A DNA stretch of 64,000 nucleotides, taken from Dysidea avara (taxonomy: Eukaryota; Porifera; Demospongiae; Dictyoceratida; Dysideidae). How positions within the stretch are numbered: the first letter of the stretch is position 1; the number at the start of each line of letters is the position of its first letter. Location of the stretch: assembly GCF_963678975.1 (NCBI RefSeq), contig NC_089281.1:9759277-9823276 (forward strand). Reading direction: 5' to 3'. Below, piece after piece: positions 1 through 64,000 of the stretch. A program made the position numbers and the translations under genes. The notes under the pieces are model-generated. The model saw nothing but the letters and a program-made list of their open reading frames with translations, was not told where the DNA came from and made no database searches.

Positions 1-288
1 ACTAACTAATGCTACGTGTACTGGTATGTGTTTCATGGTATATTCGCTCCAGTTTAGTCAAGTATCACCTTTCGCGCTTGTCAAACTTCTAGCTAATACA
101 CATCAGTACACCCACTATGAATAGGCCAAACCTTACATTCCATAGCGGTAGGTTTACTACTCACCAGTAAGCAAAACATGTTCTTATAAAATATACCCCG
201 GTACTGTGTACAGTATAAGGGGCGCGAAGCGCGGATAGATTAGGTGGCGCTTAGAAGTTTCCAATCCAGTATGGGGTGTCTATTATAC
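1..288. other. No gene seen
   Basis: No coding region or structured repeat was recognised. A short GC-rich patch (GGGGCGCGAAGCGCGG) stands out from the AT-rich background and precedes the inverted-repeat arm that starts near 289. Confidence 0.4.
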
Positions 289-680
289 GATGGCCCTGGA
301 GGTCGCGCTATGCGCTATGTGACTAGCACTATGTGCCATGCGCTATGTGTCCTTTAAGCGCCCCAAGATCGCCTGCTTCGTTTAGGACAGGAATAACCCT
401 TTAATCGACTGATGAGCGAAGTCATCAGTGCTACTGGGCATTCTTTTGGACTTGACGGTCTCTAGTAAGATGATAACGACGGAAAACATCAATCATTAAG
501 GTGTGTATCAATAGAACAATTCACTCTTGGTGGTTTAACACTAGTCATAGACATACAGACCTTAGGTACCTAAATTTATGGTAGCAAAGTTTGTCATTTA
601 ATCTTACGTGCATGAGTGACAAGGATGATGCTAAGTGAAGTTTTGTCCAGCTTCTGCACTAGCATTTGCATAGCAAAGAG
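289..680 (+). repeat. Left arm of a 15-kb-spaced inverted repeat
   Basis: This segment is the reverse complement of 15494..15903 with high identity over about 390 bp. Shared landmarks include GGCCCTGGAGGTCGCGC, the short direct repeats of GCGCTATGTG, GATGAGCGAAGTCATCAGTG and the CATGAGTGACAAGGATGATG block. Matching sequence continues inward: 790..850 pairs with about 15195..15240, and 1315..1338 pairs with about 15175..15190. The two arms could be the ends of one very large element or two inverted copies of one element. No transposase was seen between them. Confidence 0.8.
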
Positions 681-860
681 TCAAATTTGGTGTAATTTAA
701 TATTTTAAACCTTTGTTAATGTTCCACTATGAAGAATTTGGTGCTGGAAGAGGAATCCCATTATATCATAGAAACAGAGGGGGTCCTATAGTACTCTGAT
801 TAAAGATAATGGCCCAATAGTGGTCACTTTTGCTAATGCTGACCAGAGTGGGCAAAATCT

Positions 861-1295
861 ATATGCGACTGGGCCTACAAAAATAAGGCATGTGGGCACA
901 TGATTTTTGCCTAATTTTTCAAAGTGTCATCACTCATAACTTTTTGTAATTGCAATGCAATTTTCAGCTCTTAGTAAACATTTACCGTATAGCCTAAATA
1001 TTTCGAGGTTGAGCAGTGTTGCTAAAAATACAATTTTCGCAGATTTGCAAACACTCCCAAAATGTATTAGATTATATGGAGGTCTAAATATTTCAAGGCT
1101 AATATTTTTACTGATAACCCCCAAAACTGCAAAATCAAAATTTTCCACTTCGAAATATTTAGGCTATACGGTAATTGGCTTTATGATGCAATCTACAGAA
1201 TGTAAATAGTGTATCCAGTACTGAGATATAACCTGTTATGTGAAGAAGTGTAGTTTGGGCCTACATGCCCTATTTTCGCAGGCCCAGTCACATAT
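861..1295. mobile_element. MITE with TATGTGACTGG-type ends
   Basis: The left end reads ATATGCGACTGGGCCT and the right end, reversed, reads ATATGTGACTGGGCCT. Both continue into GCGAAAATAGG-like sequence, giving imperfect terminal inverted repeats of about 30 bp. It interrupts the inner part of the left inverted-repeat arm. The ends resemble those of the MITE at 13312..13955. It has no coding capacity. The superfamily is not assigned. Confidence 0.65.
985..1171. mobile_element. Mariner-type MITE nested in the 861..1295 MITE
   Basis: It is bounded by CCGTATAGCCTAAATATTTC and its inverse copy, with TA on both sides, as expected for Tc1/mariner-type insertion. A diverged relative in reverse orientation lies at about 59340..59525 and shares the segment CACTCCCAAAATGTATTA. 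The small reading frames inside it on both strands are by-products of the inverted repeat. Confidence 0.7.
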
Positions 1296-1675
1296 TGTTA
1301 TTGACGGGCTATACAATCCCATCACGGCCTAATCTATAGAGATATGCACAACTTTACAACCAAAAACATTCTAATAAAAATGTGATGTCACTACGGTGAA
1401 CGAATGTATTGTAGGTATGCATAGAAAGTATGAATCGTTAAAAGAGTTTCTCCAGAGTTGTAGACTCTTTTACATGTATAACAGAGTAACTGGAACAAGG
1501 AGCCCCATCTGTAGTTCATGTGGCAAGTTTTAGTCTGAGCCGCATTTGCTACCCGTACTTTTGTATGAGATTCACTATAGTCATTCGCCATCAAAAATTC
1601 TTGGGCACACTGCTAATCTCATTATGTTATTGATCATTTTTCGTTTTTCGTTCAAATAATAAATGTGCATGACCT

Positions 1676-2622
1676 CTATTCTGCAGACTGGACTCACGGA
1701 CTACACGGGAGCAACAGCTAATTCAACGTTTTCTTCATTTGTGCATTGTAATCAAGACTAAGTATTACCACAAACCAATCAATTCACATTTTCACACATA
1801 GTACTAGATGGGACCACACCCTCAAGTGTAGCGTCTGATATTGGAATACACACTCGTACAAGCCAGCATTTATTTATATATAACAACCAGCTAACCAATC
1901 CCACACATGGAACTAGTCTGGGGCACAACCTTAAGTCTAGCTGTCTTTCCCAATTTATTAGAAATGTACAACACAACCCTGTCTTGGTCACGTGTAAAAA
2001 ATGGGATAACGCCTCATCAGGTAAACTTGAGACAGACAGCCAGACTTGTGGTTGTACCTCTGACTAGTGCAACATGTGAATTGATCAGTTAGCTAGTTGT
2101 TATAAAAAAATTTCCACTGATAAGAATGATTTAAAAGAGAATACACACATACAAAAATAAATGATAAATAAAAAGATCAAAGAAAATCAGTCAAGTGTAT
2201 CAATCCTGTCCTCTGCACAAACAAGATCAATGGCAGCAGATTCTTTGAGTCCAAAGTGATGGTATATCCTCTCAAATATGTAACAGCTGAGCAGAGTAGT
2301 GAAAAACTCAGCTTCCACCTTAGCCATTAAAGTGTCTTACTGTAGCACTGTCCATTTTTTTCTGACAACTTTTATTAGAGTAGCAATAGAGTGGCAATAG
2401 CAATAGAGTAGCAATTGTTATAAATGATTGCCATCTATTACGAATGTGAATTCCAATAAATAAATTGGTGCAGACGTTGTACTTGAGGCTGTGGCCCCGT
2501 TTAGTATTACGTATGAATTGATTGGTTTGTGGTAGTATTACAATACAAAAATGGAGAAAACATTGAATTAGCTGTTACTTCCCTGAAGTCCATGAGTCTG
2601 CCAGTCCAGTCTGCAGAATAGA
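1676..2622. repeat. Foldback element with ~120-bp arms
   Basis: Positions 1681..1800 pair in inverse with about 2496..2614, sharing CTGCAGACTGGACT, AACAGCTAATTCAA and ACCACAAACCAATCAATTCA. A second, inner inverted pair lies at about 1893..1950 and 2025..2085 (ACTAGTCTGGGGCACAACC against its inverse). The CTGCAGAATAGAT module recurs once more near 15163..15180. Confidence 0.6.
2187..2327 (-). CDS. Short open frame, possible terminal exon
   Basis: This 46-codon frame begins MAKVEAEFFTTLLSCYIF and ends DRIDTLD. Its composition looks protein-like, with mixed hydrophobic and acidic residues and no low complexity. It lies inside the loop of the 1676..2622 foldback, so it may be a remnant of that element's own gene. 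No family was recognised, no upstream exon was identified, and it may be a chance frame. Confidence 0.2.
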   Translation of the reverse strand: MAKVEAEFFTTLLSCYIFERIYHHFGLKESAAIDLVCAEDRIDTLD

Positions 2623-2969
2623 TTTGGCCTCCCATCAAGTCTTGAGTCTGGCATGTACCAAACAGAGGGAAACTTTGGCAGAGGTAAAATTTAATGAATC
2701 AAGCAGAATGTCACTGTTGGTAAATCGAGTTATTAGGTCAATGCTGACATGTATATCTACACTCTCTGGAATAGTGAATATGGCATGTAGCACTTGTCAC
2801 TCATCACATTTTGAGGGTTCAAGATGAGGTTGAGGATACCACATGCACAGTATCTACCTAGCTTAGTAGTCAAGGCAGGCTTGGCTCTAGTTTGATTTTT
2901 AAAAAATATTTTTTAAATTTTTTCCCCCAGAGTATCCAGCACCCCTTGCCACCACCCTTAGCACTAGAT

Positions 2970-3290
2970 TATTATTATTATTAAATGATAGACTAAAAAA
3001 ATTATTGGATTAAGGGAAAGGCACCTGACCTTCTATCAGAGCAAGGTCAAGAGCCCTATGGCTGGGCAAGCAATTGCTGAACTCAGCAGCAAAAAACTAA
3101 GGCGACAGCATAGCCAGGCCATAACACTACTGTAAGGAACACCCCGTTTCAAAGGACTTTTGTAAACAACATTAGTACACCCACTCATTCCACCAAATGT
3201 GGAAAACACTAACAGTACAAAAGAGCCCATCTCAACTTCTCTGATCCTTTGCTCATGTTTTTAGTTTGATGCCAGTCCCAGTAGCCCTTG
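2970..3290 (-). pseudogene. Retroelement protein C-terminal fragment
   Basis: Read on the minus strand, the frame contains KHEQRIREVEMGSF, then LLVFSTFGGMSG, then GVPYSSVMAWLCCRLSF and LLSSAI. From memory, this order (FS-T-GGM followed by W-L-R-x-R-L-S-F-x-L-L-R-S-A) is a recurrent C-terminal block in metazoan retroelement proteins downstream of reverse transcriptase. Only the tail survives; no polymerase domain is visible upstream (3300 to 3900). It is a truncated, inactive relic. The family recall is moderately secure; the exact clade is not assigned. Confidence 0.5.
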
Positions 3291-4592
3291 GTTGAGCAAA
3301 AAATTGTTTAGTTCACGGCTTGGTTCACTGTTTTCTTCACTAGCAAAATAATTATGTGGATGGGAAAAATTTGGCAAATTCATGGGCATTGGTCATTGGC
3401 CAAATTTTAACTGTGCCCCCACCCCCTGTGTGTCAGTCATGTGTGAACATTGTCCAGTACATTACTGATTACATATTTTTCCGGTGTGTGTGTTAGCTTA
3501 GTGTGTGTAATATTAACAGTTGCTGTATGCTATGGCAGGCGAGTTGCAGTTATCAGTTCTGTTTGATTTTGTCACATGGTACATGCAGACAATCCTGTCA
3601 AGGTTAGCAATCATTTAATGCTGGCCATGTGATCTTGTCAATGGTTCACAGGTAGCAAATACAATTGGCACAGTTTCCAGCCAGACAGACATTGATTTCT
3701 TCTGCAAATGCTTGTTCTTATAGCTAATTTTACTTTACTTTAGAGTAGTTTTGTAGTTGAATAAGTATAACGGCTGTTAAAGTTGATATAGTAGTGCACC
3801 TTTTAAAAATTTCAAGGCAGAAAAGCGTGTTTCAAATACATTGTGTCAAATATATTATTTGCTGAGCAGTCAGCTCTAATAGTGTGTTCAGCTTCTGTGC
3901 AAACACTCAATTACAAACACAAATTTAAAGAAAGAAAGTTAGTACCTATGATGATAGATGAGCATTTTCTGGCTGCAGTTATATTAATTTTGGCACTTTG
4001 CAGTAAAAATGCATCAACTCATGACGGGTTGATGTGGTATCCTTCTACATTGAATGTGTTCACCTAGGTGATACAGAGAGAAAATATAGTTATTGCTACA
4101 TACTTTGGGCAAGCAGTAATTTTGAAAAGCTGTATACCAGATTGTTCAAGTTACACCTCTGTGTATTGTTAGTGAAGCCTTGCTAACTCTCGATAAATGA
4201 CTAGAAAAAAATTTAAGTTTCCACCATGTATGTATCTATTATAACACAACAATGCCAAAGCCGATTTAGACATGTACCAATCACAGCCAGATCACGTGCT
4301 CTCATCATTGTCACCACAGAAGCAGTTACCATGACAAGATGGAATCTTTCATGTAATAGTGATACTTGTACCTTGCTCAGATCTGGTGTGACATGTGATC
4401 ATGAGGCTATGTATGTAGATGAATTAATGCTGCCAAGAGTATATACTCTCCCATTGTTATATTTTTGATAATACTCATGTCAGAAATGTATAATAATTTT
4501 TATATAGTTATGTTCATATACCGGTACACAAGCTGTAGTACAACTCCCATTTGTAATCCCCAAGGAACATTTAGATTGAGGTATATAATACC
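3291..4592. other. No gene recognised
   Basis: AT-rich sequence with scattered short frames (for example 3843..4067 and 4226..4468). None shows a recognisable motif or splice-linked partner. Confidence 0.4.
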
Positions 4593-5112
4593 CGGAGTTG
4601 GGATAGTTACTTCGGAAAAGTAACTAGTTACGCGTTACTCTTTTATCCCATGTAGCTTAGTTACAGTTACTGTTCTAAAGGTAACTAAATACTCTAGTTA
4701 CTAGTTTCTTTCACAGTATATATTATGACTTGTTTTTAGCTTTTGTAACATGAATTTTGCTCAGATATGCATCATGTAGGGATGCAATACATATGTGCAC
4801 TTAAAATAACCATTCTGTGGCTGTTTCAGGTCAGTTTTAATTATTGCTATGTCTCTTACTCAAGCTGAGTCATAGAGAACGTTACACAGAATCTGTCTAC
4901 TTATTGTGGCTGTAGCATATATGGCACAAAAATTGAAGTGCTCTTGCTTTAAAAGCATAATTAGTTATACTTACAATTGTAACTTAGTTACTTTTCAGAC
5001 AATTACTCCAAGTTACTAGTTACAAAGCAAGTAACTATTATATTACTAGTTACTTTAAAAGTAGTCAGTTACGTAACTTAGTTACAAAAGTAACTAGTAA
5101 CTCCCAACTCTG
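4593..5112. mobile_element. hAT-type MITE, 520 bp, 8-bp TSD
   Basis: The ends are CGGAGTTGGGATAGTTAC and, reversed, CAGAGTTGGGAGTTAC. They are flanked by the identical 8-bp direct repeat ATAATACC (4585..4592 and 5113..5120). The interior is rich in repeated AGTTAC/GTAACT motifs near both ends, a typical hAT subterminal pattern. It is non-coding. Confidence 0.85.
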
Positions 5113-5419
5113 ATAATACCTACATATATACGTAAGGACAGTAATTTCATAACTTAGTATAATAGTGCCTGTTTATTGTTTATATACAGGAGGCTGGCTG
5201 TGCAGTTGTGGATCCATACATGTTAATAATACAAGACCACAGACTTACAACCTGTGGCTATTGTAAACACCACCTGGCAGGCTATAGCCAAGTATGTTGA
5301 CACAGAACACTTAGTCTGTGACTATGTGAATATGCAGTTTGTATATATACTACTTCACTCAGCTGTGAGTATAATATGTCACTTAACCATTATATCTTAA
5401 CTATGTCACTGTGACTATT

Positions 5420-5531
5420 TAGTCTCATTTGGCTAGACTGCTTTTGTGTTGGGGTAGGAAAAAATCCCAACACCAGTGCCAAAAGAAAAGTGTGGTCTGG
5501 CCACGTGAGAAAAAAATGGTCTGGCCTTGAA
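5420..5531. mobile_element. Degenerate TAGTCTCG-family hairpin
   Basis: The left side reads TAGTCTCATTTGGCTAGAC and the right side GGTCTGGCCACGTGAGA, a decayed copy of the family end TAGTCTCGCGTGGCCAGACC. The middle contains GTTGGGGTAGG and an inverse GGGATT-type stretch. No target-site duplication is recognisable. Confidence 0.45.
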
Positions 5532-8500
5532 TAGTATAACTGCAAAGGTAAGGTGAATACAGAAGGCCTATAGTGGTGGCTACCAACCATGAAAAATAAC
5601 ATTGTACAAAACTGATAAATAACAAATAAAAGACTGTGATTAGCTACACAAAAGTGACGTAGTAAAACTATCAAAGAAATCAGAGCACAAAACTACTGCT
5701 TCAGTTTTATTGGAATTTATAAACTCAAATGTATTTTTACAAAGTTAATAACAGCAAATTAGAGATTAGGTATGTCAATATTCATATTTATTATAATGTC
5801 GATATTCATATTTATTATAATTCATGACTGGAATTAAGTATATTCCTTTGTTTTAAATACAGAAATAAAAACTGCTAATGAGAAATCCCATACAATATAC
5901 CATTAATTTTATTTTTAGGAACATTGCGTATTCATACATTGGAATCCAGTTCTGGTTATCTCACCACAATTATTTAGTTACGTGTGGAAACCTAGAAAAA
6001 CAATTTTTTGCATAGTGGTAGCCACATGCAGCTAGCCTACAAAGTCAATTAGCAAATCTGTGATATTGTACTCTCATTCAACACAATATAATATGGATCT
6101 TGCGCTTTTGAGTCCAGCCTGTATATTACATGAATAGTACTGAACAGACAAGATTATGAATAGCTGATTGAAAGTACAATGGGATACTCCTACATGCATT
6201 AATACATACGCTAACCTTCCCTGAAAATTAATTTGCAAAAACATGTACGTAGCTAAAGCTCTAACATAACACACATAGCTTTACACAGACGTAATAGAAT
6301 GCAATCATTACCATAAAAATTAATAATGATACAAACCAATTAAAGTATCAGTTCTCCTTGATTAAACATCAGAAATGTCTGTTTATATAATAGACTGCAT
6401 GCAAGAATGGAAATATTTGTTAACAAAGCCACCGATCATTTGTCACCATTAAGTCCAGTTTGTGCGTACTGAATGTATTAAACAGTAAGTTGACCATATC
6501 TCCATGGAAGACTGTATTGTATATCAGGCTAAAATTTTAACATAAGATAGATGAACACCCATTGCCTCCAATGCTCCACAGGTGGTCTGTGGCATATTAA
6601 TGAAATTTTCCTGTAGGGCCACTCATACATAAATTAACATGGTCTTTATAAAGAGGTGATCATTATTAATAGGTATAATGACTAGGTGAAATTTAATGTA
6701 TAGTTTGATTCCACCACCATTTCATTCCACTTAATCCAGACAACTAAATTGGGTTATATTAAATCAAGCTTTTCTACATAACATGTATCATTATCTAAAG
6801 ACTTAGTTTTAGTCATTTAGATCACATAATCACCCAATTTGTAAGTTAATTGCTCCTAGCAAAATTAAAGATGCTGTGGGAACTTCACAGAAAGAATGTT
6901 TAATGGTTTGTTCCTTTATCCAAATGTGCAAAAGACGCAAAAAGTTTAATTTCATTTTTCTACAACTTTTGCCTTGTGTGGAAAAGGATGTAGTAGAGCT
7001 CCTAAGCACATTTTTGTGCACTTTTGATGAAAGCATGAAACTTGGTACATAGTTTATATACACCATAAAGGTCATTTTCAGAAAGGGAGCCACCTCATAT
7101 TTTGACCTTTGGTGACCTTTGTATTCAATTTTATACTTAAAATTGGCAGTTTTTCCTCTATTTCACTTATAATTGGCTCAAGATCTACAAACTTGGTACC
7201 AAATTAATGCTTTTACTCTAAAGAGCAAGTTGATACTTACAGAAAGTGCATAGTGTACTTTGTTCCAAAGTTATAGACATTTTTATAAGTAACAAATGCC
7301 ATTATTTTTCTTGCCCACGTGTATACTTTAAATATGTAAAAAGAAAGGTTTCTTATTCAGTGATCATATAATTTGGCAGCTAATCACCTCAATTGGGCAT
7401 GAGTATCAGGAGCAGACCCATGAACTATCAAAGGATGCATATAGGGTACAATATAGCTATAGGGGGTGAAGGGATAAGACTTTCACAGTATATAACAGTA
7501 GAGGCATACTGAAACCAAATAATTCTATCAACTAAATGGGTATGGGCTAAAGTTGTAACAAGGAACCTACAGAAGTATAAAGAATTATAAGATTATTTGC
7601 ATGGAATCTCTGTTGCTGTTAGACTCATGCACTTCCAGTTATGTTGATGGTTTGGAATATGTACGTATCTATAAAATTACCTTAGGAAGAGCTTTATGTA
7701 GAATTGGTGTACAAGTATAAAAGTGCATTTGAAGACATTTGAAATGTTCCTTGCTGGTTGGTCTAATAGTTACTTAGATGCACGTTCGATTTATGACATT
7801 GGGTCCAGTCATGCATGCAGTGTCACTGTTCTATAATTTCAATTTGTATTCCAATGTGTAAAGACAAGCCACATTGCATTGGGTGATATGTAATTATAGC
7901 TACTCCAGGCCAAACTGAAACTAACCATGTTAGAAAGGCTCTATTGCTGTATAGGTTAAAAATATTGATGGACAAAATTTTCATGAGTGAATGAGACAAA
8001 TTTGTGAAAACGTAATTGTGATCATGAATGAATATCGGTGAGGTTATATTTTGCTAGGCTGCACAATCTAGAATTTCATGAACAAAAATGTGAAAATCAA
8101 TTTTCACATGATTTTGTTCATCCCCTGATTCTGCCTATATAGCTATAGTCTGGTATAATAAGTGGCTTTTTGGCTGAACCTTGCAATATGGTCTATAGTT
8201 TATTTTATGCCACAAAATATTTCTCCATACTATGGACTACTCAAATTTAAATCACCTGCTGGACCTCCATCAGCATTGGGAAAATTGGGATATTAACTCA
8301 GGAAATTCTAGTATTTTGGTCATTCCATGCTATCAAAGAAATTAAAATGTTAACCCACTCTTTTCAAATTTCTTCTCAAAGTCATACACCAAGGTTCATT
8401 TGATTCCTTACCATGTTATGCCTGTTTGCTTTACTGCATTTGTAATTGCACAATACTTCTAATATTCAACTATACAATGAAACCTGTCCAACTGGATCAC

Positions 8501-10600
8501 TGTATAATAAGGTCACCTGATTTAAACTGACCATTGTAACAAGTCTCTTAATTGTGTCATTTGTGTACACAGTGACTTTAACATGTTTAATGCAACATAA
8601 TATGGCAGAGGTGACCGGAATGAACAAGTTCACTATTACTTTTATGCTGTGAGCGATTAAGTAAATTTATACTAGTTAAAATAATGTAATCTCATTAACT
8701 AAATGGCTATACACCTGTAAGTAAATTGTCTAAGTTCTGTTTTCAACATCAACTTGACTTACTGCCTTGAATAGAGCACATGTAAAGTAGTAAATGATGG
8801 GATCCATTCCAAAATAGCCAAGTTGCAGACAGAATAGCCAAACTGTGAAGTAAATCACCAAGAAATTGCTCCAATAATTAAAATTTCAGCTAGATCAATA
8901 CTTTTTACTTTTAGTTTATAGCTAACTACAGTTATAGTACCACTACACCTTTTGCACAGCTTGACTGTTATGGATTTGTTGTAACCGAGCACTGTCCCTG
9001 TCTACCACTGCATTTCATAGAACACCGGCTGTATATGTAGGTACATGTGTGCATTCACTATTATGAATTATTTGTAAAACCAAATTTGTACCACATATGT
9101 GTGCCACACACATACATATGGCAGGCTGTTGCTGACCCCAATATAGTTGATAAGTGCCAATAGAGGAAATCATTAGTGGAGCAATTAGGTGGGAGCAGGA
9201 AAGGCTTTTAAGTCTAATTTTGTTTGTGCGATATAATGCTATACGGACTTCAGGTATATATACTCATGGGACACAATTGAAAGACAGAATTTTGACCTAA
9301 ATGATTGTTAACAAAGATGCGGTTGTTACAGATTTTTTTTTGTCATACTTCGATTCTACCCTTTTTGTATCAATGAACACCTTTTCTTCCAACAGAACTG
9401 CCTCCCTTACCCTTTCATCAGGGGACAACAGCATCTTTGATTAGTGGTTGACTAGAGAAGGTGGGTGTGTCACATATCTTTATTGTCAGTACATACCCTC
9501 AAGGTATTAGTAATACATAATAATGTTTCTCCTTATGTCGGCAACCTGCAAGAGATGGGTAGCTCATGTGAGTTAGATGGAGGTCTGGTTTAGAGTTTTT
9601 TTGCACTGCAAGAAAAACACAAGATTTCAAGCATCAAACTTTTTGTCTCACGTGTTTTCTTCCACTTTAAATTGTGTGACACTCAAGAACCATTAGAATA
9701 TATGTATATTATATATGCCTGATATGTAAATTATTGTGGACACATAATGATCATTAATTTTTCTTGTCCCAACAGTAATGATCAAGGGAGTTCCCCAGCA
9801 CCTGTAGTGATTTTTGATTGGATTGACACTAGTTATGTACAATAATTAAAAAATTGTTTAACAATACTATTTTATTATCTGTTAGTATTCTTCCATCTTT
9901 GTGGAAACAACCATTACCTGTGCCAAGTATATACGTCAAATCATAATAATGTTAATATCTGAAACAGTCGATTAGAACTCACATTCCATGGAAGAACACA
10001 CATGTTGTCTACCATGGCAACATAAAACTGATGAGTATCCTGTTCTTGATAGTGCCGGAGGGGTTGGATTACATGATCGCAGAACAAATAAGCAGCCGGA
10101 CAGGTTGCCTAGCAGTGCATCTACAATGATACTAGTCAGGCAACAACCTGTAAAGTGCTGTCCTGCAACAGACAAACTTTTTATTGTAACTACAAAAACA
10201 CACGATGCTGATTTGCTCCACCTGGTTGCCATGGAAGTATAATTTTCTTAACCAGTGGAGAAGTGACTATGGCAACTGTAGCAACAGCAACAAAAAAGCT
10301 ACTACAGGTAGGTAGGATGGTAGGTAGGATCATAGTGGTATTGATAATCCTTCATGAGGACAACAGGGATTTCTGCTTGTGACCAATATGTTCTAAGTAT
10401 CACATGAGGTTATGTGATTAAGATCACAGCTGGGACACACCTGTAGTGAATAAGATTCTGCAAGGGATTTGTGACATAGCAACAGCAGTAGCCAGTCAGA
10501 TCGATGTCCATGTCCCTGAAGTGTCTGTAAACTTCAAACAATACCTGTGGAAATATCACACGATTTCACAATGATCCCATATCATGACAAGATAATGTAC
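5532..10600. other. Long AT-rich stretch without recognised genes
   Basis: No conserved coding motif was found on either strand across about 5 kb. A small overlapping pair of frames at 9972..10242 is open on both strands but matches nothing recognised. Near 8470..8530 there is a sequence resembling the CAGTGGAACC-type MITEs (AAACCTGTCCAACTGGATCA), and 8085..8130 holds a short inverted pair around CATGAACAAAAATGTGAAAA. The rest shows nothing I can name. Confidence 0.35.
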
Positions 10601-11130
10601 ATAAGTAACTGATCACTATAACAAGGTGGTCTTATTAATGAGGTCATAAAGTATGCATTAGTTGTGTTTGGGACCTACTTGACATGGTCACTATAATGAG
10701 GTGGTCTTATTAATGAGGTTGTGAAGTACATCTTAGCTATGTTCAGGACCTGCTTGACATCACTACAATCTTATTAATGAGATCACAAAGTATACCTTGG
10801 TTATGTTTGTGACCCACTTGAAATGGTCACTGTTTTATTAATCAGGTTGTGACATGCACCTTAGCTGTGTTTGGGACGTACAGTGGAACCCCTGTTAAAG
10901 AGCTCTCCCTGTAAAGGACACTGTACACCCAACCTCCTTATAAAGGACAGTTTCTGCAGTCCCTCTAGACCTTTACCAACTCTGAAAGACGACAACCTCT
11001 TTATAACAGTAAAAAATTTCCAAAATTCGGTGGTCCCAAAGTATCCGTTAAATAGATGTTTCACTGTACTTGACATGGTCACTATAATAATATAATGAGG
11101 CGATCTGATTAATGAGATACACATTCATTA
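10600..11130 (+). repeat. Tandem array of ~65-75-bp repeats
   Basis: About five diverged copies of a unit containing GGTCACTATAATGAGGTGG, TTATTAATGAGGT and GGGACCTACTTGACATGG follow one another. The last copy is split by the MITE at 10881..11066, with its CTTGACATGGTCACTATAAT part resuming immediately after the insertion. Confidence 0.65.
10881..11066. mobile_element. MITE with CAGTG ends and TA duplication
   Basis: The left end is CAGTGGAACCCCTGTTAAAG and the right end, reversed, is CAGTGAAACATCTATTTAAC, flanked by TA on both sides (10879..10880, 11067..11068). It is probably a non-autonomous Tc1/mariner-type element. It interrupts the tandem array. Confidence 0.7.
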
Positions 11131-11509
11131 CTGTAGAGCCTAGGGGAAAAGATTTCACTGATTTTGAATATTTGGGGAGAGAACCCTAACCCTAATTTAA
11201 TAATGCAACTTTTATACATAAAATATCAAGTTCTTCAGTCATCTCCAGTGATACCTGTGCACTATAAAATCAAGGCTTGGTAGTCAATAAGAAGTTGTCT
11301 ATTAATAATAATTGAGAAACCAAAAGTCCCATCTCATTATACCCCAGCTATTGATTATTCAATGTGTACACTACACACAGGCAAAAGGCAAAGCAAAGCG
11401 CCCGGCAGCTGTAGTTCACTTCTGTTGAAAAAGTTAAAAAAAAAGCAATATAATTTTATGAAGCGAATCTCACGAAATATAATTGTCCAAGTGCAGGCCT
11501 AAGTTAAGA

Positions 11510-11845
11510 TCTGAAGCTTGCAGCAAAACACAGACATTGCTACCCACTTTACTGGCACTGGGACACCTGTGTGTTACACAGGTGCTTTGAGTCAAATCCT
11601 CCTGGGGTAGGACTAGTAACCTGCAGGAGGCTGTACCATGTCTTACAGATGAAGGTGTGGACACCTGAAATCCCAACAGTTGGAATTTGCTTCCCCAGGT
11701 ACCTATTGATGCTAGGCCACTTCCCCAGTTGACACCAGGCCACCAGGTCCCCATTTAACAGCTGAGTGGACTGGAGCAATGTGAATACAGTTTCATGCTC
11801 AAGGAAACAATAACAACACCAATGTAACTGGGAATCAAACATACA
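11510..11845 (-). mobile_element. tRNA-derived SINE, copy 1
   Basis: Read on the minus strand it carries the conserved central block CTTGAGCATGAAACTGTATT and CACATTGCTCCAGTCCACTC, then AAATGGGGACCTGGTGGCCT. The tRNA-like head is mostly lost; only GTTTGATTCCCAGTTAC remains next to (GT)n. The central block resembles the deeply conserved SINE domain of metazoans (Nin-type, from memory). Confidence 0.7.
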
Positions 11846-11857
11846 CACACACACACA

Positions 11858-12306
11858 AAGCACAGCAAAGGTAAAGGCTACAGTAGCTGTGTAAACCACA
11901 GCTATTGCTGCCCAGTGAAGCAGCACTGGGATGCCTGTGCATCACTCAGGCACTTGAGTCTAGTGCAGACAAATCCTCCTAGGGCAGGACTAGTATCCCG
12001 CAGCAGGTCTCAAGGAGAGAGGTTGCAGAGCCCCAACTTCCACAACAACTCCAACACCACTAAGGACAGTTGGGAATTTGCTTCTCCAGGTACCCATTGA
12101 TGTTATAGCTGAGTGGGCTGCTTCCCCAATAGATATCAGGCCACCAGGTCCCCATTTAACAACTGGGTAAACTGCAGCAATGTGAGTAAAGTTTCTTGCT
12201 CAAGGAAACAACAACAACAATACCAAAGTGGCGTAACTGGGAATCAAACCTGGGATTTTTCGGTCACCAGGCCATTGTACTAACCACTTGGCTATGCTGC
12301 CTCCAC
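11858..12306 (-). mobile_element. tRNA-derived SINE, copy 2
   Basis: The minus-strand head reads GGCAGCATAGCCAAGTGGTT (A-box region) followed by GTTTGATTCCCAG (B-box region). Next come the central block CTTGAGCAAGAAACTTTACT and the (GT)n tail. Its head abuts a (GT)n tract belonging to the next SINE's tail, so the copies sit head to tail. Confidence 0.8.
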
Positions 12307-12319
12307 ACACACACACACA

Positions 12320-12350
<31 letters not shown>
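12302..12350. repeat. (CA)n/(GCAC)n microsatellite
   Basis: A run of CA interrupted by GCAC units. It forms the 3' tail of SINE copy 3 on the minus strand and the junction with the head of copy 2. Confidence 0.9.
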
Positions 12351-12351
<1 letters not shown>

Positions 12352-12790
12352 AAAGCCAAAGTAAAGCCAAAGCCTTCAGCTGCCACTAAGCGGTCACACT
12401 GCCCAGTGGCCAGCACTAGGGCACCTGTGCGCTACTCAGGTGCTATCGGTCAGCGCAGGCATGCCCTCCTGGGGCAGTACTAGTAACCCGCAGGAGGCTG
12501 TACCATGTCTCACAGTTGAAGGTGTGGGCACCCAAAGTCCCACCTGGACCTTCAACTGCTATATGAGACATGGACAGTTGAACATTTGCTTCCCCAGTTC
12601 ACACCAAGTACCCATTGATGTTACAGCTGGGTGGGCTGTTTCCCCAGTTGGCACCAAGCCACCAGATCCCCAGTTTAACAGCTGGGTATACTGGAGCAAT
12701 GTGAGTAAAATTTCTTGCTCAAGGAAACAACAACACCAAAGTGGCCCAGCTGGGAATCAAACCTGGAACTTTTCAATTACCAGGGTGTCC
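12352..12790 (-). mobile_element. tRNA-derived SINE, copy 3
   Basis: Same order as its neighbours: CTTGAGCAAGAAATTTTACT, CATTGCTCCAGTATACCCAG, then the 3' part with GCACTAG-type sequence and a (GT)n tail. The head is truncated after GTTTGATTCCCAGCTG and joins a CCCACACCCACG tract. Confidence 0.75.
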
Positions 12791-12827
12791 ACACACCCAC
12801 ACCCACGCACGCACGCACACACACACA

Positions 12828-13236
12828 AAGCCTCCGGCAGCCATGCAAAACATAGCTATTGCCGCCCAGTGAACCAGCACTGGGATGCCTGTGCACCACT
12901 CAGGCACTTGAGCCTTGTGCAGGCAAATCCTCCTGGGGCAGGGATGGTAACCCGCAGGAGGACTGTTCAGGTCTCTTGGAGAGAGGTCACGGAACCTAAA
13001 GTTCCACAACAACCCCAACACCACTAAGCGAGACAAGGATAGTTGGGCATTTGCTTCCCCAGTTTACACCAGGCCACCAAGTCCCCATTTAACAACTGGG
13101 TAGACTGGAACAATGTGAGTAAAGTTTCTTGCTCAAGGAAACAACAACACCACCAAAGTGGCTCAACCAGGAATCGAACCTGGGACCTTTCAATTACTAG
13201 GCCGATGCCCTAACCACCTGGCTATGCTGCCTCACA
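12828..13236 (-). mobile_element. tRNA-derived SINE, copy 4
   Basis: This is the best-preserved head of the four: GGCAGCATAGCCAGGTGGTT and GGTTCGATTCCTGGTTGAGC match tRNA A- and B-box spacing, so an internal RNA polymerase III promoter is likely. The central block CTTGAGCAAGAAACTTTACT and a (GT)n tail follow. Confidence 0.8.
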
Positions 13237-13311
13237 CACACACAGACACACACTTTTTTTTCAATATAAATTGCAGTAACCAGGTGCAAGGCACAAGCTT
13301 GGTTAAACAAT

Positions 13312-13955
13312 ATATGTGACCGGATCTGCGAAAACCTGACACAATGGCACATTTCTCAAATTCTTTATTATTGAATATTTATAATCTATTTACCCGAGTG
13401 CATGCTCTAGCCAAGTTTCAGCCTTGTATGCCAGCAACTTTGGAGTTACAGTGCTACAAAGTAGCAGCAACGGAAAGATCGATTTGTACAGCAAGTATTA
13501 GGAAAATAAATTACAGGTGTTTAGAAAAATGACTGTAAGTCTGTAACTTACAAACGCAATGCAGTTCAGAGTTGCAACTTGCACCATCATGTTCACTATG
13601 AATAGGGGAGTCCATTGCATGGTGAGTTTTTCTCCTACCACCTTTCTTCACTACATAGAGAGATGAAATCAGCGAAGAAAAATTGATCACATACGACTGC
13701 CTCGACATGACGTAAACAAACGCCCATAACTCATGTATCCGCTGTGAAAGAATGATTTTTGAACTCCTCTTGAGTAGGTGAATAAGATGGTACCCATGTT
13801 TTTATCATTGCACCAGTTCTTCATAAAGACAGTGTTTTAAAATTTTATGATTTTTTGTCATTTATGCAAACATTTTACGCATTGCAATCAAAAGCCTATA
13901 CTGAGAATTTAGGCTTGCAACATTCTGTCGGGTTTTCGCTGATCCGGTCACATAT
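13312..13955. mobile_element. MITE with TATGTGACCGG ends, ~644 bp
   Basis: The left end ATATGTGACCGGATCTGCGA and the reversed right end ATATGTGACCGGATCAGCGA form terminal inverted repeats of about 30 bp (continuing AAACC). It is related by its ends to the 861..1295 MITE. The interior is non-coding. The small frames on both strands (13344..13708) are not recognised. Confidence 0.75.
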
Positions 13956-14183
13956 CTTTTTTTATAATAATATACAAATGGTTACAAATATAGCTAACCT
14001 TATACTGTGCTGGGAGCCTTTTCTTAACAGTGACATGCTACCTGTAAGATACGGACAACAACTATGATAAACAAGAATACCCTTTCCACCCCTTGTACAG
14101 TGTGTATGGAGTATTTACATAATATTTTGAATGCCATGGCAACCACATGGCATGCTACAATTTGTATACTGTAATATATGTAA

Positions 14184-14532
14184 TAGGTTGAGACAAATAG
14201 TTCGAAGCTTTGAAGGTTCGTTTGGTCTCACTACATTCGGATGCCGCTTTACCCCACCAAAGATTCATTACCATGGATACTAACATGTTAAGCCAGTTGT
14301 ACAAGTATTGATACTCCTTCTGGCAGTACATTTTTGGTATAGTTGTAGTTCAAACAATGGTTGTACTGGAGTTATAACAAAGTGTAGGAACCTTTACTAC
14401 AGTGTACACCCTAATAACCATCAAGTATGTTCAATAATTATTGACACAACATTAGTAACAAAGCTTCAAAGCTTTGGTAACATTTCTGAAAGAAGCTTCA
14501 CAGGGTGTATTTGTACATTTGTTCCAGCCCTA
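14184..14532 (+). mobile_element. hAT-type MITE (TAGGGTTGAGAC family), 8-bp TSD
   Basis: Ends TAGGTTGAGACAAATAG and, reversed, TAGGGCTGGAACAAAT. The flanks ATATGTAA (14176..14183) and ATATGTAC (14533..14540) agree at seven of eight positions. The same family occurs in inverse orientation at 61210..61553 and shares AGTGTACACCCTAATAACCA. Confidence 0.8.
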
Positions 14533-15310
14533 ATATGTACAGTAGCTGTCATACAGGCTTAATTCCTATGTATACTTGTGTATGTTGTGTACCATACGCA
14601 AGAAACTTGACATAAGAAAAATTGAATCAACCAATTTGTCAAATTTAAACTTGTCAAATGCTCTAAAGCACCTTTAACAGAACAAGTTATATCTACAATT
14701 TCTTGACTTTTGTCAACATTTAATTTGTCAAATCTGATGAAGTATGAATTCGTCAAATTTTTCTTACATCAAAATTTCCTTGCGTATGGTACTTGTAGAA
14801 TAGAGGCGTACGATGATGTATTTAAACACAATGCGTTCCTTTTTAGAATTGTCAAACACGATATGCCCAACAGCATCTCCATAATCTGATAACCCTATTG
14901 TAAGATCTCATGAAAATGTCCACTTGTTTATTAAACTATTGCATGGTATATCATTTCCAATGACTAAAGGATTTCTATTGTATGCGCTGACTGCACATAA
15001 TATCCTCAGAACTATTACAGTATGTCCCAGTATGACAGCAATATCACCCGGATCTGCAGTGAAGCCGAGAACAAGGGTGATACTGTCAACACCCCAGTGC
15101 CAATCTGACATAGATTTTAGTAATTTGTTGTTAATCCTCCTCTGTAGTCTATCAGTCCACTCTGCAGAATAGATCAGGCCGTGATGGGATGGATTTTTCC
15201 CACTCTGGGCGGTATTAACAAGTGACCACTAATGGCCCATAATCTTTAATCACAAAATCTTTTATCACAGAATATCTAGCTAAGCAGCAAGTTCTATCCT
15301 GTTCTTTGTG
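14533..15310. other. Inner part of the long inverted repeat; no certain gene
   Basis: A minus-strand frame at 14908..15111 begins MSDWHWGVDSITLVLGFTAD and looks weakly protein-like. It lies next to the right inverted-repeat arm and may be a remnant of that element's gene; no family was recognised. About 15140..15240 pairs in inverse with segments near 790..850 and 1315..1338. Confidence 0.35.
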
Positions 15311-15493
15311 TGGAGCCCGAAAGTTTAAAAATAATTTTTGCATCTCACGAAATACTAAAATCGATAGTTCTGTGAAGACAACAACCATGCCTCCGGTTTC
15401 ATGGTGGATCTAGCAATGGGATACTACAATGATCATCCCACAATGGTAGGGGGATCGATTTGTGAAAGTTGATTTTTCGGATTGCGGACCCTA

Positions 15494-15903
15494 GCAAATG
15501 CTAGTGCAGAAGCTGGACAAAACTTCACTTGGCATCATCCTTGTCACTCATGCACGTAATAAGATTAAATGACAAACTTTGTTACCATAAATTTTGGTAC
15601 CTAAGGTTTGTATGTCTATGACTACAGTGTTAAACCACCAAGAGTGAATTGTTCTTATTGATACACACCTTACTGATTGATGTTTTCCGTCGTTATCATC
15701 TTACTAGAGACCGTCAAGTCCAAAAGAATGCCCAGTAGCACTGATGACTTCGCTCATCAGTCGATTAAAGGGTTATTCCTGTCTTAAACGAAGCAGGCGA
15801 TCTTGGCGCTTAAAGGACACATAGCGCATGGCACATAGCAGTTGTCACATAGGAGTTGTCACATAGCGCATAGCGCGACCTCCAGGGCCACCGTATACTA
15901 TTA
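15494..15903 (-). repeat. Right arm of the 15-kb-spaced inverted repeat
   Basis: Reverse complement of 289..680. The arm is cut at 15493 by sequence ending GATTGCGGACCCTAG. That end resembles the outer end of the 31398..38928 foldback (GATTTGCGGACCCTAAC), so a small element with that type of end probably inserted here. Confidence 0.8.
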
Positions 15904-16036
15904 TCTATGCTGGCATCAAGGAGCACTCTAATGACTAAGCGCTTACCAAGTGCGTTATTATTTTGAGGCGCTACATCAAGTTGGGTGAATCATAGATAGT
16001 AGCGTTACCCCTACTTAAACAGTAACTTACTACCGT

Positions 16037-16896
16037 CGGGGGGGGGGGGGGCAACTGGGGCATTTTCCCCGGGTCCCAGCCTGAAAGGGGCCCCAGGAGG
16101 CCCCATGAAGGGCCCCCCGCAGGGGCGGATCCAGGAGCTGGCTAGGGGAGGGGCACAAACAGGGTAAGTTGTAGGTGGTTGCATGCATGGGGAGAACCAT
16201 ATTCTCTATAGTTCAGTGCTGCTTTTTTAAAGCAGCAAATAATCACCTCTTAGTGGTGTCTCACTGTTGATATTTGCCATTTTGGCCTTTTCAGATGGTT
16301 GTGAAGTCTTAAAACTATTTAAAAGGCTTTGGATGTCTTAAATAACAGCAACACGATAATTATTTTTAGAGGCGCTTAGTACGCACGAAGGTGCTGGGTG
16401 ACTATTTTACAATTAGTTTGACTTCGTTCGCTTTGGTCTCAGGTGAATTTGTAATAAATGCTAGTAAAATTTGCATATTTTCGTAAGTTTTAAACTGATC
16501 TCGGTTGGCCTGACATAAAATTTACTAGCTGTTTTAATCAGAAGCATGGCTGGCTCCTCCACAAGGTGGAGGGGGGGGGGGGGGGGGGCATTTGCCCCAA
16601 ATGCCCCATCCTTGATCCGCCATTGCCCTGAATACCTGTTTAAAAGATCGATATACTCTAATAGAGCAGTCAGATCAAAATACTCTAATAGAGCAGTCAC
16701 AGTATTCTTCAGAGGAGCAGTGTAGCAAGCTTATAGATAAGGAGATATGGGTTGTGATGGGTAGTTATTGCCATTGCCAGCAGGTTGTGACCTTTTTTTT
16801 TCTTTTTTTTAAATTTGGTTTTCACATTACAACTTGGGTCAAGGGCCCCACTTTAACTCTTTGCCCTGGGCCCCTTAATTTCTCTGGGCGGTCCTG
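16037..16896 (-). mobile_element. hAT-like element with 8-bp TSD, disrupted by a nested MITE
   Basis: It is flanked by the perfect 8-bp repeat ACTACCGT (16029..16036 and 16897..16904). On the minus strand it begins CAGGACCGCCCAGAGAAATT. The other end has decayed into a long G run. It carries the paired motif CTCTATTAGAG (near 16655..16700, in reverse) that also occurs in other elements of this window. The element at 16120..16625 is inserted in it. It is non-coding. Confidence 0.7.
16120..16625. mobile_element. Nested CAGGGGCGGATCC MITE
   Basis: Left end CAGGGGCGGATCCAGG; right end reversed CAATGGCGGATCAAGG. The 5-bp flanks are CCCCG and CCCTG, which differ by one likely CpG transition. An 18-bp G run (about 16571..16588) lies inside. 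It belongs to the same family as 18054..18545 and 50258..50575. Confidence 0.6.
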
Positions 16897-16965
16897 ACTA
16901 CCGTACTGTTTGATATTTCATTAAAAATTGGTCCATCTCTAGATACAAAATCAACTGTAATTTCA

Positions 16966-17640
16966 GCAACTTTTACTGATGGAAGACCTTTACAGTGATC
17001 CCTAAATTATGGGATATCTACTTAATTATGGTTCAAAAATACTTTATTGAAGCTTAATTTAATCCCTTATATTTCAATTAAGGCTGTTTGAAATTCTTCA
17101 AATTTTTTTGGGAATAATGATTGGGTCATGGTCCGCTATATATGTTTGATAAAAATTTTGTGGTGGGACCACAATGGGCTCAAGAGCTATAATGATTTAT
17201 GTTGTGGTGTGCAGTGGAATTTGTAGTCTATTATTGCTGTATGGGAGTATACACCTCCAGTAACTACTCACAACAAGGCCATGCCAAGTTTGTCTTACGG
17301 AGTGAAAGTGTCTAGGTACAGTGCAACCTGTATTAGTGACCACCTGTATTGAAAGACCACTACAGTTAATTTATACTCAACCCTTTCTAACAAATCCAAA
17401 AACGGTCCTTATCGGAAAGTGGACTTTAAATGAGATCACCATGTATCCATAAACATGTAAATGTGGTACCATCTCTTCAGAAATACCTTATTTATTAAGT
17501 CTAATCCTGTCATATTGCACTTACATATGTAGTCCCACTCTACACAATTCAAGTTACATACATGGTTACATAAGTACAACACTCAAAAAGGATACCCGGG
17601 CTGTTGATAGCCATTCATTTATAAAAGTACATACATGTGG
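16966..17640 (+). repeat. Left arm of a 2.7-kb inverted repeat
   Basis: This arm pairs in inverse with 18930..19690. Shared segments include AGTGATCCCTAAATTATGGG, TCCTTATCGGAAAG-like sequence, GTACAGTGCAACCTGTATTA and CAACACTCAAAAAGGATACC. Identity is roughly 70 to 80 percent by eye. The stretch 17045..17226 has no partner because a MITE (19443..19612) occupies that place in the other arm. Confidence 0.75.
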
Positions 17641-18053
17641 ACCCAAGAAGTCTATGGGTTCTTAAAAGTGAGCAATTCTCCTGGGAATAGGAAGAGTCAC
17701 ACTGTATGCAGTACAGTAGATGCATTACTTGTACCAAGAGTTTTTTTTTATTATTATGAACACTTGCTTGCACCTCGTGTGTGATTTATAGTACTGCAAT
17801 TACTAAAATGGTTTTTCGAAGTATTTTGTATTTACGCTTTGAAGATCAGTACAGGCAAATGTTAAACACACATGAAAATGTGGTCAACATGTTTACCTAT
17901 TACGTGAGTATGTGAATGAATTTTTGCCTTGATCTTCAAAGTGGTCACGAATATATATAAAGTTATTATAAATTAATTTTCACATCAAGTAATGCATGTA
18001 TATGGTAAAACCCTCCATTCCTAGGACCATAATAAAGTGCTTATATTACAGAG

Positions 18054-18545
18054 CAGTGGTGGATCTAGGAATTTTAAAAGGGGTTTTCTAAACGTTGCGA
18101 TTGGTATAGCTGAATAAGGCATCTGGTGACATTTTTCCAGAAAATTTTTGGATTTTAGAATCTCTGAGATCAGATCTTAGGCTATTTTTAGTTACCAATT
18201 ACAATAAATCCAATGCTTTAAACTGTAAATACTATAGCTAACTATATGGCAAATATGGTGACTACAAGCTGTAGCTTTGATTGCTCTATTAAAGTATATA
18301 GTTACTTGACTTCTCTATTAGAATATCTCGATCGTTTTTAATGAAGTGGGAGGTGAAAAGTGAAGTGTTGCTAAGGATATAATAGCTATAAATGATGTTA
18401 GTTAAGTGCAACTGCATGCATGCAACTGAAAAAAACATTAGAATATAGTTGTTTGCTATGACAAATTGTCAGTGCAACAATGTTCATGTATTTAGACTGC
18501 CACTGAGCTAAATTTAAAATTTAAAAGGATCTGGATCCGCCACTG
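18054..18545. mobile_element. MITE with CAGTGGCGGATCC ends, 5-bp TSD
   Basis: Left end CAGTGGTGGATCTAGGAATT; right end reversed CAGTGGCGGATCCAGATCC. The direct repeat CAGAG flanks it (18049..18053 and 18546..18550). It contains two diverged copies of CTCTATTAGAG. The 5-bp duplication fits hAT groups that make 5-bp rather than 8-bp duplications (from memory). It sits in the loop of the 2.7-kb inverted repeat. Confidence 0.8.
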
Positions 18546-18586
18546 CAGAGGTCACAGAAGTATCTTGGTTCAAAGGTATGTGCACC

Positions 18587-18885
18587 CAAGGGCGGTGGAG
18601 CAGGCCAAAGAGTGAAGGGCCAGGCTAGCTGTAAATTGAAGACTAAAAAAAAAAAAAAAAAAAAAGGTCTCAGCCTGCTGACAATAGCTGCTCTCCACCA
18701 ATTATATCTGCTTATTTATAACTACTACACATACGTAGCTAAGTAGTTTGCTACACTGCTTCTCTGAATACTGTGACTGCTCTATTAGAGTATCCAGATC
18801 CTGACTGTTCTATTAGAGTATCTCGATCTTTTCTTGCAAACAGTGTCCCTGCCCCTCCCCCCCCCCCCCATCTCCACCACCTATG
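18587..18885. mobile_element. MITE with GGTGGAG ends, 8-bp TSD
   Basis: Left end CAAGGGCGGTGGAG; right end reversed CATAGGTGGTGGAG. The perfect 8-bp repeat TGTGCACC flanks it (18579..18586 and 18886..18893). The interior holds an A run (about 18643..18664), the block CAGCCTGCTGACAATAGCTG, two CTCTATTAGAG motifs and a C run, the same order as in 50258..50575 despite different ends. Confidence 0.8.
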
Positions 18886-18929
18886 TGTGCACCACTAGAG
18901 TGGGAGTACAAATAGAAATCCTGGTTATT

Positions 18930-19690
18930 AAGGTGTGCAGGTATCCCTTTTGAGGAGTTCTGTTATACATAACTATGCAGTCACATATGCAACTTCTAAG
19001 TCCACTATAGTGGGATCCAACTTGATAAAGAAGATATTTCTTAAGAGATCATATATATACAACATTCACATGATATGTTTATGGTCACATGCATGGTGGT
19101 CAGATTTGTAATTTAAAGTCAACTTGTCTAATAAGGACCATTTTTGGATTTGCTAGAAAGGGTTGATGCTTTGGTGTTATCATAGATAATATATACCTCC
19201 GGACACTGTCTGGAGGTATATATTATCTATGGTGTTATACATTAATGTCCAATTAAATAAGTATAAATTAACTGCAGCACATCTATAGGTGGTCTTTCAA
19301 TACAGGTGGTCACTAATACAGGTTGCACTGTACCTAGACACCTTCACTTTGCAAGACAAACTTGTTGTTGTGAGTGGTTATTGGAGGTGTACACTCTGGC
19401 CATACAGCAATAATAGACTACAAATTCCACTGCATACCACACAGGGGCGGAGGAAGTAGTTGATATGAGGGGGGGCTGGGCTGACCCAGACTTATGGAAG
19501 TGATTACTACATTGTCTCTGGTTTGGTAAGGTGAGACAAAAAAAAGAAGAAAAGGTCACAACCAGCTGACAATAGCTGCCCACCTCACCAGCTATGCATT
19601 TATTGAACCATAATTAAGTAGATATCCCATAATTTAGGGATCACTGGAAAGGTTGATCAACAATCTTCCATCAGTGAAAGTTGTGTTTAA
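18930..19690 (-). repeat. Right arm of the 2.7-kb inverted repeat
   Basis: Reverse complement of 16966..17640, from GGTATCCCTTTTGAGGAGTT at the inner side to TCACTGGAAAGG...CTTCCATCAGTG at the outer side. It is interrupted by the MITE fragment at 19443..19612. A short self-complementary hairpin (GGAGGTATATATTATCTATG, about 19185..19232) lies within it. Confidence 0.75.
19443..19612. mobile_element. Truncated MITE carrying the shared core
   Basis: It starts with CAGGGGCGGAGGAAGTAG and carries the core block GGTCACAACCAGCTGACAAT and CCACCTCACCAGCTATGC. The other end is missing. It replaces the stretch corresponding to 17045..17226 of the opposite arm. Confidence 0.55.
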
Positions 19691-20325
19691 AAATATTTAG
19701 TGTGAAGTAATTTTCATGAAATATTCAAAATATTTGTGGTCATAAATCAGAAACTATGGGGTGTATGGAGCTAAAAAACTGCATGGGTGATTACAAACAC
19801 CAAGTTTCGTCAAAATCCGGGAGGTGACCCTAAATCCTTGTTGATTTGACATGGAATGACCCAGTTGTTGATGTGGTGCTGGGAGGCTATGGCTATCACC
19901 TTAGTCTACCCAACATCCATTAGTGTACAGTAAGCTGGCTACCTGCTTACAATAATTTGTCCATCAACTATGATTATATTGACTGATAGCTAACAGTAAC
20001 AGTAATAGTCTAAATAACATTAAAAAAAAAAATATGTATGCTCTATTTAAAGCACAACATACCTCCTCTGGGACTAACTAGTGCCTTGGATGAACATGGA
20101 TCACATAATGTTCTACTTAAAGAACATACCTCTGGGCTTAAACCAGTATTTATAACATGCATTATACAATGCTCTATTTAAAGCGCTACATATGAAGTCT
20201 GAGTACAGCCCCTCCATAAAGAACTATTGTTTCATAAAGAAATGGTATCCTTGAAAGCATGATAAAATGCAAAAAAGCAGTAAAATTTAGTTCCTAATAG
20301 CTATATAGCAAGTATTAGAGATCAA
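19691..20325. other. Downstream flank of the HSP90 gene
   Basis: No gene seen. On the HSP90 strand there is no canonical AATAAA close to the stop codon; a TATAAA variant occurs near 20151..20156. Three diverged copies of a CTATTTAAAGC/CTACTTAAAGA motif lie at about 20041, 20113 and 20173. Confidence 0.4.
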
Positions 20326-22981
20326 CTAATCAACTTCTTCCATTCGAGAAGCATCTTCATCATCGCCTTCAAGTGGAGGCATGTCCTCAGTGGTGGTAGT
20401 GGTTTCTTCAGTAGTAACCTCATCCTCATCAATACCAAGGCCGAGCTTGATCATACGATGGATCCTGCTGGCATGATTTTGTGGATCATCTAAGCTGAAG
20501 CCAGATGCCATAAGCGAGGTTTCATAAAGCAAAACAACTAAATCTTTGACTGATTTGTCATTCTTGTCGGCATCTGCTTTCTTGCGTAGTGTTTCCATTA
20601 TGGCGTGCTCAGGATTGATCTCCAAGTGTTTCTTTGCTGCCATGTACCCCATTGTGGAAGTATCTCTGAGCGCTTGTGCTTTCATGATTCTCTCCATATT
20701 GGCACTCCAACCATGTTGGCTTGTAACGATGCAGCAAGGTGATGTGACTAGCCGCTGAGAGACCACCACCTTTTCTATCTTCTTGTCCAGGATGTCTTTA
20801 ATTACCTTACACAAGTTCTCAAACTTTGCCTTCTGCTCTTCAAACCTTTTAAAAGCAAGTATAACAAGTAATAGACAATCACTACAATTATGTTTGAATC
20901 CCCCCACCCCCACAGTATAACAGTTGCACCATACCGTTTCTTTTCATCTTCATCTTCAGGGAGTTCAAGACCTTCCTTAGTAACACTAACAAGTGTTTTG
21001 CCATCATATTCCCGTAATTGCTGTGCACAGTACTCATCAATGGGATCAACCATGTATACAACTTCAAAACCACGCTTCCTCACACGCTCCACAAAAGCAG
21101 AGTTGGCCACGGAGTCTCTGCTTTCACCTGTAATATAGTAGATCTCCTTTTGATTCTCCTGCAGAAGGTAATAAAAGTTAAGGAAAGTTAGCTATCCATT
21201 TTATAATTTACCTTCATTCGTGTTACATAATCTTTCAGTGATGTCATTTCATCAGTGGTGGTGGACGTGTGATAGCGCAACAGATCAGCAAGTTTCTTCC
21301 TGTTCTGGCTATCTTCATGTATGCCAAGCTTCATGTTCTTTGAAAACTGCTCATAGAACTTCTTGAAGTTGTCCTTGTCTTCAGAAATTTCATTGAAAAG
21401 TTCCAAGCATTTTTTCACCAGATTCTTTCTGATTACTTTGAGCACCTTGCTTTGTTGAAGCATCTCACGGGAAATGTTGAGTGGCAGATCCTCAGAATCA
21501 ACGATTCCTTTGATGAAGTTAAGATATTCCGGAATGAGTTCTTCGCAATTCTCCATGATGAAGACACGGCGCACATACAACTTGATGTTGTTTTTCTGCT
21601 TGCGGTTTTCAAAGAGATCAAAAGGAGCTCTTTTTGGTACAAAAAGCAAAGCTCGAAATTCTAATTGACCCTCAACGGAAAAATGCTTTACTGCCAGATG
21701 GTCTTCCCAGTCATTGGTGAGCGATTTGTAGAATTCTCCATATTCTTCTGTGGTGATGTCATCTGGGTTGCGAGTCCACAGAGGCTTGGTCTTGTTTAGT
21801 TCCTCCATTTCAGAATATTTTTCCTTGATTGTTTTCTTTTTCTTCTTCTTGTCTTTGTCAGCTGCTTCATCATCGTCCTCGTCTAAAAGGATCACTGGAT
21901 GAAACCATAAAAACTACCAGTGACAAGACGTACCGATTTCTTGAACTTTTGGCTTGTCACCATCTTCATCGTCATCTTTCTTCTCGTCGTCTTTGTCATC
22001 GTCATCTTCATCGTCAGAAACATCCTTGTCACGTTCTTTTTGAACCTTGATCAACACAGTCTTAATTAACAACTGCTTTCTCAACAACATTAATATACCT
22101 GGAGTGAAATTGGGTACCCAATAAACTGACTGTGTTTCTTCACAACATCCTTGAGCTTTCTCTCTTCCAAATATTCATTCTGGTCTTCCTTCAGATATAA
22201 AATGATCTTAGTGCCTCGCCCTAACGGCTCATGCTTTTCATCTCGACGCACTGTGAAAGAGCCCCCAGCTGAAGACTCCCACAGGTATTGTTCATCATCA
22301 TTGTGCTATCAGGGAAAATAAAATGCTTTAAACAACACTTGACCACTTACTTTGCTGATCACTTCAACTCGTTCTGCAATTAAATATGCTGAGTAAAACC
22401 CAACACCAAACTGTCCAATCATGGATATGTCTGCTCCAGCCTGGAAAGTTTTGTTTTGGCATAACAGTAATGTACTTGGTATACGAAAAGTGCTGTACCT
22501 GCAATGCTTCCATGAATTGCCTAGTACCTGACTTGGCTATTGTACCAAGGTGGTTTACCATATCAGCCTTGGTCATTCCTACACCAGTATCAATCACTGT
22601 AATAGTGTTGTTGTCCTTGTTGGGAATGATCTTGATGCAGAGATCCTTTTCAGCATCTAATGCACTGGGGTTTGTCAAACTTTGGTAACGAATTTTGTCC
22701 AAGGCCTACAATTAAGGTGAACACAATATTCATTACGAAGCAAATACACTTACATCAGAAGAGTTGGATATCAATTCACGCAGGAAAATCTCCTTGTTTG
22801 AATAAAACGTGTTGATGATTAAGCTCATTAGCTGGGCTATTTCGGCTTGAAAAGCAAACGTTTCTACTTCGCTGTCGTCGTCTTCCATTTCGACGTCAAC
22901 ATTTTTAGAATCTACCGGAGGAGAATCTACCGGTGGAGAATCTTCAGCAGCAGGAGCAGCAGCATTATCTTCACTAGACAT
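20326..22981 (-). CDS. HSP90: Cytosolic heat shock protein 90
   Basis: ATP-dependent chaperone of the eukaryotic cytosol. Eight coding exons on the minus strand: 22981..22754, 22705..22499, 22440..22351, 22305..22099, 22045..21934, 21882..21212, 21158..20935, 20845..20326. All junctions are GT/AG and the predicted protein is about 752 residues. The N-terminal ATPase domain shows [10 protein letters not shown] (catalytic Glu about 69), DTGVGMT (from 115), GTIAKSGT (from 130) and [12 protein letters not shown] highly acidic/lysine-rich linker follows, then the middle domain with WTRNP and NISREMLQQ (Arg about 420, the ATPase arginine). The C-terminus ends MEEVD, which binds TPR co-chaperones and marks it as cytosolic. 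Odd points: an unusually long acidic N-terminal extension with repeated DSPPV, and seven introns of only 45 to 89 bp. Exon 6 could instead start at 21894, adding four residues; the shorter form is preferred because it keeps the linker charged. Confidence 0.97.
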
Positions 22982-22999
22982 GTTCGTACCAGCACTAAA

Positions 23000-23087
23000 C
23001 TACACAACAAAGTTCTTAGATAAAGCACAACACGACTTTTAACAAGAAAATGCCTAAGAAAGACTAGAATGTCGCTTATAACTCACC
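23000..23087 (-). other. Possible 5'UTR intron of HSP90
   Basis: A donor-like GGTGAGTTAT (starting about 23087) and an acceptor-like TTGTTGTGTAG (ending at 23000) could define an 88-bp intron just upstream of the ATG. An intron at this place is common in animal HSP90 genes. Alternatively AGTTATAAGC (23074..23083) is a TATA-like element. The sequence alone does not decide. Confidence 0.35.
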
Positions 23088-23113
23088 AGCAAAGGCACAC
23101 ACACTACCTCGCT

Positions 23114-23144
23114 AGAAACTTCGAGAAAGAGAAAGTTCTGGAAT
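23114..23144 (-). promoter_or_regulatory. Double heat-shock element
   Basis: GAA at 23115, TTC at 23120, GAA at 23125, then GAA at 23131, TTC at 23136, GAA at 23141. These are two perfect three-unit HSF binding sites, each with 5-bp periodicity, separated by a 6-bp step. They lie about 135 to 165 bp upstream of the HSP90 start codon, so HSF1-driven induction is expected. Confidence 0.9.
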
Positions 23145-23145
23145 A

Positions 23146-23153
23146 TGACGTCA
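23146..23153. promoter_or_regulatory. Palindromic CRE (TGACGTCA)
   Basis: A perfect full CRE/ATF site directly beside the double heat-shock element. Together they form a compact promoter-proximal block for HSP90. A CCAAT-type GCCAATCA lies further upstream at about 23218..23225. Confidence 0.75.
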
Positions 23154-23316
23154 GGTTGGAGCACATGGCAGCACGTACTGCGCATCGTACACGTGTTAGT
23201 TATACGCATGTATTTTAGCCAATCAAACACGGCTGCATGGCCGCACAGGGAGTCTCGTGCCCAGCCGGGCTCGCGCTTGAAGAATACGATCATAGATGTA
23301 CGACTCTCTGTGCTAT

Positions 23317-23356
23317 TAGTCTCGTGCCCAGACCTATTAGTCTCGTGCCGAGACTA
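23317..23356. mobile_element. 40-bp mobile hairpin, perfect 9-bp TSD
   Basis: The element begins TAGTCTCGTGCCCAGACC and ends TGCCGAGACTA. It is flanked on both sides by CTGTGCTAT (23308..23316 and 23357..23365). Its left end matches the family end TAGTCTCGCGTGGCCAGACC with small changes. It consists of little more than the two ends. It sits about 340 bp upstream of the HSP90 start codon. Confidence 0.8.
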
Positions 23357-23671
23357 CTGTGCTATGATTTACATTTTTTCCGGATAGTGTTGCACACGTT
23401 ATACCGAATACTACTCTGGTGCTACGCAGTCAAAACTGATCGGCAAGGTCAACCTATTATCTTAAAGTATATGGACGTTATTATTATTATTATTATTATA
23501 ATAATTGCAGGACTCTGAAAGAGTATACGTGCAATATAGTATGTAGTTAAGTTAAGTAGTTAATTAAGTATAAAAAGAATTATAAATTATAGTTAGTCTC
23601 TCGAGTAGCCAGACCCACTCTTCGCACGGCGCTTATCGATTGATAATTATAAGCGCCTAGCTGCGTGAGGG

Positions 23672-23928
23672 TCTGGTATAGTTCGAATAGCAAAGTTGTT
23701 CTGATACCCTGAGCTTTTTCAGGGTGATACTGAAACACCTGGTTAACTTTCATCACGCCACGTCATATTGAGGGTTGTTAGCAAATTCCTTTCTTTATTG
23801 ACAGTAAGCCACTAGTCCGCAATATGACGTGGCGTGATGAAAGTTAACCAGGTGTTTCATTATCACCCTGAAAAACTCAGAGTATCAGAACAACTTTGCT
23901 ATTCGAACTATACCAGACCATAGATTAT
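23672..23928. repeat. Nested near-perfect hairpin
   Basis: Arms of about 100 bp (GTCTGGTATAGTTCGAATAG to CACGCCACGTCATATTG) pair with their inverse ending at CCAGACC, around a ~50-bp loop. The right arm of the surrounding foldback lacks this insert (there GGTCTGGTCATAGATT is continuous), so it is a later insertion. Confidence 0.8.
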
Positions 23929-25079
23929 ATATACTACGTACCCGGGATTGGAAACGGAGACACGTGATCCAATTACTCGTGTACATTTGCTAAAAGCAAT
24001 CCGCGTTGGAGCGCACCCCCCAAATAACCGCCCATTTTCAAAGTGTTTGAATGGTAGAAGACGAAGGAGAAGGCTTAATATCCAGGTTGAGATACGCCTA
24101 AAGCCACTAATACTGGTAGGTTAATAGCTACTTAGGCGCCTACCGGGGCCAGAGATTCGCACCTAGCGAATTCGTTGTTCTGTCGCGTCTAAACCATTTA
24201 GCCGATGGACTCAAAAGTTATCGGGAGTGTGCAGTGTAGTGGGAGCATTTCAAACCCACAAAAAATGTATACGAGGTTAACATTTAGTTACCCAAGTGGT
24301 ACTAGCTAAGTAATTATGTCCCTTTCTTAGCTGTTTTGTTCCTACCCCCTCTACAAGAATATGGTAAAACTCTTAAGTGCTTCTGGTCTCAATCATTTGT
24401 AAACCGGACGATTTCAGAAGTTAAAATGATAGGCAATTCCATATAGAGTGGTACTGTACAGCTCTCGAACTTGAATAATACTTCAGCTAGTCAAAATATT
24501 TATCCAAAGAAGACCTACTAATAGCTACACAGTTTTAACATTTGATAGTCACATGGAGCACTGATTGAGACAAGTGTACAATGTTTCTGTGTTGGAACAG
24601 AAAGTCAATTGAGTGTACATAATGAATGTTGTAATAGAGCATGTTACATCCTACCACCATACTCAATTTCACGGCAGTGGCTGTTTTAGCTACATGTATT
24701 CACAGCAACTACAGAGTCTAGATAAGTGACATGTCATACCCGACTCCATTGCTGGATACACACAACCATCCCTCTAGCAATATGTTGCAACATACACTGT
24801 TGTGCCGTACCGTCATGTTGTTAGTTTATTACTAAGAACAGCCTGAGCTTGGTACAGCATAGAAATTATATAATTTTTCTATAGTCAACTTGTCCACTAC
24901 AAAAATCCTATCAGTTTCAATATAAGATGAATCTTTCACAGCAACAAGCACTGTCACTGTATCCTTTGACAAGTGGTAGAAAGACACAGCACAGGAAGAG
25001 TTTTGTTGACCTACAAAAACAGTCTACATATAAAGATTGAGCTACATTAGCAAATGCAACACTAACATTGTATAATGTA

Positions 25080-25231
25080 TAGTGGAACCTGTCCTGTATA
25101 GAAAGGTCACCTCTTGAAATTGGCTAACTTTAATTCCTTTAGTGAGGCAGCTATACACTAACCCAATTGTATAAAGCAAACGTCAAGAAATGTTGGCCTG
25201 AAGGTGACCGGCTTAGAACAGGTTCCACTGT
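25080..25231. mobile_element. Short MITE with GTGGAACCTGT ends
   Basis: Left end TAGTGGAACCTGTCCTGTAT and reversed right end CAGTGGAACCTGTTCTAAGC, next to TA on both sides. Related to the MITE at 10881..11066. Confidence 0.65.
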
Positions 25232-26509
25232 ACATCAAACACATTGATGTCATGCATTCACAATGCAACAGTCAAAAGAGAGGGAAATCACAGTAATCAT
25301 ATACTGCACTGTGCTAAGCAGAGATGCCATGTACGTTTATCACCACTACTCTTGTCACTACTATGGCACATTCACTTTAAGGTAAGTAGGGCAGGTAATT
25401 CTGGACACTTAGCTTGTCCTCAGCAATGGAAGAATCCCACAATGGTTAATTGTATTACAACGTAATATTGTACAAGAAATGCACCATACTTGCAACCATA
25501 GCTACAGTTACTGTTACCCCGTCAATGGAACATGCTGTAGTTGTTTTAAGACCGGTACCCATACCGTTAGGCCAGACCACTTTTTTTTCTCTTTGTCACT
25601 GGGTAGGGGAGAAATGGTCTGTTTCAAATCCCCATTTGTCTTGACATGTCATGAGGTTACATCACAAGCACGCAGTATTAGTAACCCCGTGTGCTTAAAT
25701 TACATTACATTATGATAAAACCAGAAGACTTCAATCATTGGTAGATTCCGATACAATTTTAGACACCAACTGGATGGTTCAACTATTTCATTACAATGGA
25801 AAGGTCCACCAGGCTATACCATCAATGTCATTGTCTCATTCTCCCAAACTCATCACACCAGTAAAATTTCTACTCTAAGGGCTACTTTCCATCTAGAAAT
25901 GCACTCTAATTTTGTAATTGCATAAAATTTAATTTGTTTTGTAATTTCCCTTGCCATATCACGTGTGCTGTCTGCTCTGTAACAATAACGTACGTACCAT
26001 TGTGTCTGAGCATGGTCTGAGTAAGCACATTTCAACTATTCAATTAAAAATGGTATACTTGAATATTTACTGGTGACCCCGCCGCTGACCGCCCATTCCT
26101 GTAGAGTTCACCTGGTCAGCTAACTCCAAATAATGCCTTCATTTAGTAAACCTACGAAATACGAAATGTTGAGTTAAGTAGCCTTTATATCTCTATTAGC
26201 TAGCTATGAACTCACAAGAAGATGAAAAGAATCAACTACTCGCCTGGCTAGGCGCTTCGCTGTCATAAGGGTGCGCTCCAACGCGGATAGTTTGGATAAA
26301 AACCGGCGTTTCCAATCCCGGGTACGTAGTATATATAATCTATGACCAGACCCTCTCGCAGCTAGGCGCTTATAATTATTAATCGATAAGCGCCGCGCGA
26401 AGAGTGGGTCTGGCTACGCGAGATTATGATTATGATTAAATACGGGTAAAGGCAAAGCCTGTATACCCGATCAATGCGTTATACAAAAGTAAATCTTTAA
26501 AAAAAATAT

Positions 26510-26600
26510 TATCTAACAGCGATTTAAATTACTCTTTCCAAAAGTACGTCATTGCTATGGCAACACCTTTCCGCCATTTTGAATGGGGCCACGGTAAATA
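26510..26600 (+). repeat. Small relic of the 40-kb LINE's 3' region
   Basis: CCGCCATTTTGAATGGGGC (26571..26589) and nearby ACTCTTTCCAAAA match the minus strand of the LINE at 40155..41270. This short block is therefore a LINE-derived remnant rather than an independent promoter. Confidence 0.5.
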
Positions 26601-26737
26601 ATCTCGATTGCGCTACATTGAAATCTGGTGTTAGCAGTTAGCAGCAGCTTGAACAGAGCCGTATTGTTGAGGGACAACCCACCAATGCCTTTGGGGTGGC
26701 AGAATTAGTGTTTCTGGTTAAAGGTAGCTGGTTATCA

Positions 26738-26779
26738 TGGCTGAACAAGGCATGAGACATCGACAGCAGTCAACAACAG
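26738..26779 (+). CDS. Possible first exon of an unidentified gene
   Basis: An ATG opens a 14-codon stretch, MAEQGMRHRQQSTT, followed at once by a strong donor GTAAGTTAAT. No matching next exon was identified; the exon-like segment at 39204 is in a different phase. It could be a real short first exon or a coincidence. Confidence 0.2.
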
Positions 26780-26962
26780 TAAGTTAATTGCTTTGTCAGA
26801 GGTTTTGTCAGCCCATACAATTAAGTTTGCATGATCAGCTGCCGCTACAGTCACTATTATCAGTACAAGAGTCAGTGAGGAGTATAAATGGTTAATATAT
26901 TTCACTTGGGTCTTCAGCTTATACTGTTTCAGCTAGTTACTGATATACAAGTAGCTACCATA

Positions 26963-27574
26963 TAGTCTCGCGTGGCCAGACCGCTTTATCTCCGTCACGG
27001 CGCTTATCGATTAGAGATTATAAGCGCCTACACCGAAAAAGTGTCTGGTCCAGAATCAATACGTATACTTGTTTTCACACCCCAAGCTAGAGCTCGGGGT
27101 GTTTAATTAACCTTCGTCATAAAACGTATACTTCCTTTTAACTTTCAAGCCATGTACGCACTGGAAATGCCATGAACGATTGCCGGTAGCTAGCGGTGAT
27201 GAGAGCCACCGGGGCTGGTTTTCTAAGGCTGAAAAGGACACGGGTTGATTCTTTGCTCAGTTCTCCTTTCGCCTTTTCGTTTTCACAAGGAATCGTTCCG
27301 TGACCTTTTCAACCGTAGAAAAACAGCCTCAGTGTCTCTCATCACTGCTACTGGAAATCGTTCATGGCATTTCCAGTGCGTACGTGGCTTGAAAGTTAAA
27401 AGGAAGTATACGTTTTATGACGAAGGTTAATTAAACACCCCGAGCTCTAGCTTGGGGTGTGAAAACAAGTTTACGTATTGATTCTGGACCAGACCCTTTT
27501 TGGGAGTAGGCGATTATAATCTCTAATCGATAAGTGCCGTGACGGAGAAAAAGAGGTCTGGCCACGCGAGACTA
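26963..27574. mobile_element. 612-bp palindromic element, perfect 9-bp TSD
   Basis: Begins TAGTCTCGCGTGGCCAGACC and ends with the inverse. It is flanked by GCTACCATA on both sides (26954..26962 and 27575..27583). The arms of about 230 bp are near-perfect inverses. Each contains a smaller hairpin, GGCGCTTATCGATT...ATAAGCGCC, and a GC-rich hairpin CACCCCAAGCTAGAGCTCGG. The 61-codon frame at 27245..27430 runs across loop and arm and is not a gene. Long TIRs with 9-bp duplications resemble Mutator-like elements. Confidence 0.85.
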
Positions 27575-27583
27575 GCTACCATA

Positions 27584-28958
27584 GTAATGTGGTTATTGAA
27601 TACATAGTCAAAATGCAAAAATTTAATTCACATGTATATACTCATTTCAAAAGTATTATAAGGGGTGTGCAACAAAGTTTCAGAATCAACAAACTTTGGT
27701 TTCTTATTATACAGTACTTTTAACAGTTGTTTGCTTTTATCTGCTTTACCAGTTAGGCACTGGAGGCAAAGCCTGTACGAGGTGTTTACCATGAGACGGG
27801 AACCTAGATGAAAATTGTTGACTAATGTGAAACGGGACAAATACCTAGAAGGGGTTTTAAAAAATCCACCCCTAGCCTGACTTTGATCTGCAGGCCACTC
27901 GGATACCGGCCAAGCGCCACACTCCACTGGGCAATTGTTGAAGCGGAAGTACAACCTACTACAATGGTACCAATCATCTTAAAAATGTTTGCCAGTACTC
28001 CCATTTGTATATACACACATTTAAACTCTCAAGAAATTAGGATACCCCTCTACTATAAGGATACTTTTCCATGGTCCCATTTGTATTCTGTTCAGTTCAT
28101 CCCAAGGTGTTCATGCGATCATACCTAGTGCTTCATATGAAAAGAATTGCGGCCAATGAGATCCAAGTATTTTCACTGTATAGTAGTACAACATTCACAT
28201 GTGACTGCTAGATACATGTCAGATTAAAATGTGTACTATACAACTATCAAATTCTACACTTTACAAATCTGCTACAAGTATGTAATGTTGTTCATACTGA
28301 CTCATGCAAGCTCCCTGATTATCAACAGTAAGTCATATTATCAAAGAATATAATACCAGTGGAGTGTTTTCTCATCAAAATGTATTTAAGGTCTATATGG
28401 TACTGTATCAAGGATGACATCACTGGATATCTCTTTGGATTAAACTTAACACTGAGTGACATAATTATATGGTTAGAATTTGTGCAATACGGGTATCCAT
28501 TCTGATAGAGAAAAGATATCTAAACTGTTCAGTCTAATTGGACTTTATGTCTGTAGCACTAGTAACTGAGTCTAGTAGTCAGCCACCACTGTACTGGAAG
28601 ATACATACAAACGTATGAAACTTTCACAAACATACATTACTGTATGTATAACAATGTTAAGGTGATCATGCCACATTATATAAGCTACGTACATGGAAAT
28701 GTGATTTACCAGTTCTGTATGTGTTCTTACAAATGCATGGTTAACCACTGCACACTAGTTACAATGCCTTAGTTACTTGACAAGCCATATTATCTGAAAT
28801 GATGTACCCACTATACTGTTTGCTGCGGCAGCAGTTTCACCTCAAATGATGTTGTCTTTGTCTCAGAAATTCAGTTTACAGCATAACTCAGCATCTGTCT
28901 TATCAGGAGCTCCGGACTTTATGAGCTCCCGGTCTCCGTCCCTATCCTTATTCACCTA
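27584..28958. other. No gene recognised
   Basis: AT-rich. A minus-strand frame at 27628..27954 and a plus-strand frame at 27883..28128 overlap and have no recognised motif. Confidence 0.35.
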
Positions 28959-29210
28959 TCAATGTTTTGCCCCACTACCATGAACACGGGCAGAAGTGGG
29001 GGCTAGGCGGGGATTAGCGGGGGAATTGACCTCAAACTATGCCCCAGGTGGTGGGGTATTTGATGCTACGAGGGCACATAGCCGGGTGTTTCGTGGTCTT
29101 TTACTGGGGGATTCGACATCAAAAGTAGCCCAAGGTAGTGGGGATAAGAATTTTTAAGTGTTCAAATCCCCACCTCTGCCCGTGTTCATAGTAGCGGGGC
29201 AAAACATTGA
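28959..29210. mobile_element. 252-bp MITE with TCAATGTTTTGCC ends, TA TSD
   Basis: Terminal inverted repeats of about 40 bp: TCAATGTTTTGCCCC and CATGAACACGGGCAGA at the left, their inverses at the right. TA lies on each side (28957..28958 and 29211..29212). It is GC-richer than its surroundings and non-coding. Confidence 0.8.
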
Positions 29211-29479
29211 TACGCGTATTAGTAAGTTCAGATGGGTTGCACTGAATTGATCTGCCAGATTGAAACTTCACAAAAAGTAGTATCTATGGTCTATACATTC
29301 CACTCCTTGTCCTTACTCACAATGATTGTCACGAGTAACAATTTATGCTCATAACAAAGCCATGGAGACTCGGAGTGGAAATTTGACTGAAATTATACTT
29401 GCTAGAATCCGAGAATCATGGCCATCGTCTTAAATTTTGTCAGAAGCATCCGTGGTTTCGTTTTCCTACTTCTTTTCTT

Positions 29480-31380
29480 TAATATACACGAAACATTGGA
29501 GAGATTACAAACTTCTCAAAAAACAGATGCAGAAAGAGTGTAGGAAGGCTTACAATGATTACATGCGCCAAATGATCTATGATCCATACCAAAGTGGTAG
29601 AAAGAAATAGTTTTTTCAGCATGTTAAATCTTTATGCAGAGACCCAGGAGGAATCCCCATGTTTGAAAAAGAAGGAAAATGTATTCAACAGATCTTGCTA
29701 AAGCTAATATACTGAATAAGTATTTTTATTCTGTGTTTACTCAAGATAATAATGCCACATTACCAGACATGGTTAATGCCCAGTACCCAGACATGCCCGC
29801 TATACAAGTAGACACTGCAGGTATTGCAAAGTTATTAAGTGAAATGGATCCTTATAAAGCAATGGGCCCAGATGGTATTCCACCCAAACTACTTAAGGAA
29901 TTGTCAAATGAGGTTGCTCCCTGTATTGAGCCTTATGTTCAGTGCTTCTCTAAAGCAAAGTGTGTTACCCAATGACTGGAAAACTGCTTTAGTAACCCCA
30001 GTATTTAAGAAGGGCAGTCGAAATGACCCTTGTAATTATTGTCCAATATCATAAACGAGTGTTTGTTGTAAATTGTTTGAACATCTTGTCTATTCAAATA
30101 TCATGTCTCACCTCGAAACGTTCAGTATTCTTTCAGAATGTCAGTACGGATTCCGTGGAAAATGTTCCGCCGAACTACAGCTACTACAAACTATTTACAA
30201 TTTTGCTCTAAATTTAAACCACAAGGTACAAACTGATGTCATATTGGATTTCTGTAAAGCCTTTGACAAGGTTTCACACCGATTTCTGTTACACAAGTTG
30301 TACCATTATGGTATTAGGGGATCCACTCTTCAGTGGATCTTAATGGCCGTAGTCAAAGAGTTGTATGTAATGATTTTATATCACACCCAGTGAATGTTAC
30401 TAGTGGTGTACCTCAAGGGACAGTGTTGGGTCCCTTATTGTTTCTGGTCTATATCAATGATTTACCAGAGTGTATATCATCATCCTGTGGTCTTTTTGCA
30501 GATGACTGTGTGCTATATAGACCAATAACCAATCAAATCGACCAAGAAACTCTTCAGCAAGACTTATATAATATACAGCTTTGGGCAAATAAGTGGTTAA
30601 TGATGTTAAACGTGAATCAATGTGAAGTTCTACACATTTCACTGAAGCAGATCATCAAGAAGTTGTACTTATTATATGATGAACCACTAAAGTGTGTAAA
30701 TGAAGCTAGATATTTGGGAGTAATGATTGACTCCAAGCTTACTTTCAACACACATGTAAATTTAGTATGTAAGAAAGCAAACAATACCTTGTCCTTCCTG
30801 AGAAGAAATTTGTCTTCATGCCAGCGTGAAGTGAAAGCTGAAGCTTACCTGATGTATGTGCGTCCCATACTGGAGTATGCTACTTGTGCCTGGGCCCCTC
30901 ACACCCAATGTAATATTGACAAGCTAGAAGCTGTTCAAAGGCGCGCAGCAAGATTTGTAATTGGAGACTTTCGCTCCACCAGCAGTGTAACACAAATGCT
31001 CACTACCCTGAAATGGGACAGTTAAATTATCGTCGAAATATGTTAAGGCTCCAAATGATGTACAAAATTATTCATCATATTGTGGACCTTACTCCGGCTG
31101 CCAGAATGTATCACTTTAAATAGAGGAATTACCCGGGGTCATGAGTACAAACTTACCCTGCCATTCACTAGAATTGACTCATATAAATTCAGCTTCTTTC
31201 CTTCCACTGCTATACTATGGAACAACTTGCCCCCAGAGACTGTTGAAGCTTCATCTCAGATCACCGTGTTTAACAACCTTCTTATAAATGAACTGTAAAA
31301 TTGTAATTAGTTAGCTGTATATATTTTGATTTGTACATTGCATTCATACTCGCTGTGCGAGGTCTTGCAATTATTATTAT
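29480..31380 (+). pseudogene. 5'-truncated CR1/Jockey-type LINE, copy 1
   Basis: A reverse transcriptase relic in the order of a non-LTR ORF2. The post-endonuclease linker is KKQMQKECRKAYNDY; the finger region has GPDGIPPKLLKEL; TAFD-type DFCKAFDKVSH and GVPQGTVLGPLL follow; the catalytic palm motif is FADDCVLY; the tail is LGVMIDSKLTF and YVRPILEYA. At least three frame changes separate the pieces (29679, 30073 and 30333 frames), so it is inactive. The 3' end reaches LWNNLPPETV and a (TTA)n tract at about 31365..31380, directly before the foldback at 31398. ORF1 and the endonuclease are missing. Confidence 0.9.
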
Positions 31381-31802
31381 ACAACCAAGTACTAAGATAG
31401 GGTCCACAACCGAAAAATCGATATCTTCAAATTAACTTACAAACTATAGTCATGTGTAGGGATAGGTCTAATCAAGAAAACACTAGAGTGGCAGCAAATT
31501 TCGTCCATCTCTTCACGTGAGACACATAGTGGCGCTTGCTTCCTATCCGCTGTTCCTTCTTTCAAACAACCAATTTCACCAAACTTTGAAGTAAAAAATT
31601 TAGCTACATCAATCAACGAAGACCAGGCTCAAGGACTATTACAGAAGAGGCCAGTTTCAACACTTAGACCCGCGCAACAGACGCGCGCCTGACTGGAACG
31701 CGAGAACCTTGGTACCGTGGTGAATAACGGTACCTGCTCAAGCTAGTTTCAAGTTATAGTCTTACACTTGTTTGTTTTTGCTCATTTTACCAGGCTCACC
31801 AA

Positions 31803-33182
31803 TTGGAAATGGCCAGTGAAATAGCCAAGACCAAACACCTAGCAAGCTCTCCAGCCAATAAGGAGGAAAAGAAGGCAAGAGGAGATCAGTGTATAGTTTG
31901 TTCTGAACCAGCTACTGCTGACATATTTGAGTGTCTATGGTGTGAGGGACATCAGCACGCAAGTTGTTCAAAGCTAAGTACTGATGAATGTAATGCTATA
32001 GCTAACATATCAACACCAAATATTGTATTCTTCTGTTCCTCTTGTATTCAAGTGGTCCCTGTTACTATGACAATCAAGTGCTTGTTGAATCTAGAATTAC
32101 AGCTGTCGAAACTTCCGTCACTGAGATTCAATGTTCTGAACGAAATCTTCATGAAACAGTGAAATCTGTTGAATCATAAATTGAGTCCTTTCAAAAATCA
32201 ATAAAGTTGTTACTAAATGAGTACACTACACAGTTATCAAAGGTCTCTACTTCTGTTAATGCTGTACCCCCTGAATCTGCAGAGCAAATTGCAGTGTCTT
32301 TACTTTCCGAGCAAAAAGAGAAAGAAAAGCGTCCGCTGAACATAATGATCCATAAGTTAGAAGAATCCACTGCAGATGATGGCCAATCTAGAAAGCAAGA
32401 TGACATCAAGAAATGTGTATCATTATTTCAGAATTACTTGGGAGCGAAAGTGGCTATTACAAATGCTTTCCGTTTAGGTAAAAAATCTAACTGACCACGT
32501 TTACTTAAACTAACCCTTAGCAGTATGGAGGAGAAAGCCTTAATACTAAGAAATAAATCTAAACTAAGATCTACCTCTCACCCAGAAGATGTCCGTAATG
32601 TATTCATCACCCCAGATAATTAGGCACCGGCCGATTATGCCAGCATAATTTAAAGCATAATAGGTGACCAAAAGCATCAAGCATAATGCCAGCATAATAG
32701 GGACGATGTTTGAAAAATTAATTAAATGCGCAATACGCACGCCTGAAAGAAAATAAATATTCACTGCCAATAGTATAATTAGTGTATTTCATATTTAAAA
32801 ACACGTAATATAACTTATTAAATCGTTTCTTTGTTGGTTATTCACACTTTACAGAAATAAGATCGAGATACTCTAATAGAGCAGTCACTTACTCTAATAG
32901 AGCAGTCAGGAAAGGCTGATATACTCTAATAAAACAGTCAGTTCTAGAGCATAATCTTGATTTTGAAAGCATAATTTTGAGCATAATAGGCTTAATTTTT
33001 GAGCAATGCTCAAAAGCATAATAGGTAAAATTTTGGGCATAATAGGCCGGTAGGCCTACCCAGATTTCACACCCATTGAACAGAAGAGGAACAAGGTCTT
33101 ACGGGAACAGTTAATTAATATGAACAAAACAGAGAACATCTACATGATAAAAATGGGGAGGATAGTGCGGAGGCAAACTTAG
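31803..33182 (+). pseudogene. LINE ORF1 with PHD-like zinc finger, broken
   Basis: The first part (31803..32162) has CIVC, then CLWC, HASC and CSSC at PHD-finger spacing, a feature of CR1-type ORF1 proteins. A frame change follows. The second part (32207..32494) has NIMIHKLEES and AFRLGKKS, the typical RNA-binding ORF1 core. The third part ends IVRRQT with its stop at 33180..33182. A DNA element (32618..33058) splits it; with that insert and one TSD copy disregarded, the reading frame on both sides agrees (TPD followed by FTPIEQKR). The encoded protein would bind the LINE RNA. Confidence 0.8.
32618..33058. mobile_element. 441-bp MITE inside LINE ORF1, 7-bp TSD
   Basis: Ends TAGGCACCGGCCGATTATGC and, reversed, TAGGCCTACCGGCCTATTAT. 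CCCAGAT is duplicated at 32611..32617 and 33059..33065. The interior is packed with copies of AGCATAAT and holds three copies of the TACTCTAATAGAGCAGTCA motif, the same motif found in the CAGGGGCGGA-type MITEs. Confidence 0.8.
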
Positions 33183-35989
33183 CTTCCCCCTGCACTGATA
33201 ATCAGTTACCTCTTAACCCTAGTGATCCTACTCCCAATGATTATCTTGATAATTCATTTAATCGCTCCCTTACCGTCTTATCTCTAAATTGTCACTCTCT
33301 CTTAGCCAAAAAGGAGTCCTTTCTTAACCTTATCTGTTTCCATACCCCTGACATTATTATAGGTTGTGAATCATGTCTCAAACCTGATGTTAACAACTGT
33401 GAAATATTTCCATCTAATTACAATGTACATCGGATTGACCGTGCTGATGGCTATGGAGGCGTTTTTATAGCATGCCATGATTCTCTTGCTTCCTGTAACA
33501 TACAGATAGAAACATCCTGTGAACTAGTGGCATGCCAGATACAACTTCCCAACCAGCCTCACTTAATTATCTGTTCACTATACTGACCTCCATCAAGTAA
33601 TGAAGCTTATTTAAATGAATGCTGCTACCAGCTGGAATCTATCAGACATAGCTATCCTGACTCAGCACTGTGGATTGCTGGAGATGTCAATCTCCCAGAT
33701 ATAGATTGGGTCAACAACACCATCAACAGTCATCAATACTCACTTAACCTAAACCAGATATTTCTAGATTTCCTGCAAGATAATGCTTTGTCTCAACTTG
33801 TCAATTATCCAACCAGAGGCTCAAAAATACTAGATGTTTTTATTACTGATAGACCTTTGTTAGTTGAATTTTGTAACACAATTGATGGTATTAGTGACCA
33901 TGAAGCTATCCTTGTGACATCTTATGTCCTTGCTCCGTTAGGACCTCCTATAGAAAGATCTATTTACCTATGGTCTCAAGCTAATTTTGATCATATAAGA
34001 CAAGAAATGCAATCTTTGTGTGATGAGTTCATCACCACCTACTTGTCCTCTACACCAGTAGATGTCCTATGGAATAATTTTCTTGTGATATGCAATGCTG
34101 GTCTGGCCATGGTTCCCACTAAGTCCACTTCCACTCAACCTAAGTAAACCTGGGTAACCAACAATGTCAAACGCTTAAGTAGGAATAAACAACGTGCCTA
34201 CAATCGCGCACGTACTTCTGACTCCCCTTTAGACTGGTCCAAATATCATGACCTTAAAAGACAATGCCAAAGAGAATGTCGTCAAGCGTTTAATAATTAC
34301 ATCTCTTCCCTGATAGACCCTAATAGCAGCAAAGTTACCAAAAGATTATGGTCATTCATCAAAAGTGAAAAACAGGATAATACTGGAATTGGCCCTCTTA
34401 TCCACCAAGGAACTACGTTTACTGATTCTAAGGACAAAGCTAATGTGCTGGCTGATTATTTTTCATCTGTTTTCACATGCAACAACACTTCCCATTTACC
34501 TGAAGTAAATGACATCCCTTTGCCTAGCATATCACCATTAACAGTCCATGTTGAAGGAGTGGCCCAATTACTAACTAACATCCAACCACACAAAGCTAGT
34601 GGACCAGACAATTTACCTGCTTGTTTCCTCAAGGAAGTTGCTTACGAGATTGCTCCTGTTTTATCAATTGTATTCCAAGTATCATTAGACCAAGATCATT
34701 TACCAAATATTTGGCGAACTGCTGCAGTCGTTCCGATATATAAAAAAGGAAGTAAAACTGAGCCAAGCAATTACAGACCAGTATCCCTTACTTGTATTTG
34801 TTCCAAAATTCTAGAACACATTGTTTATTCTGCCATATCCAAACACTTAGAACACCACCAAACACTTTGTGATGAACAGCATGGATTTCGTAAGAGAAGA
34901 AGTTGTGAAACTCAATTGATTTCCACAGTGAATGATTTTGCCGAATGTCTGAATCAAAGGGGACAATGCAACATCCTTCTACTAGATTTCAGTAAGGCTT
35001 TTGATAAAGTTTCTCACTCGCTCCTGTATCACAAGCTAGCACATTACAGAGTACAAGGATCACTACTATTTTGGCTAAAATCATTTCTGAGTCACAGATC
35101 ACAATATGTTATTCTAGATAACCACAAAAGGGATACCACCCAGGTCCTTTCTGGTGTACCTCAAGGCACGGTTCTTGCCCCTCTATTGTTTTTGATTTAT
35201 ATTAACGACCTACCTTTTTCCATCCACAATAACATCAAACTGTATGCAGATGACGTATTGTTGTATTCTCGAATAACATCAATTGCTGACTGCTTAAGCT
35301 TACAGCAGGACTTAGACCTACTTGCTCAATGGGCCGACAGATGGAAGATGACATTCAATATCCTGAAATGTGAGTTCCTGAGAGTAACAAACCAACGCAA
35401 TCCTATCTTGCACACGTATTATATTGAAAATTTTCCCATTAAGGAAGTTCCATCTGCCAAATATCTAGGGGTCACCATCGACAACAAGCTTACCTTCAAT
35501 GACCATATCTAAACAATCACCGATAAAGCTAACCAAATCAATGTCTTTATTTACAGAAACCTGCGCCACTGTCCAAGCACTGTAAAATGTAACTGCTACA
35601 GAAGTATGGTCAGGCCAGTGCTTGAATATGCATCATCTGTATGGGATCCCCATACCTTAAATAATATTAATAGAATTGAAGCAGTACAGAGAAGAGCGGC
35701 CAGATTTTTCCTAAATGAGTTTTCAAGTTACTCTAGTGTTACTAACATGCTAAGCACACTTAACTTACCTCCTTTACAACAAAGAAGAGAGAGAGCTAAA
35801 CTTATAATGATGCATAAAATTATTAATGATCTTATTGATATCCCCAAAGAGTACTTTACCCCTAATGATTCACAATTAAGAAAAGGATACTACAGGCAAC
35901 TGACGACAAACATTGACTCATATAAATTTTCCTTTTCCCCCTCTGCAATTAAACTTTGGAACCCTCCCCCCCCCCCCCCTCCTATATAA
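33120..35989 (+). pseudogene. LINE ORF2: endonuclease plus reverse transcriptase
   Basis: One frame runs the whole way with only three stops (33584, 34145, 35510), each replacing a residue in otherwise continuous sequence. The APE-type endonuclease shows SLNCHSL, GDVNLPDIDW and SDHEAI. The reverse transcriptase shows GPDNLPACFL, LLDFSKAFDKVSH, GVPQGTVLAPLLF and the palm motif YADDVLLYS. Then come KYLGVTIDNKLTF and the C-terminal YASSVWDPHTL and RRAARFF. The end, normally WN-LPP, is altered by a C run (about 35967..35980) into a string of prolines. It is inactive as it stands. Confidence 0.92.
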
Positions 35990-36560
35990 TTAATTCCCCT
36001 TCCCTGGATAATTTTTGTAACAACTTAAGTAATTATATCTGTACGTTATAATCATTTGTGATTTCTGCACAGTAAAAACAAATAATAATAATAGTGAAAA
36101 TAACACAAAATACCTTGAATTCGATCGATTTTTCGCTGTCGTAATGTGCAGTGTTATTCTTTTGGGGCAAAACTCTCTCTCAAGCTTTGAGAGATTGTCC
36201 ACTCTTACTATGGAGTATAGGAAGTTTAATATAATTAATTAATATTTGGTAGTGACGTCGTGCGCATCGCCGATCGGCGAAAAAAAAGACGTTTCGTGAT
36301 CTGGAGCACAGCAGACTTGCAGGAAATACTGCAACATTTACTGCAGTGATCACCTCCAAGTCAAGTACCTGTGTGCAGAATATGGTGTGGATTGAAGTTT
36401 GCTAACCATCTGGCTGAGATCAGCGTCGTCAAATTTAGTAAAAATTCCTCCGCGATCCAACAAATATTGCAGTCTCGTGTACACAAGTACCTTTAAGTGT
36501 GTTGAATTATGGAAATGATTGCTCAGAACAAGTATAAACTTCTAGTGAAGGCTAGATTAC

Positions 36561-38349
36561 GTACACTTTAAGCAATATAACAGCATGCTAAATGCGATTT
36601 GTATTGCCAAAACCACCCTCTTGTAACTAATATCTAATTTTCGAAAAAATGTGGAATATACTTGACAACTACTCTGAGTACAGTTAAATAATCATTTTGT
36701 GATTGTTAGTTTAAAACTTCAGTAGTGACATAATGTATAAAAATCATTTTATGACCATTCTATAATTACATCTGACTGCTCAATTGGAGAGTTATAGTTA
36801 CATTGCTTTGGTGTAAACAGACCTATATAGTTTAATGCAGGCATATAGCTGTATACTGCATGCTTGCTACAGTAAAACTACTGTGCCTTTTTGAAAATAT
36901 CTTCTTTCTCATACTCAACAGGTGGTATAGTCTAGACATGCACTAGTATCTGCATTTGCATGATAATATGCAATGTACTATATTGAATATGTGCATGCTG
37001 AGCCCACTTATGCATGGGAGCAATATTATCAATATTATAGTAGCTATCAAAAGCAAATTTGCTCCAATTCTATAGTTGATGGTAATTAAATTAATGCAAG
37101 AAGTTCGTGAAATGCAGAAATATACTTACTAATCATATTTGCAACAAACAGTGGAAAGTTCAATGTGCTCAGCATTCACCACAAGCCATTAACACAGCTG
37201 AAATCCTTAAGATATTGAGTACTTGATTCTCTTCAGAACTGACCACATAATCATGCACTACATAATATGTATACAAGGACCATCCCTATAAATGAATCAT
37301 GAGTGACATATCTTCAATGCTTACAATATACACTGTATAGAGCCATTCGTATTACAAAGTATTGAGAATGTACATAATTATACTCTTTACACATGCAACT
37401 ACTGACATATAAATTTTAAATTAACCTCCAACTTCTAACTAGATCATCGTGTGCTGTGTAATGTATTACACTGCTATGATAGCAAACTTTGCCTACATTT
37501 AATCCATCCAGGACTGTGTGTAACACATGCTGTAAAGACATGCAGTTTTGGGTATACCTGCATGTTAATTTGCAATCTACAAAGCACCAAGAAGTACTCT
37601 TGCTCATCTGTTTCTTCACAGTGGAATTAATTCACTGTTTTCAGTAACTTGTATATACTTCTTTTGCATCTTAAACTTTTCTAAAAGTTTCAGTGTATCT
37701 TAAGATTGTATTGACAATTACGATCAAAATTTCTTCCAAATCACAAATAACTAAACTTCATTTTTTGGAGATTTTGTGTTATGGAAGTAATAGCTACTAT
37801 GATTTTAATATCTTGCATAGGATGTGATAATAGCTAGTAGACATGCATGATTGAGACTGAATAAGTTGATACTTTATAGTGCAAAATTATAGCTATACCA
37901 GGAAATATCACAGCTTTGTATGATAGTTCTCCCGAGTTCTCCATGCTGATGTGAATTCAAGGCATGTAAATTTTTTCCTGGTAAGCATACCACCAAACCT
38001 TGCATGCTACTGCATCTGAGTATCACATACAAGTAGATGACCGGATAAGCTCTGCATGATTTAGCTATCAAAAAGTGCTACAGTATATGGTAACCTAGCT
38101 GCATGTATACATATAATATGTATGTAGCTATATAGTTATATAGATCTATATAGCCATGCACACAAGACCTCTGGACTCCATCCTTGCTACAGAAAAGATC
38201 ATCTTACTGCATGTGCTCACAGAGATTTATCATTATATCAAGCCAATGATATTATGTGAGTGCCGTAAATTTTTTATTACGCCGGAGAGTTTTTGTTTTG
38301 CACAATAAATTGCATTAGCTATATTATCGGCTAAGTGTAAAATTTGCTG
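36561..38349. other. Loop of the foldback; no gene recognised
   Basis: About 1.8 kb of AT-rich DNA with only short frames (37416..37619 and 37874..38071 on the minus strand) and no recognised motif. Confidence 0.4.
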
Positions 38350-38930
38350 TCAGTAATAAAGCCTTCGCTGTAAGTTTATACTTGTTCTGAGCAATCATTT
38401 CCATAATTCAACACACTTACAGGTGCTTATGTGCATGAGACTGCAGTATTTGTTGGATCGCGGAGGAATTTTTACTAAATTTGGCGACGCGGGTCTCAGC
38501 CAGATGGTCAATAAACTTCAATCCACACCATATTCTGCACACAGGTACTTGACTTGGAGGTGATCACTGCAGTAAATGTTGCAGCATTTCCTGCAAGTCT
38601 GCTGTGCTCCAGATCACGAAACGTCTTTTTTTTCGCCGATCAGCGATGCGCGTGACGTCACTACCAAATATTAATTAATTATATTGAACTTCCATAAGAG
38701 TGGACAATCTCTCAAAGCTTGAGAGAGAGTTTTGGCCCAAAAGAATAACACTGCAAATTACAAGGGCGAAAAATCGATCGAATTCAAGGTGTTTTGTGTT
38801 ATTTTTACTAGAAGAGATGAACGAAATTTGCTGCCACTCTAGTGTTTTCTTGATTAGACCTACCCCTACACATGACTATAGTTTGTAAGTTAATTTGAAG
38901 ATATCGATTTTTCGATTTGCGGACCCTAAC

Positions 38931-38971
38931 TAGTCTGGCGTAGCCAGAAAAGGTCTGGCTACGCCAGACTA
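38931..38971. mobile_element. 41-bp mobile hairpin, perfect 9-bp TSD
   Basis: TAGTCTGGCGTAGCCAGA, a 5-bp spacer AAAGG, and TCTGGCTACGCCAGACTA: two perfect 18-bp inverted repeats and nothing else. It is flanked by GACCCTAAC on both sides (38922..38930 and 38972..38980). It inserted exactly at the outer end of the 31398..38928 foldback. Confidence 0.85.
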
Positions 38972-39203
38972 GACCCTAACTAAGAATAATATGAAACGCG
39001 GTTAAAATTATGTCATAAATAAATAAATAATAAATAATGTTCTCGAAAACTACGAGGTCTAGAGACATGAACTAACCGGGGATAGATTCGCCTGTGAATG
39101 AAGGCACAAACGTATAATCGTCGCTCCGGTTTGTGCTGATGAATTGACCATACGTGTAATTCTATATAACACCCATTACCACACCCTTGCTTAATATTTA
39201 CAG

Positions 39204-39514
39204 ATTGCGCGAGGAGAAGATTAGTGATGTCCGTGCAGGAGAGCCAGACGCCACTTTACGTGTAAAGAAGAAGATTACAAGTAACTTTTTATGTTTGCAA
39301 CATCTCAAGTCTCCATGCCAGCTGCCAGTGGATTCATTCACGTAAATAAACAATACAAGAAAGCTTTAAAACGTATGCCACGCTCTTTACAATACAGTTA
39401 CATATAAAATACAAGTAAACAATTTTGTCCTGTGCAGTTGGCATGGCGAACTTTGGTGTCAGGCAATTCGATACGCAGTTGATCTTTTTTGTCTTCACCT
39501 GGCGTAGCTACTAG
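39204..39514 (+). CDS. Possible terminal exon pair of an unidentified gene
   Basis: A good acceptor (TTAATATTTACAG) opens 39204..39280, encoding LREEKISDVRAGEPD then ATLRVKKKIT, and ends at a GTAACT donor. A strong acceptor (TTTTGTCCTGTGCAG) opens 39438, and the frame continues in phase for 24 codons (GMANFGVRQFDTQLI) to a stop at 39512. The phase agreement and splice sites make a real gene end plausible, but no protein family is recognised and no upstream exon is certain. Confidence 0.25.
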
Positions 39515-39629
39515 GCTCTGGCTGGCTTGGCTGTCTTCCTTTATCTGGCTTGCATACTCCTACAGTATTGTGTAGCTATCTCCTGCAAGTTGTGTATGCA
39601 TAATTATAGTGTGTCACCCATCACTGTGC

Positions 39630-39771
39630 TAGTCTCCAAATGACCGATGTTATTCAATTAACGTCCCCAGCGTCTGGGGACGGCTCAGAAGTAAACAGCT
39701 ATTGGAGTTGCACCAGACCCTTTTTTCCCCACCCAATACATGGGAAAAAGCGGTCTGGCTACGCGAGACTA
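39630..39771. mobile_element. 142-bp TAGTCTC-family element, perfect 9-bp TSD
   Basis: Starts TAGTCTCCAAATGACC and ends GGTCTGGCTACGCGAGACTA. TCACTGTGC flanks it on both sides (39621..39629 and 39772..39780). The right half is a hairpin (CCAGACCCTTTTTTCCCC against GGGAAAAAGCGGTCTGG). The left end is worn but keeps TAGTCTC. Confidence 0.8.
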
Positions 39772-40154
39772 TCACTGTGCCATTGTTACTCTACTGATGA
39801 ACCCTATGTAGCTCTAGTTGATGTTGATATACTGTGCTGTATATTGGCTAATAATTTTTATCTGGTGATGTTGCCTATAATATATTGCTGCATACAATAC
39901 TGCAATAATGTATAGTTCTCTCCTGTATGTTTTGTACACATATACTTTGTACACATCACTGTGCCATTACCACACCAATGATGTACTAGGACATAGCTAC
40001 TGGTGGCCTTTAGTTACGATGCCACTATTGTGTTATATCTGTCACTGCTGTGACATATTGAGATGATTTGGGTATCGTGCCTTCACCACCTAATAGCCTC
40101 ACCGGGGGGGCTGTCACATTGGTGTATGTACTTGGTTGTATGTGACGCGGTCCT

Positions 40155-41270
40155 AGTAATAATAATAAAATAAAATAAAAAAACTTCACTGCAAAGACTG
40201 AATATGCCGGAGAATACAACATGCGCATGGCATGGTAGCCCCATTCAAAATGGCGGCCGAAAAGTTAGTGTGGTTTTGGAAAGAGTCTATTGAAGAACTT
40301 TCTACAACAGAGGTAGGTAAACTGTTCCACTCATTAATCACTCTGTTCATAAAATAATTAGATCTGCATAACAATCTTGAATGTTGCTTGAACAATTTAA
40401 ACTGGTGTCCCCTGGTAGTAGTAGTAGTAGTGGAGTAGGTGTATAGATTAGTAAAGTCAGAGCTGAAGTAGTTGTTAAGAATTTTGTATAGAAAAATTAA
40501 ATCACCCCTCTGGCGTCTATACAACAGTGATGGTAAGGATAGTATTGACAGCCTCTCAGTATAGGATTTGTCATGTAGTGATGGGAGGAGACGGGTAGCT
40601 CGACGTTGTACCTATTCAACCTTTTTTCTGATCAAGGGTAAATAGTGGTCCCCTAATGGCATTACCATATTCCAAGATGGGTCGAACTAGTGTGGTAAAC
40701 AACTTAAACAACATACTCGAGTCAAGATATTCAAAGGATTTCTTGATCATGCCAAGTATTCGATTAGCTTTGGTTGTAACTTTAGCGGTATGGTCATGAA
40801 ACTTAAGCTTGTCATCAAAGAGAATTCCGACATCATTGTGGGATGTAACTGGGTCAATTGGAGTTTCATCAAGATAATAGAAGCCATGATGGTGAGCTGG
40901 GCCAAAATGGAAATGTTTACATTTGGAGATGTTAAACTTCAATTGCCAGAGTTGTGACCAGCTGTAAAGGCAATTTAAGTCATTCTGTAATGTAACGTAG
41001 TCTTCTTCGTTTCTTATCACACGGAAAATCTTTGTATCATCTGCAAACATGAACACAGGGCTAGACACAATTGATGGAATGTCATTAACAAACATAGTGA
41101 AAAGTAAAGAGCCTAACACAGATCCTTGAGGGACACCACTGGAGACTGGAGAGAAACGAGACTTATATCCATTCAATACAACTTGCTGTTTTCTGTTAGA
41201 TAAGAAATTCTTAATCCATTCTAAGAGATTGCCATTGCCATATGGACGTATAGTCCAAAGGTACATGTTG
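40155..41270 (-). pseudogene. 5'-truncated LINE, copy 3
   Basis: The minus-strand reverse transcriptase starts in the palm region. It shows WIKNFLSNRKQQVV, SGVPQGSVLGSLL, the catalytic FMFADDTKIF, then GILFDDKLKFHDH and TLVRPILEYGNA. A frame change near 40616 separates this from the C-terminal part (VINEWNSLPTSVV), which contains a six-threonine run from a (GTA)n microsatellite. It ends with (ATT)n-like sequence near 40155..40175. The GVPQGSVLGSLLF block and FADDTK differ from copies 1 and 2, so it is a different lineage in the same broad group. Inactive. Confidence 0.9.
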
Positions 41271-41546
41271 CGTTAGTATGGACTAATGGTCCATATGAAC
41301 GCTAGATTAGTGTACGGTAGGGGGATACGGAATTGTTGGGGTACCGGTATACTAAGCTTTTTTACAGCGCAACGTAGCCTAGATCAGGAGCGAGATCAGG
41401 AGAGGTATGGTCCCCAGTTGATTTATTCTTGTGTAAGTAGCTACGTGTTTTGTACTCGGTTTTGTACAAGGTTTTGTAAGTGATACGGGTTATTGTAAGC
41501 ACACCAAGGGCATGAAGGTAATACGTTCCTGTATCACCTACCCGTT

Positions 41547-41989
41547 TAGTCTCGCGTAGCCAGACCCTTTTCTTTTGTGTGGGGGCGGGAAAGAAATGGG
41601 TCTGGTGAACATAGTATAGCATCGTCGTTGGGCTATCCCGAGATTGTGGGGATTCTACTGCGCAGTTTCCTGATTGTTTGTGGGTGCGAATGACGTGTTT
41701 TGTTAACCGTTGTGTCATTTGCGTCCTGTTGCCATAGATATAAAGCGTGATCTGCATCATTTGCGTTCTATTACCATATTACTGCTTTTATATCTATGGC
41801 AACAGGATGCAAATGGTGCAATGGTTAGCAAAACACGTCATTCGCACCCACAAACAATCCGGAAGCTGCGCAGTAGAATCCTCACAATCTCGGGATAGGC
41901 CAACGACAATGCTATACTATGTTCACCAGACCCTTTTCTTTCCCCGCCCCAACACAAAAGAAAGAAAAGGGCCTGGTTATGTGAGACTA
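41547..41989. mobile_element. 443-bp palindromic TAGTCTCG-family element
   Basis: Starts TAGTCTCGCGTAGCCAGACC; the right end is CCTGGTTATGTGAGACTA. Arms of about 190 bp pair around a 55-bp centre; matching pairs include GGTGAACATAGTATAGCAT and AATGACGTGTTTTG. The 9-bp flanks CTACCCGTT and CTACCTGTG agree at seven positions. Confidence 0.75.
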
Positions 41990-42125
41990 CTACCTGTGGC
42001 CAGACCGCTTTTTCTCAGCACGGCGCTTATCGATTAGAATTATAAGTGCCTTTTTCGAGCAGGCACTTATAATTTTAATCGATAAGCGCCATGCTGAGAA
42101 AAAGCAGTCTGGCCACGCGAGACTA
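41990..42125. mobile_element. Hairpin element of the TAGTCTCG family
   Basis: GGCCAGACCGCTTTTTCTC, GGCGCTTATCGATTAGAATT and ATAAGTGCC form one arm. The other arm is the near-perfect inverse, ending GGCCACGCGAGACTA. It lies directly beside 41547..41989. The left end is worn (TACTACCTGTGGCCAG). Confidence 0.75.
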
Positions 42126-43214
42126 TTTATCACCCCCTGTATATCAGGCCTTGTCAGACTCGGTCAGACTTCTGTGTGTGCCCACCCTCCTACTGCTGAA
42201 ATAGCGAGATGACAAGCTATAGGACCAAATTGTGTATTTATTTATCCCACTAAGTAGGGACCTGCATTCTACTGAAGCCTGACTAAAATATACAGAGGAA
42301 CCCCTCAAAAAGGACACCCTTTAATGTGGACACTAGGTCCAATATATCATTTACTCTGATCTTTGTCCTTAGTCAAAATGAAAGTCAAGCAAGAAATATG
42401 CAGTAGGTTAAAAGACAAGCTTCGTTTGTAAAGTGTATACCACAATTGATACTTTTAGAGTTACAACATACTGTAATACAAGAATTTGGTCAAGAGTAAA
42501 GTGCGGATTTTGGTGTAAGTCAAGGGTCAAGGCTATTTTGACAGAGGATGATCGGAGTACAGGATATATTGGAGTACGTGCCGCCCCCTTGTAATCTTTA
42601 GGATACAGTAATTCTTCATAATCCCAAGTTCAGCAATGTATGCATATCATGAACTAAACCCAGTTAGAACGCTAAGCATGATTTTGAGGCGACCGGAATA
42701 GGCAGGTAGTGGAAATTTTTAGAGGCTAATTCATCAAAAAATTTCCCATTAAAGTTTTGCACTACTGTATATAAAGTACATGAGGTAGTTACAGTACTTG
42801 CATCCTCTGAGTGGAGTCACCTCAAATGGCTCGGTAATCGAATCACAATTGAAATCCACTTGTCCCAAGCTTGATTTTCCTAAAAGACTCTTGCAATTAG
42901 TCACTTGATGAAATACAAAAGCTTAACTGTAGACATGAATTATAATAACTAAACTAAACATTAAAACCTTAAACTATTTAAAGTCAAGTGGAAAGCAGGG
43001 CCAGGGGTGTGGTGGAGAAGTATAATAGTTGATTTAAACATTTCGAAAATTGAAGATGTGCAATATGAGATGGATGAGTTGAGGTGACAGGAAATGGTTG
43101 TTGCTGTGCACAATAAAGGGTAAAATCAAAATTGGGAACCAATTGGTAAGCAAGAGGATCCAGATCAATAAATAGTAAAAAACTGTTCTTAGCAAAAGGC
43201 CAATGGCAAAGTGA
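42126..43214. other. No gene recognised
   Basis: Contains one stretch at about 42290..42350 resembling the GTGGAACCCCT...AAAGGACA MITE type (GAGGAACCCCTCAAAAAGGA). Otherwise nothing was identified. Confidence 0.35.
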
Positions 43215-43430
43215 TTATGCCAGTGGGTGGTGAACTCGGTGACTAGAGTCAACCACATGATACGGATGTCTGTCAGATAAAGTGCCAGTATCAACCTTCT
43301 CAGCAGCTAGGGATATCAAAGGGACCAAATTTGGTCCAACTTTTTGCTCCGCAGCAATAGCAATGGCCTCATCAAGTAATCCAGAGTCAGTTGGCCCTTC
43401 TTTATCCTTCACAATAACCGCTTGGGAAAT
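43215..43430 (-). CDS. Possible exon of an unidentified gene
   Basis: A minus-strand frame behind an acceptor-like TATTTCCCAAG reads VIVKDKEGPTDSGLLDEAIA, then AEQKVGPNLVPLISLAAEK, and ends VHHPLA at a stop. The composition is protein-like and uninterrupted for about 70 codons, but no family is recognised. It might belong to a host gene or to a mobile element. Confidence 0.3.
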   Translation of the reverse strand: MSQAVIVKDKEGPTDSGLLDEAIAIAAEQKVGPNLVPLISLAAEKVDTGTLSDRHPYHVVDSSHRVHHPLA

Positions 43431-44221
43431 AAAAATCACATAGATTTTTTTGTATTAGCTACTTTTTAGGCCTGGCTCATAGGTTATGAAGTCTGAGGGT
43501 TTTCTAACAAACGTGAATACTGAACAGTCATCATTATATAAGGAGGAGAGACTTTTAGCTGAAGCAGCCTTATATGAGATTTAAGCATGTAGCACTAAAT
43601 CCTTTGTGTATTCACCCAAAGTAATTTTGTATCAATTCATGAAAAATTTGTTCATCAAAATTTCCAACTCTACCCTGTACATCAAACACCCACCATTGCA
43701 ACTCTACCTTTTATTTTGCACAGCATATACAAACCTGGTAATATGTGAAGGTGTTCACTGTTCTGATTGGTCCGCATGCATGCACAGTATTGTGTTTTTA
43801 TGCATTTCGTTCAGCCACAGATAGATCACAATAACTGAAAGACCATATTTTTAGTGTCAAGGTACTAATTACTTGATTAAAGCAACCTAGCTTGTTTAAG
43901 TAAGGGTGCATGCCCAAACCTGGCTGCAGAGCTTGCTTGTTTGTAGAGTTTTTGTTAGAATAGCATGTCTAATGCTGCGTAGTGGGCTTACAGGGTTCTG
44001 AACACAAGTGGTCATGTTGATATACTAGTGCAATTGTATGCACATACGTACTTGAGTAAAAGTCAACTGCAATTTACGGATCATTGTTTTGGGGTATGTG
44101 TTGTACTGCTATCCAAAATGGTATTCGGTAGCAGCTATTTAATCAATTGGTTCAAAAATGTCATTGATGTGTAGTGTGCTAAGTAGACTGCTGTCAAGGC
44201 TGTGTTAGAGTTTCAATATTC

Positions 44222-44520
44222 AGGGCCGTAGCCAGACTTTTACCTGGGTAGGTTCTTTAGACAAAAAGGTGGACTTTTTGTGTGGTATAATACAGAATTA
44301 CATTATGGTGTGCTTAAAGAAGGATCTGAGGCTATGTAGCTCTCCTCAGGAAATTTTTTGAAAATGGATCCCAATCCCAATAAGGCTAAATTTAAGAGTT
44401 TTAGTCACTAAAAATAATAAAATTTTAGACTTTTGTACTGAAAATGTGGACCTTTTTACTGAAAATGAGGACCTTTTTGCTGAAGAGAGGGAACCCCCCT
44501 TCCCTACTGGCCTGCATATT
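44222..44520. mobile_element. Possible MITE starting CAGGGCCGTAGCCAG
   Basis: The start CAGGGCCGTAGCCAGAC has the look of a hAT-type end, and CTACTGGCCTG occurs about 300 bp on. The right end and target-site duplication are not clear. Confidence 0.3.
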
Positions 44521-45169
44521 TGTTGGCTAGTGCATGAATGGTGTAATGATGACATAATAATGTGATAAAGTGTCCCTTCAAGCCCCCCCCACTTGCAGTC
44601 TATATGCAATGTAAACTATATGTATGCACATTAATTACAATTGCTTGCTTGCTTTCATTGCATAAGTGTTCAAGTTATATTCTGTGTGTTTTTAATTACA
44701 GCCCCTACGCATACTGTTGATGCTAAGTGGCTGTCAAGGTAAAAATTATATGCTGGACGCTACATGTATAATGTGTGATTAGCAAAAAGCATGTGGAATT
44801 TAAGTAGTGTAAGTTTGTGCATACATACAAAAAGAAGGCTTTACATCATGCATACACCATGCTTTGCATGAGGTAGATCAAGTCTCTGACTAAGGTCTCT
44901 GCTATTGTCTATGACCTATCCACATCCTCTCACCTGTTGTAAATTTCAAAATAGGTTAATTAACATCCCCTGACTAGGTGAGTCCTCTCTCCTGGCTTGG
45001 CTTGTAAATGGGTTATTTAGCACCTCCTGGCTGAGTGTGGAGGGTTGGGGCAGACATGATGATCTCAAGAGGTTCCAGAAGAAAATGTGTGTGTGCGTGC
45101 GTGCGTGTGTGTGTGAGAGAGAGTATATTACTACTCAACAATATGGTGTGCTTCAGTCATTTTGTGATT

Positions 45170-45545
45170 GCCTTTTGGTGGGGAGATTGCAGCCATTTAG
45201 GCCATATGGATGAGGGTCGCACCCCTAAACAAATCCTGTTTGGTGAACTGATTCAAAGCCAACCATTTCATGGACCTAAGAAGAGATGGCGTGATGAGGT
45301 AACGGGTGATTTGCGTGCCATAGGTGTTGGGGATGAATGGTTCCAGTTGTGTCAGGATCGTAAGCAGTGGTCAAAGATGTATTCCATTGCTGTTGGATGT
45401 TATGCACAAAACAGTGGGACAATTACTTGTGTTGCTAATGATTTTTCCGACTAAAAGACATTTCATTGTGCTTGTGGTCGATGTTTCAGGAGAAGGGTGA
45501 CTTAACCAGACATCGTAACTTTTATGGGGCTAGCAACTTGCTATA
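45170..45545 (+). pseudogene. LINE ORF2 C-terminal fragment
   Basis: The frame shows MDEGRTPKQILFGEL, then GPKKRWRDEVTGDLRAIG and QLCQDRKQW. This is the familiar tail of non-LTR ORF2 proteins (x-R-P-x-K-R-W-x-D...D-L). After a frame change, CGRCFR and EKGDLTRHR follow, matching the terminal zinc-finger-like block of the same proteins. No polymerase domain is present upstream. Confidence 0.7.
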
Positions 45546-45649
45546 TACTGGTTCAGGAGGATCCTAGAACTCTGCCATCACGGTTCACTGTACTGTGGGC
45601 ATCTACCAAATGACCAAGTGTGTGTGTGTTCCCTCCTTGTCTTTCTTAG

Positions 45650-46161
45650 TGGGTTGGAATTGTAGAACTTGAATTCTGTGACCTGGCTCCAAGTACATTT
45701 AAAAGTTATCCAAGTAAAGTACTTTTGAGTTATTCAAGTACAGGTACTCTAGGGTAAAGCACTCTGACCGTACTTAAGTCCATTGCAAGTACTTTTTACT
45801 GTACCAACATATTACCGTATATAAGTGTTATTTGTTAGTAAAAAGCAGACGAAAATCTATGTCTTAGTTCATAGAGCCATATAGTGAATAAGAGGTTAGC
45901 TAGCTGTTCAAATATTCTGCACTATTCTTATGTATCTATCTATAATCTTTTCGAATTTAAATAATTACTTCACTAGAGCCTTCAACTTATGCTTGGTATA
46001 AATTAACACATTCGATACGTACGAAATAAAATCATGTTGTTGACCAGCAGGCATTTATTTTCTTGAGCAAATATGCTACTGTAGCATTTTCATTACTACA
46101 GTGTGATCCTGATGGGAAAACCCAAAAACACCGCTCTCGTCTTTAGTGTAGAACCTCACTA
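45650..46161. other. AAGTACTT-rich repeat; no gene
   Basis: 45660..45800 is built from AAGTACTTTT/CAAGTA motifs in both orientations. Similar sequence lies at 52040..52220, on the other side of the 46162..52025 element. The two may be halves of one older repeat split by that element. Confidence 0.4.
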
Positions 46162-46599
46162 TAGTCCAGTAGATTTAAGGTTGGACCCGAAAAAAATTCG
46201 AAGAAAGCTGATTTTGGTATCATTAGAAAGCAAATTTTTCATAGAATAACATATCCAAAATCCTCTAAAATCCACCTTGGGGAAAATTTTTATGGCCAAT
46301 TTAGTATTGAGGCATATGTGACTGGATTCGGGAAAGTGGATCTTCCACACATATCCAATTTACCAACTTTGACAACTCATAACTTCAGATTGGAAAATGG
46401 TATTGACTTGAAATTTGATCAGTAGTGCAGCACCAGCATCACTTATTAGTTGCAGAAAATTTCGGGTTGATATTCACCATGTACACTACTAAGTTGTTGT
46501 TTCTCAATCGGATGCATTTGCAAACCCATTTTTGCAAATCTGGTCATTTGTGACTAACAAAAATGCATATTATCCTTAAAATATTTTCTCATAAGAAAC

Positions 46600-47290
46600 T
46601 CATTGCAATCAATATTAGCTGTAAGAAATAAGACTGTTTATAGAAATAAAAAGGTGCCTATCATGTAAGTTCTGAACAAATATACTTGTCACATGTACAA
46701 TTATTGTAAACAGTTTCCTCGGCACTTCTGCAGCTCTCTCCCTTGCAACTGCCATATGCTGCAACATACTTTAATCCATGATTACAATGAGACCATAATG
46801 TTGCTACCACATGGATTTGCAGTAGAAAGCTTGCATTTATATTGTACAAATTTAAGTAAGTTTCTGGTGCTAGTTCCATGTCTGTCATCATCAGTTGCAT
46901 ACAGCCTCAATCCTTTTAGTTTCCAGCTCCATTATGATAATGGATTAAGTTAATCAGTAAGTTCCTTCTAATGAATAACTTGTAGACGCACATACAAGTT
47001 GTGAAAGTGTGTTGCTCTTGCAATCATTTGCGCATCATTTTCTTCTTGATTAGGTCAACTTTACCCTGTTCAAATGTTGCAGATGTTGTATCACAGCCAC
47101 TCCATGCGAGCATGTGTAAAGAGAAGATGTAATTATGATGTTACAATAGGACCTATGTGCCCAATAATGTCATCAATTTTCCAATGCTCAAATGTTTCCC
47201 AACCTCTGAAAGAAAATATATATGCTTGGACAAGAACATCAGTGTCATCAGTTACAACACACTTTACTTCCTTAAATTGCAAATTGAAGT
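46600..47290 (-). pseudogene. Decayed transposon protein, left palindrome copy
   Basis: The minus strand reads AWSGCDTTSATFEQGKVDLI (about 47040..47115) and, further on after frame changes, HGLKYVAAYGSCKGESC (about 46725..46781). From memory these two blocks, in this order, belong to an uncharacterised protein family common in sponge and cnidarian transposons: an HA-W-S-GCDTTS block followed by a cysteine-rich C-terminus of type C-x-HGLKC-x-x-AC-x-x-C-G-x-x-C. The DTD-VLVLL plus GCDTT arrangement is reminiscent of PIN/FEN-like nucleases, but that is inference. Several frameshifts and stops make it non-functional. Confidence 0.55.
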
Positions 47291-47519
47291 GCACATTGAA
47301 CAATCAGTGTGTCAGCATCCAAATTACTCTGATGCACAACCTGGCTGTCATCTCACAGATATTGGACAATCAATTGATGTTTGCTCTTTTCATTTGCAAG
47401 AAAACTTCCTGACTTTTGTATGCTTCCATAGATTCACTTGACTGAATATCTGCACCTGCACATACCATAACATACCGCTGACAGCCCTACACACTGATTG
47501 CACACATGGAGATTCTGAC

Positions 47520-48290
47520 ATACTGATGGTCCAATGCGCACTTCAATTTTGCAATTGAAGGAAGTAGAGTGAATGTTGTAGCTGATGACAACAATGAAGT
47601 TCTTGTGCTACTGGTGCACGCTGGAAGCAGAACATGACAAGTACGTCTCTCTTTTCATTCAGAGGTTGTAAAACATTTGAAGATTTGGAAAAATGATGAC
47701 GTTATTGGGCACAACGTAGGTCCTCTTTTCACATGCCTGGGGTGGCTGTGACACAACGACCACAACATTTGAATAGGTAAAGTCGGCCTAATCAGCAATC
47801 AAATGATGTGCAAACGATTGAAAAGTTAATGATGGATTATATAATGCAACAATTGCACATGTTGAAAAAATTGGAGTTTGATGGGAGTCAGTCTGATTCA
47901 TTGAGGAGTCTCAGGTATACAAAACAAAGTACATGGAAATGGAGGCATCAGAAAGTTATAACACATGCGAGCTGTGAAAGTGTGCTAACCCTTGTAGTTG
48001 GATGGAGTTTTGAGGATAAATGGTTTTAGCTGATGAAGGAAGTTATTCATTGGAGGGAACTTAATATGGGGTTGGAAACTAGAAGGATTAAGGCTGCAAC
48101 CAATGATGATAGACATGGGACCAGTTCTAGAGATCATATATATTGATTTTATACAATATAAATGCCAGCTTTCCACTGCAAATCCGTATGGTAGCAATAT
48201 TATGCTCTTGTTGCAAACATGGATTATTAGTGTGTTGCAGAGAGTTGTAGAAGTGCTAAGGAATCTGTTTCTTATGAAAAAATAATTTAA
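47520..48290 (+). pseudogene. Decayed transposon protein, right palindrome copy
   Basis: Plus-strand inverse counterpart of the left copy. DDNNEVLVLLVH at about 47584..47619 corresponds to the family's D-T-D-V-L-V-L-L block. HAWGGCDTT lies at 47732..47758, and CSCCKHGL-type cysteine-rich sequence at about 48200..48240. The N-terminal side faces the palindrome centre, so the two copies are head to head. It contains stops and frame changes; the cysteine-rich part is spread over two frames. Confidence 0.55.
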
Positions 48291-48769
48291 GGATAACACA
48301 TTTTTGTTGGTCACAAATGACCAGATTTGCAAAAATGGGTTTGCAAATGCATCCGATTGAGAAACAACAACTTAGTGTTCAACTTGATTATCAATCTGAA
48401 ATTTTCTCCACCTACTAAGTGATGCTGGTGCGCACTACTGATCAAATTTCAAGTCAATACCAGTTTCCAGTCTGAAGTTATGAGTTGTCAAAGTTGGTAA
48501 ATTGGATATGTGTGGAAGATACACTTTCCCGAATCCAGTCACATATGGCTCAATACTAATTGGCCATAAAGTTTTTTCCCCAAGGTGGATTTTAGAGGAT
48601 TTTGGATATGTTATTCTATGAAAAATTTGCTTTCTAATGGAGTGTTGTCCAGTACTGCCGTAGAAAATCCCTTGTCATCCATGGCTGTCATAGATAGTTA
48701 AGCTTAACAAGTTTTACATACATAAATATTATTAGATCATCGAGGAGACCTCTTGTCGAAGTAACTAAT

Positions 48770-49745
48770 GTATCCACCATGGATCACCATTGTCCAGGGG
48801 ACCCCCTTGTCAGAGTATCCAGGGATGACATAGTTACTACGGTAATCCATGTATTCACCATGGATCACCATTGTCCAGGGGACCCCATTGTCAGAGTATC
48901 CACGGATGACATAGTTACTACGGTTATCCATGTATCCACCATGGATCACCATTGTCCAGGGGACCCCCTTGTCAGAGTATCCACGGATGACATAGTTACT
49001 ACGGTTATCCATGTGTCCACCATGGATCACCATTGTCCAGGGGACCCCCTTGTCAGAGTATCCACGGATGACAAAGTTACTACGTTTATCCATGTGTCCA
49101 CCATGGATCACCATTGTCCAGGGGACCCCCTTGTCAGAGTATCCACGGATGACATAGTTACTACAGTTATCCATGTATCCACCATGGATCACCATTGTCC
49201 AGGGGACCCCCTTGTCAGAGTATCCACGGATGACATAGTTACTATGGTTATCCATGTATCCACCATGGATCACCATTGTCCAGGGGACCCCCTTGTCAGA
49301 GTATCCACGGATGACATAGTTACTACGGTTATCCATGTATCCACCATGGATCACCATTGTCCAGGGGACCCCCTTGTCAGAGTATCCAGGGATGACATAG
49401 TTACTATGGTTATCCATGTATCCACCATGGATCACCATTGTCCAGGGGACCCCCTTGTCAGATTATCTGCAGATGACCATGTATCCACCATGGAGCACCA
49501 TTGTCCAGGGGACCCCCTTGTCAGAGTATCCGCGGATGACAGAGTTACTATGGTTATCCATGTATCTACCATGGATCACCATACCCCCTTGTCAGAGTAT
49601 CCGCAGATGACAAAGTTACTATGGTTATCCATGTGTCCACCATTGTCCAAGAGACCCCCTTGTCAGAGTATCCACGGATGACAAAGTTACTATGGTTATC
49701 CATGCATCCACCATGGATCACCATTGTTCAGGGAACCCCCTTGTC
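48770..49745 (+). repeat. 81-bp minisatellite array, ~12 units
   Basis: Each unit contains ATCCACCATGGATCACCATT, GTCCAGGGGACCCCCTTGTC and AGAGTATCCACGGATGACAT. The period is 81 bp in the regular part, with shortened units near 49470..49500 and 49560..49660. Because 81 is a multiple of three, several frames stay open on both strands. A 300-codon plus frame (27-residue unit MDHHCPGDPLVRVSTDD...) and a 233-codon minus frame result from this and are not taken as genes. Confidence 0.95.
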
Positions 49746-50257
49746 TAAGTATTAGTTTTAGTACAATGCTTTGTGCCTGCTTTTAAAAGTGCACATACCA
49801 AGTAGCAGTTTCTGTATGTTCAGAATCAAAATTCATATGTTCTAATAGCAACGTTTTGCACATAAATATAGTAGATGGTTCTTAATTATGTTGTAAAATG
49901 TAGAGACCACATATATACGTATGTATATTCCAACAAACAAAACTGGCTTAAATATTCTGATTGTGTTTATCGCATAAGTACATCATGTAAAACAAAAATC
50001 TTTCCCGACACATGTGTTGTGATATCCTTGAATATCGTGACAACCAGGAAAAAATCTGTTCACAAATCTCTGTATCCACCTATTGTAAGTGCAAACGCGG
50101 TAATAGAATGCTATGATAAAGTTATACACTGATCATAATCTGATCACTAGTGTAAAGATTTAAATGAATAAATAGGAAGAACATAATGCATGCCTATGTA
50201 TAGTCAGTATGCAAATACAGTAAGTGAATAGGAGACTAGGAGATGATCATTCAGTTA

Positions 50258-50575
50258 CAGGGGCGGATCCAGACTTTTAAAAAGGGGGGTTCCACTTTGA
50301 AATTGCAACTTCAGCCTAGCTGTATAAGTTGAAGACCAAAAAAAAAAAAAAAAAAAGTCATCACCTGCTGACAATTGCTTCCACCTCACCAACTATATTT
50401 CCTTCCTTATTTATAACTAGATATATAGCTTGCTACACTGCTCCTCAAAAGACCACTGTGACTGCTCTATTAGAGTATCTCAATTTGACTGCTCTATTAG
50501 AGTATCTCGAGTGAGAAGGCTTTTAAAAAGGGGGGTTCCATGGAACCCTTGGAACCCCCCCTGGATCTGCCCCTG
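50258..50575. mobile_element. MITE with CAGGGGCGGATCC ends, 5-bp TSD
   Basis: Left end CAGGGGCGGATCCAG and reversed right end CAGGGGCAGATCCAG, flanked by AGTTA (50253..50257 and 50576..50580). It holds an A run (50338..50356), the core block CACCTGCTGACAATTGCT and two copies of CTCTATTAGAG. The near-perfect inverse GGGGGGTTCC...GGAACCCCCC pairs lie just inside the ends. Confidence 0.85.
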
Positions 50576-50894
50576 AGTTATCTTACTTGTTTGCATTATC
50601 AAACCCCATTTTGAAATGTTTAGTTACACTACTTTTATAAAGTACGTATATGTGAGATGTATATGTTGTCATATTAAAATGGTATTTAATTTGACTATAT
50701 AGAGGGCCCAGTACCTCAACCAAGAGTACTGAAAGATCTAGAGCAAACACACCTGAAGGAGAAGTAGATAAGTCTCCTAAAATGCCCAGGCTGGAACTTT
50801 AGCAACGTTACTGCACATATAGCACATCAGCTGATTCTAGCAATGTATTCACACAAGTAAAGCACAATTGCATTAATTCTGTTCCAATTATCAC

Positions 50895-51830
50895 CCTGGT
50901 GGATAAATAGTAACTTTGTCATCTATGGATCCTCTGACAAGGGGGACCCCTAGACAATGATGATCCATGGTGGATACAATAGTAACTTTGTCATCTGCGG
51001 ATACTCTGACAAGGGGTATGGTGCTCCATGGTGGATACATGGATAACCATAGTAACTTTGTCATCCGCAGATACTCTGACAAGGGGGTTCCCTGGACAAT
51101 GGTGATCCATGGTGGATACATGGATAACCATAGTAACTTTGTCATCTGCGGATACTCTGACAAGGGGGTATGGTGATCCATGGTGGATACATGGATAACC
51201 ATAGTAACTCTGTCATCCGTGGATACTCTGACAAGGGGGTCCCCTGGACAATGGTGCTCCATGGTGGATACATGGTCATCCGCAGATACTTTGACTAGGG
51301 GGTCCCCTGGACAATGGTGATCCATGGTGGATACATGGATAACCATAGTAACTATGTCATCCGTGGATACTCTGACAAGGGGGTTCCCTGGACAATGGTG
51401 ATCCATGGTGGATACATGGATAACCATAGTAACTTTGTCATCTGTGGATACTCTGACAAGGGGGTCCCCTGGACAATGGTGATCCATGGTGGATACATGG
51501 ATAACCATAGTAACTATGTCATCCGCAGATACTGACAAAGGGGTCCCCTGGACAATGGTGATCCATGGTGGATACATGGATAACCATAGTAACTATGTCA
51601 TCCATGGATACTCTGACAAGGGGGTCCTCTGGACAATGGTGATCCATGGTGGATACATGGATAACCATAGTAACTTTGTCATCCGCAGATACTCTGACAA
51701 GGGGGTCCCTGGACAATGGTGCTCCATGGTGGATACATGGATAACCATAGTAACTTTGTCATCCGCGGATACTCTAACAAGGGGGTATGGTGATCCATGG
51801 TGGATACATGGATAACCATAGTAATGTAAC
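50895..51830 (-). repeat. 81-bp minisatellite array in inverse orientation, ~11 units
   Basis: The same unit as 48770..49745 on the opposite strand, with matching truncated units (for example near 51000..51020 and 51270..51290) in roughly mirrored order. The open frames at 50891..51577 (minus) and 51486..51815 (plus) are by-products. Confidence 0.95.
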
Positions 51831-52227
51831 TTGGCAAGGGGATACAGTCGTGATTAGTGGTGGAATTGTGGAATTTGTGAATGCAGTCAAATTAACTTTG
51901 GTGTACATGGATGACAAAGGAGTTTGGACAGCAGTACTGGACCACTATGTTCTAATGATACCAAAATCAGCTTTCTTCAAAATTTTTCTGGGTTCACCCC
52001 TTTTTCAGTTATATCTACTGGACTACTAGAGCTTATTTCATTTAAGTACGGTCTGTATTTACATTAAGAATACATGATACTTTAAAGTACTTAAAATACT
52101 TTAATTACCCTAGTACTAAGAGCTTACAAGCACATGGGGTGTATGTTAGGAAAATTGAGCAAGTATGTAAGCAAAATTCAAGTACTTTCAAATTTATACT
52201 TAAGTATACTTCAGTGTAAGTACTCAT

Positions 52228-52265
52228 TAGGCCATTGCCCTAACCACTTGGCTGTGCTGCCTCAC
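52228..52265 (-). repeat. Solo SINE head fragment
   Basis: On the minus strand GGCAGCACAGCCAAGTGGTT with a GGGCAATGGCCT stretch matches the tRNA-like head of the SINE family. It is followed by a (CA)n tract at 52275..52330. Confidence 0.6.
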
Positions 52266-52329
52266 ATAATACACACTCGCATGCACACACACACACGCAC
52301 GCACGCACACACACACACACACACACACA

Positions 52330-52688
52330 TACCAGACATGGGTCCAAGTGCAAATCGAAAGGTTGCAGCTTTGATTCTCAGTTATGCCAAATTGGTGTTG
52401 CTGTTGTTTCCTTGAGCAAAAACGTTTAGTCACATTGCTTCAGTATACCCAGCTGTTTAAATAGGAACTTGGTAACCTGGTATAAACTGGGGAAGCAAAT
52501 TCCAACTGTCCATGTCTCACACAATGGGTGTGGGACTTCAGGTATCCACACCTTCATCTGTGAGACATGGTACAGCCTCCTACAGCTTACTAGTCCTGCC
52601 CACGAGGATTTGAGTAACACACAGGTGTTTCGGTGCTGGCTCACTGGGTAGGTATGAACACTAGTGGCAATTAAAAGGTTTTGCTTTG

Positions 52689-52690
<2 letters not shown>
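52330..52690 (+). mobile_element. tRNA-derived SINE, copy 5
   Basis: A worn head (CAAATCGAAAGGTTGCAG, TTTGATTCTCAGTTATGCC), then the central TTTCCTTGAGCAAAAACGTT and CACATTGCTTCAGTATACCC, and a 3' part ending GCTTTGCTTTTGTGTG that runs into a ~70-bp (GT)n tail. Confidence 0.75.
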
Positions 52691-52757
<67 letters not shown>

Positions 52758-52758
52758 T
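52691..52758 (+). repeat. (GT)n microsatellite
   Basis: Uninterrupted GT run forming the tail of SINE copy 5. Frames with poly-TH or poly-CV repeats here are not genes. Confidence 0.95.
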
Positions 52759-52800
52759 GCATGTGTGTGCTGCATGTGTGTGCATGCTTGTGTGTGTGTG

Positions 52801-53190
52801 ACGCAGCATAGCCAAGTGGCTGGAGCATTAGGCTTGTAATCGAAAGGTTCAAGGTTCAGTTCTAGGTTATTCCACTTTGGTGTTCTTGAGCAAGAAACTT
52901 TACTCACGTTACTCTTTGTCTACCCAGCTGTATAATGGGGACCTGGTGGCCTGCTGTCAACTGGGGAAGCAGCCCACCCAACTGCGGTGTGCCCACACTT
53001 TCACCTGTGAGACATGGTACATACAGCCTCTTATGGGCTACTACTGCTGCCCAGGAGGATTTGCCTGCGCCAACTCCAAGCAAAGCACCTGAGTAGAGGA
53101 CAGACCTGAGTAGAGGACAGACCTGTGTCCCAGTGCTGGTTCGCTGGGTGGGTGTGACTGTGTCTGCATGGTAGCCAAAGGCTTTGCTTT
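52801..53190 (+). mobile_element. tRNA-derived SINE, copy 6
   Basis: The head GCAGCATAGCCAAGTGGCTG (A box) and GGTTCAGTTCT (B box) start within a few bases of the (GT)n tail of copy 5. Central block CTTGAGCAAGAAACTTTACT, then AATGGGGACCTGGTGGCCTG, and a GCTTTGCTTTGTGTGTG tail. Confidence 0.8.
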
Positions 53191-53199
53191 GTGTGTGTG

Positions 53200-55190
53200 T
53201 CTATTGTGTGTGTGTGTGTGTGTGTGTCTAGTGTGCACAGTGTTGTGTGCATGTGCAGTGTATTCTACTTACATAATCATCATGATGTGGACACAATAAA
53301 CAGAGTATTTTATGTATTTGTGTTTTATGGTAGTACCGAATGGTATTGGTAAGGGGTGTACATACCCCTAAGTTTTATTAAAACTTGTATGTACAGCCCA
53401 CTTGTGCTGTTTTAAGGGTTAGATTGTGCTTTGTTTTTTCTACAGAACACGTTGTACATAGATTAAATCAAAGCTGAGAGGATGACAGATTGTACTACTT
53501 AAGTTATGTTAATATGGACATACAAAGAGTAAGTCAACCAGCTTAGCAATACTGACCCAGTTCTAAGTGGGGAATAATGCCATATGTGTTACTGTACCAT
53601 ATTGTACCTTAACTTTCACTAACCTGGGGATGGTACCTGAATCTGACTCAGTTTTAATAGAGGCGTGCATCAGCGGACCCATTGCAGAATTAAGTATTTG
53701 TACGCTGTAGCATCTCAGTTTTCTTTTTTTTTTTAATAATCTGAGGCTTAGCCTATATATTAGTTTGATAAAAGTGTAGTTTGGAAATGGATTTAAGTAC
53801 TTTCTTAATTCCTACAATTACTTCAAATACTTTATCGAAATAAGATTATAAAAAAATCAAATGACCATTTGGCCATTAAAAGTGTGACATCAGCTGTGCA
53901 TAGCTTGCATGTCGACACTTATGGATTCAATAGCATTCACCTTCCCTTTTGAAGTTGAGGAGTATAATAACAAGTGGCACAAGAGGAGGATATCCACTTA
54001 GGGATTGGAAACAAAATGAAGTTAAGTATTCTCAGTCCACTGGCTAAAACAACGCCACAGTTTTTATGCAAACCAACTTTGCCTGCACCGGTTGAAAGAT
54101 TATTCAGTATCGTTTGACCAGAGATTTGAAGAACTTGTGTTTATTTAATGCAATTAATGGCGTGTACTGCACAAGTGCATGTAGCCCCTGTACATGCATG
54201 CATACGGAAACCACCCTACAACTTTGTATTAACTAAAAATGATATGCGTATATTTGTCAAGTGCAAAGCCTAGTATATACCAGCAAAGTATTTAAAATTG
54301 TATTTAAATTACTTTGGAAAGTATTTAAAATGTACTTTGGAAAGTTCATATTTGTATTTAAATACTGTCCTGATAAAAGTATTGCAATGTATTTGTATTT
54401 CAAAATTTTAGAGTATTTGCAATTGTATTTAAAAAATATTTGAAACCAACTCTGACATACACATGCACACAACTCATCACCTTATTGGCATGTGTTATGA
54501 CAAATGCAGGGTCCACTCTAGACCACTTTACACTCTATTCGCCAAACTTAATTTTTAGCAAAGTATTGTCATTTAGAGTAATGGCTTTGTATGGACAAAA
54601 TATTACCCAATAGACCAGATAACCTTACCTGCTTGTGTAGGTATCCTTAGTACAGGGCTGCTAGAAACCAGATATACAAATTTATGAATACTACAGCATT
54701 ACTGTATTTTCAAATCAATTATTGCATGCATGACTTTGTGAAGACTAAGTAGCAACAATTGTGAAACAATAATGTGCAAAGCAAGAACTATGTAGATACC
54801 GTATGGATTATGTGTAAAGCTTAAACTGTGTCCTGTCATCCAGTTTGCAAAAAAAAATACGTCTCACCAAGTTAATGAGTGAGTAGGGTGACAACAGCTG
54901 ATGCATGAGGATTGGGGTCACCAGTGTACCACTCAGTTGGGTACCTTATCGTGGTGTGATTTGAAAATTATATTGGACTTACTCCATTGCTAGGAATCTG
55001 TAGTGACTTGAACATTAATTAGAATAATCATGTAATTGTTTGCATGCATATACCAGTTTTTCCAGATTCGTGATTGTACATGCTGTTTTAAGTCCTTCTA
55101 ATCTGTGTTGTTGGTCCGGTACACGTGATAGCGGTTCATTGACTGAGTATATTTCATATTTGCGATAAGGATTAAGATGATTTTCGTTAA
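53200..55190. other. No gene recognised
   Basis: AT-rich. 54270..54450 is a GTATTTAAA/ACTTTGGAAAG-rich repeat, probably a MITE relic. Nothing else was identified. Confidence 0.35.
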
Positions 55191-55665
55191 TGATGGCAGC
55201 ACATGGCAAGTTTGAAAAGTTTATTTCACGGCATGAGGACTGAGAATCGTACCAGGAGTGACTCCAACAGTATTTTGTAGCCAATGACATGAAAGATGCC
55301 GACAAATGCCATGCAATTCTACTGAGTGCCTGTGGATAATAAACTTACAAAGTAATTAATTCGCAACCTTGTGGCACCAAAGAAACCAGCAGAATGTACG
55401 TTTGAAGACATAACAGACATTTGGCAAGATACTTCAGTCCTAAACCTTCGAAAATAGTGCAATTTAAGTTCAGCACTCGCTGTCGTCGGCAGGGAGAAAG
55501 CATCGCGAAGTTCGTAGCAGAACTGCTACAAATTGCTCATCATTGTGGGTATGAAGCAATCCTTGAAGACATGCTTCGTGATCGCTTAGTTTGTGGTGTG
55601 AACGACTCCCGAGTACAGAGAAGATTGTTGTCAGAATCTGATCTAACATTTACAGGTAGGGCTGC

Positions 55666-56544
55666 ACCGATTCTAGTATCAGTATTGATATCGGGCCGAT
55701 GCTGCTGTTTTCATGAAGTATCGGAATCAGCCATTATATTGTTTCAGATACCGATTCTTATCAGAGAAGAAGACGTGCTCAATTTACACAAGAGCAAAGG
55801 GACACAATCATACAGCAGAGAAAGAAGACGTGCTCGATTTACACAAGAGCAAAGGGACACAATCATACAGCAGAGAAAGCAGGATTGGTACGTTTGTTGT
55901 ATATAAATTTGTAAAACTTACAAAAACATTTGAGTATATTATGATTAGTAATTGCTGTTCATAAAATATTAAACTGAATCCTATACAACTGATAAAATAA
56001 AATACAACGGATATATGATCTAAATTCACTACCACATTCTTGCAGATGGTTTATTTGTGCATATCACACTAACAATAACTATTGTGACTCATTTTCATGA
56101 TTTGTTTATATTGATAGTGCTTCAAATGTTGGTGTAGTAACAAATGCTGATGTGAATGTGGACCAATCACAACATGTCCAGCGTCATGTGCCAGTTGACA
56201 TTAGTGACCCTGCAGTCATTGCCAAGATTACAGAATTTCATGCTGAATTGGCTTCATTGAATCCAGTCCACTGTTCAATATGTCTTGAAAAATTCCCAAG
56301 CATTTTAACAGCCCTGCCCATACCTACCTTAAGTGGTGGGTTAGTCCTCAAGCCATGTTTGAACCCCCGTACTTTTATATAGTGTGCTTATCTTCCATTA
56401 GCATGAATGGCTAGATAATAAGAACAACATTCGATTATGAGCTATTGTCCAAGCAGTATTACCTGTAAAACTATAATAATCATGAATAAATGAATTACCC
56501 ACAACATATTATTACCTAGCCATAGCTTCTAAATTCCCTTCAGG
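55666..56544 (+). mobile_element. Insert within gag carrying a foreign gene fragment
   Basis: It starts TAGGGCTGCACCGATTCTAG, a hAT-like end with inverse repeats (AGTATCAGTATTGATATC). Within it, 55770..55890 encodes RRRARFTQEQRDTIIQQRK, and 56150..56340 encodes FHAELASLNPVHCSICLEKF. From memory, an arginine-rich T-x-E-Q-R block upstream of a CxxC block resembles the N-terminal region of Helitron-type proteins. The exact right border is unclear. Confidence 0.45.
55769..55880 (+). repeat. Tandem duplication, 55 bp x 2
   Basis: GAAGACGTGCTC, ATTTACACAAGAGCAAAGGG and ACACAATCATACAGCAGAGA repeat after 55 bp with one mismatch. The length is not a multiple of three, so the second copy is shifted in frame. 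Confidence 0.9.
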
Positions 56545-59111
56545 CTCTCCCCACGATGCTGCTAGTTATTACAAGGACAGTACTTGTCATGGTTGTGGTA
56601 AGAAAGGCCACATCCTGAAAGCTTGCAAGGCTTCTCTTAAATCAATACCACCTGCTCCCCAACCCAAGAATCTTAAGACTTCCAGCTCAAAACCACAAAA
56701 TGCAATACAAGCTGAAGATAGCCCTATTGTTACAGAATCAGCAGAGGAAGCTTATACATTGTTTCACATTGACAATCAGAATCACCCACCAATTAACATT
56801 GACTTGACAATTAACGGTCATCAGGTGACAATGGAATTGGATACTGGTGTTCTATGATTAGTGAACAGACTTTTAAGATTGTTATTTTGCAACAGCCGCC
56901 ATTACAAGTTTCCAATTTACAATTACACACTTATACTGGAGAGTAGCTCATGGTTCTATGACAAAATACATGTCAGTGTACAATACAATGACCAGTCATG
57001 CAGTTTACCTGTGATTGTTGTGAGTGGCATTGGAACCAACTTGATGGGCAGAGATTGGCTGACACACATAAAATTGAATTGGCCTAAATTGTGAGCTGTA
57101 TCCATGCCCACACCATTACAAGAAGTTTTAAATCGGCACAGAACAGTATTCCGTGATGAACTGGGTAAGATGGATGGCACACAAGCTAGTATTGTCGTAG
57201 ACCCTAATGTTCAGCCACGTTTTTACAAACCCCGATCCTTATCTTATTCACTCAAAGCTAAAGTTAAAACTGAACTTGACCATTTACAGACTGAAGGTGT
57301 TATCACCCCTGTACAATTTTCTCCATAGGCAGCACCAATTGTTCCCATTGTCAAGAGTGACGGCAACATCAGAATATGTGGTGACTATAAATTAACAGTC
57401 AACCGAACCAATCAGCAAGAGTAGACAAGTGCCCGTTGCCAAAAGCCAAAGATTTGTTTGCGTCACTCACAGGAGGAACCAAGTTTAGTAAACTCGATCT
57501 TGCCCATGCTTATCAACAAATTTGTCTTGACGAATCATCCAATACCCTAGTGACTGGCAACACTCATCGTGGTCTGTTTGTGTACAATCGGTTACCCTTT
57601 GGTGTGTCAACAGCATTAGCGATTTTTCAAAGAATTATTTATTTATTGTTACAAGATATTCCTAATGTAGTTGCTTATCTTGACAACATTCTAATTACAG
57701 GAAGAAGTGACGAAGAGCATTTACAGAACCTAGAAGCAGTTTTAACCAAATTGGAAGATGCCAGGTTACGTTTGAAATTATCGAAGTGCTCATTCATGTC
57801 AGTTTCAGTAGAGTATTTGGGTCACCGTATTGATAGTCAAGGTTTTCACCCTACCTAAGCTAAAGTACAAGCAGTTAAGGATGCACCTGTTCCTACTGGT
57901 GTTACTAAGGTAAAATCCTTCCTTGGGCTTATTAACTACCACTGGAAATTCCTTCCAGACCTCTCATCAGTGTTGGCACCCTTAAATGAACTGTTACAGA
58001 AAGGTCGCAAGTGGAACTGAACTAGTACGCAACAAACAGCATTTGAGAAAGCCAAGAGTTTGTTACAATCATCGTCACTCTTAGTTCACTATGACCCCAC
58101 CAAGCAATTGATTTCAGCCTGTGATGCTTCACCACATGGAGTTGGTGGCTCTGAGAGACCTGTTGCTTTTGCATCGAGATCATTATCAGCAGCAGAAAAA
58201 AACTACTTGCAACTTGAAAAGGAACGATCATCCATTATGTTTGGTGTAAAACGTTTCCATCAATACTTGTATGGTCGCCATTTCATTATATTTTCAGATT
58301 ATCAGCCCCTGTTTAATGAAACCAAGGCAGTACCGCCTATGGCATCAGGGAGAATCCAGAGATGGGCTCTTAAACTTAGCTCATATGAATATTAACTGAA
58401 ATATAGACAAGGCAAAGACCAAGGAAACTGTGATGCATTATGTCGACTTCCCTTACCGGACTACCCTAAGACTGTCCCTATCCCAGTAGACATCCTACAA
58501 TTAACTGAACAGTTGTCATCATCACCTGTTACCTCCAAAGGCATTCAAGTTTTGCCCGAGTATTAACTAAAGTCTTACATTTTGTGTTGCATGGTTGGCC
58601 ACACACTAAGGTGGAGGAAGAATTGAGACCATATTTCTCAAGAAGGAATGAGTTAAGTCATTTTGATGGTTGTTTGTTATGGGGTTCCAGAGTAATTGTA
58701 CCCCCACCAGCCCAAGAAACTGTACTCAAGATCCTTCATGAAGGCCATCCAGTTAGCACTAGAATGAAGCAATTGGCAAGAGGTTATGTTTGGTGGCTAA
58801 ACTTGAAAGCTCAACTGGAGAATACTGTAAATTGCTGTGAGAAATTTCAAGCAGTTCAATCATCACCTGCAAAGGCACCACTCCATCTCTGGGCCGGAGC
58901 GACCTTGGTCCCGTATTCATATTGACTACGCCAGCCCATTCTTGAACAAAATGTTTCTAGTGATTATTGACGTTCACTCGAAGTGGATGGAAGTGATACC
59001 TGTTTCAAATGCTACTACAGCTGTAACTATTGAGAAACTGTTGAGTGTGTTTACTATTCATCGACTTCCACATACAATAGTGTCCGACAATGGATCATGT
59101 TTTAACAAAAA

Positions 59112-59525
59112 AAAGTCAGAACTCTAGCAAGAGCTTTACCTTTTGGGTTTATTGGGCTTATAGAGCTTTACTTATTTTGAAGTTAGAGCTTTTAATATAT
59201 TTTATACCGCCCTCATAAATATTCTACCACCCCTATCAAAAAAATAATTGGAGCAACTCATAATTTCAGCACCAAGCTTCACCCACATCACCTTCAGAAA
59301 AAACTACTCTCTATATATACCATTAAAATATATCATATATTTTGACACATACTACACCATAGATTTAGTGGTTTTGAGTGTTATCAGCGAAAATTTTGAG
59401 ATATCTAGACCTCCATAGTGTAATACATTTTGGGAGTGTTTGCAAATCCATGAAAATTTTATTTTTAGCAACATTGCTCAACCTCAAAATATTTGCCCCT
59501 CGAAATATTTAGACTATACAGTAGT
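59112..59525 (-). mobile_element. Mariner-type MITE relic truncating the integrase
   Basis: The right end reversed is CTGTATAGTCTAAATATTTC, continuing with the same internal order as the 985..1171 MITE (GAGGTTGAGCAATGTTGCTA, CACTCCCAAAATGTATTA). The left boundary is not exact. Immediately to the right, GGTCTGGCCACATGAGACTA (59526..59545) is a lone end of the TAGTCTCG family. Confidence 0.55.
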
Positions 59526-59552
59526 GGTCTGGCCACATGAGACTAGGTCAAA

Positions 59553-59714
59553 ATGTCCGGGAAATGTCTGCAGTGTCAGAGGTGTTCCCGTCAGGCAAGG
59601 GAAGAGTCTTTATTATTTATCAAGAAATGTTTGGATGATGATGCTTCTGCCATTATTTCAGTTTCAAGAAGGATCTTTCTGGCAAGGGATTGTAAAGAGT
59701 GGACCACTGATTAG
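59553..59714 (+). CDS. Small 53-residue open frame
   Basis: Starts MSGKCLQCQRCSRQAREESL and ends IFLARDCKEWTTD. It has C-x2-C-x2-C at the N-terminus and a charged helical-looking rest. No family was recognised. It may be an exon of a gene continuing toward 60020. Confidence 0.25.
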   Translation: MSGKCLQCQRCSRQAREESLLFIKKCLDDDASAIISVSRRIFLARDCKEWTTD

Positions 59715-59959
59715 ATAATACTTACATTGTAGTTATTATTTTTGTATTGGTGTTTGTCTTGTTCTTTTTTATTTGTTTGTCTGTTTGTTGTTGTTTTTTT
59801 GGTCTTTCCTTGCCATGCCCACAATGTTTCCATGCTTGGTTCTGTTTGTGGTCGCATGTTGACCGAGGACCCATGTGCATTTATTCTTTTTACTTGTACA
59901 TACTTTGATCATATAATGATGGTTCTTCTCTCTCCTACCAGTTTTCAGCAGCGAAATGT

Positions 59960-60019
59960 GTTCTTACATCGTGTTATCTGATTGGCAGCGTTCTCACATC
60001 GTGTTATCTGATTGGCAGC
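59960..60019 (+). repeat. Tandem duplication, 30 bp x 2
   Basis: GTTCTYACATCGTGTTATCT plus GATTGGCAGC occurs twice back to back with one mismatch. It lies directly before a possible exon, and each copy ends in an acceptor-like TTGGCAG. Confidence 0.9.
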
Positions 60020-60177
60020 CATTCATCAGTGGCATCAGGCATTTCGCTTTAGCTTGCAGCACAGAGGTACTGACCAGCACCCATTGGAAAAAATTGATTG
60101 TGTGAGTACGAAGCAGCTTATTGGGGCACTTGACCTCAAGGTCAAATCCTTCTTTAACCCTCACATTAGTGAAATGT
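60019..60177 (+). CDS. Possible terminal exon
   Basis: After GATTGGCAG the frame reads IHQWHQAFRFSLQHRGTDQH, then LIGALDLKVKSFFNP, and stops after HISEM; AATAAA follows at about 60183. The composition and nearby polyadenylation signal suggest a real gene end, but no family is recognised. Confidence 0.3.
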
Positions 60178-60199
60178 GAATTAATAAAACTAATCAATC

Positions 60200-61209
60200 T
60201 TTTTGCGCAACTAGTGCTGGGGGGTGGTGCTAGTTACCCCAGGGAAAAATAAAAACCTGTATGCGTCACAGTGTTTATGAATAATGAGACTCAGCTAGCT
60301 AACAAGCAGTTTTGCATTTTATCATGTGTATTGCTGAATCTGTGTAGAGTAGCAACTGGTCATCATACATCCATTACATGGACATCGTTATATCACCCAG
60401 ACCCAGCACCTAGTTGCGAATGAAACTGCACTATGAAGTACTAACATTACTTGTTGTTATTGCATTAGAATTGTAGGAGCATAGCACTGTAGATTTGAGA
60501 GCCGCACTTCAAGATCTTCCGTACTGCCATTAACAGAGCCTGAGTGACATACCAGACAGGAAAGATTGTTATGACATCATAAATAAACATTATCCTTTTC
60601 GTTAATTGCAAGTAAATCCATTCAGATCATGCTATGTAGTCATCCCCTGTAGTTAGCAAGCAGCACTTTCCTCTCTATTTTTCACAATTGCTAAGGCACC
60701 AATTGGCTAACCCTCAATGCACGAACTGTACCTAGGCTATCAGTGCACTAATTCCATCGTTTTGCTTTAGTGGACAGTTTGTTTATGGCATTTCAAGTCA
60801 GCTTTGGCATAACATTTTATAAGAAGGATCTTGCACAATTTGGCACAACATGTTTAGCTAAGGCCACTCACCACCCGCATCTCTTCACTGTCAGCACCAT
60901 TATTCTGTATTCCATTATTTCCCAGTTTTTCTTGCATACTGTACAACATCATTATTTTTTGTAAAGTGTGAGTGTGTTCAATCTGTAATGGAATAATAGT
61001 AATGGACATCTGTGGACCGCCCACATGGAACAGAGAGTTTATTTGAAAGTGGCCTAACTGTTCCAGAAAAAAATATATACATGGCCAAAGTGCACTCTGT
61101 GTGTAGTATTTCTACCGAGAGCACTGTTGTTCAGTATAACTATGAGCAACTGCATTAGACTCTCATTACTTGTGAACTCATTTGGTGTTTTATGCAATCA
61201 TGTATGCAT
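60200..61209. other. No gene recognised
   Basis: Only short frames without recognisable motifs. Confidence 0.35.
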
Positions 61210-61553
61210 TAGGGTTGAAACGAATGTACAAATATGTCCTCCGAAGCTTCTTTTGAAAATGTTACCGAAGCTTCGTTACAGATGTCATGTCAACAATTAA
61301 TGAATACAATTGATGGTTATTAGGGTGTACACTGTAGTACAAACTCCTACACTTTGTTATAGCTCCAGTATAACCATTGATTAAACTATAACTACTCCAA
61401 AAAGTAAGTAAATAGCAGCTTCCACAAGGAGTGAAGTAGTTGTGCAACTGGTTTAACTTGTTAGTATCCATGGTATCGAAGCTTTGGTGAATTAAAGCAC
61501 CATCCGAATGTTATGAAACCGAACAAAGCTTCGAACTATTTGTCTCAACCCTA
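61210..61553 (-). mobile_element. hAT-type MITE (TAGGGTTGAGAC family), 8-bp TSD
   Basis: Left end TAGGGTTGAAACGAATGTAC and reversed right end TAGGGTTGAGACAAATAGTT. The flanks GTATGCAT (61202..61209) and GTATACAT (61554..61561) agree at seven of eight positions. It is the inverse-orientation sister of 14184..14532. Confidence 0.8.
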
Positions 61554-62011
61554 GTATACATAGATGCTCTCATATACTTTAATTCATTTAAGAAGTGTTA
61601 AAGGTAGGAAAACATATTGTATAGGAAACATCTATTCAACCATAATTGCTATCCCCTATATAACATCATATACATGTACTGTACATATGGCCAAGGTAAA
61701 CTTCGCAGCAGTGTTAGACTATAAGAAAACCATTACATTGTATATGCATACCTATACATGTAGTGATAAACATAGCTATCTGGTTAATAAGACCATTGGA
61801 AGCCCCACTCATTTTTAGATATATCACTAAAACCATTAAAAGGTGATACCAAAATATGATGAACTTTGTCTTATTACATACATGAATTCTACAGTTTACA
61901 ATTACTTACATAGATTTTGTAGTTTATATACTAATACTATACCTGTTTCACTGCCATACAAGTCCCTCTACCAGTAACTGCCCCATACATGGTCTCCCTG
62001 TTGTTCTAGAG

Positions 62012-62265
62012 TCAACCTGTATAAAAAGGGTGCAGCCTTCAAAAAGCCTGCATGTTTAAAAAAAAGTTGTGAAATCAAAGGTGGCGGCCATGAAATGGCT
62101 GAAATGATGTGGATGATAATAAATTTTAATAATGGCTGTGCATGTGCATTAATAAAATTTATTGTCATCAACATTTGTAGCCATTTCATGGCTGCCACCT
62201 TTGATTTCACAATTTTTTTCACCCAGGCGTTTTGAAGGCTGCACTCTTTTTATACAGTTTGGGAA
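62012..62265. mobile_element. Palindromic MITE, ~115-bp arms
   Basis: CTGTATAAAAAGGGTGCAGC, TTGTGAAATCAAAGGTGGCG and GCCATGAAATGGCT at the left pair with their inverses at the right, around a short AT-rich centre. It sits at the outer side of the left arm of the 62312..63695 inverted repeat. Confidence 0.8.
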
Positions 62266-62311
62266 GGTCTCACTCTTATTGTATAGTTTGGCTGTTTTTG
62301 CATGGATTTAC

Positions 62312-62568
62312 TAGTCCTGTCATACAGCAGGATGACAAACCTCTGAATAATGTGTGTACCATGTTGCATTGGTTCATTTGGTGTATGATGCAATAGTAAC
62401 AGTGCAGTGGTGAGATCTGGCAGTGCATTTCAGGTATTCCATGCTGACCACACTAAAAAACCTGGAATTGGTGTCACAACCTGAATTTGAACAGCTGGGC
62501 AATAGAAAATGCTGCAGGGTTTATGCCGTGGGTCTTTAAAATTGGGATGTTCAAGTATCATGCCTGTA
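62312..62568 (-). pseudogene. Transposon protein fragment, left inverted copy
   Basis: The minus strand reads MILEHPNFKDPRHKPCSIFY, then LPDLTTALLLLHHTPNEP and FVILLYDRTSK, with stops between the first and second parts. It is the inverse of 63412..63695, with about 85 percent identity by eye. From memory, the L-P-x-x-T...F-V-x-L-x-Y-D-R-T-S block belongs to the same transposon protein family as the GCDTT blocks at 46.6-48.3 kb, located between GCDTT and the cysteine-rich tail. Confidence 0.5.
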
Positions 62569-63393
62569 ACAGATTCTTTCTGACAACCCACTGGAAACTT
62601 CGGTCCAAAAAAAGATTTAGCTTTCCAAAATACATGGCCAGTTATGATCAATATTTGCTGGATGTGCATGATGGATGATATCATTGTTCTGGCTGGTAAC
62701 TAGCTACATTTGATGCAGAACAGGTATATCTGGCGAACTTAATATATGTAAGGAAACAATTCTGACCAAGTAAAATTTATTAATATTTTGGTCCCTTGTA
62801 TAATGTAATTCATTGCCACAGTAGCTATAGTGTCTTCAGGTCCATTTACTGATGTAAAAGCTCAGAAGAAAGGAGAAATATTTTAATGGCATTTGAGGAA
62901 AATATCAGCCCTGGCGAAGGCCCACGCCAAAGCCTGTGAGTTGGATAGTGACAATGATACCATCAACCATGCACAAGCACTTAAAAATTGTTCATAGCTG
63001 GCCAAATGCTTGGGAAAAGTACACCTTTTGCAGTGGGTTGATTTTCTTACCCCTTACGTAATGCTACAGGCCAATATTTAGAGGGATTTGGTAACCTCAA
63101 ACAAACCGCCTTCTGATAAAATTTACTAGTACTGTACATTACACTCAAGATCAAGGTACTTAACAAGCAATCAAATATTCAATATAACAGTCAGTTATTC
63201 TCAACAAGAACAATTCAACCAAAATTACTGAAATATCACCTTATTAAAGTATTTAGCCATTCAAGTACAAAAATTATTTGAGAGACACTCCCTAGCTTTT
63301 GCATGCTTCCCATACAAATTGTATTTCAGAAACATACACTATACACCAAACAGAAAAGGGTCCTGCTAAGAATCCTGGTCTTGGGCTAGCCCT

Positions 63394-63942
63394 GTGCTAG
63401 CCTCAGTAAACATGATACTTGAAGGTCCAATCTTAAAGACTAATGGATACAAACACTGTAGCATCATCCATTGCCCAGCTATACATATTAAAATTCAGGC
63501 TGTTATGTTTCCAGTTTTGTTGGACATAGTAAGAAAAAAGCATGGAATACCTGAAAATACACTGCCAGATCTCACAACTGCACTGTTACTATTGTATCAT
63601 ATACCAAGTGAACCATTGGAACATGGTACACACATTATTCAGAAGTTTGTCATCCTGCTGTATGACAGGACCAGTAAATGTTCAGACTATGGTTCATATA
63701 CGTACGTAGGTCAGCTTCTCTCCATATCCGTGATTCTGGAACTGCTAACAGTGGCCACTCCCATACATGGCCTCCCTGACTCTCTCTGTTGTTCTAGAGT
63801 GGCCTTGATTGATGAAATATGCAGGTCCCTTTGTGAAAATTGTCATCTTAATACAAAATTTTCATCAGGGTTTGTCAACGTGGTCTACCCAAGTCTGCTG
63901 TATACAAGAAGGATACACTTGAATACACAACATTGTGTTTGA
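63394..63942 (+). pseudogene. Transposon protein fragment, right inverted copy
   Basis: A 182-codon frame in which 63412..63695 (MILEGPILKTNGYKHCSIIH, LPDLTTALLLLYHIPSEP, FVILLYDRTSK) mirrors the left copy. The rest (after about 63700) is not shared with the left arm. The conserved IPPTKAALLQH-type continuation expected for the family was not found. It is a fragment, not a functional gene. Confidence 0.5.
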
Positions 63943-64000
63943 TTACAAACTATGAAGTCGGAGGATAATGTACATAATAGCCGAGTGTATACCTAGTTAC

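Follow-up and report, generated by a model that had tools for sequence, protein, structure and literature searches.

The window analysed here, a 64,000-nucleotide stretch of the Dysidea avara genome, contains an HSP90 family gene on the minus strand (20326-21913, at least two separate exon-like ORFs), reverse-transcriptase element fragments (30318-41272 and 57391-57855, with RVT_1 in the ORFs at 30318, 34148, 40619 and 57391) and a large inverted minisatellite-like array (48698-51592), whose arms at 49219-49643 and 51109-51533 are 97% complementary and in which several frames are open. Between two older repeats lies the subject of this report, a 41-bp palindromic unit with the following parts and neighbours.

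38353..38930, + strand: older left repeat, with paralogous pieces at 36092-36560 (-) and 31392-31514 (-)
38922..38930, + strand: left copy of the 9-bp target duplication, GACCCTAAC, identical to 38972-38980
38931..38948, + strand: left 18-bp arm, the first 13 nt of which (TAGTCTGGCGTAG) are the tip common to the long elements L023-L025
38949..38953, + strand: 5-bp spacer AAAGG, compared with L016-L020
38954..38971, + strand: right 18-bp arm, the reverse complement of the left arm
38972..38980, + strand: right copy of the 9-bp target duplication, in which GACCCTA is left-flank repeat sequence although it borders the right-flank repeat
38979..39170, + strand: older high-copy right repeat, beginning ACTAAGAATAAT

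The 41-bp unit, its flanks and its relatives in the window

The initial annotation described two perfect 18-bp inverted repeats, a 5-bp spacer and a perfect 9-bp direct repeat, all of which proved exact on re-measurement: positions 38931-38971 read TAGTCTGGCGTAGCCAGA-AAAGG-TCTGGCTACGCCAGACTA with perfectly inverted arms, and GACCCTAAC is found without a mismatch at 38922-38930 and again at 38972-38980. Folded as single-stranded DNA, the unit reaches -22 kcal/mol, where shuffled sequences average -3.84 (z -11.8), and each 18-bp end forms a small hairpin of its own (TAG-TCTGGC-GTA-GCCAGA). We read the AAAGG spacer as the probable remnant of a subterminal palindrome, which the relatives have as CCAGACCTTTTA..TAAAAGGTCTGG. 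Of the pairs that 12-bp inverted seeds up to 2 kb apart form in the window, just two lie between exact 9-bp repeats, the 41-bp unit and a 612-bp relative. The motif TAGTCTSGCGT, with at most one mismatch, matches the window eight times against 0.49 expected, while a loose scan of the window for family ends (up to 5 edits) returned 6 ends, where each of 20 random sequences gave 0-6, and is uninformative alone. The target 9-mer at 38922-38930 includes the telomere-like CCCTAA; since most other targets that were read are without it, no target preference is claimed.

The source of the 9-bp repeat can be traced from the two flanks. The paralogue at 31392-31514 (-), the one paralogue used for the left flank, continues through GGACCCTA without an insert. 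Scoring of 40 of the 2692 candidate places for the right-flank repeat gave matches that, the window itself aside, begin at about query position 229 and never take in the 41-bp unit; that the unit is simply part of this repeat is ruled out for the scored copies. In the eight alignments displayed at the boundary (7 of 19 other loci, one strand only), the right repeat is preceded by AACCAAGT and never by GACCCTA. The GACCCTA to the right of the unit thus belongs to the left-hand repeat, and the 9-bp direct repeat is therefore a target duplication. The GACCCTA between the unit and the right repeat is best read as copied left-hand sequence, as a target duplication predicts.

Five relatives of the unit lie in the same window.

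26336..26426, + strand: 91-bp palindromic relative with TAATCT ends and no clear duplication
26963..27574, + strand: 612-bp relative with C at position 7, tip and subterminal palindrome at both ends, and exact 9-bp duplication GCTACCATA
39630..39771, + strand: 142-bp relative with a degenerate left tip and, by eye, exact 9-bp duplication TCACTGTGC
41547..41989, + strand: 443-bp relative with flanking 9-mers CTACCCGTT and CTACCTGTG (2 mismatches)
41996..42125, + strand: palindromic relative adjoining the 443-bp relative, with an incomplete left tip

Six ends of the C-type window relatives follow the same plan, a tip and then a palindrome. The initial annotation had the ends of the 41-bp unit matching those of larger family members nearby, which needs correcting at position 7: the larger window relatives have C there (TAGTCTCGCG), whereas both ends of the 41-bp unit have G, and long elements of the G form are found elsewhere in the genome. 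The element at 41547 is also the counterpart empty site of a 38-bp unit (L207), which lies within another copy of the 41547-type relative; in the window the site is present once, without the unit, and 8 of 9 letters agree. Near position 1501 (L013), a single 27-nt tip stands by eye between two TCAAAATAC copies, a one-ended remnant.

Short two-ended units across the genome

In the assembly searched (550.8 Mb in 108 contigs, window included), the 18-mer end with up to 3 mismatches occurs at 5455 places, 25 of them exact, against 71 for the reversed control. Exact 18-bp ends pair at 41 bp in the window and at 54 (L018), 55 (L017), 56 (L019) and 58 bp (L016), and also at 5896 bp (L024) and 6745 bp (L023). 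Elsewhere, the 18-mer has six matches in a genome contig collection, and one viral-contig match, of which 351 bases were read, lacks a second end over that length. The genome-wide search for closely paired ends that the initial annotation had proposed was productive, yielding hundreds of units with reversed controls of 0-1. The pattern TAGTCTGG-N20..50-CCAGACTA (36-66 bp) was found at 200 places against 0 in the reversed control, its shorter version TAGTCTGG-N0..19-CCAGACTA (16-35 bp) at 22 against 1, and the C form TAGTCTCG...CGAGACTA with N20..50 (36-66 bp) at 141 against 1, each place being counted once because the pattern is its own reverse complement and shows on both strands. The length tallies thereby cover 16-66 bp (36-66 bp only for the C form), and the places listed (50 of 200, 22 of 22 and 50 of 141, respectively) are not all good palindromes.

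We read the flanks of 55 short loci, namely the 50 listed G-form places, the four exact-end pairs and the window. An exact adjoining 9-bp repeat is present at 23 of the 55 and one with a single mismatch at 9, as against at most one locus per length for exact repeats of 4-8 or 10-13 bp. When flanks were deliberately mispaired, 17 of 2000 pairs matched with two or fewer mismatches, in part owing to loci that have flanks in common. Once such loci are merged, 47 independent sites remain, and here the tabulation of 9-bp duplications called for by the initial annotation gives a divided answer: 20 sites are exact, 7 have one mismatch and 20 have two or more. Exact 9-bp duplications flank L017-L021, with one mismatch at L016. 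Among the 16-35-bp units, 20 of 22 were fetched, with 8 exact duplications and 1 with one mismatch; 20 C-form units chosen from the 50 listed, mostly the shortest and a repeated 47-bp type, gave 5 exact duplications and 4 that differ by one letter; within this set, the 47-bp copies (L200-L204, five in number) have shared flanks and count as one, and L218 and L219 are treated likewise. Longer units of 98-174 bp have exact 9-bp repeats in L091, L092, L094 and L095 (L094 and L095 being near-identical with the same 9-mer) and one mismatch in L093. In viral contigs, where the short-unit pattern occurs in 55 stretches (58 places by script), no place with two full flanks comes within 2 mismatches of a 9-bp repeat.

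The 41-bp unit is not the smallest of its kind. It had been described as, if real, among the shortest transposed units one could have; units of 21, 22, 26, 27 and 28 bp with exact 9-bp duplications exist. The shortest two-tip units with such duplications among the sets read are L165 (C12:18431751-18431771, 21 bp, duplication GGATTTCAC) and L159 (C7:25198086-25198107, 22 bp, duplication GTATCTGAT). The 21-28-bp units with exact duplications each differ in sequence, and four of them (L152, L155, L156 and L168) consist by eye of a 19-21-nt stretch from one end, closing with CCCC, plus 6-8 nt of the other tip. Several units of 26-28 bp look, again by eye, like microhomology joins, and the 21-28-bp units with duplications may be remnants. 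The 16-bp sequence TAGTCTGGCCAGACTA is listed at four places on C12; the two that were fetched share flanks without a duplication and are therefore not counted as insertions.

Some short units sit at fixed positions within larger repeats, an arrangement that the initial annotation had named as speaking against a mobile element. This is the case at L049/053/080, at L050/055/066/088, at L056/057/058 and in the 47-bp group L200-L204, but not, as far as the 40 scored of 2692 candidate places show, for the 41-bp unit, which is absent from the other scored copies of the right-flank repeat. A separate case is presented by L078 (C4:2098719, 56 bp) and L195 (C6:28992760, 55 bp), which belong to different subfamilies and yet occupy identical positions in two copies of a larger repeat, each flanked by the 9-mer CCTAGCTGT; the coincidence calls for either a strong preference for the site or an exchange by way of the tips that the units share. 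At L021 and L022 (C1:52403021 and C1:52452476), the same 58-bp unit occurs in opposite orientations at places about 49 kb from each other that have their flanks in common, and it may be part of a larger inverted duplication.

Long coding relatives and family assignment

Three long elements have the ends of the short units. L023 (6745 bp), L024 (5896 bp) and L025 (6756 bp) are each flanked by an exact 9-bp duplication, and their terminal repeats, palindrome included, measure about 40, 72 and 69 bp, respectively. Their 13-nt tip is TAGTCTGGCGTAG, with the palindrome CCAGACCTTTTA..TAAAAGGTCTGG just inside, the exceptions being one letter changed beside the tip in L025 and an incomplete left palindrome in L023. 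Tip and palindrome also occur in the whole 98-174-bp units L091-L095, and the micro-units consist of tip, palindrome and tip; L020 has, by eye, half-palindromes of both end types.

All three long elements encode DUF6589. In L024, the one element scanned for helicase domains, the ORFs match DUF6589 (E 1.5e-10 and 2.7e-33) together with DEAD and Helicase_C (Pfam); it also matches RecQ-family models with scores below the NCBIfam cut-offs, probably because its ORF is split. DUF6589-type sequence has at least 129 matches in the genome, including the interiors of L023 and L025, a figure that comes from 112 of 209 candidates scored, includes several pieces from some copies and is not a gene count. 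The diversity of DUF6589 may account for the many tip subfamilies. A structure model of the DUF6589 protein was poor (mean pLDDT 58).

Duplication length and helicase content together point to the AcademH lineage, which reportedly goes back to Kojima in 2020. AcademH elements have 9- or 10-bp target duplications and AcademX elements 3- or 4-bp ones, a difference tied to helicase versus nuclease (PMC10045372). In the family described here, the repeats are of 9 bp at 23 of the 55 short loci and at L023-L025, a 10-bp repeat (by eye) at L199 fits the AcademH range of 9-10 bp, and L024 encodes a superfamily II helicase. We describe the family as AcademH-like in the sense of resembling AcademH in duplication length and helicase. 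By the usual traits of MITEs, ends and 9-bp duplication are common to the short L016-L021 and the coding L023-L025, and multiple dispersed copies exist for a 55-bp unit (ten sites), the 41-bp unit being at one place.

No description of such tiny two-ended units was found in the limited literature collection searched. Bacterial REP and REPIN sequences are RAYT-linked, REPINs combining two units; they have other ends, and we know of no 9-bp duplication for them. The likeness lies in their being very short palindromic units (PMC3116915, PMC3733652). Generic eukaryotic MITEs, non-autonomous and with inverted ends and a target duplication, are sought by finder programs at 50-800 bp, a range below which the 36-49-bp units lie, and these units are without separate internal sequence (PMC6245586). 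MADE1, the human MITE of the mariner Hsmar1, is likewise little more than its terminal repeats (two of 37 bp with 6 bp between, 80 bp in all), but it belongs to the mariner family, is about twice as long and has no subterminal palindrome described in the available text of PMC1784062. Coral CMITEs are short animal MITEs of about 100 bp, but are piggyBac-like, duplicate TTAA and have a conserved interior of 75 bases (PMC2872659). AcademH, a lineage of the Academ DNA transposons, shares the helicase and the 9-bp duplication (10-bp at L199), whereas tip-plus-palindrome ends and 36-66-bp derivatives are not mentioned for it in the accessible portions of PMC10045372 and PMC10799480.

How the short units arose and whether they move

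The best evidence that units without an interior spread comes from the 55-bp unit. Its core, with up to 3 mismatches, occurs at 122 places in the genome (control 0), and among the places listed ten have the outer letters on both arms, all ten being 55 bp long. Their flanks are mutually unrelated; the 9-bp duplication is exact at 7 sites, off by one letter at another and by two at a further one, and missing at L191. Nine of the ten share one centre, a few substitutions aside. One junction at ten unrelated sites points to amplification of the short unit itself and leaves some small room for its repeated independent birth from long elements. In the long relatives L198 (388 bp) and L199 (386 bp), the outer and inner arms of the palindrome differ in letters: the 55-bp unit has the tip-side letters AGCCGACC on both arms, while the inner arm of the long relatives is ACCAGACC. 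Compared by eye with L198 and L199, the 55-bp unit runs from the left tip as far as GACCC and then continues as the palindrome of the right end, a structure that would fit two ends joined at the shared GACCC and not a simple fold-back of one end.

A route from long element to micro-unit can be proposed. Since the palindrome reads the same at both ends, left and right ends share it as a direct repeat; a deletion could join the two ends inside their palindromes, by single-strand annealing, microhomology joining or abortive gap repair, and leave tip, palindrome and tip, about 55 bp without an interior. Such units would then be mobilised, duplicating 9 bp on insertion, by DUF6589/RecQ-helicase proteins acting in trans and needing only the tip of each end. 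The 41-bp copy would be a 54-58-bp unit of the TAGTCTGGCGTAG-CCAGACC subfamily minus 13-17 bp of the palindrome centre, trimmed before or, more probably, after insertion. We consider it probable, from comparison of these sequences, that the 41-bp unit is such a trimmed non-autonomous micro-element of the AcademH-like family, of tip-palindrome-tip structure and moved in trans by DUF6589/RecQ-helicase proteins. This reading builds on features seen directly, namely the tips, the palindromes, the 9-bp duplications, the dispersed 55-bp copies and the long relatives with these genes. Counting against it are the occurrence of the 41-bp unit at one place only, the 20 of 47 sites with two or more mismatches in their 9+9 flanks, the weakly matching arms of some listed units, the tiny units that ride inside larger repeats, and the shared site of L078 and L195, which fits simple independent insertion poorly.

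The alternative that fares best, and that we rate as slightly favoured by the odds, overlaps the last step of this explanation, so that the two are not shares of one whole. It supposes that a long or ~55-bp insertion was reduced in place, by excision and end joining or by deletion of its palindrome centre, to a pair of tips flanked by the two target copies, and that the 41-bp form never moved. The central 33 bp of the unit, with up to 3 mismatches, find only themselves in the genome, and 13-17 bp of palindrome centre are missing relative to L016-L019 (54-58 bp). The original description of a mobile unit that is nothing but two ends is supported as to a two-ended mobile-element unit with a 9-bp target duplication and as to the dispersal of interior-less units (convincingly so at 55 bp) but, the 41-bp unit being single-copy, not as to movement at 41 bp. 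An in-place origin is further consistent with the 21-28-bp units, which all differ and of which four look by eye like end-to-tip joins, with L013, whose tip between two TCAAAATAC copies suggests that in-place deletions that keep the duplication occur, and with the end-sequence footprints that Stowaway/mariner elements are known to leave (PMC4561436). It covers the smallest units and not the 55-bp unit at ten unrelated sites. Because in-place shrinkage seems to occur (L013 and the 26-28-bp joins), we favour trimming of the unit, most probably once it was inserted, over its transposition at 41 bp; we think it unlikely that the transposase mobilises tips separated by next to nothing, in units of 41 bp or as small as 21-28 bp.

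A birth by fold-back, in which one end pairs with itself through its palindrome and so serves as primer for a copy of its own tip, would yield near-perfect palindromes such as L017-L019 from that end only. It should, however, keep the inner letters on one arm, whereas the 55-bp subfamily has AGCCGACC on both, with ACCAGACC inside in the long relatives, and L020 and L021 combine two different end types; we regard it as improbable. Membership of the Mutator-like (MULE) family is more doubtful still. A 9-bp target duplication is typical of MULEs and is present here, but it is common to AcademH and hence does not discriminate; L024, with exactly the same ends, carries DUF6589 and RecQ-type helicase ORFs, no MULE domain was found in its seven ORFs (Pfam, E 0.1), and the 10-bp repeat seen by eye at L199 suits the 9-10 bp of AcademH (PMC10045372). 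A palindrome arising by chance, or a cruciform or replication/transcription signal unrelated to transposition, would account for the strong folding but has a negligible probability given the hundreds of same-tip units, reversed controls of 0-1, 9-bp duplications and viral-contig matches with two full flanks of which none comes within 2 mismatches of such a repeat; chance origin is rejected on the window seed scan, the genome pattern controls and the viral-contig comparison.

If a 36-60-bp unit can be mobilised, a transposase can pair ends that lie closer together than the persistence length of DNA, about 150 bp, a point of interest for the assembly of transposition complexes. If units of 41 or 21-28 bp did move, they would rank with the shortest transposed DNA of any nuclear genome, and end pairing would need no looped interior, the palindrome perhaps being handled as a hairpin or cruciform. 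A simple rule of MITE birth is also suggested, in which a palindrome in each end allows one deletion to make a complete two-ended unit. Many such units lie below or near the 50-bp floor of MITE finders (PMC6245586) and would therefore be missed in annotation. The tiny units fold into strong hairpins and can serve as natural insertion markers. The window holds a second tiny palindrome of unrelated sequence at 19179-19233 (27-bp arms with 2 mismatches, ~49-55 bp), flanked by GTGTTAT (7 bp, directly adjoining) or, with an offset of one base, by the 8 bp GGTGTTAT, and folding at -21.1 kcal/mol.
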